DNA of 64,000 nucleotides from an uncultured Bacteroidota bacterium (lineage in GTDB: Bacteria; Bacteroidota; Bacteroidia; Flavobacteriales; Flavobacteriaceae). The translations under genes were made by a program, and so were the position numbers. Position 1 is the stretch's first letter; every line of letters starts with the position of its first letter. A model generated the notes under the pieces. That model was not told the origin of the DNA. It was given only the letters and a program-made list of their open reading frames with translations, and did no database searches. The DNA lies in assembly GCA_902587325.1 (NCBI GenBank), contig CACIKV010000004.1, positions 1 through 64,000 of the forward strand, given 5' to 3'. Below are positions 1-64,000 of the stretch, one piece after another.

Positions 1-1030
<1,030 letters not shown>

Positions 1031-1033
1031 TTA

Positions 1034-1312
1034 TTAAACTATTGCTAGAATGTCACTTTCTTTCATTATCAAATAGTCTTTGCCTTCGTACTTCAACTCA
1101 GTTCCAGAATATTTGCCATATAATACAGTCTCCCCAACTTTAACAGAGATGGGGTTTTCCTTTGTTCCAGCACCTACAGCAACTACATTACCTTTTTGAG
1201 GTTTTTCTTTTGCTGTATCAGGAATAATGATTCCGGAGGCTGTTTTTGTTTCAGCTTCAAGAGGTTCAACTAGAACTCTGTCTGCTAATGGTTTGATCTT
1301 CAATTTGCTCAT
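1034..1312 (-). CDS. groES: Co-chaperonin GroES
   Basis: 92 aa, [42 protein letters not shown]; adjacent to groEL. Confidence 0.97.
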
Positions 1313-1423
1313 ATTTTTAATTTTTTACTTTTACTAAGATTCATCAATCATGCCAAAAGAAAATTTATGTCAAATTGTAATTATAATAGAAAATTTAAAT
1401 GACATCATGGCATAAAATTAGTT

Positions 1424-1756
1424 TTACTCAGACTCATTTTGAGAATCATCATTTTCTAGAATTTCTTCAATTTCAAAATCACTATTATTGTTTATAAGTT
1501 CGGAATCAGAGTTTTGATCACCGGAATTTAATGTAATATTTGAAAACAAAATTAATAGAAGAAGAGCTCCAGCAAGAAACCAAGTACTGTTATCGAGAAA
1601 GTCAGTAGTTTTTTTAACCCCACCCATTTTCTGGGAATCACCCCCAAAACTTGAAGACAACCCTCCTCCTTTTGGATTTTGAACCATTATCACTAATATC
1701 AAAAGAAATGATAAAATAATTATAGAAAATAATATTATTGTAAAAATACTATTCAT
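1424..1756 (-). CDS. secG: Preprotein translocase subunit SecG
   Basis: 110 aa, two TM segments, VMVQNPKGGGLSSSFGG motif, acidic tail. Confidence 0.9.
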   Translation of the reverse strand: MNSIFTIILFSIIILSFLLILVIMVQNPKGGGLSSSFGGDSQKMGGVKKTTDFLDNSTWFLAGALLLLILFSNITLNSGDQNSDSELINNNSDFEIEEILENDDSQNESE

Positions 1757-2354
1757 TATTCAACCTATTTTTAATAAATTTTATTTGGTCTGCAAATAAA
1801 CTGATTTTTTCTGGATATTTCAAACTTAAAATTTTATATGCTTTCAATGCTTTTTTTAATTTATTTTGTTTCAAATATATTTTTGCCAAAGTTTCAGTCA
1901 TAAAATCTTCTTCATTTATAGAACTTTCAGCGTTTCTAGTCTTAATTTTTAAATCATTAATAAATTTTTTATCTAAGCCTAAAAAAGTAGAGTTTTTATT
2001 ATTTTCTGTTGATTTAGTTTTCAAAACCCATTCAACAAATGAGTGTTTAGTATTCGATTTTAATTTATCGATATCATTGACTATTTCTTTGATTTCTTGG
2101 GCATTAATTTTTTTTTGATTATTTAAAATATTGTAAATGTATTCTCTATCAATAAAGTTTAATGAAAATGCTTTCAAACTTCTGCCATAATTAACTGTAT
2201 TATTATTCTTTGAAATTAATATGTTGATGACATGTGGAGCAACAAAGTAAGGGTACTTTTTTGATAATTTTAAAAAATGTTTGTGACTATTTTTTTTTAT
2301 TTTGTATGGATTAATCAGTCCACTCAAAAGAATTCTTTTATCAATTTCTACCAT
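1749..2354 (-). CDS. Hypothetical TPR-like protein
   Basis: 201 aa; C-terminal TPR-like MTETLAKIYLKQNKLKKALKAYKILSLKYPEKISLFADQI; overlaps secG start. Confidence 0.65.
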   Translation of the reverse strand: MVEIDKRILLSGLINPYKIKKNSHKHFLKLSKKYPYFVAPHVINILISKNNNTVNYGRSLKAFSLNFIDREYIYNILNNQKKINAQEIKEIVNDIDKLKSNTKHSFVEWVLKTKSTENNKNSTFLGLDKKFINDLKIKTRNAESSINEEDFMTETLAKIYLKQNKLKKALKAYKILSLKYPEKISLFADQIKFIKNRLNNE

Positions 2355-2869
2355 TTTGCTAAAGATGCATTAAAAATATCTTGTGTCAATCTTTCAAAAA
2401 TAATTTCGTGAGCTTCATTTTTAATTGATATCAATTGTTGTTCAGCTGGAAAATCAAAGAAAAAAGAAAATCTTCTTTCAAAATTATCTTCTTCTTTTTT
2501 AAAGTTTGTATAGTTAATATTGACAGAGATTGTTAATCTATTTTGAGCAGCATTTAAATCTGCAGTTGAAGTCATAGGACTTACTCTATATTCAATTATT
2601 TCTCCTTCATACAGTAAATCTCCATTACTTTGTACAAGTTGTAGATTTGTTTGATTTTCTAAAATATTTTGAAGAGCTAATGTTAGATCTCTGTCTAAGC
2701 CGGGTTCAAAAATAGAACCTACATTATTGCCTGAATTGTTTTCAAATAAATTCACTTGAAATGTTTCAGTCCCCTCAGGAATAGATGCACCAGTAAAAGA
2801 ATAGTTTCCACAAGAATGAAAACTAATTAAAAATAAAAAAAAAATAAGTCTTTTAAAGTTTAATATCAT
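2348..2869 (-). CDS. lptE: LPS-assembly lipoprotein LptE family
   Basis: Lipoprotein signal FLFLISFHSCGNYSFTGASIPEGTETFQVNLFENNS, typical Bacteroidota LptE; gene order with the sigma54 regulator and miaB. Confidence 0.8.
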   Translation of the reverse strand: MILNFKRLIFFLFLISFHSCGNYSFTGASIPEGTETFQVNLFENNSGNNVGSIFEPGLDRDLTLALQNILENQTNLQLVQSNGDLLYEGEIIEYRVSPMTSTADLNAAQNRLTISVNINYTNFKKEEDNFERRFSFFFDFPAEQQLISIKNEAHEIIFERLTQDIFNASLAKW

Positions 2870-4097
2870 ATTGTTTAATCTTCCTATATAAAGTACGTTC
2901 AGAAATACCTAGTTCAATTGCAGCAGCTTTTCTCCTGCCATTATTTCTTTCTAGTGATTTAATTATTAATTCTAACTCTTTATCTTGGATAGATAGAGTT
3001 TCTTCTTCCTGAATTTCTTCGGCATAATCATATTTATCATTAATATTATCATTAATTTTATCTTCATTAACAGGAATTAAACTATTTTCAAGTTCAGCCT
3101 TTTCAATTATTTCATCACTGTAATTTTTATTTGAATTTTTAAAACTGGAAATATCAAAATCAGGATTATCACTTTTTATCTTGCCAATATCCTTTTTAAG
3201 TTCATTAAGGTCTTTTTTCATATCAAATAAAATTTTATATAAAATTTCTCTTTCACTAGAAAAATCATTTGAATGGGACTCATTGTCAATCAAAGCTGGT
3301 AAATTATAAATTGGATTTGGTAAATAGTTAGAAAGTATAGATTTTGTTATTGCTCTGCTTTGTTCAAGAACAGATAATTGTTCAGTAATATTTTTTAATT
3401 GTCTAATATTTCCATTCCATCTATAATTTTTTAATAATAATTGTGCCTCTTCATCTAATCTAACAGTAGGCATATTATATTTTTTTGCAAAATCAGATGC
3501 AAATTTTCTAAATAATAAAAAAATATCATTTTTCCTCTTTCTCAATGGTGGAATATTAATTTCAACAGTGCTTAATCTGTAATATAAATCTTCTCTAAAT
3601 TTATTTTTCTTAATTGCACTATCCATTTTTATGTTTGTTGCAGCTACAATTCTAATATCAGTTTTTTGAACTTTAGAGGATCCTACTTTCATAAATTCCC
3701 CATTTTCTAATATTCTCAATAATCTTACTTGAGTTGTTAGTGGTAATTCACCAACCTCATCTAAAAAAATTGTTCCACCATCCGTAACTTCAAAATATCC
3801 TGCTCGAGTTGATGTTGCACCTGTAAAAGCACCTTTTTCATGACCAAATAATTCAGAATCAATAGTTCCTTCAGGTATTGCACCACAATTTACAGCAATA
3901 AATTTATTATGTTTTCTGTGTGACAGTTGATGAATAATTTTAGGAAATATTTCTTTTCCTACTCCACTTTCACCAGTTATTAGTACTGAGATATCAGTAG
4001 GGGAGACTCTTATTGATTTTTCAATCGCTCTATCTAAAAAAATATCATTACCAATTATCTCAAACCTTTGCTTTATGTTTTGAATATTTAAGTTCAT
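2853..4097 (-). CDS. Sigma-54-dependent Fis-family transcriptional activator (no receiver domain)
   Basis: AAA+ Walker A GESGVGKE, GAFTGA loop (GHEKGAFTGA), C-terminal Fis HTH (RRKAAAIELGISERTLYRKIKQY). Confidence 0.93.
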   Translation of the reverse strand: MNLNIQNIKQRFEIIGNDIFLDRAIEKSIRVSPTDISVLITGESGVGKEIFPKIIHQLSHRKHNKFIAVNCGAIPEGTIDSELFGHEKGAFTGATSTRAGYFEVTDGGTIFLDEVGELPLTTQVRLLRILENGEFMKVGSSKVQKTDIRIVAATNIKMDSAIKKNKFREDLYYRLSTVEINIPPLRKRKNDIFLLFRKFASDFAKKYNMPTVRLDEEAQLLLKNYRWNGNIRQLKNITEQLSVLEQSRAITKSILSNYLPNPIYNLPALIDNESHSNDFSSEREILYKILFDMKKDLNELKKDIGKIKSDNPDFDISSFKNSNKNYSDEIIEKAELENSLIPVNEDKINDNINDKYDYAEEIQEEETLSIQDKELELIIKSLERNNGRRKAAAIELGISERTLYRKIKQYDIKL

Positions 4098-5515
4098 TTA
4101 ATCTTTTTTTTCGCAAACCCTATTAAGGTTGTGGATGTGTTATTTTCAACTAAAACCTCGACAAAATCTCCAGGTAAATAATTTTCTTTTGGTATAACAA
4201 CCATTATGTTTTGTTCATTTCTTCCACACCAAAATTTAGTAGATTTTTTTGATTCTTTTTCTATTAAAATTTCAGTTAATTTATTTTTATAATTTGATAA
4301 ATTTTTATAACTGTGTTGGAATTGTAAATCAATTATTTCAGATAACCTTCTTTGCTTTACTTTTTCTGTGATGTTATCTTTCATTTTTCTTGCTGCTAAT
4401 GTGCCTGGTCTTTCAGAATATTTAAACATAAAACCAAAGTCATATCTAACTAATTCCATTAAACTCAAAGTATCTATGTGATCCTTTTCTGTCTCATTTG
4501 GAAATCCAGTAATAATATCATGAGAAATACCACAATTTGGAAGAATTTTTTTAATGTTAGAAATTAAATTTAAATATTCTTCTCTTGTATGTTGTCTATT
4601 CATAGCTTTTAATATTTTATTACTTCCAGATTGAACAGGAAGATGAATATGATTACATATATTACTATGAGTTTGCATTGTAGTTAATACTTCAATATCC
4701 ATATCCTGAGGATTAGAAGTTGTAAACCTTATTCTAAAATCAGGATAGCATTTTGCAACTAAATCAAGAAGTTTAGCAAAATTAATAGCAGTCCGTTTTT
4801 GAATATTATTAGCTTTTTTAAAATCTTTTTTTAATCCACCTCCGTACCATAAATAACTATCAACATTTTGACCAAGTAGAGTTATTTCTTTGTAACCATT
4901 TTCTTTTAATTTATTTATTTCATTTAAAATACTTTTTGGATCTCTGCTTCTTTCTCTTCCTCTAGTAAAAGGAACTACACAAAATGTACACATATTGTCA
5001 CAACCACGAGTTATTGAAACAAAAGCCGAAATACCATTTGAGTTAAATCTCTGTGGATTAATATCAGCGTAAGTTTCATCTTTTGAAAGAAGAACATTTA
5101 CAGCATCATTTCCAAACTCAATCTCTTTTAATAAATTTGGTAAATCACGATATGCATCAGGCCCTACAACAAGATCTACTATTTTTTCTTCATGTAAAAA
5201 TTTTTCCTTCAGTCTTTCAGCCATACATCCAAGCACGCCTATTTTTAAACTAGAATTTTTCTTCTTTAAAAAATTAATACTTGATAGTTTTTTTCTAATT
5301 GTTTGTTCCGCTTTTTCTCTTATAGAACATGTATTAAGTAAAATTAGACTAGATTTTTCTATATCATCAGTATAATCGTAACCAATATTTTCAAGAATAG
5401 ATGCTACAATTTCAGAATCAGCAAAATTCATTTGACATCCATAGGAAATTATGTGATATTTCTTTAAGGACTTAATTTTAGTTTCATTAGACAATTTCGC
5501 GTCAACTAGTATCAT
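4094..5515 (-). CDS. miaB: tRNA-2-methylthio-N6-dimethylallyladenosine synthase MiaB
   Basis: YGCQMNFADSE, radical SAM CDNMCTFCVVPFTRGRERSR, C-terminal TRAM-like region. Confidence 0.95.
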   Translation of the reverse strand: MILVDAKLSNETKIKSLKKYHIISYGCQMNFADSEIVASILENIGYDYTDDIEKSSLILLNTCSIREKAEQTIRKKLSSINFLKKKNSSLKIGVLGCMAERLKEKFLHEEKIVDLVVGPDAYRDLPNLLKEIEFGNDAVNVLLSKDETYADINPQRFNSNGISAFVSITRGCDNMCTFCVVPFTRGRERSRDPKSILNEINKLKENGYKEITLLGQNVDSYLWYGGGLKKDFKKANNIQKRTAINFAKLLDLVAKCYPDFRIRFTTSNPQDMDIEVLTTMQTHSNICNHIHLPVQSGSNKILKAMNRQHTREEYLNLISNIKKILPNCGISHDIITGFPNETEKDHIDTLSLMELVRYDFGFMFKYSERPGTLAARKMKDNITEKVKQRRLSEIIDLQFQHSYKNLSNYKNKLTEILIEKESKKSTKFWCGRNEQNIMVVIPKENYLPGDFVEVLVENNTSTTLIGFAKKKIK

Positions 5516-5640
5516 TTAAAATTAATTTTCAGTCACAAATATAGAAAAACTGTCAAATTGTCGTGTTTTTAAATCTTCTTATTTTTTATTAATGGAATAA
5601 AAATTGATGTTAACATTTTGTTTAAATTCAAAAAAATAAA

Positions 5641-5668
5641 TTGAGTTTTAAAAAAACATATACTTTTG
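5641..5668 (+). promoter_or_regulatory. Putative Bacteroidota primary-sigma promoter of topA (TTG-N17-TAnnTTTG)
   Basis: TTG at 5641-5643 and TACTTTTG at 5661-5668, 20 nt before the topA ATG at 5688. Confidence 0.55.
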
Positions 5669-5687
5669 TGAACCTAAAACCATATAC

Positions 5688-8126
5688 ATGTCAAAAAATC
5701 TTGTTATAGTTGAATCACCTGCAAAAGCTAAGACAATTGAAAAATTTTTGGGTAAAGATTTCAAGGTGGTTTCAAGTAACGGACATATTTCTGACCTGCC
5801 ATCAAGTGAGTTAGGTATAAATGTAGATGAAAATTATAAACCAAAATACATCATTTCAAAAGAGAAAAAAGATATTGTAAAAAGATTAAAGAGTGAGGTT
5901 AAAAATGTTGAAACTGTATGGTTAGCCAGTGATGAGGACAGAGAAGGTGAGGCAATAGCTTGGCACTTGCAAGAATCTTTAAATTTAAATGAAGAAAAAA
6001 CAAAAAGAATAGTTTTTAGAGAAATAACTGAAGATGCAATAAAAAAAGCTATTACAAATCCTAGAAAAATCGATAAATCCTTAGTAGATGCTCAACAAGC
6101 AAGAAGAGTTTTAGATAGACTTGTTGGATATAAAATATCCCCAATTCTTTGGAGAAAGGTGAAGGGCGGACTTTCTGCTGGACGTGTTCAATCGGTAGCT
6201 TTGAGGTTAATTGCTGAGAGGGAGAAGGAAATAAGTGAACACGTACCTAATGAATCATTTAAAATATCCGCTTTTTTTAACACAGTTAATGGTAAAATTT
6301 TTAGGGCAAAATACTCAAAGAATATTTTCAAAGATGAAAATTTTGAATCTTTTATAAATGAATTTTTAAGTTCAAAATATAAAGTAATTTCTGTAACAGA
6401 AAATCCCACTGAAAAGAAACCAACACCGCCCTTTACAACATCTACTTTACAACAAGAAGCGTCCAGGAAGTTAGGTTTTTCAGTTTCAAGAACCATGTCT
6501 GCAGCTCAGAAATTGTACGAGGAAGGCCACATCACATATATGAGAACTGACAGTGTAAATTTATCAAACCAAGCTGTTAAATCAATTAAGAAAACTATAA
6601 TTGATAGATTTGGTGTAAATTATTTTTTCGAAAGGTCATTTAAAAATAAGAGCAAAAGTGCTCAACAAGCACATGAAGCAGTTAGGCCAACCAATTTTTC
6701 AAAGGATAATTTAATACTTGATTCAGATCAATCTAATTTATATAAACTAATTTGGAAAAGAGCTGTATCGTCTCAAATGGCAAATGCCAAATTAAATAAG
6801 ACTATCATAAAAGTAAAGGCCTCTAATCATAATGATTTTTTCCAATCTGAGGGTGAAGTTGTAGTTTTTGATGGTTTTTTAAAATTATATATTGAGTCTA
6901 AAGATAATATTGATGAAAATGACAATAATGATTTACTTCCAAAATTAAATGTTGGTGATACTATTGAAAAAAGTAAGATTTTAATAACTCAGGTTTTCTC
7001 AAAACCACCTTTTAGATTTTCTGAAGCCACTCTTGTCAAAAAATTAGAGGAACTTGGTATTGGTAGACCCTCAACATATGCTCCAACAATTTCAACTATT
7101 ATAAATAGAAAATATGTTTTTAAAGGTGATAATGTTGGACAAAAGAGAGATTTATTACAATATGTTGTTACGGACAAAATAAGTAAGTTAATAGTTTCTG
7201 AAAATTTTGGATCAAATAAAGGAAAACTAATTCCCAGTGAAGTAGGTGTTTTAGTAAATGAATTTTTAACCAATAACTTTAGTAATATAATTGATTATAA
7301 TTTTACTGCTTCTGTTGAGGATGATTTTGATTCTATTGCAAGTGGGAAAAAAGAATGGCAATCCATTATTGATAATTTTTATAATCCTTTTAACCTTAAA
7401 GTTGATGATGTTAGTAAAAATGCAAAAAGAGAAACTGGAGAAAGAGTTTTAGGCGATGATCCAAAAACCGGAAGACAATTAAGTGTTAAATTGGGTAAAT
7501 TTGGTCCAATAGCTCAAATAGGAAAAAATGAGGATGAAGAAAAACCTATTTTTGCAAATCTTCTTCCAGAACAACAAATCAGTAAAATCACTTTTAATGA
7601 AGCAATAAAACTATTCGATTTGCCAATATATTTAGGAGATTTTCAGGATGAAAGAGTTGAAGCTAACATAGGTCGGTATGGGCCGTATGTTAAACATGGA
7701 AAAAAATTTATTTCAATTCCTGACGGTTCATCTCCTTTTGATATAAGTTATGAAATTGCATTAGAATTAATAAAAAAGAAAATTGAAAGTGAGAAACCAA
7801 TTATTACTTATAAAGGACATGGTGTAACCAAGGGTAAAGGACGATTTGGTCCCTTTATTAAATGGAATGGGATGTTTATAAACGTCAATAAAACATATGA
7901 TTTTGATAACCTTTCAGATTCAGACTTTACTGATTTAATTGAGGAAAAATTAAAAAAGGAGAAAGAAAAAATTATTAAAAACTGGTCTGATGATAAAATT
8001 ACTCTTGAAAAAGGAAGATGGGGAAAAATTTTTGTTATTAAGGGTAAGAAAAAAATTCAAATTCCTAAGACAGTTGATCCTCAAAGTATTGACTTAGAGC
8101 AAGCAAAAAAGCTTCTAAAAAAATAA
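5688..8126 (+). CDS. topA: DNA topoisomerase I
   Basis: MSKNLVIVESPAKAKTIEKFLGKDFKVVSSNGHISDLP; active-site region ITYMRTDSVNLS. Confidence 0.97.
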   Translation: MSKNLVIVESPAKAKTIEKFLGKDFKVVSSNGHISDLPSSELGINVDENYKPKYIISKEKKDIVKRLKSEVKNVETVWLASDEDREGEAIAWHLQESLNLNEEKTKRIVFREITEDAIKKAITNPRKIDKSLVDAQQARRVLDRLVGYKISPILWRKVKGGLSAGRVQSVALRLIAEREKEISEHVPNESFKISAFFNTVNGKIFRAKYSKNIFKDENFESFINEFLSSKYKVISVTENPTEKKPTPPFTTSTLQQEASRKLGFSVSRTMSAAQKLYEEGHITYMRTDSVNLSNQAVKSIKKTIIDRFGVNYFFERSFKNKSKSAQQAHEAVRPTNFSKDNLILDSDQSNLYKLIWKRAVSSQMANAKLNKTIIKVKASNHNDFFQSEGEVVVFDGFLKLYIESKDNIDENDNNDLLPKLNVGDTIEKSKILITQVFSKPPFRFSEATLVKKLEELGIGRPSTYAPTISTIINRKYVFKGDNVGQKRDLLQYVVTDKISKLIVSENFGSNKGKLIPSEVGVLVNEFLTNNFSNIIDYNFTASVEDDFDSIASGKKEWQSIIDNFYNPFNLKVDDVSKNAKRETGERVLGDDPKTGRQLSVKLGKFGPIAQIGKNEDEEKPIFANLLPEQQISKITFNEAIKLFDLPIYLGDFQDERVEANIGRYGPYVKHGKKFISIPDGSSPFDISYEIALELIKKKIESEKPIITYKGHGVTKGKGRFGPFIKWNGMFINVNKTYDFDNLSDSDFTDLIEEKLKKEKEKIIKNWSDDKITLEKGRWGKIFVIKGKKKIQIPKTVDPQSIDLEQAKKLLKK

Positions 8127-8132
8127 CGTAAA

Positions 8133-9242
8133 TTGTTTGTTGAATATTTTACAATACCAAATAAAAAAAATTTAGATCTTAGAAAAAAGCTAGATCCTAG
8201 TTGTATTTGTAACAATATAAAAATTTTTGGTGTTGATGAATTTGACATAACCTCATCATATGATATCGCTTTTTTTACAATTAATGATGATTTAGAATCC
8301 GAAAAATTTAGAAGTAGATTTTACTCATTGCATTATGGTGATTGGAAAAAAAAAATTGTCGATTTAGGAAAATTTAACCATGGTCATAGTGTTGCAGATA
8401 GCAATTTTGCATTAAAAGAAATTACTAAAAATCTTTCAGGATTAGGTATATTAATGATTTGCATTGGAGGCAATTCTAGTTTACTAAATGTTGTGTCAGA
8501 GTCTTTAAGCAAAGATAATATCTATCTGAATATTGTTTCAGTTGATAAAATTTTAGGAATTGATGCTGAAACAAATCAAATTAACAATTCTAATTATATT
8601 TCTCATTTAATACAAAGTGATAGTTTAAAACTTAATTTTTTTTGTAATCTAGGTTATTTAAGACACTTAAATTCATTTTCTAAAATTGAATTGCTAAGAA
8701 AAATAAAATTTGACATGCTTAGTCTTGGAGATTTAAGGTTTGATTTTTCTGAAGCTGAACCAGTAATGAGAGATTCTCATATTGTAAATTTTAATTTAGA
8801 ATCATTAAAATCTAATACAATAAACTTTAAATTAACATCTCCTAATGGTTTGACTGCATTTGAGGCTTGCAACTTATCTAGGTATGCTGGAATAAGTTCT
8901 AGCATGAAAATTGTTTGCTATAATAATGTGAAAAGTACAATTGAGTGTAATTCTGTTCTATCTGAAATGGTCTGGTATTATATCGAAGGCTGTAATAATA
9001 GATATATTGAAGATTTTTTAAAAGAGTCGGATTTCAACTATTATTATGTTGAAGTTGATGGTCATAATTTTAAATTTTATAAAAATAAAATTAGTAAGAG
9101 ATGGTGGGTTGAATATATTGATCAAGGTATCATATCCATTGATAAAGATATAATCCCCTGCTCTGAAAATGATTATAAATTATCTCAAAATTCAATTATT
9201 TCAGAAAGAATTATTAAAAGATTAAAGAGCAAGATTATATGA
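8133..9242 (+). CDS. Arginase/formimidoylglutamase-fold protein with degenerate metal site (TTG start)
   Basis: 369 aa; conserved position between topA and gldK in Flavobacteriia; C-terminal SPNGLTAFEACNLSRYAGISS resembles arginase-family proteins annotated at this locus. Confidence 0.65.
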   Translation: MFVEYFTIPNKKNLDLRKKLDPSCICNNIKIFGVDEFDITSSYDIAFFTINDDLESEKFRSRFYSLHYGDWKKKIVDLGKFNHGHSVADSNFALKEITKNLSGLGILMICIGGNSSLLNVVSESLSKDNIYLNIVSVDKILGIDAETNQINNSNYISHLIQSDSLKLNFFCNLGYLRHLNSFSKIELLRKIKFDMLSLGDLRFDFSEAEPVMRDSHIVNFNLESLKSNTINFKLTSPNGLTAFEACNLSRYAGISSSMKIVCYNNVKSTIECNSVLSEMVWYYIEGCNNRYIEDFLKESDFNYYYVEVDGHNFKFYKNKISKRWWVEYIDQGIISIDKDIIPCSENDYKLSQNSIISERIIKRLKSKII

Positions 9243-9301
9243 AATTAAACCAAAAGTGTTATTTTAGGGTCCAACTTTTTGATTTGAGAAAAGATATTTG
9301 T

Positions 9302-10711
9302 ATGAAAAAACTATTGTTCTTTTTTATTTTCACATTACTTTTTATCTCTTGTTCTAATAATGACAGGGGAGAATTAGTAGGTGTAAAGTCCAATAAGTTT
9401 TTTCCTACACAACCTAATGGTATGGTTCTAGTCCCTTCAGGGGCATTTACCATGGGTCCTTCAAACCCAAATGCATCGTTAGATCAAAACCCTAAGTTAA
9501 AGACAGTATCCGTCAAGTCTTTTTACATGGACGAAACAGAAATCACTAATAGTGAATATAGACAATTTGTTAATTGGGTTAGAGACTCGATTGTTAGACA
9601 TGAAATTGCCAAAGCTGCATATGAAAAAATTGGTGAAGAAATTAGTGAGGATGACCCATTGTGGAACTTTATGCCTATATATAAGAGAGTTGATGATGGT
9701 GAAGAAAAAACTGCATATCAAGAATATCTTGAAGAAAATGGATTAGGGTTTTTAGATATTGATGATAAATCTACTTATCGACTAAATTGGGATAATAAAA
9801 TTTCATGGCAAAGATCTGATTATCTTGATGCCAATTATGCTGCAATTTTAGAGGGTGGTATTGGTCCAGATTTGTTAGAAGATTATGAAGGTTTTTTTAT
9901 TCCTGCCGACTCAACACCTAATGGATTAAGAGCATTCAAAACAAAAAGAATCAAGTATAGCTTTCGTGAATTTGATATTGAAAAAAATAAATGGAGTGAT
10001 TACAAGGAAATCCAAGTTTATCCTGACACCACAGTTTGGTACAAGGATTTTAATTATAGTTACAACGAACCCATGCACAATGATTATTTTTGGCACGATG
10101 CTTATTCTGAGTATCCAGTTGTTGGAGTTTCTTGGGAACAAGCAAAAGCTTTTGCAGATTGGAGAACCTTTTACAAAAATCAACATAATAGAAAAAAGAA
10201 AAAAGACATTCAACTTGTAAGTCGCTTTAGATTACCAACCGAGTCTGAGTGGGAGTATGCTGCTAGAGGTGGAATTGAAAGAGCAGAATATCCTTGGGGA
10301 GGTCCTTACACATATGATGACAAGGGTTGTTTCTTAGCTAATTTTAAGCCGGAGAGAGGTGATTATGCAGCAGATCAAATTTTATATACAGCTGAAGCCG
10401 AATCTTATTGGCCAAATGATTATGGTCTATATAATATGTCTGGTAATGTTTCTGAGTGGACAGACTCTAATTATGAAAGGTCTGCCAGTGATTTTGTTTC
10501 TGGTTTAAATCCAAATATTGAAGGAAATGATTTAAATTCTAGAAAGGTAGTTAGAGGTGGATCTTGGAAAGATGTTGCTCATTTTCTAAAGGTTTCAACA
10601 AGAGATTATGAATATCAAGATAAGAAACGATCGTATATTGGATTCAGAACTGTTCAAAGCTATTTAGGAGAAGATGTTGGGTTTCAAGAAAATCCAAATA
10701 AAATATTTTAA
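9302..10711 (+). CDS. gldK: Gliding motility/T9SS lipoprotein GldK (start moved to 9302 from ORF 9239)
   Basis: Lipoprotein signal MKKLLFFFIFTLLFISCSNN from ATG 9302; FGE-sulfatase-like fold: GMVLVPSGAFTMGPS, RLPTESEWEYAARGG, VVRGGSW, GFRTV. Confidence 0.95.
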   Translation: MKKLLFFFIFTLLFISCSNNDRGELVGVKSNKFFPTQPNGMVLVPSGAFTMGPSNPNASLDQNPKLKTVSVKSFYMDETEITNSEYRQFVNWVRDSIVRHEIAKAAYEKIGEEISEDDPLWNFMPIYKRVDDGEEKTAYQEYLEENGLGFLDIDDKSTYRLNWDNKISWQRSDYLDANYAAILEGGIGPDLLEDYEGFFIPADSTPNGLRAFKTKRIKYSFREFDIEKNKWSDYKEIQVYPDTTVWYKDFNYSYNEPMHNDYFWHDAYSEYPVVGVSWEQAKAFADWRTFYKNQHNRKKKKDIQLVSRFRLPTESEWEYAARGGIERAEYPWGGPYTYDDKGCFLANFKPERGDYAADQILYTAEAESYWPNDYGLYNMSGNVSEWTDSNYERSASDFVSGLNPNIEGNDLNSRKVVRGGSWKDVAHFLKVSTRDYEYQDKKRSYIGFRTVQSYLGEDVGFQENPNKIF

Positions 10712-10720
10712 ATTATTTAT

Positions 10721-11320
10721 ATGAAAAAATCAAAAATTAAAAAGAAATTTCTTCCAGACAATGTTATTGAGTTAATGTTTGGACTTGGTGCATCAATTGT
10801 TATTATTGGTGCTCTTCTTAAGATTACTCATCAGGATCTTGGACCAATAACTGGAGATCTAATGTTATCTGTTGGATTAATTACTGAAGCTATTATTTTT
10901 GGTATTTCTGGAGTCCAAGGTTATTTTACTGGAGATCCGTCCGTTGAAGACAAAGGGTTACAAACAATCGAAGCAGAAACACAAAATCTTCAAAGTGCCG
11001 TTGACGAAACAGTTGCAGGCTTATCTGCATTAAATAATAATTTATCTAGTGCTGCTAAAGCAACATCTGCATTTGTAATTCCAAAAGATATTAGTGAAAA
11101 CATGAGCAGTTATAATACAAATTTAGCAAGCGCTGCTTCTAAAGTCAAAGAAATCAACTTATTATATGACTCGCTAAGTTCTAATTTATCTGAAATCAAT
11201 TCGTCTACTGGCTCTATGAATATTCCTGAAGGTTTAGGAGAAGAGTTAACTAAAATGAAACAAACTATCAATGAGCTTAATGCAAAATATGCAGCAATGC
11301 TTCAGGGTATGAAGAGCTAA
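10721..11320 (+). CDS. gldL: Gliding motility/T9SS motor protein GldL
   Basis: Two TM helices near the N-terminus (IELMFGLGASIVIIGALLKITHQDLGPITGDLMLSVGLITEAIIFGISG) in gldKLMN order. Confidence 0.95.
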   Translation: MKKSKIKKKFLPDNVIELMFGLGASIVIIGALLKITHQDLGPITGDLMLSVGLITEAIIFGISGVQGYFTGDPSVEDKGLQTIEAETQNLQSAVDETVAGLSALNNNLSSAAKATSAFVIPKDISENMSSYNTNLASAASKVKEINLLYDSLSSNLSEINSSTGSMNIPEGLGEELTKMKQTINELNAKYAAMLQGMKS

Positions 11321-11323
11321 TAT

Positions 11324-13045
11324 ATGGCAGGAGAAAAGACTAATACTAGACAAAAAATGATAAACATGATGTATCTCGTGTTTATTGCAATGTTAGCATT
11401 AAATATTGATAAAGAAGTTCTCGCAACTATCGGAGTTATTAATGAAGATTTAGAAACCAGTATTGAACAACTTTCTGATGACAATGTAATTAAGTATGCA
11501 ACTATCGATAACCTGCAGTCACAGCCTGAATATCAAGTTGTCTACCCATTTGTTCAAGATCTAAAAGAAATATCTAACAACTATGTCAATTATATCAAAG
11601 ATTTAAAAAACAGTATCTTGGAAAGTGACAAGGAGGGGACTAGCTATGTTAGAAATATAAAAAATAAATCAAACTCAGAAAAACCTAATCAAGTTATGGT
11701 AGATTACCAGGTTATGGATAAATCAGGTCCTCTTGATGAACTTTTTTTTGAAAGGTCAATACTTCTGCCTGAAGGTGAAACTTATAAAAATAATTACATA
11801 GGTTTCAGAAATGATTTAATATCCATTATTGACAGTATTAAAATTAATGATCCAAAGTATATATCAGATGAAGTAGCATTAGCAAATCTTCAAAGTGTAG
11901 TTAATGATTTAGATTCAAGATTCGAGTATCCGGAAGATGGTAAAAAATTAAATAGTAATGGTAATGAATTGGATTTTATGGATTATGAATTTAAAGGTTT
12001 TCCACTCGTTGCATCCTTATCAAAAATGACCAAGACTCAAAATAATACGAGATATATTGAGAATAAATTACTTTCAGTAATTCTTGGTGAAATTGCTGTT
12101 GCAACAACTGGTGGAGGTGTTTTACAGGCTTATTTGAAAACACCAAAGGCTCAATATTTCTCAGGTGAAGTTTTTGACGGCAGTATTATTATGGGTCAAA
12201 AATCTTCATCTTTTGCATTTGAAGATCAAGATATAAAATTAACATTTCCAGGATCTAGTCAAGCTAGAGATTTAATTGAAGGCTCAGATTATGAAATTTC
12301 TGAGGGTCAAATTGTATTTAAGAAAAGATTAACCCAAACTGGTAGTTATAAGTTATCAGGTTCTGTAACTAAATTGGATGATAGAAATGTTACAACGATT
12401 CCTATTAATGAGGAGTTTTCAATCATTGAAAAACCATCTACCGCAACAGTTGAGGCAGTCAGAATGAACATATTGTATGAGGGTTTAAAAAATCCTGTAA
12501 ATGTTGTTCTTCCGGGTGCTGTTCAATTAAGCCAATATAATACTCAAGACTCTAACGTTACCCTTGCATCAACAAATATTCCCGGCGCTAATTTTACTGC
12601 AAAACCTGTCGCTGGTTCATCTGAAGCATTTATCCAAGTTCGAGGTATAGTTAATGGTCAGCCTGCCATATCAGAGCCTAAATTATTTAGAGTAAAGAAA
12701 GCTCCTGACGGAGTTGGTGCTATTGAGAATGATCAATCATATCCCTCTGGATCTACAGTTACTCAGTTTAACATATTGAATGGACAAGTAACGGGTTATA
12801 AACCAGATGATTTTGATTATGAATTTAATGTGGAAGTTACTAGATTTATTATTAGTGTTGGAATAAACCAAGCTCTCACAATTGAAGGTAATTTTATTGA
12901 AGGTCTAGCTGAAGATTATATAAGACAATCTCCGTCAGGAACACCAATTGTTTTCTCAAGTATTGAGGCTATTGGTTGGGAAGGTAGTGACAAGAGTGAG
13001 GCGTTTAAATACAATGTAAATGATTTTACAATTAGAAAACAATAA
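11324..13045 (+). CDS. gldM: Gliding motility/T9SS motor protein GldM
   Basis: MAGEKTNTRQKMINMMYLVFIAMLALNIDKEVLATIG; gene order. Confidence 0.96.
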   Translation: MAGEKTNTRQKMINMMYLVFIAMLALNIDKEVLATIGVINEDLETSIEQLSDDNVIKYATIDNLQSQPEYQVVYPFVQDLKEISNNYVNYIKDLKNSILESDKEGTSYVRNIKNKSNSEKPNQVMVDYQVMDKSGPLDELFFERSILLPEGETYKNNYIGFRNDLISIIDSIKINDPKYISDEVALANLQSVVNDLDSRFEYPEDGKKLNSNGNELDFMDYEFKGFPLVASLSKMTKTQNNTRYIENKLLSVILGEIAVATTGGGVLQAYLKTPKAQYFSGEVFDGSIIMGQKSSSFAFEDQDIKLTFPGSSQARDLIEGSDYEISEGQIVFKKRLTQTGSYKLSGSVTKLDDRNVTTIPINEEFSIIEKPSTATVEAVRMNILYEGLKNPVNVVLPGAVQLSQYNTQDSNVTLASTNIPGANFTAKPVAGSSEAFIQVRGIVNGQPAISEPKLFRVKKAPDGVGAIENDQSYPSGSTVTQFNILNGQVTGYKPDDFDYEFNVEVTRFIISVGINQALTIEGNFIEGLAEDYIRQSPSGTPIVFSSIEAIGWEGSDKSEAFKYNVNDFTIRKQ

Positions 13046-13051
13046 TTTATA

Positions 13052-13936
13052 ATGAGGTCACTAACTGTATTTTTTATTTTATTTTCAAATTTAATTTTTT
13101 CTCAAGTAGATTTAATTAATGCTAAAAAACCTATTGAGGCTGAAAAAAAATCTATAAATGAGATTACACCTTTAGAATATGCAAATATTGAAGAAAATGA
13201 TATTTTGTGGTCAAGAGTAGTATATGAATTTATTGATTTAAATGAGAAGCTAAATTTCCCTTTACTCTTCCCAACGAATGATGAACAAAACAAAATTGGT
13301 AGAAAGTCATTATGGAGAGTTTTAAAAGAACATATTGTTAATAAAATTGAAGAAGATCCATCAGGTACAAGTCTTGAAATATACAAATTCGATGAATTCT
13401 CTTCCTCAGATAAATTATCTACAACTGAAATCAAAGATTTGATGAGTTATGAATTAATTTCTAGAAAAACTGGTACTCAGACTTTATATGTAAAGTCAAG
13501 TGAAATTGGAGGCTACAACATAAAAGGTATTTGGTATTTTGATAAAAAAGCATCAGAATTAAAATATAGATTATTAGGTATTCAACCTGTTGGGGCTAAT
13601 ACTGAGGATTTAAAAAATGGTGTCCAAAACCCTAATTTAGGGTCTCCTTATTTTTGGATATGGTATCCTTCAGTTAGAGAAGAATTAAATAACCACTTAG
13701 TTTTCAATGATAGAAATAATAATAATAGAATATCATTTGATGATTTATTAATAAACAGAAGATTTAGTTCGTTTATTTATAAATACAATAATATATATGG
13801 AGATAGAGAAATTAAAGATTATATCAAAAGAAGACCAGGTGAGTCAGAACAACAACATCAACTAAGATTTATACTTGAATCTGAAAGAATCAAAAAAGAA
13901 ATTCTTGATTTTGAATTAGATATGTGGGGATATTAG
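13052..13936 (+). CDS. gldN: Gliding motility/T9SS protein GldN
   Basis: Signal peptide, DILWSRVVYEFIDLNEKLNFPL, C-terminal REIKDYIKRRPGESEQQHQLRFILESERIKKEILDFELDMWGY; gene order. Confidence 0.95.
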   Translation: MRSLTVFFILFSNLIFSQVDLINAKKPIEAEKKSINEITPLEYANIEENDILWSRVVYEFIDLNEKLNFPLLFPTNDEQNKIGRKSLWRVLKEHIVNKIEEDPSGTSLEIYKFDEFSSSDKLSTTEIKDLMSYELISRKTGTQTLYVKSSEIGGYNIKGIWYFDKKASELKYRLLGIQPVGANTEDLKNGVQNPNLGSPYFWIWYPSVREELNNHLVFNDRNNNNRISFDDLLINRRFSSFIYKYNNIYGDREIKDYIKRRPGESEQQHQLRFILESERIKKEILDFELDMWGY

Positions 13937-13982
13937 ATTCACAAAATGAAATTAAAATTAAATAAACTATAAATATTAAAAT

Positions 13983-14516
13983 ATGAAAAATTACTTACTA
14001 TTATTTTTTGCAGCATTATTTATTGGCTGCGCACCAACAGGTGTTCAAGTTACATTTGATGATGAAAAATCAAATGCAATCCAATCACATTTTCAAAACT
14101 ATTTGAATAATGATATGGATGGCTTGAAATCTCTTTGGTCACCAGATCTTAAGGTTTATGCGAATAGCCCTGACCCAATCGGATTAGATGAGCTTGTTGG
14201 CATGCTACAAGCTCAACATTCCACATTTTCACCAATAGAAATGACATTTGGTGAAGAAGCAGAAAATCAACCGATTGCTTGGGTGGAAACTACAGATTAT
14301 CCTGAAACAGCTTCAAGTCCTGCCGCAACTTGGTCTCAATCTTGGTTTACTTGGACTGCAACAAGTAAACTTAGCGGAGAAACTATAACATTACCTGCTC
14401 ATATAAGTTTTCAGTGGGGAGATGATGGTAAAATTTCTGCAGAATATCATTTTTACGAAACTGGCCCTATGACAGCTGCAATTGAAGCTGCACAAGCAGC
14501 ATTAGTAGCAGAATAG
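13983..14516 (+). CDS. Lipoprotein with SnoaL/NTF2-like domain
   Basis: 177 aa, lipobox LFIGCAP; small NTF2-like pattern (HFQNYLNNDMDGLKSLWSPDLKVYANSPDPIG). Confidence 0.55.
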   Translation: MKNYLLLFFAALFIGCAPTGVQVTFDDEKSNAIQSHFQNYLNNDMDGLKSLWSPDLKVYANSPDPIGLDELVGMLQAQHSTFSPIEMTFGEEAENQPIAWVETTDYPETASSPAATWSQSWFTWTATSKLSGETITLPAHISFQWGDDGKISAEYHFYETGPMTAAIEAAQAALVAE

Positions 14517-14539
14517 TTTGAATAAAAAACTAAATTATA

Positions 14540-14566
14540 AAAAAAGGGGCTTTATGCCCCTTTTTT
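14540..14566. terminator. Bidirectional intrinsic terminator between convergent genes
   Basis: AAAAAAGGGGC-TTTAT-GCCCCTTTTTT: 11-bp perfect stem flanked by A/T tracts. Confidence 0.85.
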
Positions 14567-16810
14567 AATGAGATTTAATGCTGATCCTTCTCTGTACCAA
14601 TCAATTTGTTGATCATTATAAGTGTGATTAGTTTTTATAATATCAATAGAGCCGTCAGAATGAATTAATTCAACAGTGATTTTGTTACCAGGACTAAAGT
14701 TTTTTAGATCAATAAAATTGAATGTATCGTCTTCTTGAATTAAATCATAATCAGATTCGTTATCAAACGTTAACGCTAGCATTCCCTGTTTTTTTAAGTT
14801 CGTTTCGTGAATTCGTGCGAAAGATTTTACAATTACAACTCTAACACCAAGGTGTCTAGGTTCCATTGCGGCATGTTCTCTTGAGGATCCCTCACCATAA
14901 TTGTGATCACCAACAACAACAGTTGGAATATTATTTTTCTTGTAATCACGTTGCGTTTCAGGAACTCCACCGTATTCACCATTTAATTGATTCTTAATAA
15001 AGTTTGTTTTTTTATTGAAAGCATTAACAGCTCCAATCAAACAATTGTTTGAAATATTATCTAAGTGTCCTCTGTACCTTAACCAAGGTCCAGCCATTGA
15101 TATATGATCTGTAGTACATTTTCCAAATGCTTTAATTAAAAGCTTTGCCTCAGTTATGTTATTTCCATCCCAAGGTGAAAAGGGTTCCAGCTTTTCCAGC
15201 CTTTTTGAATCGGGATTGATTTTAACTTCAACATTTGAACCATCTTGGTCAGGTTCAATATAGCCCCTGTCATCAACTTCAAAACCTTTTGGTGGTAATT
15301 CCCAGCCCGTAGGTTCTTCAAGTTTAACTTCTTGACCCAATTCATTTAATAATGAATCAGTTTTTGGATTAAATCCTAAGTCACCAGATATAGCTATAGC
15401 AGCAACAATTTCAGGTGAGGCAACAAATGCATGAGTGTTTGGATTACCATCAGCTCTTTTAGCAAAATTCCTGTTAAAAGAGTGAATAATTGAGTTTTTT
15501 TCTTGTCTATCAGCACCATCCCTGGCCCATTGACCAATGCAAGGTCCACATGCGTTTGTAAATACTTTAGCATCTAACTTTTCAAAAATATTTAAAAATC
15601 CATCCCTTTCAGCAGTATATCTAACTTGTTCAGACCCAGGATTAATTCCAAAAAAAGCTTTCGTAGACAAATTTTTGTTAAGAGCTTGATCTGCAATTGA
15701 AGAAGCACGTGATAAGTCTTCATATGAGGAATTAGTACATGAACCAATCAATCCCCATTCTATTTTTCTTGGCCAGTTATTTTTTTCAAGTGTTTTTGTC
15801 ATTTCACTAATTGGAGTTGCAATGTCAGGTGAAAATGGACCATTTATATGAGGTTCAAGTTTAGATAAGTTAATTTCAATAACTTCATCAAAGTATTTTT
15901 CTGGGTTTTCATATACCTCTTTGTCACCTGTTAAGTAGCTTTTAATTTTATTTGCTTCATCTGCTATTTCATCTCTTCCTGTTGCTCTTAAATATTTTTC
16001 CATTGATTCATCATATCCAAAGGTTGATGTTGTAGCACCAACTTCAGCGCCCATATTACAAATAGTACCTTTGCCTGTACATGATAAATTTTGAGCACCA
16101 GGCCCAAAGTATTCGATTATAGCACCAGTTCCACCTTTTACAGTTAAAATTCCTGCAACTTTTAAAATAACATCCTTCGCTGCAGTCCAGCCAGATAATT
16201 TTCCAGTTAATTTTACACCAATTAATTTTGGGAATTTTAATTCCCATGCCATTCCTGCCATAACATCAACAGCATCTGCACCACCAACTCCAATCGCAAC
16301 CATTCCTAAACCACCTGCATTAACAGTATGGGAATCAGTGCCTATCATCATTCCTCCAGGAAAGGCATAATTTTCTAATACAACTTGATGGATGATTCCA
16401 GCGCCTGGTTTCCAAAACCCAATTCCATATTTATTTGATACAGATTCTAAAAAATTAAAAACCTCATTACTTGAATTAATAGCCTCTTGTAAATCAGGGC
16501 CAGCACCAATTTTAGCTTGTATTAAATGATCGCAATGGACAGTTGTTGGAACTGCTACTTTTGATTTTCCAGCTTGCATAAATTGAAGCAAAGCCATCTG
16601 AGCAGTCGCGTCCTGACATGCAATTCTATCAGGTGCAAAATCTACATAATCAGCTCCTCTTTCAAAAGGTTTATTTAAACTATTCCAAAGATGGGAGTAG
16701 AGAATTTTTTCGGATAAAGTAAGAGGATGATTACACACCCTTTTAGCATTATCAACTTTATCCTTCATTGAAGAATAAACTTTTTTAATCATTTCAATAT
16801 CAAAAACCAT
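14552..16810 (-). CDS. Aconitate hydratase
   Basis: 752 aa; [67 protein letters not shown]. Confidence 0.96.
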
Positions 16811-16828
16811 ATTGTGATTTTGGTTTTA

Positions 16829-16836
16829 CAAAATTA
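16829..16836 (-). promoter_or_regulatory. Putative -7 element (TAATTTTG) upstream of aconitase
   Basis: Reverse-strand TAATTTTG, 18 nt upstream of the ATG; fits TAnnTTTG. No clear -33 TTG. Confidence 0.35.
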
Positions 16837-16988
16837 ATAAAATAAAATTTGTTTTGGCTGATATATAAGCCTTCTTTTCAAATTAAAGATTATTTAAACT
16901 AAATAACTATACGCTTGATCCACCTAATATTAAATTTTAGATTTTTTTTTTTAATGAATAAACATCAAAATTTTTGTAATTTATTATC

Positions 16989-18470
16989 ATGAAAACTACT
17001 AGCAAAATACTTTTTCTTATTTTTTTTATTTTTTCATGTAATACAAAAAATCAAAAAATAAATGATAAAAAATTAAATGTTCTATTCATTGTTGCTGATG
17101 ATTTAAATTGTGCAATTGGAGCTTATGGTGACCCACAAGCAATAACCCCAAATATTGATAAACTAGCTGAAAAAGGACTAATTTTTAATGATGCTCATAA
17201 CCAATATCCTCATTGTGGGCCGTCAAGAGTATCATTTATGACTGGTCTATACCCTGATCAAACAAAATCAAAGGGGCTTAGACTTTATGTCAGACAAACC
17301 ATACCTGATGTGGTTACTTTAGGAGAAAAACTAATTTCTGAGAATTATCACTCGGCTCGAGTTGGTAAAATTTATCACTACCATAATCCTAGAGATATTG
17401 GAACTTCTGGACATGATGATCCATTTACTTGGAACAGAACTGTGAATCCATGGGGAAGAGATAAAAGAGAGGAATATAAAATAAACACTTTACAAGAAGG
17501 TGAATATGGTGGTACATTAAGTTGGCTTCAGACTGATGGTAAAGATGAAGAACAAACAGACGGTATAGGTGCAACTGAAACAATTCGTTTTTTAGATGAG
17601 TTCGCTAAGAGCGGAGAAAATTTCTTTTTAGCATACGGTTTATTTAGACCGCACACACCTTATGTTGCTCCAAAAAAATATTTTGATATGTATAATATGG
17701 ATGATTTTGATATACCTGAAAGTGATGAAGAATATTTAAAAACCATCCCAATGCCAGCAGCCAGGTCAATTAGAGAAAAAAAAGTACAAAATAATTTAGA
17801 AAAAGACTTAGCGAAAGAAATTAAGCACGCATACTATGCGACAACATCCTTTGTTGATGCTCAAATTGGTCGAGTTTTGGATAAGCTTGAAGAAACAGGA
17901 CTTGATAAAAATACAATAGTCATTTTAACATCTGATCATGGATATCATCTTGGTGAACATGGGCATTGGCAAAAAAGAACTCTGTTTAATCATGCAACTA
18001 GAGTCCCATTAATTTTTTCAGGCCCAGGTATTAACAATACTAAAGGGGATGTTAATGATCCAGTAGAACTTATTGATATTTATCCAACAATTATGGATTT
18101 GCTAAATATGGAAGCTCCAAAATTTCTAAGTGGAAAAAGTTTAAAACCATACCTTTTAGGTGACAGAAATCAAATTAGAAATGAGGCTTTGACTGAACTC
18201 CGTGTATGGACACCTACAGGACATGCTCAAGGATACTCAATTAAAAGTAAAGAGTATAGATTTACAAAGTGGCTACATAATGGATTTCTTGATTCTGAGC
18301 TGTATGATTTAAAATTTGATTCAGCTGAATTAAATAATTTATCAAAAGATATTTCTTATCAAAAAATTAAAGATTCATTATTAGAAGTTATAAATAAACG
18401 TATAGTAGAAGCTAATTCATATCCTGAAAGTTTGGGTAGACAAATTGAAAATGCTGCACCTATAAACTAA
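16989..18470 (+). CDS. Sulfatase, formylglycine type (iduronate-2-sulfatase-like), lipoprotein
   Basis: VLFIVADDLNC, active-site CGPSR (QYPHCGPSRVSFMTG), SDHGYHLGEHGHWQK; lipobox FSCNT. Confidence 0.92.
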   Translation: MKTTSKILFLIFFIFSCNTKNQKINDKKLNVLFIVADDLNCAIGAYGDPQAITPNIDKLAEKGLIFNDAHNQYPHCGPSRVSFMTGLYPDQTKSKGLRLYVRQTIPDVVTLGEKLISENYHSARVGKIYHYHNPRDIGTSGHDDPFTWNRTVNPWGRDKREEYKINTLQEGEYGGTLSWLQTDGKDEEQTDGIGATETIRFLDEFAKSGENFFLAYGLFRPHTPYVAPKKYFDMYNMDDFDIPESDEEYLKTIPMPAARSIREKKVQNNLEKDLAKEIKHAYYATTSFVDAQIGRVLDKLEETGLDKNTIVILTSDHGYHLGEHGHWQKRTLFNHATRVPLIFSGPGINNTKGDVNDPVELIDIYPTIMDLLNMEAPKFLSGKSLKPYLLGDRNQIRNEALTELRVWTPTGHAQGYSIKSKEYRFTKWLHNGFLDSELYDLKFDSAELNNLSKDISYQKIKDSLLEVINKRIVEANSYPESLGRQIENAAPIN

Positions 18471-18476
18471 AATAAA

Positions 18477-20060
18477 ATGAAAACAACTAGCAAAATATTA
18501 TTTTTTACTTTCATTATTCTTTCGTGTAAAACAAATAATCAGAATATTAACAATGAAAATTTAAATGTTTTATTTATCATGGCAGATGATTTAAATTGTG
18601 ACTTAGGATCTTATGGTCATCCTCAGGTAATTAGTCCAAATATAGATCAATTAGCAAATCAAGGTGTATTATTTGAAAATGCTCACAACCAGTTTCCTTT
18701 GTGTAGTCCATCTAGAATTTCACTTATGACAGGAATGTATTCTGATCAAACTAAAAGTACAATGTTACAAGTTCATTTAAGACAAACTGTTCCTGATGTT
18801 GTGACATTAGGACAAAGATTTAAGCAAAGAGGGTATACTTCAGTTCGTATTGGTAAAATATATCATTACGGAAACCCCAGCACAATTGGAACATCAAGCA
18901 CTGATGATGTTTCAACATGGACTTATACAATTAATCCTTATGGAAGGGATAAAGAAGAAGAATATAAGATAAATACCTTAAGACCTCGACAATATGGCGG
19001 TACTTTGAGTTGGTTAGCAGCAGAAGGAAAGGATGAGGAACAAACTGATGGAATTGGTGCAACGGAAGCAATCGAACAATTAGAAAAATTTTCTAAAAAT
19101 GGAAAAAATTTCTTCCTTGCAGTTGGGATGTTCAGACCTCATACGCCGTACGTAGCACCAAAAAAATATTTTGATATGTATGAAATGAAAGATATTAAAA
19201 TACCATATACAGGTATAAGTAATGAGTACCTAAAAACTATTCCCGAACCAGCAGCAAAAACAATAAGATGGAAACAAGACCAATTAATTTTGAATGATAA
19301 ATCAAATGAAAAGTTGGCACAGGAAATTAAAGAAGCATACTACGCAACAACAACTTTTGTTGACGCACAAATTGGTAGAATAATCAAAAAACTTAAAAAA
19401 ACAGGTTTAGATAAAAATACAATAATAGTTTTCACATCTGACCACGGCTATCATTTAGGTGAACACGGTCATTGGCAAAAACAAACTTTATTTGATGATT
19501 CTACGAGAGTTCCATTAATTTTTTCTGGTCCTGGAATTCAAAAAGGCGTTAGATCTAATTCGCCTGTTGAGCTAATTGATATTTATCCAACTTTAATGGA
19601 TTTAACGGAAATTGAAACTCCATCTAATGTTGTTGGGAAAAGTCTTAAGCCAATCTTTCAAGATCCAGTTTATAAAGTTAGGGAAAGTGCTCTAACTAGA
19701 TGGAGAGCTTCTCAACATGGAAGTTTTAATTTTTCTGAATCAGGTATTCAGGGTTATTCAATTAAAACAGAAAGGTATAGATTGACAAAATGGGGAGAGA
19801 AGGGAGAGTTTGGTTATGAACTTTATGATCACAAAAATGATAGTCAAGAATTAAATAATCTTGTAAACAATGATAATTATTACTTAGTTCTTGATTCATT
19901 AAAAAAACATATAGATTTAAGAATTACAGATGCAAGAAAAATACCAGAAGGAGTTGGAAGACAACTCCAAGAGGTCCAATTACGTAAAGAAAGCTACACT
20001 CCAGGTGATATTCATGATATTAATGGTAAAAGAATTTATATGAAACCTGCTGATGATTAG
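18477..20060 (+). CDS. Sulfatase, formylglycine type (iduronate-2-sulfatase-like), lipoprotein; tandem paralog of 16989
   Basis: VLFIMADDLNC, CSPSR, TSDHGYHLGEHGHWQKQTLFDDSTRVPLIFSGPG. Confidence 0.92.
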   Translation: MKTTSKILFFTFIILSCKTNNQNINNENLNVLFIMADDLNCDLGSYGHPQVISPNIDQLANQGVLFENAHNQFPLCSPSRISLMTGMYSDQTKSTMLQVHLRQTVPDVVTLGQRFKQRGYTSVRIGKIYHYGNPSTIGTSSTDDVSTWTYTINPYGRDKEEEYKINTLRPRQYGGTLSWLAAEGKDEEQTDGIGATEAIEQLEKFSKNGKNFFLAVGMFRPHTPYVAPKKYFDMYEMKDIKIPYTGISNEYLKTIPEPAAKTIRWKQDQLILNDKSNEKLAQEIKEAYYATTTFVDAQIGRIIKKLKKTGLDKNTIIVFTSDHGYHLGEHGHWQKQTLFDDSTRVPLIFSGPGIQKGVRSNSPVELIDIYPTLMDLTEIETPSNVVGKSLKPIFQDPVYKVRESALTRWRASQHGSFNFSESGIQGYSIKTERYRLTKWGEKGEFGYELYDHKNDSQELNNLVNNDNYYLVLDSLKKHIDLRITDARKIPEGVGRQLQEVQLRKESYTPGDIHDINGKRIYMKPADD

Positions 20061-20072
20061 TAAAAATTAAAT

Positions 20073-21593
20073 TTATTCTAAAATTAATTCTTTTATTTCA
20101 ATTGACTCATTACCAATTATTTTACTGTATATTTTTATCATTTCCTTAAGTTTCTCGGGATTAGATTTAGCAAGATTATTTTTTTGAGAAAGGTCATTTT
20201 CAAGATTGAACAATTTATATTCTTTGGAATTACCAAGTTCAATATTAACGTTACTGTTTTTCTCTGCACCATCATAAGGTGGAATCATAGCCCAGTTACC
20301 ACTTCTTAATGCTGTTCTTTTTATAGCCTCAATTACAAGATCATTACGGCCATTACCTTTATTATTGAAAAAAACATCCGATAGGTCAATTCCATCTCTA
20401 GATTTAATGTCTGAACCTAATAAAGAAGAAAATGAATTAAGAAAATCTATTTGTGAAACAATTTCATTAGAAACTTGTGGCTTTGTTTTCCCTTTCCAAT
20501 AAGTAATAAATGGTACTCTGGTACCTGCCTCAAATAAGCTATATTTTCCACCTCTTAGTTTTCCAGCAGGTGTGTGATCACCTAATTTTTCCACAGCATC
20601 ATCAAAGTAACCATCATTTAAAACAGGTCCATTGTCACTAGAAATAATTATGATAGTATTTTCTAGAAGATTATTTTCCTCCAAATGATCATATAACTCC
20701 CCAATACACCAATCAGCTTCTTTAATCACATCTCCTCTTGGTCCCATTCCAGATGATCCTTCAAATCTAGGGTGAGGAGTTCTAGGGACGTGGGGTTGTT
20801 GTAGAGTGTAAAACAAAAAGAAAGGTTTGTCTTTAACTTTATTTATATATTTTTTAGCTTCATCTAAAAATTTATCAGCCATATCGATATCGTTCCATTT
20901 AGCTTTTTCACCACCTTTCATATATCCTATTCTTGGAACACCATTTACAATTGCACTATTGTGTCCATGGTGCCACATCATACTTAATAATTCTGGGTTC
21001 TTTTTTCCACTAGGTAAACCATAATCATTGTCTCCAAAATTAACTTCAATGGGATCATTTGGATCAAGATTTACTACATGTCCATTTTCAATATAAACAG
21101 TTGGAACTCTGTCTTGAGTATCAGCCATTATAAAACTATGATCGAATCCAACTTCATTAGGACCAGGCGTTATTTTTTCATTATAATTAATTTTTGAATC
21201 ACCGAGTCCAAGGTGCCACTTACCAACAATACCTGTTTCATATCCTTTAGTTTTTAGCATCTTAGGAATAGTCATTTCAAGAGTATCGATAATTAAATTT
21301 GCACCAGTTAGAATTTTAGCTTTTTTATTTCTAAATGGATATGTTCCAGTCATTAAAGCATATCTGCTAGGGCTACAAGTTGCAGAACTTGCGTAGCCAT
21401 TTGTGAATCTAACACCATTGTTAGCAATTTTATCAATGTTGGGTGTTTCTAATGTTCCAACTCCATAAGAACTTACATCTCCGTAACCTAAATCATCTGC
21501 GTATATGATTATGATATTTGGTTTTATTTGATCATTATTATTATTGCAGGAAAATAGAGCAAAAATTAGCAGTATAAGAAGATTGTATTTCAT
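20073..21593 (-). CDS. Arylsulfatase family, lipoprotein
   Basis: NIIIIYADDLGYGDVSSYG, ATCSPSRYALMTG, SSDNGPVLNDGYF, FEAGTRVPFITYW. Confidence 0.92.
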   Translation of the reverse strand: MKYNLLILLIFALFSCNNNNDQIKPNIIIIYADDLGYGDVSSYGVGTLETPNIDKIANNGVRFTNGYASSATCSPSRYALMTGTYPFRNKKAKILTGANLIIDTLEMTIPKMLKTKGYETGIVGKWHLGLGDSKINYNEKITPGPNEVGFDHSFIMADTQDRVPTVYIENGHVVNLDPNDPIEVNFGDNDYGLPSGKKNPELLSMMWHHGHNSAIVNGVPRIGYMKGGEKAKWNDIDMADKFLDEAKKYINKVKDKPFFLFYTLQQPHVPRTPHPRFEGSSGMGPRGDVIKEADWCIGELYDHLEENNLLENTIIIISSDNGPVLNDGYFDDAVEKLGDHTPAGKLRGGKYSLFEAGTRVPFITYWKGKTKPQVSNEIVSQIDFLNSFSSLLGSDIKSRDGIDLSDVFFNNKGNGRNDLVIEAIKRTALRSGNWAMIPPYDGAEKNSNVNIELGNSKEYKLFNLENDLSQKNNLAKSNPEKLKEMIKIYSKIIGNESIEIKELILE

Positions 21594-21748
21594 TAGTAAT
21601 TGATTTTACAAAGTTAGTTTCAATCTAAATTTAATTTAATATTGATTAAAATACAATTTTTTAAATATTATGTTAAAAACTAATTTTAATTAGTTAATAG
21701 CTGTTTGTTCAAACACTGTCTTAAAAAAAAACAACAAATTAAATTTTA

Positions 21749-21756
21749 TAGTTTTG
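21749..21756 (+). promoter_or_regulatory. Putative -7 element (TAGTTTTG) upstream of sulfatase 21779
   Basis: Fits TAnnTTTG, 22 nt before the ATG; no clear -33 TTG. Confidence 0.35.
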
Positions 21757-21778
21757 TAAACAGACTAATTAACTTATC

Positions 21779-23182
21779 ATGAAAAAAATATTTTGTATTC
21801 TTCTTATTCTTTTTTTTTCCTGTGATAAAAACAATCAACTTCCTAATGTAGTTTTGATTCTTACTGATGACTTGGGTTACAATGATGTTGGGTTTAATGG
21901 CTCAACTGAAATTTTCACACCTAATATTGATAAAATTGCTAGTAATGGTGTATTGTTTAAGGAAGGTTATGTTTCTTATCCAGTTTGCGGTCCAAGCAGG
22001 GCAGGTCTGATTACTGGCAGATATCAAGATACATTTGGTTTTGGTAAAAATCCATTATTTACCCCCAAAGACCCAAATATGGGTTTACCATTAACTGAAC
22101 AAACAATGGCAGATATGCTTAAATTATCAGATTATAGAACTTTTGCAGTTGGTAAGTGGCATTTAGGGGCACATGAAAGTTTAAGGCCATTAAAAAGAGG
22201 TTTTGATGAGTTTTTTGGTTTTTTGACTGGAGGTCATAGATATTTCCCTGAAGATTGGACTTTAGCTGATGAGACAGAAGTTAAAAGTCAAGGCCAAGCT
22301 TACAGAACTAAACTTTTAAGAAATGATAAAAGAATAGAAGAAAAAGAATATTTAACAGATGCACTTTCGAGAGAAAGTGTTGATTTTATCGATAGAAATT
22401 CAGAAAAACCATTTTTTATTTACTTAGCTTACAATGCACCACATGGTCCACTTCAAGCCACAAAAGAATATTTAGACAGGTACGACCACATCGATGATGA
22501 AAATAGAAAAACTTATGCAGCGATGGTAAGTGCCGTTGACGATGGAGTAGGGGATATAATTTCTAAGTTAAAAGAAAAAGGAATTTATGATAATACAATT
22601 ATATATTTTTTATCGGATAATGGAGGTAGGCTAAAAGGTGATTCTGATAATGGTGAATTGAGAGGAAAAAAGGGTAATTTATTTGAGGGAGGAATAAGAG
22701 TTCCTTTCGCTATGCAGTGGCCAAAAGAAATCAAAGGTGGACAAGTTTTTGACAGTCCAATAATTTCGCTTGATATTTTTGCAACGCTAAAAGAATTAAC
22801 ATCCCCTGAAATTAAATCTAAAAATAAAATACATGGTGTGAATCTAATACCATATCTAACGGGTGAAAATAAAAATGATCCTCACGAGTTTTTGTTTTGG
22901 AGAAATAATTTCATGCAAAATGATCCTAAATTAAGAATTGAAGGATCAGCTGCAAGAAATGGCGACTTCAAGTTTATTAAAAATAAAGAAACCGACGCGT
23001 TGTATAATCTGAGAGAAGAAATTTCAGAGCAAACAAATCTTAAATTTGATAAAAAAAATATTTATGATTCTCTGAGTATTGAATTTAAGAAATGGACTAG
23101 TACTTTAATGGAGCCAATCTTCTTAGGTTTATTAGCTAATGATGAATACAACAAATTAAACCCGGATAGATTTACATATTAA
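21779..23182 (+). CDS. Sulfatase, formylglycine type, lipoprotein
   Basis: VVLILTDDLGYNDVGFNGS, PVCGPSRAGLITG, SDNGG, FEGGIRVPFAMQWP; lipobox FFSCDK. Confidence 0.92.
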   Translation: MKKIFCILLILFFSCDKNNQLPNVVLILTDDLGYNDVGFNGSTEIFTPNIDKIASNGVLFKEGYVSYPVCGPSRAGLITGRYQDTFGFGKNPLFTPKDPNMGLPLTEQTMADMLKLSDYRTFAVGKWHLGAHESLRPLKRGFDEFFGFLTGGHRYFPEDWTLADETEVKSQGQAYRTKLLRNDKRIEEKEYLTDALSRESVDFIDRNSEKPFFIYLAYNAPHGPLQATKEYLDRYDHIDDENRKTYAAMVSAVDDGVGDIISKLKEKGIYDNTIIYFLSDNGGRLKGDSDNGELRGKKGNLFEGGIRVPFAMQWPKEIKGGQVFDSPIISLDIFATLKELTSPEIKSKNKIHGVNLIPYLTGENKNDPHEFLFWRNNFMQNDPKLRIEGSAARNGDFKFIKNKETDALYNLREEISEQTNLKFDKKNIYDSLSIEFKKWTSTLMEPIFLGLLANDEYNKLNPDRFTY

Positions 23183-24659
23183 TTAAATTTTGATTTAATC
23201 TTCCGCTTATTTTTTTTTCTTTAATTAATATTATTAAGCTGTCAACAAATTTTTGATTGTATTTTGGGTTTTTTTCTTTGGGAATCGGCGCATTATTAGA
23301 TAGTCTCCAATTATCTAAATCATTGTAGAGATTATTTGTTATGTCTTTGTTTACAATACTTAAATTTTCAGCTTCACTAGTGTCATTAGTTAAATTGTAC
23401 AGTTCTAATTCATTGTCTTCAAAATAATGGTGAAGTTTCCAATTTCCTTTAATTATAACAGAACCTGGTCTGGTTCTAAATAAAGGATCCTTACCATCGT
23501 CTTTTTGTACATTATATGCTTGTAAGTAGATTGGAAAATGAAAAAATAAAGCTCTGTCCTTCAACTTTTTTCCTCTGAAAATTGGATTAAGATCAAATCC
23601 GTCTAAGTTTAAGTTCTTATTTTTATAACCCACAATTTTTTTAATTGTTGGATAGAAATCAATATTACTAACTCTTTCATACGATTTTTTGTTAGCTTCC
23701 AACTTACCTTTCCAAGAAAAAATTAATGGAACTCTAATTCCACCTTCATAGTAAGACCCTTTACCAGCTCTTAGTGGATATTGATTTGAAATAGATCTTA
23801 TTCCTCCATTATCTGATGTAAAAATAATTAGAGTATTTTCTGTTAAATTTAATTCTTCAATTTTTGACAAAACTTTTCCAACATTTTCATCGAGTGAACG
23901 AATCATCCCAGCATAATCAGCTCTATAATGATTTTTATCAGAGGGTTTATTTTTAAAATAATTTGAATATTCTTTTTTTGACTGTATTGGAGTGTGAACT
24001 GAATAATAAGCTAAGTGGAGAAAAAATTTACTATCCTTATTATCATCAATAAAATTTATTGCCTCCTTGGTTAACCTATCTGTAAGGTATTCGCCCTTAG
24101 GACCATTCTCTAAATTAGGATTGGAATAAGGTGAGAAATAACCTCCTCTTGGCCCCCCAGATTCCCATCCACCAATATTTACATCAAAGCCCTGATCTTT
24201 TGGGTAGTGTCCTTTCTCACCTAAGTGCCATTTACCTACATGAGCGTTTACATATCCTTTTCTTTTAAGCATTTCAGCTATTGTAAAAAAATTAAGACTT
24301 AAATTTTCAGTATTTTTTATAGGTATAATTTTTCTAGTGTTATCTAATCCTCTATCAGATGGACTGACTGTATAGATTCCGTGACTAGGATGATATTTTC
24401 CTGACATCATAGTAGCTCGACTTGGAGCACAATTCGCTGAAGATGCATAACCATTTAAAAAAGTTATTCCACTTTTAGATAGTTTATCAATGTTGGGGGT
24501 TTCATAATATTTTGATCCCATGTAAGATAAATCTGTCCAACCCAAATCATCAGCAACGATTAAAATAATATTAGGATTGTCTAATTTTTTTTTATTACAC
24601 GAGAAAATAAATAATATTAAAAGGATTAAATAAATGAATTTTTTCATTTTTTTATTCAC
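23172..24659 (-). CDS. Sulfatase, formylglycine type, lipoprotein
   Basis: NIILIVADDLGWTDLSYMGS, ANCAPSRATMMSG, TSDNGG, YEGGIRVPLIFSW; lipobox FSCNK. Confidence 0.92.
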   Translation of the reverse strand: MNKKMKKFIYLILLILFIFSCNKKKLDNPNIILIVADDLGWTDLSYMGSKYYETPNIDKLSKSGITFLNGYASSANCAPSRATMMSGKYHPSHGIYTVSPSDRGLDNTRKIIPIKNTENLSLNFFTIAEMLKRKGYVNAHVGKWHLGEKGHYPKDQGFDVNIGGWESGGPRGGYFSPYSNPNLENGPKGEYLTDRLTKEAINFIDDNKDSKFFLHLAYYSVHTPIQSKKEYSNYFKNKPSDKNHYRADYAGMIRSLDENVGKVLSKIEELNLTENTLIIFTSDNGGIRSISNQYPLRAGKGSYYEGGIRVPLIFSWKGKLEANKKSYERVSNIDFYPTIKKIVGYKNKNLNLDGFDLNPIFRGKKLKDRALFFHFPIYLQAYNVQKDDGKDPLFRTRPGSVIIKGNWKLHHYFEDNELELYNLTNDTSEAENLSIVNKDITNNLYNDLDNWRLSNNAPIPKEKNPKYNQKFVDSLIILIKEKKISGRLNQNLINM

Positions 24660-26526
24660 TTTCAGTTAGATAATTCATTCTTCTGTTAACTAATGCATTT
24701 TCTTCTCTCAGAGGTGGAAGCCAATTCTCTGGAAAAACTCTTTTATTTAGATTTAGTTTATAATTAGGATTAGAAGTTTTTATATTGGCCAAGGTATTTA
24801 ACATTAGGTTTGTCTCTGCCTCAAAATTTGATTTTTTTAATAATGAATTAATTTTTGAATCACTGATTTCAAGATTATTCAAAAGCATAAACTCTGCAGC
24901 TCTCATTCTCACTAAATTTTCAGGGTCATTTTCAAAAATAGAATTTATTTGTTTTTTATTTTCTAATGCTTTGCTAGCAAATGATGAACTTACTATTAAT
25001 CCCCAATATCTAACCCATGGGTTAATATCATTTAGCGCATCTTGTATTTTAGATGACACTTGTTTATAATCATTCAGCGAGAGGTCTGAAATTTTGATTA
25101 ATCTAGATATTAAATCTTTATTTTTTTCTGAATAACTAACGATATCATCAAGACCATTTTCTAATAAATGTGGTTCAGGAATAAAACTTAAATCATTAAT
25201 TGAAACTAAATGATCATTCAATTTTCTCCTTAAATCAAGTAATATTTCAATGTAATTTTTGTCCTTAGCTAAGTTTTTTATTTCATGAGGATCTTCATCG
25301 ATATTGTATAGTGCTTCAGGTGCTCTAGGTTTAAAAAACTGACTTTGAACATCATTCAATTTTCCTTCCTGAAATAATTTATACCATTCTTTGTAAGCCA
25401 ACATTTTGTACCTGTAAAAATTATATAATCCATCAACATTAAATGGTTGATAATTTCTGATGTATTTATATTTTCCAACCCTAACTGATCTCACCAAATC
25501 ATATTTTTCATCAAATCTATCAGCATAGCCAAACGTTGTGTTTTGTTTTTCAAGCTTAGATTTTTTTAATTTTTTACCAAGAAATGGTTTACCGTCAACT
25601 GATCTTGGAATTTCAATTCCAGCAAGTGATAGAACAGTTGGTACTAAATCAACAAATTCTACAAAAGTGGAAGTTCTAGAACCAGCTTTGAATGGAGATA
25701 ATTTTTTAAATTTTTCAGGAACACGGACAACTAGAGGAACATTTAAACCACTTTCATAAATATAGCCCTTACTTCTAGGCAATACTCCACCATGATCTGC
25801 ATAGTAAAATATTATGGTATTATCAAGTAGATTTTCATCTTCAAGTTTTTTTATAAATTTCCCTATCTCTTTATCAACATCTTTGTGATGTTTGTGATAA
25901 AGAGATTGTGTGTATCTAAAAGTTGGAGTATCAGGATGGTAAGGGAAAGGTTTGACACTATCTAAATTATTGGTCTTTAATGCATTTTCTAAATGTTCTT
26001 GATCAAAGTGTAATTGTCCTTCGTGGGTATTATGAAAATTTTGTACATGAAAAAATGGTTGATCTTTTTTTCTGTTTTTATAAGAAGCTTTTCCTGATGA
26101 TTCATCCCAAATTTCACCGTCTTTAATAAAATTATAATCTTCTTTTGAGTTATTGCTTGTATAGTATCCAGCTTCTTTTAAATAAACAGGTAGAGGCTTA
26201 ACATCATCCGGTAATTTAACTAATGACATTCTTCTGTGATATTGAGTGCCTATTCTTGGTGAATAAACGCCAGTAATGATTGTGCTTCTGGCAACCGAAC
26301 AAACAGGTGCATTTGAAAAAGCATTGTTAAATACAACACCTTCGGATGCTAAAGAAGAAACATTAGGCATTTCAGCTCCGCCTTTTGTATATAAGTTCAT
26401 GTAGTGCAGTGAATTATCTTCTGTTACTATCCAAAGTATGTTAGGCTTTGGATCTAATTCGTCATTGCATGATGAAATAATGAAAACGAAAATTAATAGT
26501 AAATATTTTTTCATAAATTTTACCAA
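24652..26526 (-). CDS. Sulfatase (heparan N-sulfatase-like) with C-terminal HEAT-like extension, lipoprotein
   Basis: NILWIVTEDNSLHYMNLYT, variant active site CSVAR (APVCSVARSTIITG), YYADHGGVLPRSKGYIYESGLNVPLVVR; helical repeat-like C-terminus. Confidence 0.88.
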   Translation of the reverse strand: MVKFMKKYLLLIFVFIISSCNDELDPKPNILWIVTEDNSLHYMNLYTKGGAEMPNVSSLASEGVVFNNAFSNAPVCSVARSTIITGVYSPRIGTQYHRRMSLVKLPDDVKPLPVYLKEAGYYTSNNSKEDYNFIKDGEIWDESSGKASYKNRKKDQPFFHVQNFHNTHEGQLHFDQEHLENALKTNNLDSVKPFPYHPDTPTFRYTQSLYHKHHKDVDKEIGKFIKKLEDENLLDNTIIFYYADHGGVLPRSKGYIYESGLNVPLVVRVPEKFKKLSPFKAGSRTSTFVEFVDLVPTVLSLAGIEIPRSVDGKPFLGKKLKKSKLEKQNTTFGYADRFDEKYDLVRSVRVGKYKYIRNYQPFNVDGLYNFYRYKMLAYKEWYKLFQEGKLNDVQSQFFKPRAPEALYNIDEDPHEIKNLAKDKNYIEILLDLRRKLNDHLVSINDLSFIPEPHLLENGLDDIVSYSEKNKDLISRLIKISDLSLNDYKQVSSKIQDALNDINPWVRYWGLIVSSSFASKALENKKQINSIFENDPENLVRMRAAEFMLLNNLEISDSKINSLLKKSNFEAETNLMLNTLANIKTSNPNYKLNLNKRVFPENWLPPLREENALVNRRMNYLTESE

Positions 26527-28208
26527 AATAAAGCATACAATAATGCTGTAATAAGTAGAACTGCAAAAGCTGCTAAATTAAATACCTTATCAGTTTCAAA
26601 AAGTTTTTTGCTTAACGTAATTCCTTTAGGATCATCGCCTTTGTTTTCTATACCACTAATGATATATATAACAAATAGAGTTCCCAGGCATGTCAACATC
26701 ATTTGATGCATGAATGGAAGATTTAGGAAAATAATTGAATCACTCCAACCATTTGGGGCAACTTTGAAATACATTGCAATAGGAATTGATAATATTACAC
26801 CCCAAATAGATGCATTATTTGTTGCTTTTTTGTAAAACAACCCCATTAAAAATACAGCTAAAATACCCGGGCTAACTACACCAGTATATTCTTGAATAAA
26901 TTGAAAAACTTGACCTAAGCTTCCCAGTTGAGGCGCGATGATGGTTGCAGTTATTAAGGCAATTAAACCAGTTAATCTACCAACCTTAACCATTTTTATA
27001 TCATTTGCTTTTTTATTAATTAAAGATTTATAGATATCCATAGTAAATATCGTTGAAGTTGAATTAACCATTGAAGCAAGTGATGATACTATTGCTGCTG
27101 CTAGTGCAGCTAAAATCAACCCTTTTAAACCAACAGGAACAAAATTCTTTATTAGCCAAGGTGCAGCATTATCATTTGCAATATTCCCTGAATTACCTAA
27201 AAAACCTTCAGCTCCTAAAAGATCAATATTTAAAGAACCAGTCGATGGATCTAAATTCATAACATAAGCAATAATACCTGGCAATACAACAATAACTGGA
27301 ATAATTAATTTAAGAAATGCAGCAAATACAATTCCTTTTTGTCCTTCTCTAAGGTTTTTTGCAGCCAATGTTCTTTGAATAATGTATTGATTAAAGCCCC
27401 AATAATATAAGTTTGCAACCCACATTCCACCTATCAAAACAGCCAGGCCTGGTAAGTCCCACCAGGCATCGCGACCATTAGGGGTAATAATTTCCCCTTT
27501 AGAGAGAATCATCGAAAAACGTTCTGGAGCAGTATTATAAACATGAGTAATTCCATCAATGAAATTACCACTTTCCGTAACATTGGATAAAGCAAAGTAA
27601 GTCATTAACAATCCTCCAATAATAAGTAGAACAACTTGTACTACATCTGTCCAAGCAACAGCAGCTAGGCCACCCCACAGAGAATAAGCCGCGGCAAACA
27701 ATGCTAATCCAATTATACTGTTTATCAAAATACTACCATCACCACTTCCTATAATTGTATCTAGTGCCTTTCCGCCTAGAAAAAGAACGGTTGTAAGGTT
27801 CACAAACACAAATAATGCAATCCAAAACATTGCTAATATTGTTTTTAGATTTGAGCTAAATCTTTTTTCAATAAATTCAGGGATTGTATAAAGTTTTTTT
27901 TCAATAAAAATTGGTAGAAAGTATTTTGCAACTACCAATAAAGTAATTGCTGCCATCCATTCATATGAAGCGATGGCAAGTCCCAAAGCAAATCCAGAAC
28001 CTGACATACCAATAAATTGCTCGGCTGAAATATTGGCAGCTATTAAGGATGCACCAATAGCCCACCAAGGTAATGACTTACCAGCCAAAAAGTAATCTTC
28101 AGCACTTTTTGCTTTTCCATCCTTAGTCCTAGAGACGTATAAACCAATTGAAAGAATTATTATTGCATACAAAGAAAAAACTACAAAATCTACAGTAGAA
28201 AAATCCAT
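26520..28208 (-). CDS. Sodium/solute symporter (SSS family, SGLT-like)
   Basis: 562 aa, multi-TM; AEDYFLAGKSLPWWAIGASLIAANISAEQFIGMSGSGF, QYIIQRTLAAKN. Confidence 0.92.
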   Translation of the reverse strand: MDFSTVDFVVFSLYAIIILSIGLYVSRTKDGKAKSAEDYFLAGKSLPWWAIGASLIAANISAEQFIGMSGSGFALGLAIASYEWMAAITLLVVAKYFLPIFIEKKLYTIPEFIEKRFSSNLKTILAMFWIALFVFVNLTTVLFLGGKALDTIIGSGDGSILINSIIGLALFAAAYSLWGGLAAVAWTDVVQVVLLIIGGLLMTYFALSNVTESGNFIDGITHVYNTAPERFSMILSKGEIITPNGRDAWWDLPGLAVLIGGMWVANLYYWGFNQYIIQRTLAAKNLREGQKGIVFAAFLKLIIPVIVVLPGIIAYVMNLDPSTGSLNIDLLGAEGFLGNSGNIANDNAAPWLIKNFVPVGLKGLILAALAAAIVSSLASMVNSTSTIFTMDIYKSLINKKANDIKMVKVGRLTGLIALITATIIAPQLGSLGQVFQFIQEYTGVVSPGILAVFLMGLFYKKATNNASIWGVILSIPIAMYFKVAPNGWSDSIIFLNLPFMHQMMLTCLGTLFVIYIISGIENKGDDPKGITLSKKLFETDKVFNLAAFAVLLITALLYALFW

Positions 28209-28462
28209 AAATATTATTTTTAGTATTATTATTATTACAATTTTTAAGCTAAAAAGTTACGTATCTATCAAAATTTAGCTATTTAATTATAAAGATGTTA
28301 AAATTAGACCTTAATTTTTATCAATAATACATCTAAAGACCCTCTAATACTTCCATTAATTACCATAAAACCATCAAAAATTATCATTGCATTAACTTTT
28401 AATCGACGGCAATATACTCAATTACATATAATTATATACTTTTAAAATTCAACTAAACAAAT

Positions 28463-31400
28463 ATGTATACAATGAAAAAAACACGCATTAACGTATTAAG
28501 TCTGTTATTATCTTTTGCTTTTCTATTTGTTTCAATTAATGTTTTTTCTCAACAAATGGTATCAGGAACAGTTTCTGATGCAGAGGGAAATCCACTTCCA
28601 GGAGTTAGTATTGTAGAAATGAACACTACTAACGGAGTAGTAAGTGATTTTGATGGAAACTTTCAGTTAAGCGTTGATAGCAATGCAGTTTTAGTATTTA
28701 GTTATTTAGGGTTTATAACTCAGGAGGTTAGTGATTTATCATCCTCCATGTCAGTTACACTTGAAGAGGATGTATCCAAACTTGAAGAGGTAGTTGTTGT
28801 TGGTTATGGATCTCAAACAAAGAAAACATTAACTGGAGCTGTTGGTACAGTATCATCCGAATCACTAACACTTAGGCCTGCTACAAATACAAGTGAGCTT
28901 ATGATGGGTCAAGTTGCTGGATTATCCACAAGACAAGCTGGAGCTCTTCCTGGAGCATCTTTCGCAACATTAAGAATTAGAAACTTTGAAGCTCCTTTAG
29001 TCATAGTAGATGGTATAGTTGCTACTTTTGGTCAAGTTGACCCAAATGATATTGAATCTATTTCTGTACTAAAAGATGGTGCTGCGTCAATATATGGTGC
29101 TCGAGCTGGTAATGGTGTAATATTAGTTACAACCAAAAGAGGAACTGATAGAGGCGAAGGTGCAAAATTTGCCTATCATGGTACAACCACTTGGTCATCT
29201 CTAACAGTTACACCTAATACTTTAGGAGTTCATGATTATGGTCAACTTTTAGAGGAAAATGGATTAGGTTTTGAAAATGAGGCGCCTGGATATTTATCCT
29301 GGGATGCTACAAGAAAGAAAGTTTATAATAATTTAACTGGTGAAGATTTTGCTGGATTTGACTGGTATGAATCTATATATAGAGATTGGACTCCTCAAAC
29401 ACAGCATAACTTAAGTGCAAGAGGAAGAAGTAAAGGAATTGGTTATTTTGTTTCAATTGGATTTACCGATACTGAAAGTGCATTTCGTGATGCAGATTAT
29501 ACACACGAGAGATACAATATCAGATCTAATTTAGATATGCAGTTTACAGATAAGTTATCTGCTCAATTAGACATATCATATTTTCAAACAACTCTTGATA
29601 GAGCAAACTTTGGATTAACAGAGATGTATAACAGGCTAAGTACAGGTAAACCTACACACATGCCAATTTATCCAGACCCTAGTTATCCATCCCATTCTGG
29701 AGCAGCAACACCATATTCCCCGATATACATGCTCAAAAAGGAATTTGCTGGTACTAGAGTAGATCGTGATAATAACTTAAGAGGTGCAATCAGTTTGACA
29801 TATGATGTTCCTTTTATTGATGGTTTAGAAGCAACAGCTAGTCTTAATATGGAGGCTCAAAATGAGTGGAATAAAAATATCGTAAAGCAGTTCATGATGT
29901 ATACTTATGATCCATCATATGGTGAAGGTGATGCAGCATATATTCCATTTGGAACATATCAAAGGGATAACATCAGTGTTAATGCTGATAGAGATATGGA
30001 ATTACTTCCAAGATTTTCTTTAAGCTATGAAAAAGAATTTGAGGATAGTGAATTAAAAGCTCTATTTGTTGCAGAATCTACAACATTTAAAAGAGACTAT
30101 TTAATGGGATCTAGAACGGATCCTTTATCTTTTGAGGCACCTTATCTAAATTATTCTTCAGAAGCTGAGAAAGACAATGCTGAAATTTTTTCAGAAAGTG
30201 CTAGATCTAGTTATGTTACTAGGGTAAACTATAGTTTAAAGGACAAGTATTTATTTGAAGCCATTGTAAGAGCTGATGCAACTGCCAGATATTCTGTAGA
30301 AGGAAGATGGGGTGTATTTCCTGCTTTTAGCTTTGGATGGAGAATTTCTGAAGAAGATTTTATGAAAGACAGCTCTACGTGGAACAACTTAAAACTTAGA
30401 CTTTCTCATGGAATTATGGGTAATGATGCTGTTTCTAATTTTGATTTTTTAACAGGATACAATATTTCCAATGGGTTCTATTTATTTGGAGGACAACCTT
30501 ATCCAATTATCGCATCTGCTGGTCTTGCTAATGCTTTAGTTACTTGGGAAACAATGTCCATCTCAAATATTGGTATTGATGGAACATTGTGGGATGGAGC
30601 ACTTGGTTTTGAATTAGATATTTTTTACAGATTAAGAGAGGATATGTTGGCATTGCCTGATGCAGATATACCATTTCACTTTGGAGCAGAACTGCCGAGA
30701 ACTAACTTAAATTCAAAAGATAATAGAGGATTTGATTTAATGATAAAACACAAAGGTAAAGTAGGTAATAAATTTTCTTATGAAATTAATCCAATGATTT
30801 CTTATTCTAGAGGAAAATTTGTGAAATTGGAAGAAAATATTCTACCTACCACTGGTGTCGATGAAGCTACTTTACAAGCTAATTTGGATTATAATAATAG
30901 ATATGTCCGAACTGGAAGATGGGATGATTTACAATGGGGATATACAACAAATGGATTCTTCACTAGCCAAGCTCAAATTGATGCTCACCCAGTTGATCAG
31001 GATACAGCTGGAAATTCAACATTAATAGTTGGTGATTTAATTTATACTGATCATAATGGTGATGGAATAATCGACTGGAGAGATCAAGTCGTTATTGGTC
31101 AAGGAGGTATGCCTAAATGGAATTTTAGTGCTTGGACAAGTGCAAGGTGGGGTAACTGGAGTATTGACGCTTTATGGCAAGGTGCTTCTGGTTATTCTAT
31201 TGCCTTCTCTGGAAGTGGTAGTTGGCAAGGATTAAATAGTCATCAAGGAATTCCAAAGCAATTTGTTTTTGATAACAGATCATTGGTAGATGCTAATGGA
31301 GATATTTCAGTACTTAGAGCTTTCCCTCCTACAAATAATACTGGAGGTGCAACACCTAATAATAACTTTTCTAACGACTTTTCAAGGCTACCCACAACTT

Positions 31401-31624
31401 ACTTAAGGCTAAAAACTTTAAATGTGAGTTTCAATGTACCTAAAAGTCTGACAAATAGATTAGGTATCGATAATGCTCAAATATATGTAGGTGGATCAAA
31501 CCTTATTACATTTGATAATCTGGGGTTATTCTCAGGTGAACACGACCCAGAAATTCTTGGGGCAAACGATAGAGATTATCCAAACGTAAAAACTGTGACA
31601 ACAGGGATCAAAATTGGATTTTAA
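28463..31624 (+). CDS. SusC-like TonB-dependent outer membrane receptor
   Basis: Carboxypeptidase-D-like domain (GTVSDAEGNPLPGVSIVEMNTTNGVVSDFDGNF), EEVVVVGYGSQTKKTLTGAV, plug motif SISVLKDGAASIYGARAGNGVILVTTK. Confidence 0.97.
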   Translation: MYTMKKTRINVLSLLLSFAFLFVSINVFSQQMVSGTVSDAEGNPLPGVSIVEMNTTNGVVSDFDGNFQLSVDSNAVLVFSYLGFITQEVSDLSSSMSVTLEEDVSKLEEVVVVGYGSQTKKTLTGAVGTVSSESLTLRPATNTSELMMGQVAGLSTRQAGALPGASFATLRIRNFEAPLVIVDGIVATFGQVDPNDIESISVLKDGAASIYGARAGNGVILVTTKRGTDRGEGAKFAYHGTTTWSSLTVTPNTLGVHDYGQLLEENGLGFENEAPGYLSWDATRKKVYNNLTGEDFAGFDWYESIYRDWTPQTQHNLSARGRSKGIGYFVSIGFTDTESAFRDADYTHERYNIRSNLDMQFTDKLSAQLDISYFQTTLDRANFGLTEMYNRLSTGKPTHMPIYPDPSYPSHSGAATPYSPIYMLKKEFAGTRVDRDNNLRGAISLTYDVPFIDGLEATASLNMEAQNEWNKNIVKQFMMYTYDPSYGEGDAAYIPFGTYQRDNISVNADRDMELLPRFSLSYEKEFEDSELKALFVAESTTFKRDYLMGSRTDPLSFEAPYLNYSSEAEKDNAEIFSESARSSYVTRVNYSLKDKYLFEAIVRADATARYSVEGRWGVFPAFSFGWRISEEDFMKDSSTWNNLKLRLSHGIMGNDAVSNFDFLTGYNISNGFYLFGGQPYPIIASAGLANALVTWETMSISNIGIDGTLWDGALGFELDIFYRLREDMLALPDADIPFHFGAELPRTNLNSKDNRGFDLMIKHKGKVGNKFSYEINPMISYSRGKFVKLEENILPTTGVDEATLQANLDYNNRYVRTGRWDDLQWGYTTNGFFTSQAQIDAHPVDQDTAGNSTLIVGDLIYTDHNGDGIIDWRDQVVIGQGGMPKWNFSAWTSARWGNWSIDALWQGASGYSIAFSGSGSWQGLNSHQGIPKQFVFDNRSLVDANGDISVLRAFPPTNNTGGATPNNNFSNDFSRLPTTYLRLKTLNVSFNVPKSLTNRLGIDNAQIYVGGSNLITFDNLGLFSGEHDPEILGANDRDYPNVKTVTTGIKIGF

Positions 31625-31648
31625 TTAAAAAATAAATAAATTTATATT

Positions 31649-33385
31649 ATGAAAAACATTGTTAAATTTTTAATATTCGCTCTTCCTTTATTTATCTTAA
31701 TTGGTTGTGCAGATTTAGATTTGCAACCAACGGATATGATTGCTGAAGATGCTGTTAAAAAAGATCCAAAATTGGTTGAAGCTTTTTTAACTAAGATATA
31801 TGCAAATGCAAATTTTGAACCTAATGAAGGTCGAGGTTATCCTAATCAGGATAGGCTTACTGATGCAGTTCTTGGAGGAGAATATACTTTAATGGCTCCG
31901 TGGCAACAAGGTATTCAGGCTTCCACTCATGTACCTACTGCCTCTGGTGCACATTCCAGGATTGCGAAATTTCAATACGGAAACATAAGGTCAACTAATG
32001 AAATCATTGAAATTTTAAATGAGGCTTCATTCGATCCTCAGACAGTGAAAGAACAAATAGCTGAAGCAAAATTTCTTAGGGCTTGGATGTATTTTGAAAT
32101 GGTTAAAAGGTATGGTGGTGTTCCATTAGAGCTTGAGCCAAAACAAGTCGATGATCCTGTGGAGGAATTAATGATTCCTAGATCAAGTTTAAAAGATTGT
32201 TATGATCAAATTATTGCTGATTTGGATGCTGGTATCGCAGATTTACCACCTACAGCTATTGGTGGTAAAGCTACAAGTATGGCAGCTAGAGCTTTAAAAA
32301 GTAGAGCAGCTTTATATGCAGCTAGAATTGCAAAATATCATCCTCAATCTGCAAATGGATTAACCTCAATTCCTGCAAGTAGTGCACAGGCTTACTACCA
32401 AATGGCTCATGGCGCTGCAAGTGCTGTAATTGAAAGTGGAAGACATCCTTTATATAAAGGTGGCGCTAACTTGGTTGATAACTTCTCTGAGATATTTTAT
32501 AAAGATGTTGCTGAACATATTTTTGTTGAGGAATATAGTCTGTCACTGGGAAAAACACACACTTGGAGTGGTTATGGAATGCCTGACGGATTTAAAGCGG
32601 GTTGGGGTTCCAACATGCATATGTACCTAGCTTCAGATGCTCGTTTTGAGCATGTTGACGGTAGTCCTGGAAACAAACATCACGGTAAATTTAATAACCG
32701 TGTTTGGTTTGATATTGAAGAAGTTATTTACACAAAAGATCCAAGATATTTAGCAACACTTTTCACACCGGAAGAAATATTCCAAGGTAGAGAAGTTTGG
32801 TTTCACAATTTAAGTGTAGGTAATGCAGCTAATGGTGTTAAAGGTAGAGCAGGTAATGTTGTTCCTCAAAGAGCACCCGTTAGAAATAGAAATAGAGGAG
32901 GAAGGCTAGTTCAAAAAAGAATAGATCCAGCTATTGAATTTCCACCATTTGGCACGGACGAAACACCATACGTAGTTCTTAGAACTGGTGAAATGTATCT
33001 AAATGCTGCTGAAGCTGCTTTTGAAATGAATAAACCTGTGAGAGCGAAACAACTTATCAATACGCTAAGAGCAAGAGCAGGAATGCCAGCTAAAACTCAA
33101 CTCACTCTTGATCTAATCAAGAATGAAAGATTTGTAGAATTATTTGCTGAAAATCACAGATATTGGGATTTGAGAACTTGGAGAGATGCTGAAGCTGAAC
33201 TACACTTCAAACTTAAGCAAGGAAGTAAGTGGACAAGGAGAGCATCAGACGGTAAGTACAAAGCAAACAAATGGAGATGGAATTTTTCTCAAAATACTCC
33301 ATTCTTGCCAAAAATGTACTGGTTACCATTTGGAACTGGCAGGTTGGCCGATAATCCAAATCTTGTTGAGAATCCAGGATATTAA
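31649..33385 (+). CDS. SusD-like glycan-binding lipoprotein (RagB/SusD)
   Basis: Follows susC; LIGCADLDLQPTD, AEAKFLRAWMYFEMVKRYGGVPL, ERFVELFAENHRYWDLRTWRDAE. Confidence 0.97.
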   Translation: MKNIVKFLIFALPLFILIGCADLDLQPTDMIAEDAVKKDPKLVEAFLTKIYANANFEPNEGRGYPNQDRLTDAVLGGEYTLMAPWQQGIQASTHVPTASGAHSRIAKFQYGNIRSTNEIIEILNEASFDPQTVKEQIAEAKFLRAWMYFEMVKRYGGVPLELEPKQVDDPVEELMIPRSSLKDCYDQIIADLDAGIADLPPTAIGGKATSMAARALKSRAALYAARIAKYHPQSANGLTSIPASSAQAYYQMAHGAASAVIESGRHPLYKGGANLVDNFSEIFYKDVAEHIFVEEYSLSLGKTHTWSGYGMPDGFKAGWGSNMHMYLASDARFEHVDGSPGNKHHGKFNNRVWFDIEEVIYTKDPRYLATLFTPEEIFQGREVWFHNLSVGNAANGVKGRAGNVVPQRAPVRNRNRGGRLVQKRIDPAIEFPPFGTDETPYVVLRTGEMYLNAAEAAFEMNKPVRAKQLINTLRARAGMPAKTQLTLDLIKNERFVELFAENHRYWDLRTWRDAEAELHFKLKQGSKWTRRASDGKYKANKWRWNFSQNTPFLPKMYWLPFGTGRLADNPNLVENPGY

Positions 33386-33409
33386 TTATTTTAAAATTAT
33401 TAATAGATT

Positions 33410-33440
33410 AAAAAAGGATCCAAATTTTGGGTCCTTTTTT
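33410..33440. terminator. Bidirectional intrinsic terminator after susCD
   Basis: AAAAAAGGATCCAAATTTTGGGTCCTTTTTT hairpin between convergent susD and the MIP gene. Confidence 0.8.
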
Positions 33441-34047
33441 ATTTTTCAAATAGTTTGTTTAACAAATAGGCAAGAATTCCTCCTAAAAGTGGTCCAACTA
33501 AATAATACCAAGTAAAATACTGTGAAACTCCCTCACCAGTCAGTATATCAATTATTGAGGGACCTATGGACACAGCGGGATTAAATACAGCGCCAGAGAC
33601 AGCAGCAGCAGAAAATATTCCTACAATTAATGGTAATCCAATTACCAAACCGTAGAATGAATTTTTCTTTAAATCATTGCTAGTCGCTCTGAAATAAGCT
33701 AGTATTATAAAGAACGTAAATATAGCTTCCATAAATATTACAGAATAAATTGAATCAGCCAGTACTGGTTGAATTTGCATGTTAGATTTCATCATGGCTA
33801 TTGAAGTTGCAGCTAAACATGCACCAAGTATTTGAAAAATTATATAAAATATTAAATCTTTTATACTTATTTTTTTCTTTAAAAACATTACAAGTGAAAT
33901 AACTGGATTGTAGTGTGCTCCTGAAATATTAAAGCCTATATATATCATTGAAATGTAGGCGAATCCAACAGACAAAGGATTAGAACCTAAACCAACAGTA
34001 AAAACAATAAAAAATGTTCCTATTAATTCTATAACATACTTCTTCAT
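33439..34047 (-). CDS. MIP/aquaporin family channel with divergent motifs
   Basis: 202 aa, ~6 TM; SGAHYNPVISL and SGAVFNPAVSIGP at NPA positions. Confidence 0.85.
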   Translation of the reverse strand: MKKYVIELIGTFFIVFTVGLGSNPLSVGFAYISMIYIGFNISGAHYNPVISLVMFLKKKISIKDLIFYIIFQILGACLAATSIAMMKSNMQIQPVLADSIYSVIFMEAIFTFFIILAYFRATSNDLKKNSFYGLVIGLPLIVGIFSAAAVSGAVFNPAVSIGPSIIDILTGEGVSQYFTWYYLVGPLLGGILAYLLNKLFEK

Positions 34048-34083
34048 ATTGTATTGTAGTTAAAGATTTAATAAATTTAAGTA

Positions 34084-34785
34084 ATGTTAAATAAATTTAA
34101 AATATATTTCATTGTTCTTGTAACGAATTTATGTGTTTATCAAATTTTTTCTCAAGAGCCAATTATGGACAGATTTAATGCTACTAACCATACTTGGTTA
34201 CAAAAACTAAGTCTTTATGACATTAATATTGAAGGCTCACCATATGTGAATGAAAGTTTTGTGAATGGTGTAGTTGTTCTAGACTCAATAAATTTTTTTA
34301 GTGGAAGACTTAGAATTGATGCTTATGCCCAGAAGCTTCAAACCTTAAATAAAAGTGGACAAATTTTTGAAATTTTAATAGATGATAATGACTATGTTAA
34401 AATTGGTGAAATGAAATATAGTATTCACAAATTTGAAAATGAAGAGTTGGGAGACTACGGAATTTTAAGAGAATGTATATCTCTTGATAATATTAAGTTA
34501 TATTTTTTCCCTCGAAAAAGATTAAAAAAACCAATTGAAGCATCAAGAACAGTTGCTAACTCGGGTTATGGCAAAACAGCAACTCCAAAGTGGATTGATG
34601 ACAGCACTTACTTAATATTTTATCAAGGTAAATACACAAAATTTTCACAAAATCACAAAAAGTTCTTACAATTAGGTTTAGTAAATGAAGCTTCATACAA
34701 GTCATTTAGAAAGAAAAGTAAAATTAATCTCAAAAACGAAAAGGATTTAATAGAACTAGTACGTTTTATTAACTCCGAAGTTTAA
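34084..34785 (+). CDS. Hypothetical secreted protein
   Basis: 233 aa ORF with N-terminal signal sequence (FKIYFIVLVTNLCVYQIFSQEPI); no recognised domain. Confidence 0.6.
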   Translation: MLNKFKIYFIVLVTNLCVYQIFSQEPIMDRFNATNHTWLQKLSLYDINIEGSPYVNESFVNGVVVLDSINFFSGRLRIDAYAQKLQTLNKSGQIFEILIDDNDYVKIGEMKYSIHKFENEELGDYGILRECISLDNIKLYFFPRKRLKKPIEASRTVANSGYGKTATPKWIDDSTYLIFYQGKYTKFSQNHKKFLQLGLVNEASYKSFRKKSKINLKNEKDLIELVRFINSEV

Positions 34786-34828
34786 TTTTTTCATCTCTTT
34801 TTTCAACAAATTATTGTAAATAATAAAA

Positions 34829-35437
34829 CTATATTTCTAATAATAATTTTGCTCTTCTTTCTATTTCTTTCCAGTTAGATTCATTTATCAAAGTTTCATT
34901 TGCAACCCAACTGCTTCCAATTCCAATGATTTTTTCATGGTTTAAATAAGGATATATATTTATATCATTTATTCCACCCATAGCTATAAAATTTAAACTT
35001 ATTTTTTCAAAAGCTTTCGTGATTGAGTTAAGATAATTTATACCACCTAATTTTTCAGCAGGAAAATATTTTAAATAATTGCATCCACATTTTATAGATT
35101 TTCTAATATCATCTTCGTTCGATACCCCAGGGATAAAATCTACCTTTAACTTGTTTGATAAATTTATTATACTTTCATCAGTGTGTGGTGAAAATGCATA
35201 TTTGATTCCCAATGAACTTACAAAATTTAAATCTTCAGAATTAAGTACAGTGCCAACTCCAATATTAAAATTGTAATCAGAATTAGTTATTTTTTCGATC
35301 GCTTTTTTAGATTCTTTAGTCCTAAGTCTAATATCTAAATTGATAATTCCACTATTGGTTAAACATTTCGCAAGATCCAATATTTTATTAGAATTGTGGA
35401 TTGTTAATACTGCAATTATTTTGTTTTGTATTAACAT
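34829..35437 (-). CDS. 2-keto-3-deoxy-6-phosphogluconate/galactonate aldolase family
   Basis: 202 aa; Schiff-base Lys region CNYLKYFPAEKLGG, GVGTVLNSEDL, FIPGVSNEDD, GGIND. Confidence 0.9.
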   Translation of the reverse strand: MLIQNKIIAVLTIHNSNKILDLAKCLTNSGIINLDIRLRTKESKKAIEKITNSDYNFNIGVGTVLNSEDLNFVSSLGIKYAFSPHTDESIINLSNKLKVDFIPGVSNEDDIRKSIKCGCNYLKYFPAEKLGGINYLNSITKAFEKISLNFIAMGGINDINIYPYLNHEKIIGIGSSWVANETLINESNWKEIERRAKLLLEI

Positions 35438-35439
35438 AG

Positions 35440-36420
35440 TTAAAATGATTTATCGATTTTAAAATTTTCAATTTCTTCATCATTTAAATAATTTAAATCA
35501 CCTGAGATTAGGTGTGAGCTAGCAAATGTTGATGTTGCAAATGAAACTATTTTACTCATATCCCATTTATTAATTATTCCATGTAAACAAGCTCCTAAAA
35601 ATGAATCCCCAGCACCAACCCTGTCAACATGCTTTAATTTATATATTTCGCCTTTGTATATTTTACTTTTATCAAACACTAAACCACTAAGACTATTACC
35701 ATTTCTAACGGTCATTCCTATAAATTTTATATCAAATTCATTATACAGATAACTTACAGAATTTTCTGTCTCTGAATAAAATGAATTATTATTTTCATTT
35801 TCTTCGAAACTAAAAATTTGTTTAATTGAGCCTGAGCTGGTAAATAAATAATCAACTTTTGGAAGTATTTTTAAATTGAATTTTCTACACTCTTTAATTG
35901 ACCATAGATTTTTCCTGTAATTAACATCATATACTATTTTTATTCCATCTTGTTTGGCCTTTTCAATTAATCTTAAAATATTATTAAAACATATTTTTGA
36001 AAGTGCTGGGCTAATTCCAGATAAAATCAGAAAAGATTTATCAAAAAGTATTTTATCGATTAAATGATCTTTTAAACCATATTTTGCAAAGCTACTATTT
36101 TTTCTATCGTAAAATATTTTTGTAAGATTATTATTTTTTCCAGGTTCGGTAAAATAAATTCCAAGTCTATTGTCATCTAGATTCACCATGCATTTTACTT
36201 TATTAGAATCTAAAAATTGTTTAGCCATCATACCTAATTCATTTTTAGGAAATGCAGATAAGAATTCACAATCATGTCCTCTTTTAGCTAAAAAAATTAA
36301 TGAATTTGCTTCGCAACCAGCAAAAGTACTTGAGTAATTAGTTATATTTCTGTTTGGTGAATTATCTGTACTAGGTGTTAACCTTAGCATCAACTCACCA
36401 TAGCCAAGAATTTTATTCAT
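35440..36420 (-). CDS. PfkB-family 2-keto-3-deoxygluconate/galactonate kinase
   Basis: MNKILGYGELMLRLTPS, PfkB signature HVDRVGAGDSFLGACLHG. Confidence 0.9.
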   Translation of the reverse strand: MNKILGYGELMLRLTPSTDNSPNRNITNYSSTFAGCEANSLIFLAKRGHDCEFLSAFPKNELGMMAKQFLDSNKVKCMVNLDDNRLGIYFTEPGKNNNLTKIFYDRKNSSFAKYGLKDHLIDKILFDKSFLILSGISPALSKICFNNILRLIEKAKQDGIKIVYDVNYRKNLWSIKECRKFNLKILPKVDYLFTSSGSIKQIFSFEENENNNSFYSETENSVSYLYNEFDIKFIGMTVRNGNSLSGLVFDKSKIYKGEIYKLKHVDRVGAGDSFLGACLHGIINKWDMSKIVSFATSTFASSHLISGDLNYLNDEEIENFKIDKSF

Positions 36421-37422
36421 CTACACAGAATTCCCTAAACCTAAAACAACTGCAGATCCAATCAAAACAATAAGACCATAAATTAATGTATTAAATGGTT
36501 TTTTCGCATTTTTCCATTCTCCAGCTCTGTATGCCCAAAAATTACTGATTATAAGAGATAGTCCTAATAAAATTGGCCACCCAATAACAGGTCCAATTTC
36601 ACCAAGTAATGCTGCACCTTGACCATATACTCCAAGAGCAGCAAACCAACATAAACCAGCTATAATTGACCATCTGTATGCTTTTGATGAATTTAATGAT
36701 GAAAATGAAGACCAAGAATTATTTTTAAAAAGTAAATAAACACAGTAAAGCAGATTCATTAAAAAAGCACCCCACAATACGACAACCCAAGCTGCTAAAC
36801 TTGAATTTCTTGTTATCACTCCAAACTCTTCTGCAGTTGCTGCTATTGGAGCAGCATTCGCAAAACCAACATTTAATAATGAGGATAATAATCCACATGT
36901 AACTGCAATTAAAATACCCTTGGTAATATTATTTCCTTCAGATTTGGAACTATTTAATTTGTCACGATCAATTCCTGCTTTTGCAGTCAGGAATACACCA
37001 ATTAAAGAAATTATTATACCACCAATTACGTAAGGAAATGCTGGCTGGGAAAATGCATCATCAATTTGAAAAAATGGAATTAAACTTCCAGCCGACCCTG
37101 CAAGGCCCATCACAATTCCCATTGTTAAAGAAAGTCCAATATAAGGTACACTTACTCCAAACATTATTCCGCCAACTCCCCACAAAAAACCTAAAAGCAT
37201 TGCATAAAAAATTGAATCACCTGGAGATGAGCTGATAATATTAAATAAATCAGGCATTATAATTAATGCCCATGTCATTGGAAAGATAATCATTGCAATC
37301 GTTACATGCACTAACCACCACGCTTCCCAAGAAAGTGGGTTCATATATTTCATGCCTAAGCCAAAAGTTCCTTGAAAAAAGCTTGCAAATATTAATAGTA
37401 AAAAGGGTAAAAATAATTCCAT
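36421..37422 (-). CDS. L-rhamnose/H+ symporter (RhaT)-family transporter
   Basis: 333 aa, ~10 TM; FQGTFGLGMKYMNPLSWEAWWLVHVTIAMIIFP resembles RhaT. Confidence 0.88.
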   Translation of the reverse strand: MELFLPFLLLIFASFFQGTFGLGMKYMNPLSWEAWWLVHVTIAMIIFPMTWALIIMPDLFNIISSSPGDSIFYAMLLGFLWGVGGIMFGVSVPYIGLSLTMGIVMGLAGSAGSLIPFFQIDDAFSQPAFPYVIGGIIISLIGVFLTAKAGIDRDKLNSSKSEGNNITKGILIAVTCGLLSSLLNVGFANAAPIAATAEEFGVITRNSSLAAWVVVLWGAFLMNLLYCVYLLFKNNSWSSFSSLNSSKAYRWSIIAGLCWFAALGVYGQGAALLGEIGPVIGWPILLGLSLIISNFWAYRAGEWKNAKKPFNTLIYGLIVLIGSAVVLGLGNSV

Positions 37423-37440
37423 AATTTTAAGTTTTGTTAT

Positions 37441-38880
37441 TTATAATGCTATACTAATTCGTTTTTTTGTCAGATAATCGTGGAGTGCTAAATGTGAGCA
37501 ATCGTGTCCAATTCCACTTTCTTTAATACCCCCGTGCGGTAAGTAGATTGCATATTTGATTCCATTTACTTGAACCTCGCCAAATTCTAAGTTTTCTGAG
37601 AAAAAATTTATTCTTTCATCATTTGTTGTAAAAATATACGAAGCTAATCCATAGTCTGTTTTATTGGCAAGGGCTAAGACCTGCTCATCGCTGCTAAATT
37701 TCATAATTGAAGCAACTGGTCCAAAAATTTCTTCATTGAATATCCTCATTTTATCATTAATATTCGTAATAACAGTTGGTTCAAGCCAATTTCCAATTGG
37801 ATGGTTTCCAGGAATTTTTCCACCGTATTCAAGTTTTCCACCATTTTTTAATGTATCATCAATTAAGTCTAAAATTCTATCCCTCGATTTAGATGTAATT
37901 AGTGGACCCATATCAGGATTTTGATTTTCACCAAAACCAAGCTTTAAATTTTTTACTCTGTTCAAATATCCTTCAAGAAATCTGTCATATATTTTTTCAT
38001 GTATAAAAAATCTATTTGCGGCTACACATATTTGACCAGAGTTTCCAAACTTGATTCCAATCGCTAAATCAATTGCAGATTTTAAATCAGCATCATCAAA
38101 AACGATAAATGGTGCGTTTCCTCCCAACTCCATACTCAACCTTTTGATACTTGTAGAAGAATCTGAAAAAACTTTTTTTGCTGTATTTGTAGATCCAATC
38201 ATTGTGATGAGTCTTGGTATCTTACTTTTAGATAAAGTTGCAGCTACTATTTCTGGTTCACCACAAATTATATTTACAACCCCTGCTGGAAAATCAATTT
38301 CTTTTAAGAGTTTACCAATTAAATAAGCTGAAACTGGAGAAATTTCTGAAGGTTTAATGATTATGCTGCAACCTGAAGCTAAAGCAGGACCAATTTTAAA
38401 AGCCAAGTTTAAAAGAGGGAAATTCCAGGCCAAATAAGCAACAACAACACCTACTGGATAATTTTTTAGAGTATGTGTGTGCGTATTTTCTTTATCATCA
38501 ATACTTGAGTCAGAAAAATATTTTTCCATTGCATCAGGATAAAAATCTAAGCTACTTGTAAGTGAATCGATGTCTTCTTTAGATCCCTCATAAGTTTTAC
38601 CCATTTCATAAATAATGGCTTTCCTTAACAATTTTTCATTATTAATAACAGCATTTTTAAATTTTGTCATCCAAACTTTTCTTTCATCAAGACTTAATTT
38701 AGACCATGTTTTAAAACCTAATTTTGCTGCTTCTAAGGCATTTTCTGCATCATTTTTATTTGCCCATGACAATTGTGCAATGGAATTATTATTTGCTGGG
38801 CATTGAATTATTTTTTCTGATCCATCAATTGAGTCAATTAACTCTCCACCAACATACATTTTTAGTTTACCAAAATCCAT
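37441..38880 (-). CDS. NAD(P)-dependent aldehyde dehydrogenase (candidate 3,6-anhydrogalactose dehydrogenase)
   Basis: MELGGNAPFIVFDDAD, FGNSGQICVAANRF (catalytic Cys), NEEIFGPVASIMKF. Confidence 0.9.
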   Translation of the reverse strand: MDFGKLKMYVGGELIDSIDGSEKIIQCPANNNSIAQLSWANKNDAENALEAAKLGFKTWSKLSLDERKVWMTKFKNAVINNEKLLRKAIIYEMGKTYEGSKEDIDSLTSSLDFYPDAMEKYFSDSSIDDKENTHTHTLKNYPVGVVVAYLAWNFPLLNLAFKIGPALASGCSIIIKPSEISPVSAYLIGKLLKEIDFPAGVVNIICGEPEIVAATLSKSKIPRLITMIGSTNTAKKVFSDSSTSIKRLSMELGGNAPFIVFDDADLKSAIDLAIGIKFGNSGQICVAANRFFIHEKIYDRFLEGYLNRVKNLKLGFGENQNPDMGPLITSKSRDRILDLIDDTLKNGGKLEYGGKIPGNHPIGNWLEPTVITNINDKMRIFNEEIFGPVASIMKFSSDEQVLALANKTDYGLASYIFTTNDERINFFSENLEFGEVQVNGIKYAIYLPHGGIKESGIGHDCSHLALHDYLTKKRISIAL

Positions 38881-38882
38881 TT

Positions 38883-40508
38883 TTAGTTAATTTCAATTGC
38901 ACCAAGATCTGGCATATTTTTTATTGGATTTCCAAGGATGTCCATATCAACTTTTAACCCAATTCTTAATCCAATACTATCATTAACGATATTCGTAATA
39001 TCGATTCCTTTATCTTTTATTAAATCAATATTTAAAGGAAAATAGTCGGATATTAATTCACCACCAGCATTTTTGAAAAAAGGATCACCAATGACAGATT
39101 TAATAGGTTGAATTAGAACCTCTTTTGGCCAATGGTCTTTGAGAAATAAATTGTTTTCAAAAAATACATTTTCAATAGATCCATCTCCTCCTGTATCAGG
39201 CTTGTATTGATCACCTAAAACCATGGCTGTTTCACCTTTATAATAAAATATGTTATTAGCTACTAAAACTCCTTTTGAATTTTTGTCAACTGCAATTTTT
39301 GAAACAATATCTTCATTAACATATATAGTATTATTATAAACATAGCTATTATATGGTCCATGCCTTTCATTTCCATTACCAACAAAACCACTTAACCAAA
39401 ACGATTTTCCTTCTTGAAAATTATTTCCTTTTCCCTTTATTCTATAACCATCATTAATACTAACATTATATCTGTATGAACAATTATAATTATTACCTAA
39501 AATCTCAACAAAACCACCAGCATTATTTTTACTAAGATTATATTGAACAACAATATCTTTACAATTAAAATCAATATGGCAACCTGCAGAATCAGCTGGG
39601 CCATTTGCATTTTGAAACTTATTTTTTTCAATTAAACCTAGTGTACTTCCCCATGTCCACAAACCACTTCCTCTTCCCCATTTTCTTGAATCATCTGGTG
39701 AGCCGGAAAAATTTATATCATTTGCATATGCATGTAAATTATAGGTACTATTGAAAACCATTCCAGGACCACCTGTTTTTATTAGCTTATTGTTGAAAAC
39801 ATTAACATTTTTAAATTTATTATCCAGTCTTCCTTTTACTCTAATTCCGGAATGAGATATATTTTCAATGATTGAGTTTTTTATTGTTAAATTTTCTAAG
39901 TTTCCAGAGTCACTTAAATTTAAAATTCTAATTCCCCAGCCATAACTTCCATTTCCATTTGGAGTTCTAACTTCATTACTATTTCTCTTAAAACCTTCAT
40001 CATAAAAGAAAATATCATTAATAATTACATTGTCTATTGAAAAATTTTTGTGAGTATTTTTATCAGAAACTATATATAAAATACCAGCTCTTAAATCACG
40101 ATTGATAAGTTTATGAGGTTTAGAACTTTCATTTCCTCCATTTGCAGTGATTTGGATATTTGAAATATTTGTAAAGGATGAATTTTCAACTAAAATACCA
40201 GCTAAATTTCCTTTCGAATCTATAATTGGTTTATTTTCATATTCTTCTTCATTATAATTTGTTATCATAATGTTTCTTTTATTTAAAAGCTTTATTGAGC
40301 CTTTAAACAATGATCCATTTGAAAGGTATATATGAGAGTTGTTTTTTAAATTAATATCATTAATTTTTTCTATTGAACGAAAAGGGAGTTCTTTGGACCC
40401 AGGATTTTGATCACTTCCATTTACTGAATCAAAGTAAAAACTATCATTTTCTTCACAGGATAACAGAAAAAAAATGAAAAAAGAAAAAAACAAAAATCTA
40501 ATTTCCAT
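38883..40508 (-). CDS. Right-handed parallel beta-helix lipoprotein, putative carbohydrate-active enzyme
   Basis: Lipobox FFLLSCEEND; beta-helix-like repeats; shares RGSGLWTW, CHIDFNCKDIVVQYNLSKNNAGGFVEILG with the next gene. Confidence 0.75.
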   Translation of the reverse strand: MEIRFLFFSFFIFFLLSCEENDSFYFDSVNGSDQNPGSKELPFRSIEKINDINLKNNSHIYLSNGSLFKGSIKLLNKRNIMITNYNEEEYENKPIIDSKGNLAGILVENSSFTNISNIQITANGGNESSKPHKLINRDLRAGILYIVSDKNTHKNFSIDNVIINDIFFYDEGFKRNSNEVRTPNGNGSYGWGIRILNLSDSGNLENLTIKNSIIENISHSGIRVKGRLDNKFKNVNVFNNKLIKTGGPGMVFNSTYNLHAYANDINFSGSPDDSRKWGRGSGLWTWGSTLGLIEKNKFQNANGPADSAGCHIDFNCKDIVVQYNLSKNNAGGFVEILGNNYNCSYRYNVSINDGYRIKGKGNNFQEGKSFWLSGFVGNGNERHGPYNSYVYNNTIYVNEDIVSKIAVDKNSKGVLVANNIFYYKGETAMVLGDQYKPDTGGDGSIENVFFENNLFLKDHWPKEVLIQPIKSVIGDPFFKNAGGELISDYFPLNIDLIKDKGIDITNIVNDSIGLRIGLKVDMDILGNPIKNMPDLGAIEIN

Positions 40509-42282
40509 TGTAAGCTCCTATGTTTGGTTTTTCTGAATTTGAAACGTTATTACCAAAATAATCTTTGCCTCCATTGTTCTCTATAAAATTTTTTGGATTT
40601 GAACTACCGCTTATTAAAATTCCAGTTTTCAGCGCAGGGCTATCCGACTTAAGTTTATAATCATTAGCACTTGTCCCGCCAGGATTAATCAGTAGGGGAT
40701 CAGTATTAAAAATTTCGCTTGTGTCATGTTTAAATTCATAACTTGGATTGATTGCAACAGTCCCGTAGTAAAGATTGTTTTTAAAACTATTGTATTCACT
40801 TTCGTTTCTTATGTCAAATGTAATTTTAGCTTGATTACTTATATATATTAAATTATTATAAACATAAGTCTCTTCTGACATTTCCCTAAAAAGAATTCCT
40901 AAATGATCCATTGGGTTATTATTTACAGAGTTAATGCTGGGGACAAAGATCGTATTGTTATAGTAAAAGTTGTTTTTAGAAGCTCTTCGTCTGTTATCTG
41001 AGCCTGCATAGTCAGATACCCAAAATATTAATCCATCATGTTGGCCAGTTCTAGTTCCATCTCCAATACTAATGTTGTATCTATATCCGCACATCTCATT
41101 TTCACCAAGAATTTCTCCAAATCCTCCAAAATTATTCTTACTTAAATTGTATTGAATAACAACTCTTTTACATCCCCAATCAATATGAGCTCCGAATGAG
41201 TCCTGAGGACCATATGCATTTTCAAAAATGTTATTTTGAATTGTAGTATCATTACAAGTGTAGGTCCACATACCACTTCCTCTATTCCACATTCTTCCAT
41301 CCTTACTGGATCCAGTTCCATCAAAATGAGAGTTTTCAACAATAACATCCTTACATCTAGCAAGAACAATTCCTGATCCTCCAGTATCTTTAAATTTCGA
41401 GTTTGTAATACGGATATTTCTATGATAATAATCTTCATTAGCTGGTGACATTCTGTTCACAATGTGAACACCATAATGACCAGTGAGTGAAATATCTACG
41501 TTATCAATTTCAATATTGTCATAATAATTTATTTCTGAATTATTATATGATTCAAATCTAATACCATATCCTTGATGTTTTTTGCTATTATCAGACGGCG
41601 TAGGGTATATATCATATATTAATAAATCTTTTAATGAAATATTAGAAATATTTCTACCGCCTCCGTATCTGAGAACTAATAATCCATATCTCTCCTCCTC
41701 ACCAGATCTTTCAGAAGCATTCATTAGCTTAGTTTCACCATTTGATAATTTATGAGATGCTTGGTTTGTTAATTGTAGACCAGAAACGCTGATATTTTCA
41801 ACATTTTCAAGAAAAATACAAGCTTGGTATCCATTTCCATCAATTTTAGGCTTTGAGCCGGATCCATAAGCTCCAATTTCAATTTTATTAGATGCCTCAC
41901 CAGAACCAAGAATTTTGAAATAGCCTCTCCAACTATCACCACTTTTAAACATTATCTTATCACCAGGCTTGTATGTTATGCTATTAATTTTCCCTAAATT
42001 TTTGAAGGCATTATCTTCACTCTTACCATCATTATCATCGTTTCCAGATGTAAAACTTATATAATATGTAGTGTTTCCTGACGAAGTTGTAGATGAAAAA
42101 TCATCCGGATCAGTAGTTTCACCTGAATTATTACTACCACCACTATTATTTCCACCACTATTATTGTTATTACCGTTATTATTTCCATTATTTTCCGAGC
42201 CACTACCTTCAGATCCACCATCTGATGAGCAAGATATAGCTAAGGCAGAAAATATTAGGATAATTATATTTTTATATTTCAT
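40498..42282 (-). CDS. Right-handed parallel beta-helix lipoprotein, putative carbohydrate-active enzyme (paralog of 38883)
   Basis: Lipobox ALAISCSSDGG, Asn/Gly/Ser linker, YYISFTSGNDDNDGKSEDNAFKNL, RGSGMWTYTCND, AHIDWGCKRVVIQYNLSKNNFGGFGEILG. Confidence 0.75.
   Translation of the reverse strand: MKYKNIIILIFSALAISCSSDGGSEGSGSENNGNNNGNNNNSGGNNSGGSNNSGETTDPDDFSSTTSSGNTTYYISFTSGNDDNDGKSEDNAFKNLGKINSITYKPGDKIMFKSGDSWRGYFKILGSGEASNKIEIGAYGSGSKPKIDGNGYQACIFLENVENISVSGLQLTNQASHKLSNGETKLMNASERSGEEERYGLLVLRYGGGRNISNISLKDLLIYDIYPTPSDNSKKHQGYGIRFESYNNSEINYYDNIEIDNVDISLTGHYGVHIVNRMSPANEDYYHRNIRITNSKFKDTGGSGIVLARCKDVIVENSHFDGTGSSKDGRMWNRGSGMWTYTCNDTTIQNNIFENAYGPQDSFGAHIDWGCKRVVIQYNLSKNNFGGFGEILGENEMCGYRYNISIGDGTRTGQHDGLIFWVSDYAGSDNRRRASKNNFYYNNTIFVPSINSVNNNPMDHLGILFREMSEETYVYNNLIYISNQAKITFDIRNESEYNSFKNNLYYGTVAINPSYEFKHDTSEIFNTDPLLINPGGTSANDYKLKSDSPALKTGILISGSSNPKNFIENNGGKDYFGNNVSNSEKPNIGAYNGN
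42124..42224 (-). repeat. Low-complexity Asn/Gly/Ser-coding tract
   Basis: Encodes GGSEGSGSENNGNNNGNNNNSGGNNSGGSNNSG after the lipidated Cys. Confidence 0.75.
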
Positions 42283-42415
42283 GTTTAACTAATCTAAAGA
42301 AAATATTGTGAATATGAAAAAAATACTTTTTTCATATTTTATCTTAAAGTCTTCAATTATTATCACTTCTTGAATTATTAAAATACAGTTTATTAAATTT
42401 ATCCAAATCAAAATC

Positions 42416-44083
42416 ATGAAATTTTTTTTCAATCTTTTAAAAGTTCTTTTTTCTTTTTCATTAGTGATTAATTTAATGTCTTGTGTTAAAAACACTCAAC
42501 CAAACATTGTTTTGATAATGGTTGATGATTTGAATGATTATCCTGAAGTTTTTAATGGCCATCCTCAAGCAAAAACACCCAATATTAAAAAATTAGCTAA
42601 TTCAGGTACCTCTTTTTTAAATGCATATACTAATGATCCAATGTGTGGACCCTCAAGAGCTAGTATGATTACTGGTGTCTATCCACATAATTCATCAAAC
42701 TTTTGGCAAGACTCTTGGCTTAAAAACAAGGTTTTGTCCAATACAAAAACTATTATGGAAAAATTCAAAGAGAATGGTTACAATGTTGTTGGAAGTGGTA
42801 AAATTTTACATCACCACTCAAGTAATTTGTGGAGCGAATTTGAGCATAAAGCAGACTATGGACCGGTTGCTTACAAAGGAAATAAAGAAAAAGGAAAAAA
42901 AGGGATGGCTCATCCTGATGTGCCAAAACCTTTTTCTTCAATTGGTCAAATCGATGGATCTTTCGGAGCTTTAAAAAACATATCTAATTTAGAAATGGAT
43001 GGAGAAAAAATTTCGTGGGCTTATGGTGGATCTGCAGGATACAAAGAGTTTCAATACAATAATGAAGAAGATAGAGATTTAACACCAGATGAAATTAATG
43101 CCAAATGGGCTGAAGATAAGCTTAATGAGTTTGCAAGTTCTGATAATGAGCAACCATTTTTTTTAGCTGTTGGCTTTTTGAGACCACATACACCATTGAT
43201 AGCTCCTCAAAAATATTTTGACATGTATCCAATAGAGGATATACAGTTAGCTAATATTTTAGAAAATGACAAGGATGATACTTTTAGAAATTATGATTTA
43301 AACTATAAAAATTTATTAATTGAAACGGAAAAAAAAGGTTCATCTCCTACGCACCAACAACTTACAAGAAGATGGATTGAAATGTTTGAAAATTTGGAAA
43401 AATCCTATGATGATCCGGAAGAAGGTTTAAAAAGATTTACTCAGGCCTATTTGGCTTGCGTTTCTGCTGTTGATGATAATATTGGTCAAGTAATGAACGC
43501 AATTGATAATTCCAGATTAAAAGATAATACTATTATCATTTTAGTTAGCGATCATGGATGGACTATGGGAGAAAAAGATCATGTTTATAAAAATTCGTTG
43601 TGGGAAGAAAGTACTCGAATTCCTATGATAATTAGGGCTCCAGGTGTAACTAAATTTAAATCAAAAGTGACTCATCCTGTATCATTGATTGATATTTATC
43701 CAACATTGTTGGGTTTAGCTGGATTGGATACTGAAACTAAGAAAAATGATAATGGAAAATCACTAGATGGTTATAGTCTAGTTCCTTTTTTAAAAGATCC
43801 AGAATCAGAGGATTGGGAAGGTCCTGAGGCAGCATTGACAGTAGTTTACAGCTCATATGCCAATAGGAATATTCCTGCAAACCATCATTATTCAGTTAGG
43901 ACAAAAGATTGGAGATATATAATATATAACTCAGGTAAGGAGGAATTGTATCATAATGCTAAGGATCCTAAGGAGTGGAATAATTTAGTTTTTAATAATT
44001 CACATCCAAAAAGAGATGAAATGGTTAAAATTTTAAAACAAATGACATATCCAATGATTCCCAACGGACTATTGAAAAAATAA
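42416..44083 (+). CDS. Sulfatase, formylglycine type (iduronate-2-sulfatase-like), lipoprotein
   Basis: NIVLIMVDDLNDYPEVFNGHP, PMCGPSRASMITG, SDHGWTMGEKDHVYKNSLWEESTRIPMIIRAPG; lipobox LMSCVK. Confidence 0.92.
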   Translation: MKFFFNLLKVLFSFSLVINLMSCVKNTQPNIVLIMVDDLNDYPEVFNGHPQAKTPNIKKLANSGTSFLNAYTNDPMCGPSRASMITGVYPHNSSNFWQDSWLKNKVLSNTKTIMEKFKENGYNVVGSGKILHHHSSNLWSEFEHKADYGPVAYKGNKEKGKKGMAHPDVPKPFSSIGQIDGSFGALKNISNLEMDGEKISWAYGGSAGYKEFQYNNEEDRDLTPDEINAKWAEDKLNEFASSDNEQPFFLAVGFLRPHTPLIAPQKYFDMYPIEDIQLANILENDKDDTFRNYDLNYKNLLIETEKKGSSPTHQQLTRRWIEMFENLEKSYDDPEEGLKRFTQAYLACVSAVDDNIGQVMNAIDNSRLKDNTIIILVSDHGWTMGEKDHVYKNSLWEESTRIPMIIRAPGVTKFKSKVTHPVSLIDIYPTLLGLAGLDTETKKNDNGKSLDGYSLVPFLKDPESEDWEGPEAALTVVYSSYANRNIPANHHYSVRTKDWRYIIYNSGKEELYHNAKDPKEWNNLVFNNSHPKRDEMVKILKQMTYPMIPNGLLKK

Positions 44084-44150
44084 ATTCGAATGCTTCAATT
44101 TTACGATTAAATTAAAATTTCATAATTTTATTAGTGAAACAACTAACATT

Positions 44151-45014
44151 TTGAAACTCAAATACTCAATTCATAATAAAAATGAACAAAAGAGTTTTTA
44201 CGTTAAACGTAAAAACACCCCTTACCGAGGAGATGATTGGCATTATCACGATGAATTTGAGTTATATTTTCCCATGACTGGTTCTGGTATTAGAATTGTT
44301 GGGGATAGCATGGAATATTACGGCTCGAACGAATTAGTTTTTTGTGGGACTAACCTTCCGCACTTATTTAAAACTAATTCTGAAGATAATGATCATGACA
44401 GAGTTGTTGTTAAATTTAGTAAATCACTTATCTGGCAAATTATTGATAATGTTCCAGAGTTTGTAAAAATAAAGCAACTTTTAATTAAATCTTCCAGAGG
44501 AATTTTATATCCCGTTTCAAAAAGTTATTCATTAGTTAATGATTTTATTAGATTGTCTGAAGCTAATGGGGCAGGTAGAGTTATTCAGCTATTAAATATT
44601 TTGAATAAAATTTCTAAAATGGAAGATTTTAGGCTATTAACATCAGACAGTTATAAAAATATTTCTGAAAGTCGTAATGACGAAAGGCTTCAAAAGGTTA
44701 TAAATTTTATTACTGAAAATTTTTATAGAGAAATTTCTCTTAAGGAATTAGCTGAAATTTCATTTATGACTACAAACTCTTTTTGCAGGTATTTCAAGGA
44801 AAGAACAAATAAGACTGCGTTTGAGTTTATTAGAGAATTTAGAATTAGTAAAGCATGTCAAATGATTATTAATAGTAACAAAACAATCTCTCAGATTTGT
44901 GATGATACTGGATTTAATTCGTTTTCAAGTTTTAATCGTGTTTTTAAATCTGTTAAGGGAATTACTGCAAGTGAATTTAAATATATGTATCAAGAGATTA
45001 ATTTTTCTAATTAA
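44151..45014 (+). CDS. AraC-family transcriptional regulator (TTG start)
   Basis: N-terminal cupin-like DDWHYHDEFELYFPMTGSG; C-terminal AraC HTH (ISLKELAEISFMTTNSFCRYFKERTNKTAFEFIREFRISKACQMI). Confidence 0.9.
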   Translation: MKLKYSIHNKNEQKSFYVKRKNTPYRGDDWHYHDEFELYFPMTGSGIRIVGDSMEYYGSNELVFCGTNLPHLFKTNSEDNDHDRVVVKFSKSLIWQIIDNVPEFVKIKQLLIKSSRGILYPVSKSYSLVNDFIRLSEANGAGRVIQLLNILNKISKMEDFRLLTSDSYKNISESRNDERLQKVINFITENFYREISLKELAEISFMTTNSFCRYFKERTNKTAFEFIREFRISKACQMIINSNKTISQICDDTGFNSFSSFNRVFKSVKGITASEFKYMYQEINFSN

Positions 45015-46186
45015 TTTTGTTTAATTAATTCTTCAAGATTTTTTATTCCTTTAGTTTTTTTAGTATAAATGTTAAGTGCTTCTTCATTAACTTCTAATCC
45101 AAGTCCTGGTGATTTAGGTACCAGTATTGTACCATTTTTCATTTTTATTTTAGGACTTGTTAAATTCTCTCTTAAAGCATTTTCTGTTTGATCATATTCA
45201 AGATAAAAATCTGATTCATTCATTCTGCCAGGAATTGATTCTAAATTTGAAATGAAATGGAGCGCTACATGTAAACCGATTGAACTACCCCAGGTGTGAG
45301 GAATAATATCAATTCCATTGGAGCTGGCAAGTGCAGAAATTCTCTTAGCTTCTGTCAACCCTCCACATGCACAAATGTCTGGTTGAATTATATCTACGGA
45401 TTTATTTTTAATTATTTGGTTAAATCCGAATCTAAGATATTCGCATTCTCCACCAGCAATAGGAATTCTAGATTTCATTCTTAGATCAGAATATTGTTCA
45501 TAAAATTCAGGTGAAATTGGTTCCTCAAACCATGAAATATCGTAAGGCTCAATTTTTCTACAAAGTTCTAACGCCTCACTGTAGCTATATGCATGATTGG
45601 AATCAATCATAAGTTTGATATTAGGACCAACTATATTTCTTAATTCCTTAATATTATTTAAATCTTTGTTAATTCCTAGACCAACTTTCATTTTAATGGC
45701 TTTAAAACCTTCTTTTAAATATTTTTCAGCTTCAATTTTATAATCTTTTGTTGGGTTATCTTTTTCTGTAAAATACATTCCGGTTGCATATGGAACAATA
45801 TTTTCTCTGTGAACACCACCAAGAAGTTCGCCAACACTGAGTCCTAATAGTTTCCCTTTAATATCCCACAAAGCAATATCAATAGCACTTATAGACGCAA
45901 CTAAAACACCTCTTCTAGCAAAATCAAGTGATTTTCTATACATTTTATGCCATATAACTTCATTGTTAATCGGATTTTCACCAATTAAAAATTTCTTGAA
46001 AAAATCAATTCCAGATTCTACTATTTTTGCAGGCCCATAACCCTCTCCCCAACCGTAAGTTCCATCATCACAGCTTACTTTTACAATACAAATACTTCTT
46101 TCATCGTAACCCCATTGTGAAAAGAAAAAATTCTTTTCAAGTGAATCTTTTAATACAAATGTTTCTATGCTATTTATTTTTTTCAT
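45011..46186 (-). CDS. Enolase-superfamily (MR-MLE) cycloisomerase/dehydratase, galactarolactone/anhydrogalactonate cycloisomerase-like
   Basis: 391 aa; AIKMKVG (KxK), LMIDSNHAYSYSEA, WFEEP, IAGGECEYLRFG, DIIQPDICACGGLTEAKRI, PHTWGSSIG. Confidence 0.85.
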   Translation of the reverse strand: MKKINSIETFVLKDSLEKNFFFSQWGYDERSICIVKVSCDDGTYGWGEGYGPAKIVESGIDFFKKFLIGENPINNEVIWHKMYRKSLDFARRGVLVASISAIDIALWDIKGKLLGLSVGELLGGVHRENIVPYATGMYFTEKDNPTKDYKIEAEKYLKEGFKAIKMKVGLGINKDLNNIKELRNIVGPNIKLMIDSNHAYSYSEALELCRKIEPYDISWFEEPISPEFYEQYSDLRMKSRIPIAGGECEYLRFGFNQIIKNKSVDIIQPDICACGGLTEAKRISALASSNGIDIIPHTWGSSIGLHVALHFISNLESIPGRMNESDFYLEYDQTENALRENLTSPKIKMKNGTILVPKSPGLGLEVNEEALNIYTKKTKGIKNLEELIKQN

Positions 46187-46304
46187 TAAAAAATTAAAGC
46201 TACTTATACAAATTCCTTTTGCACTTTCAGGACTTATCTATAAAATTTCAAAAATTATCTTTTAATAATTAGTGTTTGACAAACATGATATTCAGTTGAT
46301 AATA

Positions 46305-49277
46305 CTAGTTAAAATAATCAATCATATTTAATAAAATGATTTCAGAAACCGGATCAAAACCAATATTTTCTATTAGTTTAAGCGTTGATAATACCATTTT
46401 TCCTTTTTCATGTTTTACAATTGAAAGATCTGAACCAGACCAAACCTCACCTGAACCAATATAGTTTCTTTTTAAAATATTACCATCAGGAATTCTATCA
46501 AAAGCTATTGTTTGTACTATATTGTCCCCTTTAAAATTTCTTAAACTAATTGAGGGTGCGATATTTTCATATATCCCCGACAAATTAACATTAACTGGAA
46601 GATTCTTAAAAAATTTATGTTTAGAGTTTATATGCAATATACCGTCCCATAAACCTTGTGAAATATTTTTAACTGGTTTTTGCGGAAGATAATCGATTCC
46701 GTCAGCAATAAATGTAAGGTTAGGACCAATTCTTTTTCTTGTTTTTCCAGGTATTTTAAGAAATATAGCATTACCTCCTTCACTTACAAAATTATTTATA
46801 TCATCCATTTTATTACTAAAATTATCTGATCTATCTAATTTATTTTTTTCTATTACATTACCATCTTTAGAATTTGTAACATCTGAATAGATGTCATTAA
46901 TAATTACAGGAACATCTAGTGAAGTTGATTTACTAAAAATTTCATAATTAATATTATATTTTTTTAAAAAATCAATAATTCTATTGTCGTTTTTTATAAT
47001 AGCAACGTCCTTTGTAATTCTCCTTCTATCAATAAAAAAAACATTAAAAATAATTGAGCTAGAATAATCAATCAATTTATCTTTTAATATGGTTACTGTT
47101 ACTTCATATTCTCCTGTTTCTAGGTCATTACCTAAATTAATTTCATCGAGTGAATTAATCCCATTTTCGATAGAAATTTTTAATTTTTTATTGTAAATAG
47201 ATTTTTTAGTATTATTTAAAAGTTTAAAAGCACTAATTATTATCTCGTTTTTCTGTGCTGCATTTTCATTAATAATTTTAGTCGAAATTTTTACATCTTC
47301 ACCCTGGAAATAATTACGTTTATTTGTTCTTAATACTGCAATTTTAGGCAGGTTACCTTCTTTAGTTAGTTCATACGCAAGCCCTTTGGGATTTCTCCAA
47401 AGATCCAATAAACCAGCACCAATTATCCAGTCTCCTGCTGTCAATGCATGAACACAATATCCAATAATATTATCATTTGATCTAATTGCTTCAATCATTC
47501 TCTTATTGGCAATGCCATGTATTTCTTGTTGTTTTTTATAAAAGTTACTAGCATTTTTAAATAATTTAATAAGTCCAGTCTCTTTCAATTTCTCTTTAAT
47601 TTCTCTATTGAATCTAAGGTGATATAAGTATGGGTAAGTTATAGGATTTCCATGGTTTATAAAATCAATTTCATTATCTTCTAAATCTGGTAAACTACCA
47701 TATCCAATTTCAGAAACGTATGAAGGAATATTTGGAACAACATTCCTGCCTGGGGTTGGAGCATTTAGACCTCTTTTTTTATTTTCCTCATCACTGAAGC
47801 CAATTGTTAGAAAGCCATCAAATTTATTATTTGTTATGTTTGGACCAGGATAATTGTGAATATCATTAAATTTGAATGCTTTAGTACTATAAGGCAGATA
47901 TAAGTTTGCGCCTTCTGCCCATCCGCCTGATTCATCCAATATTAGTCTTGTGGGATCTAACTCTCTAGCCTTTAACGACATTGGTTTTAGCATATTGGCA
48001 AGAACAGGTCTTCTTATTTCATTGAACAATTCCCATTGAACTATTGAGGGATGATTTCGATCTCTCAGAATGGATTCCGTAATTTCATTTTCAACTCTTT
48101 TTGGTAGATAGGCAGTTTCAATTGGCATATCCATACACTCTATAGCCATGCTACCAACTGTTAAAATACCTAAAGAGTCTGCAATGTGAAGCCATTCTTT
48201 GGGAGGCGGTTTTCTCCATGGTCTAATCATATTAAATCCAGCATTTTTAGCCAATAAAATTTCTTTTATCATCATTTCTCTGGAATCAGGATATGATAGT
48301 TTAACTGGATACAAACCTTCAAAAAAAGCTGCTTTGAGATATAATGGCTTATCGTTTAAAAAAAATTTATTGTCTTTGACAGTAAACTCTCTTAATCCAA
48401 ATTTTTCATTTACATTATCTAAAATTTTATATGTTGTGTCATTTGAATTAATGTTAACCTCAAATAGGTTTATATTTAGATTATAAAGATTAGGGTTTTC
48501 TGGAGACCAAATTTTGTGCTTATTTATTTTCCCATTTATGTATTCTTTAACTTTTAAATTAGAATTCTTCAAATCAAAAAATTTTTCAATTTTATTTTGA
48601 TTATTTATCTCAGCTATAATTTTGTATAAACCATCACCAAGACCATTTACGATTTCATTTTCAATTGAAATTTCACCTGTTTTATGATTACTTTTAATAA
48701 AAACATCATTAATATGAGTATGACCTGTAAATGATAAATAAACATCTTGCCATATGCCGCCTGTGTATGACCCACGCCACTGAGGAGTCTCCATTTGTCC
48801 AATTCCATCAATTATTTTATCCTGAATAGTGATTGGTCCTAAAACTTTCACAATTAGTATATTTTCATTTTCAAAATCAACAACGTGTTCAATATTAAAA
48901 TTAAATGGTGAAAAACCGCCCTCATGAAATCCTAAAGAATTATCATTTAGAAATACTTCAGTTAAATAATTTGATGCATTAAAATTTAGATGAATTTTAT
49001 TTCCTTTTTTTGATTCGTTTACTTTAAATTTAGTCCTGTAGTAAACTACACCTTCATAATCTTTTTTAAATCTTTCCCAAACACTTGGTACCGTAATTTT
49101 TTCAATATTACCATTACTAAATCCATCATTGGAACTGAATTTCTTTATTTTTCCTTCATTATTTTTATCATAAATTATTTCCCATTCTCCATTAAGAGAT
49201 ATTGTTTCATCACGATTTAGTTGTGCATTTGTCGAACAAAAAAATATAAAAAATAAAAAAGCATTGATAAGTCTCAT
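46305..49277 (-). CDS. Glycoside hydrolase family 2 protein
   Basis: Signal peptide; jelly-roll N-domain (GVVYYRTKFKV, LTEVFLNDNSLGFHEGGFSPF), acid/base region RDRNHPSIVQWELFNEI, SEIGYGSLP. Confidence 0.88.
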   Translation of the reverse strand: MRLINAFLFFIFFCSTNAQLNRDETISLNGEWEIIYDKNNEGKIKKFSSNDGFSNGNIEKITVPSVWERFKKDYEGVVYYRTKFKVNESKKGNKIHLNFNASNYLTEVFLNDNSLGFHEGGFSPFNFNIEHVVDFENENILIVKVLGPITIQDKIIDGIGQMETPQWRGSYTGGIWQDVYLSFTGHTHINDVFIKSNHKTGEISIENEIVNGLGDGLYKIIAEINNQNKIEKFFDLKNSNLKVKEYINGKINKHKIWSPENPNLYNLNINLFEVNINSNDTTYKILDNVNEKFGLREFTVKDNKFFLNDKPLYLKAAFFEGLYPVKLSYPDSREMMIKEILLAKNAGFNMIRPWRKPPPKEWLHIADSLGILTVGSMAIECMDMPIETAYLPKRVENEITESILRDRNHPSIVQWELFNEIRRPVLANMLKPMSLKARELDPTRLILDESGGWAEGANLYLPYSTKAFKFNDIHNYPGPNITNNKFDGFLTIGFSDEENKKRGLNAPTPGRNVVPNIPSYVSEIGYGSLPDLEDNEIDFINHGNPITYPYLYHLRFNREIKEKLKETGLIKLFKNASNFYKKQQEIHGIANKRMIEAIRSNDNIIGYCVHALTAGDWIIGAGLLDLWRNPKGLAYELTKEGNLPKIAVLRTNKRNYFQGEDVKISTKIINENAAQKNEIIISAFKLLNNTKKSIYNKKLKISIENGINSLDEINLGNDLETGEYEVTVTILKDKLIDYSSSIIFNVFFIDRRRITKDVAIIKNDNRIIDFLKKYNINYEIFSKSTSLDVPVIINDIYSDVTNSKDGNVIEKNKLDRSDNFSNKMDDINNFVSEGGNAIFLKIPGKTRKRIGPNLTFIADGIDYLPQKPVKNISQGLWDGILHINSKHKFFKNLPVNVNLSGIYENIAPSISLRNFKGDNIVQTIAFDRIPDGNILKRNYIGSGEVWSGSDLSIVKHEKGKMVLSTLKLIENIGFDPVSEIILLNMIDYFN

Positions 49278-49373
49278 ATTTCAAGTTTGTATCTTTAAAT
49301 TACCAAAACTTTTTAATAATAGATTATTTAATTAGACTGAAAGATAATTTTTGAAACTGAAATGATAAAAAAC

Positions 49374-49804
49374 TTAGTATTTATTATTTTTTGATCCGAA
49401 TCTTGCTATATATATAAAACAAAAAATTGGAAGTATAAATGAAAAGTTTATTTCTGAAATACCAAAAAATCTAATATCATTAACTGAATATCCGCCTATA
49501 TCAATTATTGTTGCTTGCAACTTTGGCATTAGCGCTCCTCCAACAATAGCCATTATTAGTCCAGCAGATCCAATTTTACTCTCTTCACTGTTTAAATTAC
49601 TAAGTGATAGTCCATAAATAGTTGGGAAATTTATCGACATAAAAAATGATACTCCAACCAGTAAGCACAAGCCTGCAACTCCTTCAAATACAATTGCACC
49701 AAAAGTAAATATCGATGCAAGAATTGCATAATATTTTAATAGATCACCTGCATTAATGTATTTCAATAAATACGTACCTACGGCTCTTCCAGTAAAAAAA
49801 AATA
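49374..49804 (-). pseudogene. 5'-truncated FucP-like MFS sugar permease remnant
   Basis: Homology begins mid-protein as FFFTGRAVGTYLLKYINAGDL (cf. FucP-type FFIGRFTGTWL) and continues FFMSINFPTIYGLSLSNLNSEESKIGSAGLIMAIVGGALMP; in-frame TAG just upstream; the N-terminal ~two-thirds is absent. Confidence 0.8.
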
Positions 49805-49812
49805 GCTAAACT

Positions 49813-52368
49813 TTAAAAAGTAATTTCATATTCACCATTTGTTAATTCTATATAATTTTTATTGGTTCCATTAAAAATTACAGGCTTAAAATTCACTTTG
49901 ACTGTTTTTTTACTATTTAAACTCAAAAGGTCAATCTTTACTAGCATTCCATCCGGGATACTTAATTTTAAATAAGATTTATTATCAATTTGCCAACTGA
50001 TCGATAATTTCCCAAATGGACTTGGGAATTGCCCTTCAATATTTTTTAGGTTAAAATTTGGCTTTGAAATAATCACTTCCGTCATTCCAGGCTTAGTTGT
50101 TTGTAATCCGAATACATACTCAGTAATAAGAATTGGAGGAAATACACTTTCAGTTTGAGCATCACTTCGAGTTCTTTCTACAAATTCGCCAGTCCTACCA
50201 GTACCATTTCGCCACCATTCTTCCCATAGTGTTCCATTTGTATCATTCTTAAGCATATGTTTAAAACGGTCATATAGCAAATTTAACGATGCCTTTTCGT
50301 ATCCGTATTCTGCTAGCCCTTTATGTAAAAAAAAAGACATTGCTGGACTTACCATGACAATACCATTTTCTCTTCTAATAAAGTTATGATTGTCTTTTTT
50401 TAATAATGTGTTTGCAATTGCTTTGCCCTGATTTCGAGTAGCTATTTTTCCTGCTAAAGCCATTGCATTCCCATGTTCGCTATAATGATTAGATCGTCTT
50501 CCATTGTTATAAGAATCTGCAAACAATTGTTTATCATTATCCCACAGAAGTTGTAATGATTTCCTTAATTTTTTTGCCATTTGTAAATACCTGTCGCTTT
50601 CTTTTGTTTTATCCAGCCATTTCAAAATTTTCGAATAATCTTCTAATGCACCTAAATAATGTCCATTTAAATTTAAATTCGCACCTGTTCTATCATTTAA
50701 AGTATGATCCAGCCAATAGGCAAAAGGAGGACTATCGATCATTTCGAGTTTATTTGTGTAGGAATTTAAAAGTTTCATTAACCTTTCAGCGAAAGGCAAA
50801 AGTTCTTTAACTGTTTCATAATCTCCAGAATATAATAAGTAGCTATATAAACTTCGTATCCATAAACAGTTAGAATCTAAAATAACCATAAAATCATCAC
50901 CTGTTAATGGTGCATAAGCTGGCATTAAACCATTTGCTTGCTGTTCTTGTGCAATTTGAACCAAGTAGCGACGTTGTAACGCGTAATCACCAAAGGTTAA
51001 AAAGTTACCTAATGCTGCATAGTACCCTGTTTGTGCATATTGTCTTCTTTCTCTGTAATTATCAGTGTAGGCGTCTGTGGTACAAACATTTATAGTTTTT
51101 GTTGAGGCATGCCATAAATCTTCAATCCATGTAGCTTCTGGAACTGAGATTTTACCTTTTTTTTCAAAAGGATATTGTAATTGTTGAATTCCTGCATATT
51201 GAATTTTTAGATTTTTTGTATTTCCCTTTATTGCAAGTGTCAAGTAACGAGTTGGTTTAAAATACATTGCTTGCCATGTATTTTTATTTTCAGATAATAT
51301 TATTTTGTCATGATAATTTGAGGCTACAATATTATGTGTAAATGATTGATCTATAACATAAGGAGCTGCTAAAATGTGTATTTCAGTATTTTTTTCACCT
51401 TCAAGAACTAATTTCGGTTTTCCGTTGATGACTTCTCCAAAATCAAAAACCAAATACCAAGTTTTATTTTGAGATGATGGAATAATTAACGGTTGATTAT
51501 TATTTATATAATTTTTTAATCCTTTTGATATGTTCTTGTCAAGAAAACCATCAAGAGCCAGTGATGTATTGTCAACATCATCAGATTCAATTAGCTTAGC
51601 ATGTATAATTTTGATAGCTTTAATTTCTTTTTCTTTTAAATACGGAATGTCTCTTGGAACCAAATTAGTCCATGGTGTTGTTAATGTAGTTGCCTTATCA
51701 GACAGTTTTGGAGAAGGCCATCCAGAATTACGTTTTAAAGGGATAGCATTTTCCCAATTGGAATCGTTAAAATCAATAGTTTCAAAACCAACGATTTTAT
51801 TGTTTAGGTTGATGTTGTCATTAACTACAAGTTGAAATCTGTTTATCGGTTTTGAGTTATTGTCCCATGATAAATCATTGATTACTTTCCAACTTTCGTT
51901 TGTAATAATTATTTTTTCGTCCGTATCTAACTGAACTAGTAATCCAGCTCTTCCATTAAGATGATATGATTTTGTACCCCTTTGAAAATGTACACGAGCT
52001 GCTATTGTGTTTTTACCTTTTTGCAATATTGATGAAATATCTAAAATATCAAAAGATTGATGATGCGGAGCTGACCTTGCAGGACCCTGACAAACGTACT
52101 TTCCATTTATGTAAAGCTCATATTTTGTGGATGCTGAAATTCTTAATTTGGAAATGGCTGGTTTTTCTTTCAGATTAAAAGAATTTCTTGCTAACATAAC
52201 ATCAGATTCCATTTTTTCAGGTAACCAAATCCATTTTGCTTTCCAATTAGTATTAAACTTTCCATTATAATCTTGGGTCCAATAACCTTTAACTTCGTTT
52301 GGAAGATCTGAAATTTGACTGCTACTTAAAATTGAAAAGAGTAATAAAAAAATACGTGCAAATTTCAT
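49813..52368 (-). CDS. Alpha-L-rhamnosidase-like protein (GH78-like)
   Basis: 851 aa, signal peptide; KAKWIWLP, ISASTKYELYINGKYVCQGPAR, TTDAYTDNYRERRQYAQTGYYAALGNFLTFGDY, LWEEWW, C-terminal GH78-like domain. Confidence 0.8.
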   Translation of the reverse strand: MKFARIFLLLFSILSSSQISDLPNEVKGYWTQDYNGKFNTNWKAKWIWLPEKMESDVMLARNSFNLKEKPAISKLRISASTKYELYINGKYVCQGPARSAPHHQSFDILDISSILQKGKNTIAARVHFQRGTKSYHLNGRAGLLVQLDTDEKIIITNESWKVINDLSWDNNSKPINRFQLVVNDNINLNNKIVGFETIDFNDSNWENAIPLKRNSGWPSPKLSDKATTLTTPWTNLVPRDIPYLKEKEIKAIKIIHAKLIESDDVDNTSLALDGFLDKNISKGLKNYINNNQPLIIPSSQNKTWYLVFDFGEVINGKPKLVLEGEKNTEIHILAAPYVIDQSFTHNIVASNYHDKIILSENKNTWQAMYFKPTRYLTLAIKGNTKNLKIQYAGIQQLQYPFEKKGKISVPEATWIEDLWHASTKTINVCTTDAYTDNYRERRQYAQTGYYAALGNFLTFGDYALQRRYLVQIAQEQQANGLMPAYAPLTGDDFMVILDSNCLWIRSLYSYLLYSGDYETVKELLPFAERLMKLLNSYTNKLEMIDSPPFAYWLDHTLNDRTGANLNLNGHYLGALEDYSKILKWLDKTKESDRYLQMAKKLRKSLQLLWDNDKQLFADSYNNGRRSNHYSEHGNAMALAGKIATRNQGKAIANTLLKKDNHNFIRRENGIVMVSPAMSFFLHKGLAEYGYEKASLNLLYDRFKHMLKNDTNGTLWEEWWRNGTGRTGEFVERTRSDAQTESVFPPILITEYVFGLQTTKPGMTEVIISKPNFNLKNIEGQFPSPFGKLSISWQIDNKSYLKLSIPDGMLVKIDLLSLNSKKTVKVNFKPVIFNGTNKNYIELTNGEYEITF

Positions 52369-52446
52369 AATATATCTAAGCTAAAGAAAAAATAAATAAA
52401 ACAAAAAAGTAGTATTAATTGAATATTATCATATAACATTCAAATA

Positions 52447-52478
52447 AAAACGGACTAGTAAAAAAACTAGTCCGTTTT
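52447..52478 (-). terminator. Intrinsic terminator downstream of tRNA-fMet (symmetric, possibly bidirectional)
   Basis: AAAACGGACTAGT-AAAAAA-ACTAGTCCGTTTT: 13-bp perfect inverted repeat. Confidence 0.85.
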
Positions 52479-52483
52479 CATAG

Positions 52484-52556
<73 letters not shown>

Positions 52557-52679
52557 ATTTGGAATGCAAATATATGATAAAAAAAATTATCGAAATATTC
52601 AGTTAAAATTATTTAGTATTTAAATAATGAGGTTTAACGTTTTTTATGAAAAATATAATTAGAAAACTAAATTTGTATT

Positions 52680-53564
52680 GTGAAACATAAATCTGCTTTT
52701 ATAAATATCATTGGAAATCCAAACGTAGGAAAATCTTCCTTAGTTAATTCTTTTATGGGTTATAAACTTTCAATTATAACTGCTAAAGCTCAAACTACTA
52801 GACATAGAATTTTTTGTATTCTAAACAGTAAAAATTTTCAGTTTGTCTTCTCCGATACACCTGGACTTATAGAACCTAAAAATAAGCTTCATGAATCAAT
52901 GATGAATTTTGTAAAATCATCATATGATGATGCTGATATAATTATTTATGTAGTTGATGCATCAAGCAAAGAAATTATTAATAAAAATTTTAAATTAAAA
53001 TTAAAATCTTTAAGTATTCCTGTCATAATAGTAATCAATAAAATTGATTTAATTAATAATGAAAAACTACACCTATTAATCGAAGAAATTAAAAATGATT
53101 TTACGGATTCATTAATTTTTCCAATTTCAGTCAAAGAAAATTTTAATGTTAAAACCGTTTTAGAAAACTTAAAGAATTTATCTCCAATTTCACCACCTTA
53201 TTTTCCCAAGGATCAAATAACCGATAAACCAGAGCGTTTTTTCGTAAATGAAATTATAAGAGAAAAAATACTTAAATTCTATAAAAAAGAGATTCCATAT
53301 GCAGTTGAAGTAGTTACAAATTCTTTTAAATATTCAAATAAAATCCTAAAAATTGACTCAACAATCTATGTTGAAAGATCGACTCAAAAGGGAATTCTAA
53401 TTGGTCATAAAGGCAAATCTCTCACTGAAATAGGAAAGAAATCAAGAATTGAATTGGAAAATTTTTTTAATAAAAAAGTTTTTTTAGAGATTAGAGTTAA
53501 GGTTAGTAAGAATTGGAAATCAAGCAGATCATCATTAAAAAGGTTTGGATATGATTCTAATTAA
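52680..53564 (+). CDS. era: GTPase Era (GTG start)
   Basis: GNPNVGKSSLVNSFMG, SDTPGLIEPKNKLHE, NKIDL, C-terminal KH domain (ILIGHKGKSLTEIGKKSRIELE). Confidence 0.95.
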   Translation: MKHKSAFINIIGNPNVGKSSLVNSFMGYKLSIITAKAQTTRHRIFCILNSKNFQFVFSDTPGLIEPKNKLHESMMNFVKSSYDDADIIIYVVDASSKEIINKNFKLKLKSLSIPVIIVINKIDLINNEKLHLLIEEIKNDFTDSLIFPISVKENFNVKTVLENLKNLSPISPPYFPKDQITDKPERFFVNEIIREKILKFYKKEIPYAVEVVTNSFKYSNKILKIDSTIYVERSTQKGILIGHKGKSLTEIGKKSRIELENFFNKKVFLEIRVKVSKNWKSSRSSLKRFGYDSN

Positions 53565-53606
53565 AATTGCTTGTAATAAGTTAGATTTGTAATCTTTTTT
53601 TAAATA

Positions 53607-54911
53607 ATGGAGTCAATTGTTGCTATAGTTGGAAGACCAAACGTTGGAAAATCTACACTTTTTAATAGATTATCTAAAAGGAATCTTGCTATTGTTGATC
53701 CTCAAAGTGGTGTTACTAGAGATAGACATTATTCTTCTTCAGATTGGAACGGTAAAAAATTTACAATAATTGATACTGGAGGATATGTAACAGGGAGTGA
53801 TGATAAATATGAAAAGGAAATTGATAAACAAGTAATTATTGCATTAGAGGAATGTGATAAAATAATTTTCGTTGTTGATGTAAATGAATCGAATAATTCT
53901 TTGGATAAAGAAATTTCTAAAATATTACATAAAACAAATAAACCAGTTCTTTTAGCTGTAAATAAAGTTGATAAGAATAGTCTTATAAATGATTCTCTAG
54001 AATTTTACAATTTAGGTTTTGAAAGTTTGTTTGCACTATCAGCAATTAATGGTAGTGGTACTGGAGAATTACTAGATGAATTAGTTAGTAATTTTAATAA
54101 AGATGAAAAGGAAATTGATAACGATTTGCCATCTTTTGCTGTAGTTGGTAGACCTAATGCAGGTAAATCTTCTTTTATTAATGCAATTATCGGAGAAGAT
54201 AGAAATATAGTTAAGAATGAACCTGGTACAACCAGAGATAGTATTGATACTATTTATAATAAGTTTGATTTTAAATTTAAAATCATTGATACTGCAGGAA
54301 TAAGAAAAAAATCAAAAATTGATTCTAATTTAGAATTTTATTCTGTTGTTAGATCAATAAAATCAATCGAACAATGTGATGTTTGTCTTTTGATCATTGA
54401 TGCTAGTAGAGGATTTGATAGTCAAATTAAAAATATTTTTTGGCTCGCTCATAGAAGGAATAAAGCAATAATTATTTTAGTAAATAAATGGGATTTAGTT
54501 GAAAAGTCTAATAACACAGTGAAAGATTTTGAAAAATTAATCAAAAAAGAAATACAACCTTTTGATGATATAAATATCTTATTTATCTCATGTATTAATA
54601 AACAAAGAATTTATAAATCTTTGGAGTGTGCTATCGAAGTATTTAAAACCAGATCCAAGCAAATAAAAACAAGTAAATTAAATAACGATTTGTTACCATT
54701 AATTCACTCATATCCACCTCCTTCAAACAAAGGAAAAAGAATAAAAATCAAGTATTGTAGTCAGCTACCTGGTAAATATCCTCAATTTGCTTTTTTTGCG
54801 AATCTTCCACAGTATATAAAAGACCCATACAAAAGATTTTTAGAAAATAATATTAGAAAAATTTATGGATTCACAAGTGTTCCAATAAAAATATATTTTA
54901 GAAAGAAGTAA
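53607..54911 (+). CDS. der: GTPase Der (EngA)
   Basis: Two tandem GTPase domains (GRPNVGKSTLFNRLSKR; GRPNAGKSSFINAIIG), C-terminal KH-like region. Confidence 0.97.
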   Translation: MESIVAIVGRPNVGKSTLFNRLSKRNLAIVDPQSGVTRDRHYSSSDWNGKKFTIIDTGGYVTGSDDKYEKEIDKQVIIALEECDKIIFVVDVNESNNSLDKEISKILHKTNKPVLLAVNKVDKNSLINDSLEFYNLGFESLFALSAINGSGTGELLDELVSNFNKDEKEIDNDLPSFAVVGRPNAGKSSFINAIIGEDRNIVKNEPGTTRDSIDTIYNKFDFKFKIIDTAGIRKKSKIDSNLEFYSVVRSIKSIEQCDVCLLIIDASRGFDSQIKNIFWLAHRRNKAIIILVNKWDLVEKSNNTVKDFEKLIKKEIQPFDDINILFISCINKQRIYKSLECAIEVFKTRSKQIKTSKLNNDLLPLIHSYPPPSNKGKRIKIKYCSQLPGKYPQFAFFANLPQYIKDPYKRFLENNIRKIYGFTSVPIKIYFRKK

Positions 54912-55229
54912 TTATAATTCTTTTTCAATATTTTCTAAATTAAATTTTATTTTTTCTAGTTTTTGTACGATTTCAATTTTTTTTGATTCCGTTTTTAATT
55001 TTTCTTTGGCTCCCTCAATTGTAAAACCTCTAATTTTTAAAAGATTATAAATTAGTTTGAGATTTTCAATATCAATTGAATTGTATTTTCTTGTGCCCTT
55101 GATTGTTTTTTTTGGATTCAATATTTCAAATTCTTTTTCCCAAAACCTCAACAATGATGGGTTAAGATTAAAAGCATTTGATATCTCTCCAATATTGTAG
55201 TAAAGTTTTTCTGGAAGATTTATTTTCAT
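54912..55229 (-). CDS. MerR-family transcriptional regulator
   Basis: YNIGEISNAFNLNPSLLRFWEKEFEILNPKKTIKGTRKYNSIDIENLKLIYNLL. Confidence 0.88.
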   Translation of the reverse strand: MKINLPEKLYYNIGEISNAFNLNPSLLRFWEKEFEILNPKKTIKGTRKYNSIDIENLKLIYNLLKIRGFTIEGAKEKLKTESKKIEIVQKLEKIKFNLENIEKEL

Positions 55230-56206
55230 TAATCGAGTGATTGATTCTCTTGACTGGATATTTTTAAAATTTCATCGAATTCCTCTGGAGACAGGTTACT
55301 GTAGAAATAATTTACTGGATTAACTTTTTTTCCGTCCTTATGAACCTCATAATGGAGATGAACACCTTTTGACCTTCCAGTATTTCCTACAAAACCAATA
55401 ATATCACCTTTTTTAACATTTTGTCCTCTTTTGACATTATAGGAGTTTAGGTGAGCATATAGAGTTAAATAGCCAAAACCATGATCTATTCTTATATGTT
55501 TTCCATATCCAATAGCTCTATTGTCTGCGCGTTTAACAATACCATTACTTGCAGCGTAAACAGGTGTATTTTTGGGTGCAGAAAAATCAATTCCACTATG
55601 CATTTTTCTAGATTTGTCAAATGGATCAGTTCTTATTCCAAATCCTGAAGCGATTCTATTTAAATCATCATTTTTAATAGGCTGAATAGAAGGTATTGCA
55701 GCTAGCATTAGTTGTTTATTTTTTGCAAGACTTTCAATCTCATCCAAAGATTTTGATTGAATAACAATTTGCTTGGTTAGTATATCTATTTTTTTTGTTG
55801 TTTCTATTATTAGATCTGAATTTTCAAATCCCTCTAGGTTAGAATATCTGTTAATACCTCCAAAACCTGCTTTTCTAATGTCAGGATCAATTGGGTTAGC
55901 TTCGAAAAGTACCCTATATATGTTATTGTCTCTTGATTCTAAATCATTCAAGACTGTTTCAAGCTTATTAAGCCTGTTATTTAGTATATCAATTTGAATC
56001 TCATAATTTTTCAATTCTCTTTCTTGAGAAAGTTCTTTTGGGGTATTTAAATAAGGTGTACTTAATAAAATAAATAAAGAAATTACTCCAAAAATAAAAG
56101 TCACAAAAATAAAAGTTGTTACATTAATTAATTTTGTCCTACTAGAAACTTTTATCTCTTTAAAGGAGAGAGAACTTTTATCGTAATAAAATTTTGATTT
56201 ACTCAT
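55229..56206 (-). CDS. M23-family metallopeptidase with N-terminal TM and coiled coil
   Basis: GFGIRTDPFDKSRKMHSGIDFSAPKNTPVYAASNGIV, GYLTLYAHLNS, GRSKGVHLHYEVHKDG. Confidence 0.93.
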   Translation of the reverse strand: MSKSKFYYDKSSLSFKEIKVSSRTKLINVTTFIFVTFIFGVISLFILLSTPYLNTPKELSQERELKNYEIQIDILNNRLNKLETVLNDLESRDNNIYRVLFEANPIDPDIRKAGFGGINRYSNLEGFENSDLIIETTKKIDILTKQIVIQSKSLDEIESLAKNKQLMLAAIPSIQPIKNDDLNRIASGFGIRTDPFDKSRKMHSGIDFSAPKNTPVYAASNGIVKRADNRAIGYGKHIRIDHGFGYLTLYAHLNSYNVKRGQNVKKGDIIGFVGNTGRSKGVHLHYEVHKDGKKVNPVNYFYSNLSPEEFDEILKISSQENQSLD

Positions 56207-56288
56207 AAAAAACTTTTTTTGATTGAGTAGTCGATATTTATTTTTTACTTTGTAAATATAAAGATTCTATTTAAAGTAAATATTAATA

Positions 56289-58892
56289 ATGGATTCAAAT
56301 AGCATAAGAAAAAAATTTATTGATTTTTTTAAGGATAAAGAACATTTAAATGTACAATCTTCCCCTATAATTTCAAAAAATGATTCTTCATTAATGTTTA
56401 CAAATGCAGGTATGAATCAATTTAAAACTATCTTTTTAGGTGGAAAAAACAATCATGGCCAACGTGTTGTTAATTCTCAAAAATGTTTGAGAGTTTCTGG
56501 GAAACACAATGATTTAGAGGAAGTTGGAATTGATCATTATCATCATACAATGTTTGAAATGTTAGGTAATTGGAGCTTCGGTAATTATTTTAAAAAGGAA
56601 ATCATTAATTGGAGTTGGGAGCTTTTAACCCAAAATTTTAATCTTTCACCTGATGATCTATATGTTACAGTATTTGAAGGAAATCAGGATGATGGATTAG
56701 ATTTAGATTCTGAGGCATTTAATATATGGAACAAAATTGTAGATAAATCAAAAATTATTTTAGGAAATAAAAAAGATAATTTTTGGGAAATGGGAGATAC
56801 TGGTCCATGTGGGCCGTGCTCTGAAATTCATATTGATTTAAGATCTGAAGAAGAAAAAATTAAAATAAATGCTATTGACTTAGTTAATAAAGATCATCCA
56901 CAAATAATTGAACTATGGAACCTAGTGTTTATTCAGTTTAACAGAAAAGCAAATGGAGATTTAGAACCTCTTCCAAACAAGCATATTGATACTGGAATGG
57001 GGTTTGAAAGACTGGTTAGAGTTATTCAGAAAAAAAAATCTAATTATGATACAGATATTTTTTCTCCTCTAATTATTGAGATTGAAAAATTATCAAAATT
57101 TAAATATGGTTCTGATAAAAAAAGGGATATAGCTTTTCGAGTTATTTCAGATCATTTAAGAGCAGTTGCATTTTGTATAGCTGATGGTCAAATACCTGGC
57201 AGCTCTGGTCCTTCATATGTTGTTAGAAGAATTTTAAGAAGAGCTATTAGGTACGGTTATACATTTCTAAACTTTAATGAACCTTTTATCTATTGTTTAG
57301 TAGATGTACTTGCGAACCAATTTCAAGGAATTTATCCAGAATTAATTAAAGAAAGATTAAATATAAAATCTATTATTAATCATGAAGAAAAAACATTTTT
57401 AAAAACTTTATCTCTAGGTATTGATAAGTTAAATACAATAATTAAAAAAAATGACGACAAAATTATTTCAGGTAAGGATGTCTTTGAGCTTTACGATACC
57501 TATGGTTTCCCAATCGATTTAACATCATTAATACTAAGTGAAAACAAATTAAGCTTTAATCTTGAGGATTTTAACCTATATCTCAATCAACAAAAAGAGA
57601 GATCTAAAGTTTCATCATTTTCAAAAAGCACTGACTGGAATATTGTTAATAAAGGTAGTACTTCAAAATTTGTTGGTTATGATAAATTAACTTCTACATC
57701 AATAATAAAAAAGTACAGAACAGTAGAAACAAAAAAAGAAAAATTTAAGGAATTAGTTTTTAATCAGACCCCCTTTTATCCTGAGGGTGGTGGTCAAGTT
57801 GGAGATGTAGGTGAAATTATTTCAAAGTCTGGTGTTTCATTCGATGTAATTAGTACCAAAAAAGAAAATGAAGAAATAATCCATATTGTCAGAGATTTTA
57901 GAATGGAGGAAAGTTTTGAGTATAAACTCTTAGTTAACAAAATTAAAAGAAGAAATTCATCATCTAATCACACTGCTACTCACTTGTTACATCAAGCTTT
58001 AAGAAAAGTCTTGGGGAACCATGTTGAACAGAGAGGGTCTCTCGTAAATGATAAGTATTTAAGATTTGATTTTTCACATTTTAAAAAGATAGAAACATCA
58101 GATTTATTATTAATTCAAAACTTTGTTAATGATAGAATTAATGAGTCTATTAAACTTGAAGAAAATAGGGAAGAAAACTATAAAACTGCGATCAATAATG
58201 GAGTTGTTGCGTTATTTGGAGAAAAATATGGAGACAAAGTTAGATCAATCAAATTTGGCAATTCTTATGAGCTATGCGGAGGAACTCATGTGCAAAACAC
58301 ACTTTCATTAAGAGTTTTTAAAATAATAAGTGAAGGCTCTGTATCCTCTGGTATAAGAAGAATTGAGGCTATTTCTGGACTATCTGCAATTGAAACCCTC
58401 TTAGATAGATCTGAAGAATTAGATAGTATTGGTCAATTAGTTTCATCTAAAACAAATATTTTTGAGAGTGTTATTTCATTGCAAAATGAAAAAAAATCTT
58501 TAGTGAAATCAACTAAAAAATTAGAAAATCAAATTCTTTTAACTAAATCACAAGAAATGGCATTAAAGGTTAAAAAAATAAATAATATTAATTTTTTGGT
58601 TTCTAAAGTTGATTTAAGTTCATCTAATATGAAATCATTATGTTTTTCTTTAGGTAAAAAGCTAAAAGATTTATTTTTAGTATTGGTCTCGGAAAGTAAA
58701 AGTGTTTCAGTAGTTTGTTATATTTCTAATACATTAATTGAAAGAAAAAATCTAAATGCTGAAATAGTTATCAAAAAAATCTGCGAAGAAATTTCCGGAG
58801 CAGGAGGAGGGCAAAAACACTTTGCTACCGCTTCTGGGAAAAAACAAATTTCAGAGCAAAATCTTTATAAACTTTTAAAGGACTTTCTATGA
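56289..58892 (+). CDS. alaS: Alanyl-tRNA synthetase
   Basis: FINYGMN-equivalent SLMFTNAGMNQFK, HTATHLLHQALRKVLG, ELCGGTHV, C-terminal GAGGGQKHFATASG. Confidence 0.97.
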   Translation: MDSNSIRKKFIDFFKDKEHLNVQSSPIISKNDSSLMFTNAGMNQFKTIFLGGKNNHGQRVVNSQKCLRVSGKHNDLEEVGIDHYHHTMFEMLGNWSFGNYFKKEIINWSWELLTQNFNLSPDDLYVTVFEGNQDDGLDLDSEAFNIWNKIVDKSKIILGNKKDNFWEMGDTGPCGPCSEIHIDLRSEEEKIKINAIDLVNKDHPQIIELWNLVFIQFNRKANGDLEPLPNKHIDTGMGFERLVRVIQKKKSNYDTDIFSPLIIEIEKLSKFKYGSDKKRDIAFRVISDHLRAVAFCIADGQIPGSSGPSYVVRRILRRAIRYGYTFLNFNEPFIYCLVDVLANQFQGIYPELIKERLNIKSIINHEEKTFLKTLSLGIDKLNTIIKKNDDKIISGKDVFELYDTYGFPIDLTSLILSENKLSFNLEDFNLYLNQQKERSKVSSFSKSTDWNIVNKGSTSKFVGYDKLTSTSIIKKYRTVETKKEKFKELVFNQTPFYPEGGGQVGDVGEIISKSGVSFDVISTKKENEEIIHIVRDFRMEESFEYKLLVNKIKRRNSSSNHTATHLLHQALRKVLGNHVEQRGSLVNDKYLRFDFSHFKKIETSDLLLIQNFVNDRINESIKLEENREENYKTAINNGVVALFGEKYGDKVRSIKFGNSYELCGGTHVQNTLSLRVFKIISEGSVSSGIRRIEAISGLSAIETLLDRSEELDSIGQLVSSKTNIFESVISLQNEKKSLVKSTKKLENQILLTKSQEMALKVKKINNINFLVSKVDLSSSNMKSLCFSLGKKLKDLFLVLVSESKSVSVVCYISNTLIERKNLNAEIVIKKICEEISGAGGGQKHFATASGKKQISEQNLYKLLKDFL

Positions 58893-59402
58893 TTTGTATG
58901 GAAAAGATTCTAATACTTTAATTACAAAGTTTGAGACTAATTGATCTCTGCTATATTTATTTGAGTAAAGAGATCCTGAACCATTACCTTGCCATATTAA
59001 ACTCCCTGTTTTTGCATCAATTATATCTATGTATAATAAACCAATAATTCTAGAACTTGGTCTGTATGTTTGATCATAGGGATAACCATACCAACCAAAA
59101 CCAAATCTGTAATAAGATTGGTTTATGTAAATATCTTCTCTTGACTTGGTAGATATATTTACTATTAGATCAGGAGTTGATGAAAAGTTATATCCTTTAG
59201 ATACCAATGATTCCTCAATGGAGCTCAAAATTCTTTTTTTATCAATATCAGAAATATCTAATTTTTCCACTTCTTGCTTGGAAAAAGCAAATGAGGAATA
59301 ATTGCTAAAATTTATTGTTGAATCGAAATCATAAATTACTTTGACGGAGGAACAAGAATAAAGAAGAACAATAAAAAAAATAAGAATTAATTTTTTTTTC
59401 AC
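58887..59402 (-). CDS. DUF4136-like lipoprotein
   Basis: Lipobox LLYSCSSVKVIYDFDSTINFSNYSSFAF; typical DUF4136 layout. Confidence 0.75.
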   Translation of the reverse strand: MKKKLILIFFIVLLYSCSSVKVIYDFDSTINFSNYSSFAFSKQEVEKLDISDIDKKRILSSIEESLVSKGYNFSSTPDLIVNISTKSREDIYINQSYYRFGFGWYGYPYDQTYRPSSRIIGLLYIDIIDAKTGSLIWQGNGSGSLYSNKYSRDQLVSNFVIKVLESFPYKS

Positions 59403-59470
59403 TTTAAAAATATATCAATAATTATGCCTAAAAACTAAATAATTATTAAGTTATTAATACATTTATATAT

Positions 59471-60265
59471 GTGTACAGACTTACATTTCTAAAACATATA
59501 TCAGTACTCTTATTCTTTATTCTTTTATTTTCTGGATGTAATCTAACTAGACTTAATATAAAAAGATCATTGGTTAAAGATAATTTTAACAAAGAAGATC
59601 AGCTTAAAAGATTTCTAAATAATATGAGTTCTGATGAAAGAAAAAGATGGTATATCAAAACTTATTCTGATTTTGCAATCTTACAAATGAAAAAATATAA
59701 GATTCCTGCAAGTATTATTCTTTCTCAAGGACTTCTTGAGTCAGGTGCAGGTGCAAGTACTTTAGCATTGAAATCAAATAATCATTTTGGTATTAAATGC
59801 CACCAAGAATGGAGAGGAAAAAAGGTTTACCATGATGATGATGAAAAGGGAGAGTGTTTTCGAAAGTATAAAAATCCAATAGAAAGTTATAAAGATCATT
59901 CTGAGTTTTTGACCACGAGGGGACGTTACTCCTTTCTTTTTCGATATTCAATTAAAGATTATTTAAAATGGGCCAAAGGCCTTAGTAAAGCTGGTTATGC
60001 AACAGATCCTAAGTATCCTGAGAAATTAATTACTTTGATTGAAGAGTATAAACTATGGAAGTATGATGGTTCAAAAAAATCTTTAAAAAAAGAATACAGA
60101 AAAAGTACAAAAGAAAAAAAAAATAGTTCAAAAATTTACTTCGTAAAAAAAGGGGATACTCTTTATTCAATTTCTAAGAAATATAATTTATCAATTGAAA
60201 AATTGAAAGAAAAAAATAATTTAAATTCAAATACTTTATCGATTGGTCAAAAATTAAAAATATAA
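59471..60265 (+). CDS. Glucosaminidase with C-terminal LysM (GTG start)
   Basis: ILSQGLLESGAGASTLALKSNNHFGIKCH; LysM IYFVKKGDTLYSISKKYNLSIEKLKEKNNLNSNTLSIGQKLKI. Confidence 0.92.
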   Translation: MYRLTFLKHISVLLFFILLFSGCNLTRLNIKRSLVKDNFNKEDQLKRFLNNMSSDERKRWYIKTYSDFAILQMKKYKIPASIILSQGLLESGAGASTLALKSNNHFGIKCHQEWRGKKVYHDDDEKGECFRKYKNPIESYKDHSEFLTTRGRYSFLFRYSIKDYLKWAKGLSKAGYATDPKYPEKLITLIEEYKLWKYDGSKKSLKKEYRKSTKEKKNSSKIYFVKKGDTLYSISKKYNLSIEKLKEKNNLNSNTLSIGQKLKI

Positions 60266-60298
60266 TTGCCTTGGTTTTTAGTCTTGAAATAAAATTAA

Positions 60299-61993
60299 TT
60301 ATAATAATTCTACAAAAAGTTCATTATCATTTTTTACAACTTTAGCGAGTTTATTTTTTGTTAGAGCTTTCAGAGTTTTATCCCATTTTTTATTTGATAA
60401 TTCTAATCTTGTTTTTAGGACACTTAATTCAATTGAACCTTCTTTTTCAACTATAGAAAACACAGACTTTTCTTCCTCGCTCAATTCTAAACCGGTAATT
60501 TTTAATGGTTTCATTTGAGGAAAAAATATTACTTCTTGAATAGATTTTTTATTTGTTAAAAGCATTACAAGTCTGTCTATTCCAAAACCAATCCCAGAAG
60601 AAGGAGGCATACCGTATTCAAGAGATTTTATGAAATCATAATCAATAAACATTGCTTCTTTATCCCCTTTTTCAGAAAGTTTTAACTGATCTTCAAATCT
60701 TTCTAATTGATCTATTGGATCATTTAGTTCTGAATATGCATTAGCTATTTCACTACCATTTATTAGTAATTCGAAACGTTCAGTTAATTCTGGATTTTTT
60801 CTGTGCTCTTTAGTTAGTGGACTCATCTCTTTAGGATAGTCAATTATGAATGTTGGTTGGATATATTTTGATTCACATTTTTCACCAAAAATTTCATCAA
60901 TCAATTTTCCTTTTCCCATAGTTTCATCAACATCAATTCCAAGTTTTTTTGCAATATTAAAAGTTTCATATTCTGACATATTTTTTAAATCATATCCAGT
61001 ATTTTCTTTAATAGAATCTAGAATACTTATTTTTTTGTAAGGACCTTTAAAATTGATTACATGATCTCCAAAATCTAATTCATATCTTCCATTAACATCC
61101 ATAGCAACTTTTTCTAATAGTTTTTCAGTTGTTTTCATCATCCAATTGTAATCTTTGTAAGCAACATAAAATTCTAAATTAGTGAACTCAGGATTATGGG
61201 TTCTATCCATGCCTTCATTTCTAAAATCTTTTGCAAACTCAAAAACTCCATCATATCCTCCAACAATAAGTCTCTTGAGATAAAGTTCATTAGCTATCCT
61301 TAGATAAAGAGGGATATTTAGCGCATTGTGATGAGTAATAAATGGTCTGGCAGCTGCACCACCAGGGATAGGTTGTAAAATTGGAGTTTCTACCTCCAAA
61401 TAGTTAAGATTAGTTAAAAAATTTCTGATTGATGAAACTATTTTACTTCTTTTTATAAAAGTTTCTTTAATATCATGGTTAACAATCAAGTCTAAATACC
61501 TCATTCTATACCTTTGCTCAGGATCATTAAATTCATCATAGGTTTTCCCTTGACTATCTGTTTTTGGAAGAGGAAGTGGTCTTAATGATTTAGATAAGAG
61601 TTTAAAATCTTTTACCAAAATAGTCTTTTCACCAACTTGAGTTCTGAAAAGTTCGCCTGTTATTCCAATAATATCTCCGATGTCAAGTAGTTTTTTATAT
61701 AAATCATTATACTTTGTTTTATCATCATCTGGGCATATTTCATCACGATTAAAGTAAACCTGAATTTTTCCAGAGCTATCCATTAGTTCTGCAAAGCTTG
61801 CTTTACCTTGAATTCTTCTTGACATTAAGCGTCCAGCAACTACAACTTTACTATTCTCAATAAAATTTTTATTAATATCATCAGCAGTGTGCGATATATT
61901 AAATAATTCTGCAGGGTAAGGATTGATACCAAGCTCCCTAATTTTCGCAAGCTTTTCACGTCTAATTATTTGCTGTTCAGAGAGGTTTGACAT
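60299..61993 (-). CDS. lysS: Lysyl-tRNA synthetase, class II
   Basis: FAKDFRNEGMDRTHNPEFTNLEFY, PPSSGIGFGIDRLVMLLTN; C-terminal extension. Confidence 0.96.
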   Translation of the reverse strand: MSNLSEQQIIRREKLAKIRELGINPYPAELFNISHTADDINKNFIENSKVVVAGRLMSRRIQGKASFAELMDSSGKIQVYFNRDEICPDDDKTKYNDLYKKLLDIGDIIGITGELFRTQVGEKTILVKDFKLLSKSLRPLPLPKTDSQGKTYDEFNDPEQRYRMRYLDLIVNHDIKETFIKRSKIVSSIRNFLTNLNYLEVETPILQPIPGGAAARPFITHHNALNIPLYLRIANELYLKRLIVGGYDGVFEFAKDFRNEGMDRTHNPEFTNLEFYVAYKDYNWMMKTTEKLLEKVAMDVNGRYELDFGDHVINFKGPYKKISILDSIKENTGYDLKNMSEYETFNIAKKLGIDVDETMGKGKLIDEIFGEKCESKYIQPTFIIDYPKEMSPLTKEHRKNPELTERFELLINGSEIANAYSELNDPIDQLERFEDQLKLSEKGDKEAMFIDYDFIKSLEYGMPPSSGIGFGIDRLVMLLTNKKSIQEVIFFPQMKPLKITGLELSEEEKSVFSIVEKEGSIELSVLKTRLELSNKKWDKTLKALTKNKLAKVVKNDNELFVELL

Positions 61994-62066
61994 TTTTTTT
62001 CAAATATAATGATATAACATCAACAATACCCATATGTTTTTTAATTTTATAATTTAAAATTATAAT

Positions 62067-62771
62067 TTGAGTAGAAATAAAAATATAATAGTTAAGGATT
62101 TAGGTAAAATAAATTTTGAAGATTGTTTTGATATTCAAAAAGAACTTCAAAATGAAATAATTCAAATAAAATTAAATAATAGAAAAAAAAACTCAAGTAA
62201 AAAAACCCCAAATTATCTTTTAGTCGTTGAACATGATCATGTATATACATTAGGTAGAAGTGGAAATAAAAATAATTTACTTTATTCAAATGAGTTATTA
62301 AACAAAAATAAAATTTCATATTTTCAGACTAATAGAGGAGGTGATATTACTTATCATGGCCCCGGACAAATAGTTTTATACCCAATTCTAGATTTAGAAA
62401 ACTTTTTTACAGACATTCATAAATATTTGAGATTAATGGAGAGTTCTGTTATAAATACTTTGAAATATATAAATATATTGTCATCTAGAAATCCCAATAA
62501 GACTGGAGTTTGGTTAGATGTAGGAAATAAAAATGAAAGAAAAATATGCGCCATGGGTGTAAAAGTAAGTAGATGGGTAACTATGCATGGTTTAGCATTA
62601 AATGCAAGCAACGATTTGTCATATTATGAAGGAATAATCCCATGTGGATTAAAAAACAGTAAAGTGACATCAATCAAAAAAGAAATAGGTGATTTAATTT
62701 ATTCTTATGACTTAAAAAAAATACTAGTTGAAAAATTTAGTGAATGTTTTAGTGCTAAGCTAATTAAATGA
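62067..62771 (+). CDS. lipB: Octanoyltransferase LipB (TTG start)
   Basis: VVEHDHVYTLGRSG, NRGGDITYHGPGQIVLYPI, KICAMGVKVSRWVTMHGLALN. Confidence 0.95.
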   Translation: MSRNKNIIVKDLGKINFEDCFDIQKELQNEIIQIKLNNRKKNSSKKTPNYLLVVEHDHVYTLGRSGNKNNLLYSNELLNKNKISYFQTNRGGDITYHGPGQIVLYPILDLENFFTDIHKYLRLMESSVINTLKYINILSSRNPNKTGVWLDVGNKNERKICAMGVKVSRWVTMHGLALNASNDLSYYEGIIPCGLKNSKVTSIKKEIGDLIYSYDLKKILVEKFSECFSAKLIK

Positions 62772-64000
62772 GTACAACTGAATTTCATTTTTATCACCTA
62801 AAAATAAAGCATTAATAGTGTTGTTAGTGTAATTTAAATCTAAGTCACTTGATGAAAAAAACGGAAACCCTGGTATAATATTATAGTTCTTGAAAAGGTA
62901 AATTTTATTAGAATCTTTATCAAAAATTGAATAATATAAGTCATTTGAAAAATTTTGGATTTTTAAATCTTGATACGAACCAAATGGAAGTCTATAATCT
63001 TTTCCGTTTACTATAAGTTTATTTGTACCAAAAGTAATTTTATACTTATTATTTGCAAATAAAATTTTTTCATTATCAACTAGTTTTTGTTTATAAATTT
63101 TACCATTGATATCTATTCTTAATATGTTATTATTGTTGTCAAAGGCTATCATTCCGTTATCATGCTTAAAAAGATTTGTATTAAAAGATAAATCTTTAGG
63201 TAGTTTAATTCTAATATTTCCTCTTCTATCTAAAATTGATATTTTATCTTCATTATTTTTTAAAATTAGATAATCTCTGTTCAAAATTCTTAAGTGTTTT
63301 AACGGTTCTTTAAGACCATTATTAAGCTTAATTTTTTTAAAACCCTTTACTATCTCAAAACTTGAATTGTACATTTTTAAATTACTTGCATCCTGAATTA
63401 CATATCTGTAATTTTTATTTTTGTCGTAATCAAAAACAGAGAGATTTTTAAAATAATTTTTAGATTTTACATCAATTTTTTTTACAATATCTCCGTTAAT
63501 ATCCAATAAAATCAATTCTTTACTTGTAGAAAATAAAAACTGTAGCTTATTATTTTTATATGTATCTACTTGAAAAATATCACTATTAATCGAGCCATTT
63601 AATTTTTTTGACCATGTAATTTTTCCGTCAAATTCCATTAATATTAATTTATTGTCAGAATCTTGGAAAATAATATTTTTTTCTTTCGTTTTGTGATTAT
63701 GAATTATTTTTGGTTTAATTATTATCTCATTAGGAAATGATTTTGACAGAATTAATTTTGTTTTGTTTTTACCTTCTTGAATTCTAGTTTTTGAATTATA
63801 CAAAGAAGAATATATAATTGAATCTTTGATTTGATTTGATTTTATCCAAACTGAAAGTTCATTTTCATTATTTGTTAATTTAACTAATTCTAGTGATGAA
63901 TTTTTTGATGGTATGTTTTTTAAATAATCATTTAAATCAGCATTTAATAAGAATGTTGATTTATTATAGTAGCTTAATATTAATCTTTCAATTGATTCAA
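62760..64000 (-). CDS. Hypothetical protein with beta-propeller-like repeats, 5' end beyond window
   Basis: Supplied ORF starts at an internal TTG (63803); the same frame stays open to the window end (...ESIERLILSYYNKSTFLLNADLNDYLKNIPSKNSSLELVKLTNNENELSVWIKSNQIKDSIIYSSLYNS...). Confidence 0.7.
   Translation of the reverse strand, partial: ESIERLILSYYNKSTFLLNADLNDYLKNIPSKNSSLELVKLTNNENELSVWIKSNQIKDSIIYSSLYNSKTRIQEGKNKTKLILSKSFPNEIIIKPKIIHNHKTKEKNIIFQDSDNKLILMEFDGKITWSKKLNGSINSDIFQVDTYKNNKLQFLFSTSKELILLDINGDIVKKIDVKSKNYFKNLSVFDYDKNKNYRYVIQDASNLKMYNSSFEIVKGFKKIKLNNGLKEPLKHLRILNRDYLILKNNEDKISILDRRGNIRIKLPKDLSFNTNLFKHDNGMIAFDNNNNILRIDINGKIYKQKLVDNEKILFANNKYKITFGTNKLIVNGKDYRLPFGSYQDLKIQNFSNDLYYSIFDKDSNKIYLFKNYNIIPGFPFFSSSDLDLNYTNNTINALFLGDKNEIQLYSFN

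Follow-up and report, generated by a model that had tools for sequence, protein, structure and literature searches.

The locus studied here raises the question of what two beta-helix lipoproteins do at the head of a sugar-catabolic operon. The window, 64,000 nucleotides of an uncultured member of the Flavobacteriaceae (contig CACIKV010000004.1), encodes the pair as follows, both genes being described from sequence profiles, AlphaFold/Foldseek and alignment:

38883-40508, (-) strand: B1, GH136-related beta-helix lipoprotein, 541 aa
40498-42282, (-) strand: B2, GH136-related beta-helix lipoprotein, 594 aa, first gene of the operon

An earlier note had described them as paralogous beta-helix lipoproteins, and this description stands: the open reading frames lie at these coordinates, the motifs quoted are present, and B1 and B2 share 34% identity across 395 aa (E=4e-55, sequence comparison). 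A signal peptide and lipobox (LLSC in B1, AISC in B2) were read by eye at the N-termini. The run led by B2 has six genes (B2, B1, aldehyde dehydrogenase, RhaT-like symporter, PfkB kinase and KDPG aldolase); the 11-bp overlap of B2 with B1 and the 2 nt between B1 and the dehydrogenase were reproduced, and the further gaps to symporter, kinase and aldolase are 18, 0 and 2 nt, respectively. Pfam recognised the generic Beta_helix model alone, at 4.6e-9 in B2 and under the gathering score in B1, and PF07944 (GH127) matched neither protein. That GH16 and GH127 are missing from the window holds as far as Pfam covers these families, GH82 lying outside the Pfam coverage used; other glycoside hydrolases are nonetheless present, namely GH2 (46305-49277) and a GH78-like protein (49813-52368).

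The proteins had also been thought to belong to no recognisable family, which is contradicted by our data, as all solved GH136 lacto-N-biosidases are the best matches in both sequence and fold. The profile search gave five lacto-N-biosidase sequences at 1e-38 to 1e-51 and no other strong match, and in a phmmer search of the PDB B2 matched GH136 at 2.1e-17. For the AlphaFold models (pLDDT 92.4 for B1 and 88.1 for B2) the six best Foldseek matches were all GH136 (best E 6e-18 for B1 and 5e-21 for B2), against about 1e-6 (B1) and about 1e-7 (B2) for the best match outside that family. The profile and Foldseek matches to GH136 rule out that B1 and B2 form a family without known relatives. Membership of GH82, GH28, PL6 or GH110 was rejected as well, the fold matches being far weaker than those to GH136 or none among the matches listed; of the families that the earlier note had singled out for comparison with the models, PL6 and GH110 came at E about 1e-6 or weaker, and GH82 was not among the matches listed. 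GH110 (beta-helix alpha-1,3-galactosidases) gave a weak fold match (E 2e-4, TM 0.28); its likeness is that of a beta-helix enzyme binding carrageenan, one having been solved with a lambda-carrageenan oligosaccharide (9BEV). The idea of beta-helix glycan-cleaving enzymes agrees with both GH136 homology and fold, the activity itself being a prediction from sequence and model.

By the same two lines of evidence B1 and B2 are distant GH136 relatives with clear homology. With the lacto-N-biosidases LnbX (5GQC), ErLnb136 (6KQS), TnX (7V6M) and BsaX (7V6I) they have in common the catalytic beta-helix fold, domain-long homology, an Asp pair seven residues apart, a conserved Trp, and QYN and RYN-x-S segments. 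They differ from these enzymes in that identity is about 20%, a supported tree branch lies between the two groups, and B1 and B2 are lipoproteins in sulfatase-rich marine loci. The GH136-I helical domain, which is needed for activity in GH136, is absent in both: in the AlphaFold models the beta-helix begins right after the short lipoprotein leader, and the 6KQS match in the PDB phmmer search with B2 begins at residue 230. With GH136 as the nearest characterised family, B1 and B2 could be taken for true lacto-N-biosidases acting on host-type glycans, but the missing helical domain, the divergent active-site residues and a context of marine sulfatases and anhydrogalactose genes make this barely credible, as does the NCBIfam LnbX equivalog (NF047897), which gave B2 39.6 bits against a cut-off of 2500 and B1 no match.

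The catalytic pair of ErLnb136 is D568/D575 (acid/base and nucleophile, PMC7335108). Assigned from the D-x6-D spacing and this published numbering, the GH136 pair aligns to D306/D313 in B1 and D361/D368 in B2. Both Asp residues are retained in 74/74 relatives as well as in an intermediate clade of 4 members and in GH136 itself. D306 (B1) and D361 (B2) are predicted from the alignment to be the acid/base, and D313 (B1) and D368 (B2) the nucleophile. The suggestion that catalytic residues lie in the shared motifs was right in part: the HID Asp falls on the GH136 nucleophile in the alignment, but the Glu of EIL is clade-specific and not GH136-catalytic, and the putative acid/base Asp lies seven residues before the HID Asp, within DS[AF]G. 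The relatives of B1 and B2 form a clade apart from GH136, with clade-specific residues R279, H311 and E335 in B1 and R334, H366 and E390 in B2. In B2 numbering, R334 and H366 are conserved in 74/74 members and E390 in 73/74; GH136 has V, D and M in place of this Arg/His/Glu signature (RGS, HID, EIL). The lipoprotein signals and the presence of a paralogous pair inside a PUL would also suit non-catalytic surface glycan-binding lipoproteins, but with the catalytic Asp pair and the surrounding residues invariant in all 74 relatives, and some family members fused to sulfatases, CBMs or T9SS tails and hence enzyme-like, such a role is very improbable.

The sugar concerned is indicated by the remaining genes of the locus:

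16989-28208, mixed strands: remainder of the sulfatase block, four sulfatases (S1_a, S1_b, S1_e, S1_f) and an SSF symporter
16989-18470, (+) strand: S1_a sulfatase
18477-20060, (+) strand: S1_b sulfatase
20073-21593, (-) strand: S1_c sulfatase (nearest solved structures include named S1_15 sulfatases)
21779-23182, (+) strand: S1_d sulfatase (nearest solved structures are S1_19 iota/kappa-carrageenan sulfatases)
23172-24659, (-) strand: S1_e sulfatase
24652-26526, (-) strand: S1_f sulfatase
26520-28208, (-) strand: SSF symporter
28463-33385, (+) strand: SusC/SusD pair
34829-35437, (-) strand: KDPG/KDPGal-type aldolase (TIGR01182 over its cut-off)
35440-36420, (-) strand: PfkB-family 2-keto-3-deoxy sugar-acid kinase (profile match)
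36421-37422, (-) strand: RhaT-like sugar:proton symporter (Pfam RhaT 3.4e-29; 77-96% identity in the conserved module of close relatives)
37441-38880, (-) strand: aldehyde dehydrogenase, DauA-like candidate for 3,6-anhydro-D-galactose oxidation (Pfam Aldedh 2.5e-135; synteny with DauB)
42416-44083, (+) strand: S1_g, S1 sulfatase, divergent neighbour of B2 and genus-module gene (FGly motif CGPSR; no PDB match at the strict 1e-40 cut-off)
44151-45014, (+) strand: AraC-type regulator in a CgrA-like position
45011-46186, (-) strand: DauB, 3,6-anhydro-D-galactonate cycloisomerase, enolase superfamily (56% identity to Zobellia DauB 5OLC)
46305-49277, (-) strand: GH2 enzyme, probable exo-beta-galactosidase, genus-module gene (profile match, synteny)
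49813-52368: GH78-like protein (profile match)

The DauB gene is closer to 5OLC, which is the Zobellia DauB (PMC5698469), than to AtGCI (39% identity), and its match to an L-anhydrogalactonate cycloisomerase is far poorer (3e-37 against 5e-145), which makes an agar/L-anhydrogalactose pathway unlikely. Because the cycloisomerase gene identifies it, the adjacent pathway is, on sequence grounds, the catabolism of 3,6-anhydro-D-galactose, a carrageenan sugar. The proposed link of B1 and B2 to a neighbouring KDG pathway is supported, but that general label is narrowed to 3,6-anhydro-D-galactose by DauB. The DauA-type dehydrogenase, the kinase and the aldolase fit the Dau pathway by family and synteny and are putative orthologues of the Zobellia genes. 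The carrageenan PUL of Zobellia galactanivorans (dagA/dagB/dauABCD/cgs/cgr, PMC5698469) likewise has DauB, an aldehyde dehydrogenase, a sugar-acid kinase, an aldolase, an AraC regulator, an S1_19-type sulfatase and SusC/D. The present locus differs in lacking GH127 (dagA), in whose stead it has the GH136-like pair, and in its GH2 and GH78-like genes. A dagA3/dagB double mutant of Z. galactanivorans is reported to be unable to grow on carrageenan (PMC5698469).

3,6-Anhydro-D-galactose is normally freed by a GH127 enzyme. Our main reading, which we put at slightly under one half, is that B1 and B2 are retaining, exo-acting glycosidases that attack carrageenan oligosaccharides after desulfation, one or both taking the place of GH127 as the 3,6-anhydro-D-galactosidase. 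We infer the enzymatic activity itself, as well as the substrate, the linkage cut, the exo mode, the location in the cell and the division of steps between the two proteins: they would be cell-envelope lipoprotein glycosidases built on the GH136 catalytic beta-helix and would use its two-aspartate retaining mechanism, with Arg, His and Glu refitting the pocket to a marine substrate. The substrate would be short carrageenan-type oligosaccharides, whose uptake is assumed and whose sulfates would be taken off by S1 sulfatases. B1 and/or B2 would release 3,6-anhydro-D-galactose from the non-reducing end, where it is alpha-1,3-linked to galactose, the exposed beta-galactose would then be cut off by GH2, and the freed anhydro-sugar would pass to DauA, DauB, the kinase and the aldolase. 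The pair would thus stand in for GH127 (DagA), an unrelated protein family whose step they are proposed to carry out, and which usually lies <25 kb from DauB and is missing from the window's genus.

In favour of this reading are the GH136 homology with its invariant Asp pair, the DauB identity, the S1_19-type carrageenan sulfatase within the locus, the conserved module and the replacement statistics. A compact module of GH2, S1_g, B2, B1, DauB, aldehyde dehydrogenase, RhaT, kinase and aldolase is kept in the genus and in G026, and no further glycoside hydrolase than GH2 was recognised between its genes there. B1 lies 6 bp from DauB in G014, and B1 alone is found with DauB in a Polaribacter MAG (L127); in G458 and G090, family members of a different clade accompany DauB. 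Two sulfatase-GH136-like fusions among the relatives also count in its favour. GH127 was found in 0/23 genus genomes searched, though dagA is reported to be strictly conserved in carrageenan PULs (PMC5698469), which also speaks for a replacement. Among 35 DauB-bearing Flavobacteriaceae, the B1/B2 family occurs in 8/9 genomes without GH127 versus 3/26 with it (Fisher p=6e-5; genus-collapsed p=9e-4), most of the GH127-lacking genomes in this count being incomplete MAGs/SAGs of small genomes. A class-wide survey gave 7 DauB carriers in 389 genomes, too few to widen the statistics.

Against the main reading, known GH136 enzymes cut beta linkages, so that an alpha-anhydrogalactosidase would mean a switch of anomeric type. 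The assumed uptake of oligosaccharides is a further weak point, the compact module having no SusC/D. Were GH136 chemistry kept, B1 and B2 would be retaining beta-glycosidases, exo-neocarrabiosidases clipping AnG-alpha-1,3-Gal off beta-1,4-linked carrageenan chains, and a further enzyme (GH78-like, GH2 or unlinked) would then free the anhydro-sugar. This parallels the clipping of Gal-beta-1,3-GlcNAc by GH136, a retaining pocket enzyme releasing a disaccharide (PMC8106489), and in both cases the -1 sugar is a beta-pyranoside with a 3-O-linked sugar; moreover, known carrageenases are missing from some carrageenan PULs (PMC5698469), and genome G073 has a GH78-like gene alongside GH2, S1_g and DauB. 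However, the compact genus module has no GH78-like gene and GH2 as its sole other recognised glycoside hydrolase, so the anhydrogalactosidase would be unlinked, and the replacement pattern concerns GH127, itself an anhydrogalactosidase; we regard these biosidases as rather unlikely, though worth keeping in mind. As G073 carries DauB with neither a strong GH127 nor the B1/B2 family, another enzyme can do the anhydrogalactosidase step. A PF11308 search for GH129-like DagB-type enzymes gave 0 matches anywhere and is hence an uninformative control, so that such enzymes may be present.

The family is not tied to 3,6-anhydro-D-galactose: outside the genus, DauB is missing from the surrounding 10 kb or so in 26/27 B1-clade loci, and genome G037 carries B1 yet gave no match to DauB at 1e-110. 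In G485, G344 and G336, DauB is encoded away from the family members. Sulfated galactans in general may be the substrate of the family, which would attack alpha-linked galactose or other residues in them, with anhydrogalactose loci as one use among several, and B1 and B2 would here remove non-anhydro or sulfated side residues. S1 sulfatases in 22/27 of the outside loci, against DauB in the flank of 1/27, are in line with this, as are neighbouring GH29, GH16, GH43 and GH116 genes, a divergent GH150-like (lambda-carrageenase-like) gene near family members in G344, and relatives in Pontiella, Pelagicoccus and an Acidobacteria MAG. In the window's genus, on the other hand, B1 and B2 stay firmly linked to the Dau genes in the absence of GH127, and we consider this broader role unlikely for them. 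A GH16 adjoining a third paralogue was rejected as a carrageenase link, its best PDB matches being laminarinases, and so was an association with lambda-carrageenase (GH150), since PF25290 is found mainly in genomes without the B1/B2 family.

To our knowledge, GH136 has so far been a gut and human-milk-sugar family. The gene context suggests that B1 and B2 were repurposed from GH136-type enzymes for red-algal, carrageenan-type galactans, and they may release 3,6-anhydro-D-galactose, elsewhere the task of unrelated enzymes. It is conceivable, and offered tentatively, that the broad GH136-related clade (Bacteroidota, Kiritimatiellota/Verrucomicrobiota, Acidobacteria) represents a new group of retaining glycosidases active on carrageenan, whose alpha-1,3-(3,6-anhydro)-D-galactosidase activity evolved independently; small-genome pelagic flavobacteria would then be using a third solution, unrelated to GH127 and DagB. 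GH136-plus-sulfatase PULs have been labelled in a published survey of a related genus, one in Winogradskyella forsetii being called 'enigmatic' (PMC9723794). By its published description the latter, from a marine flavobacterium and with unknown substrate, has GH136-labelled proteins and sulfatases, and the B1/B2 locus may be of this type too. A large marine clade, sister to GH136 and linked to both sulfatases and 3,6-anhydro-D-galactose, would, if real, account for such PULs and supply the missing enzyme for carrageenan PULs without GH127; it would also suggest that small-genome pelagic bacteria encounter polymers with anhydrogalactose in open water, although their source there is not obvious. 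Proteins that automatic annotation would call lacto-N-biosidase-like thereby gain a function open to direct testing.

Both beta-helix paralogues that the earlier note placed at the head of the sugar-catabolic operon are real: the open reading frames were verified (B2, 594 aa; B1, 541 aa), the proteins share 34% identity across 395 aa (E=4e-55), and each carries a lipoprotein signal, with an LSC/ISC lipobox read by eye. On the minus strand B2 leads, followed by B1, the aldehyde dehydrogenase, a RhaT-like symporter, a PfkB kinase and a KDPG aldolase, and the intergenic gaps of -11, 2, 18, 0 and 2 nt bear out the 11-bp B1/B2 overlap and the 2 nt between B1 and the aldehyde dehydrogenase. The main features are:

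38883-40508 (-), B1
40498-42282 (-), B2
42416-44083 (+), S1_g, a sulfatase divergent from B2
45011-46186 (-), DauB, 3,6-anhydro-D-galactonate cycloisomerase
49813-52368, GH78-like enzyme

Seven S1 sulfatases are encoded in the surrounding locus (~17-52 kb), together with SusC/SusD, an SSF symporter, GH2, the GH78-like enzyme, DauB (which belongs to the enolase superfamily) and an AraC regulator. A 233-aa ORF (34084-34785) adjoining an aquaporin gene matches nothing in Pfam or NCBIfam; its counterparts in sister genomes are 70-91% identical.

Pfam gives Beta_helix and nothing else for B1 and B2. A PDB sequence search retrieved GH136 lacto-N-biosidases (B2, 2.1e-17; B1, 1.8e-9), and a profile from 13 relatives picked up five GH136 sequences (1e-38 to 1e-51), the next match being a partial one to an alginate lyase (2e-9). 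The AlphaFold models (B1, pLDDT 92.4 and pTM 0.91; B2, 88.1 and 0.87) have GH136 at Foldseek ranks 1-6 against the PDB (query TM 0.48-0.67), with an E-value drop to the next fold of about five orders of magnitude for B1 and nine for B2. The fold comparison suggested in the earlier note points to a known family; the note's beta-helix enzyme fold and sugar-pathway link are supported, but not its idea of proteins outside any recognisable family.

In the characterised ErLnb136, D568 is the acid/base and D575 the nucleophile (PMC7335108); by alignment and seven-residue spacing they correspond to B2 D361/D368 and B1 D306/D313. Both positions are Asp in 74/74 non-redundant relatives, and the same holds for a four-member intermediate clade and for three GH136 enzymes. 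In B2 numbering, R334 and H366 (each 74/74) and E390 (73/74) replace Val, Asp and Met of GH136. In the tree the characterised GH136 enzymes are set apart by a branch with a support of 99 (SH-aLRT, quick method), and B1 lies within a fully supported 36-row clade. Known GH136 enzymes need a helical GH136-I domain (PMC7335108, PMC8106489), which is absent from both B1 and B2. B1 and B2 are therefore GH136 relatives, yet not lacto-N-biosidases by any test made. The intermediate clade keeps the Asp pair and a GH136-like DxD and lacks the RGS/HID/EIL signature; its members are:

L046:387-1841
L107, ORF at 308
L185:13138-14664
L114, ORF at 1170

In the DauB alignment the predicted catalytic and metal-binding segments are unchanged, read by eye; the remaining steps of the known route are covered by the aldehyde dehydrogenase, the 2-keto-3-deoxy sugar-acid kinase and the aldolase. 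One locus sulfatase is nearest to S1_19 iota/kappa-carrageenan sulfatases, a second to S1_15 sulfatases. A compact module of GH2, S1_g, B2, B1, DauB, aldehyde dehydrogenase, RhaT, kinase and aldolase, in which GH2 is the only other glycosidase recognised, is shared by genome G026 and most of the genus; in G014, B1 ends 6 bp before DauB. The GH78-like gene accompanies GH2, S1_g and DauB in other genomes even without B1/B2 (e.g. locus L194 of G073), and its product is another candidate for the release of anhydrogalactose.

GH127 (dagA) is reported to be strictly conserved in carrageenan PULs (PMC5698469); it was found in 0/23 genus genomes. A close DauB occurs in 35/398 Flavobacteriaceae, 26 of which have a strong GH127, within ~25 kb of DauB in 22-23. 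The GH136-like family is present in 8/9 DauB genomes without GH127 vs 3/26 with it (Fisher p=6e-5); counting each genus once gives 6/7 vs 3/23 (p=9e-4). These p values are no more than indicative, since the genomes share ancestry and, of the nine that lack GH127, several are incomplete. G336 and G485, two of the eight GH127-lacking carriers, have the family member and DauB at non-adjacent places.

Established here are the GH136 homology and fold, the invariant Asp pair, the pathway, the lack of GH127 and the co-occurrence. We propose that B1 and/or B2 would set free 3,6-anhydro-D-galactose, alternating with removal of galactose by GH2, and that the Arg, His and Glu may remodel the pocket to fit anhydro- or sulfated galactose. 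In the 1C4 ring form, alpha-anhydrogalactose would have an equatorial leaving group, like beta-glycosides. A more conservative reading, closer to GH136 chemistry, is that B1/B2 cut the beta-1,4 link as exo-neocarrabiosidases. No report of the proposed anhydrogalactose-releasing activity was found among the open-access journal papers searched, and earlier work may exist. In these papers GH136 and carrageenan were found together solely in one, which names GH136 among families enriched on a Flammeovirga chromosome (PMC8653839); a PUL with GH136 and sulfatases, without known substrate, has been called 'enigmatic' (PMC9723794).

A GTDB genome scan confirmed 272 relatives, of which 80 were kept, from marine Flavobacteriales single-cell genomes and MAGs, Bacteroidales, Cytophagales, Pontiella sulfatireligans, Pelagicoccus, Opitutales and one Acidobacteria MAG. 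Outside the genus, S1 sulfatases occur in 22 of 27 B1-clade loci and DauB in the flank of one (raw counts). Two members (L036:14568-18662; L114:11583-15125) join an S1 sulfatase and a GH136-like domain in a single protein. In a Polaribacter MAG (L127), B1 alone stands with sulfatases, AraC, RhaT, aldehyde dehydrogenase and DauB, and in G458/G090 a different clade occurs together with DauB and GH2. Overall, the family therefore seems to be one of enzymes for sulfated galactans, and the anhydrogalactose link appears strongest in the window's genus. Close to family members in G344 lies a divergent protein that resembles lambda-carrageenase (CGLA) and carries a T9SS tail (L186:11383-14640).

The genus (e.g. 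MED-G14 and AG-numbered single-cell genomes) comprises ~0.9-1.5 Mb assemblies, apparently from seawater, with the anhydrogalactose pathway; open water offers no obvious carrageenan source. The window's genome encodes a third family member (G000:C11:3498-5276, minus strand, L045), whose gene shares an 11-bp overlap with a GH16 gene having laminarinases as best solved relatives; a comparable arrangement is seen again elsewhere in the genus.
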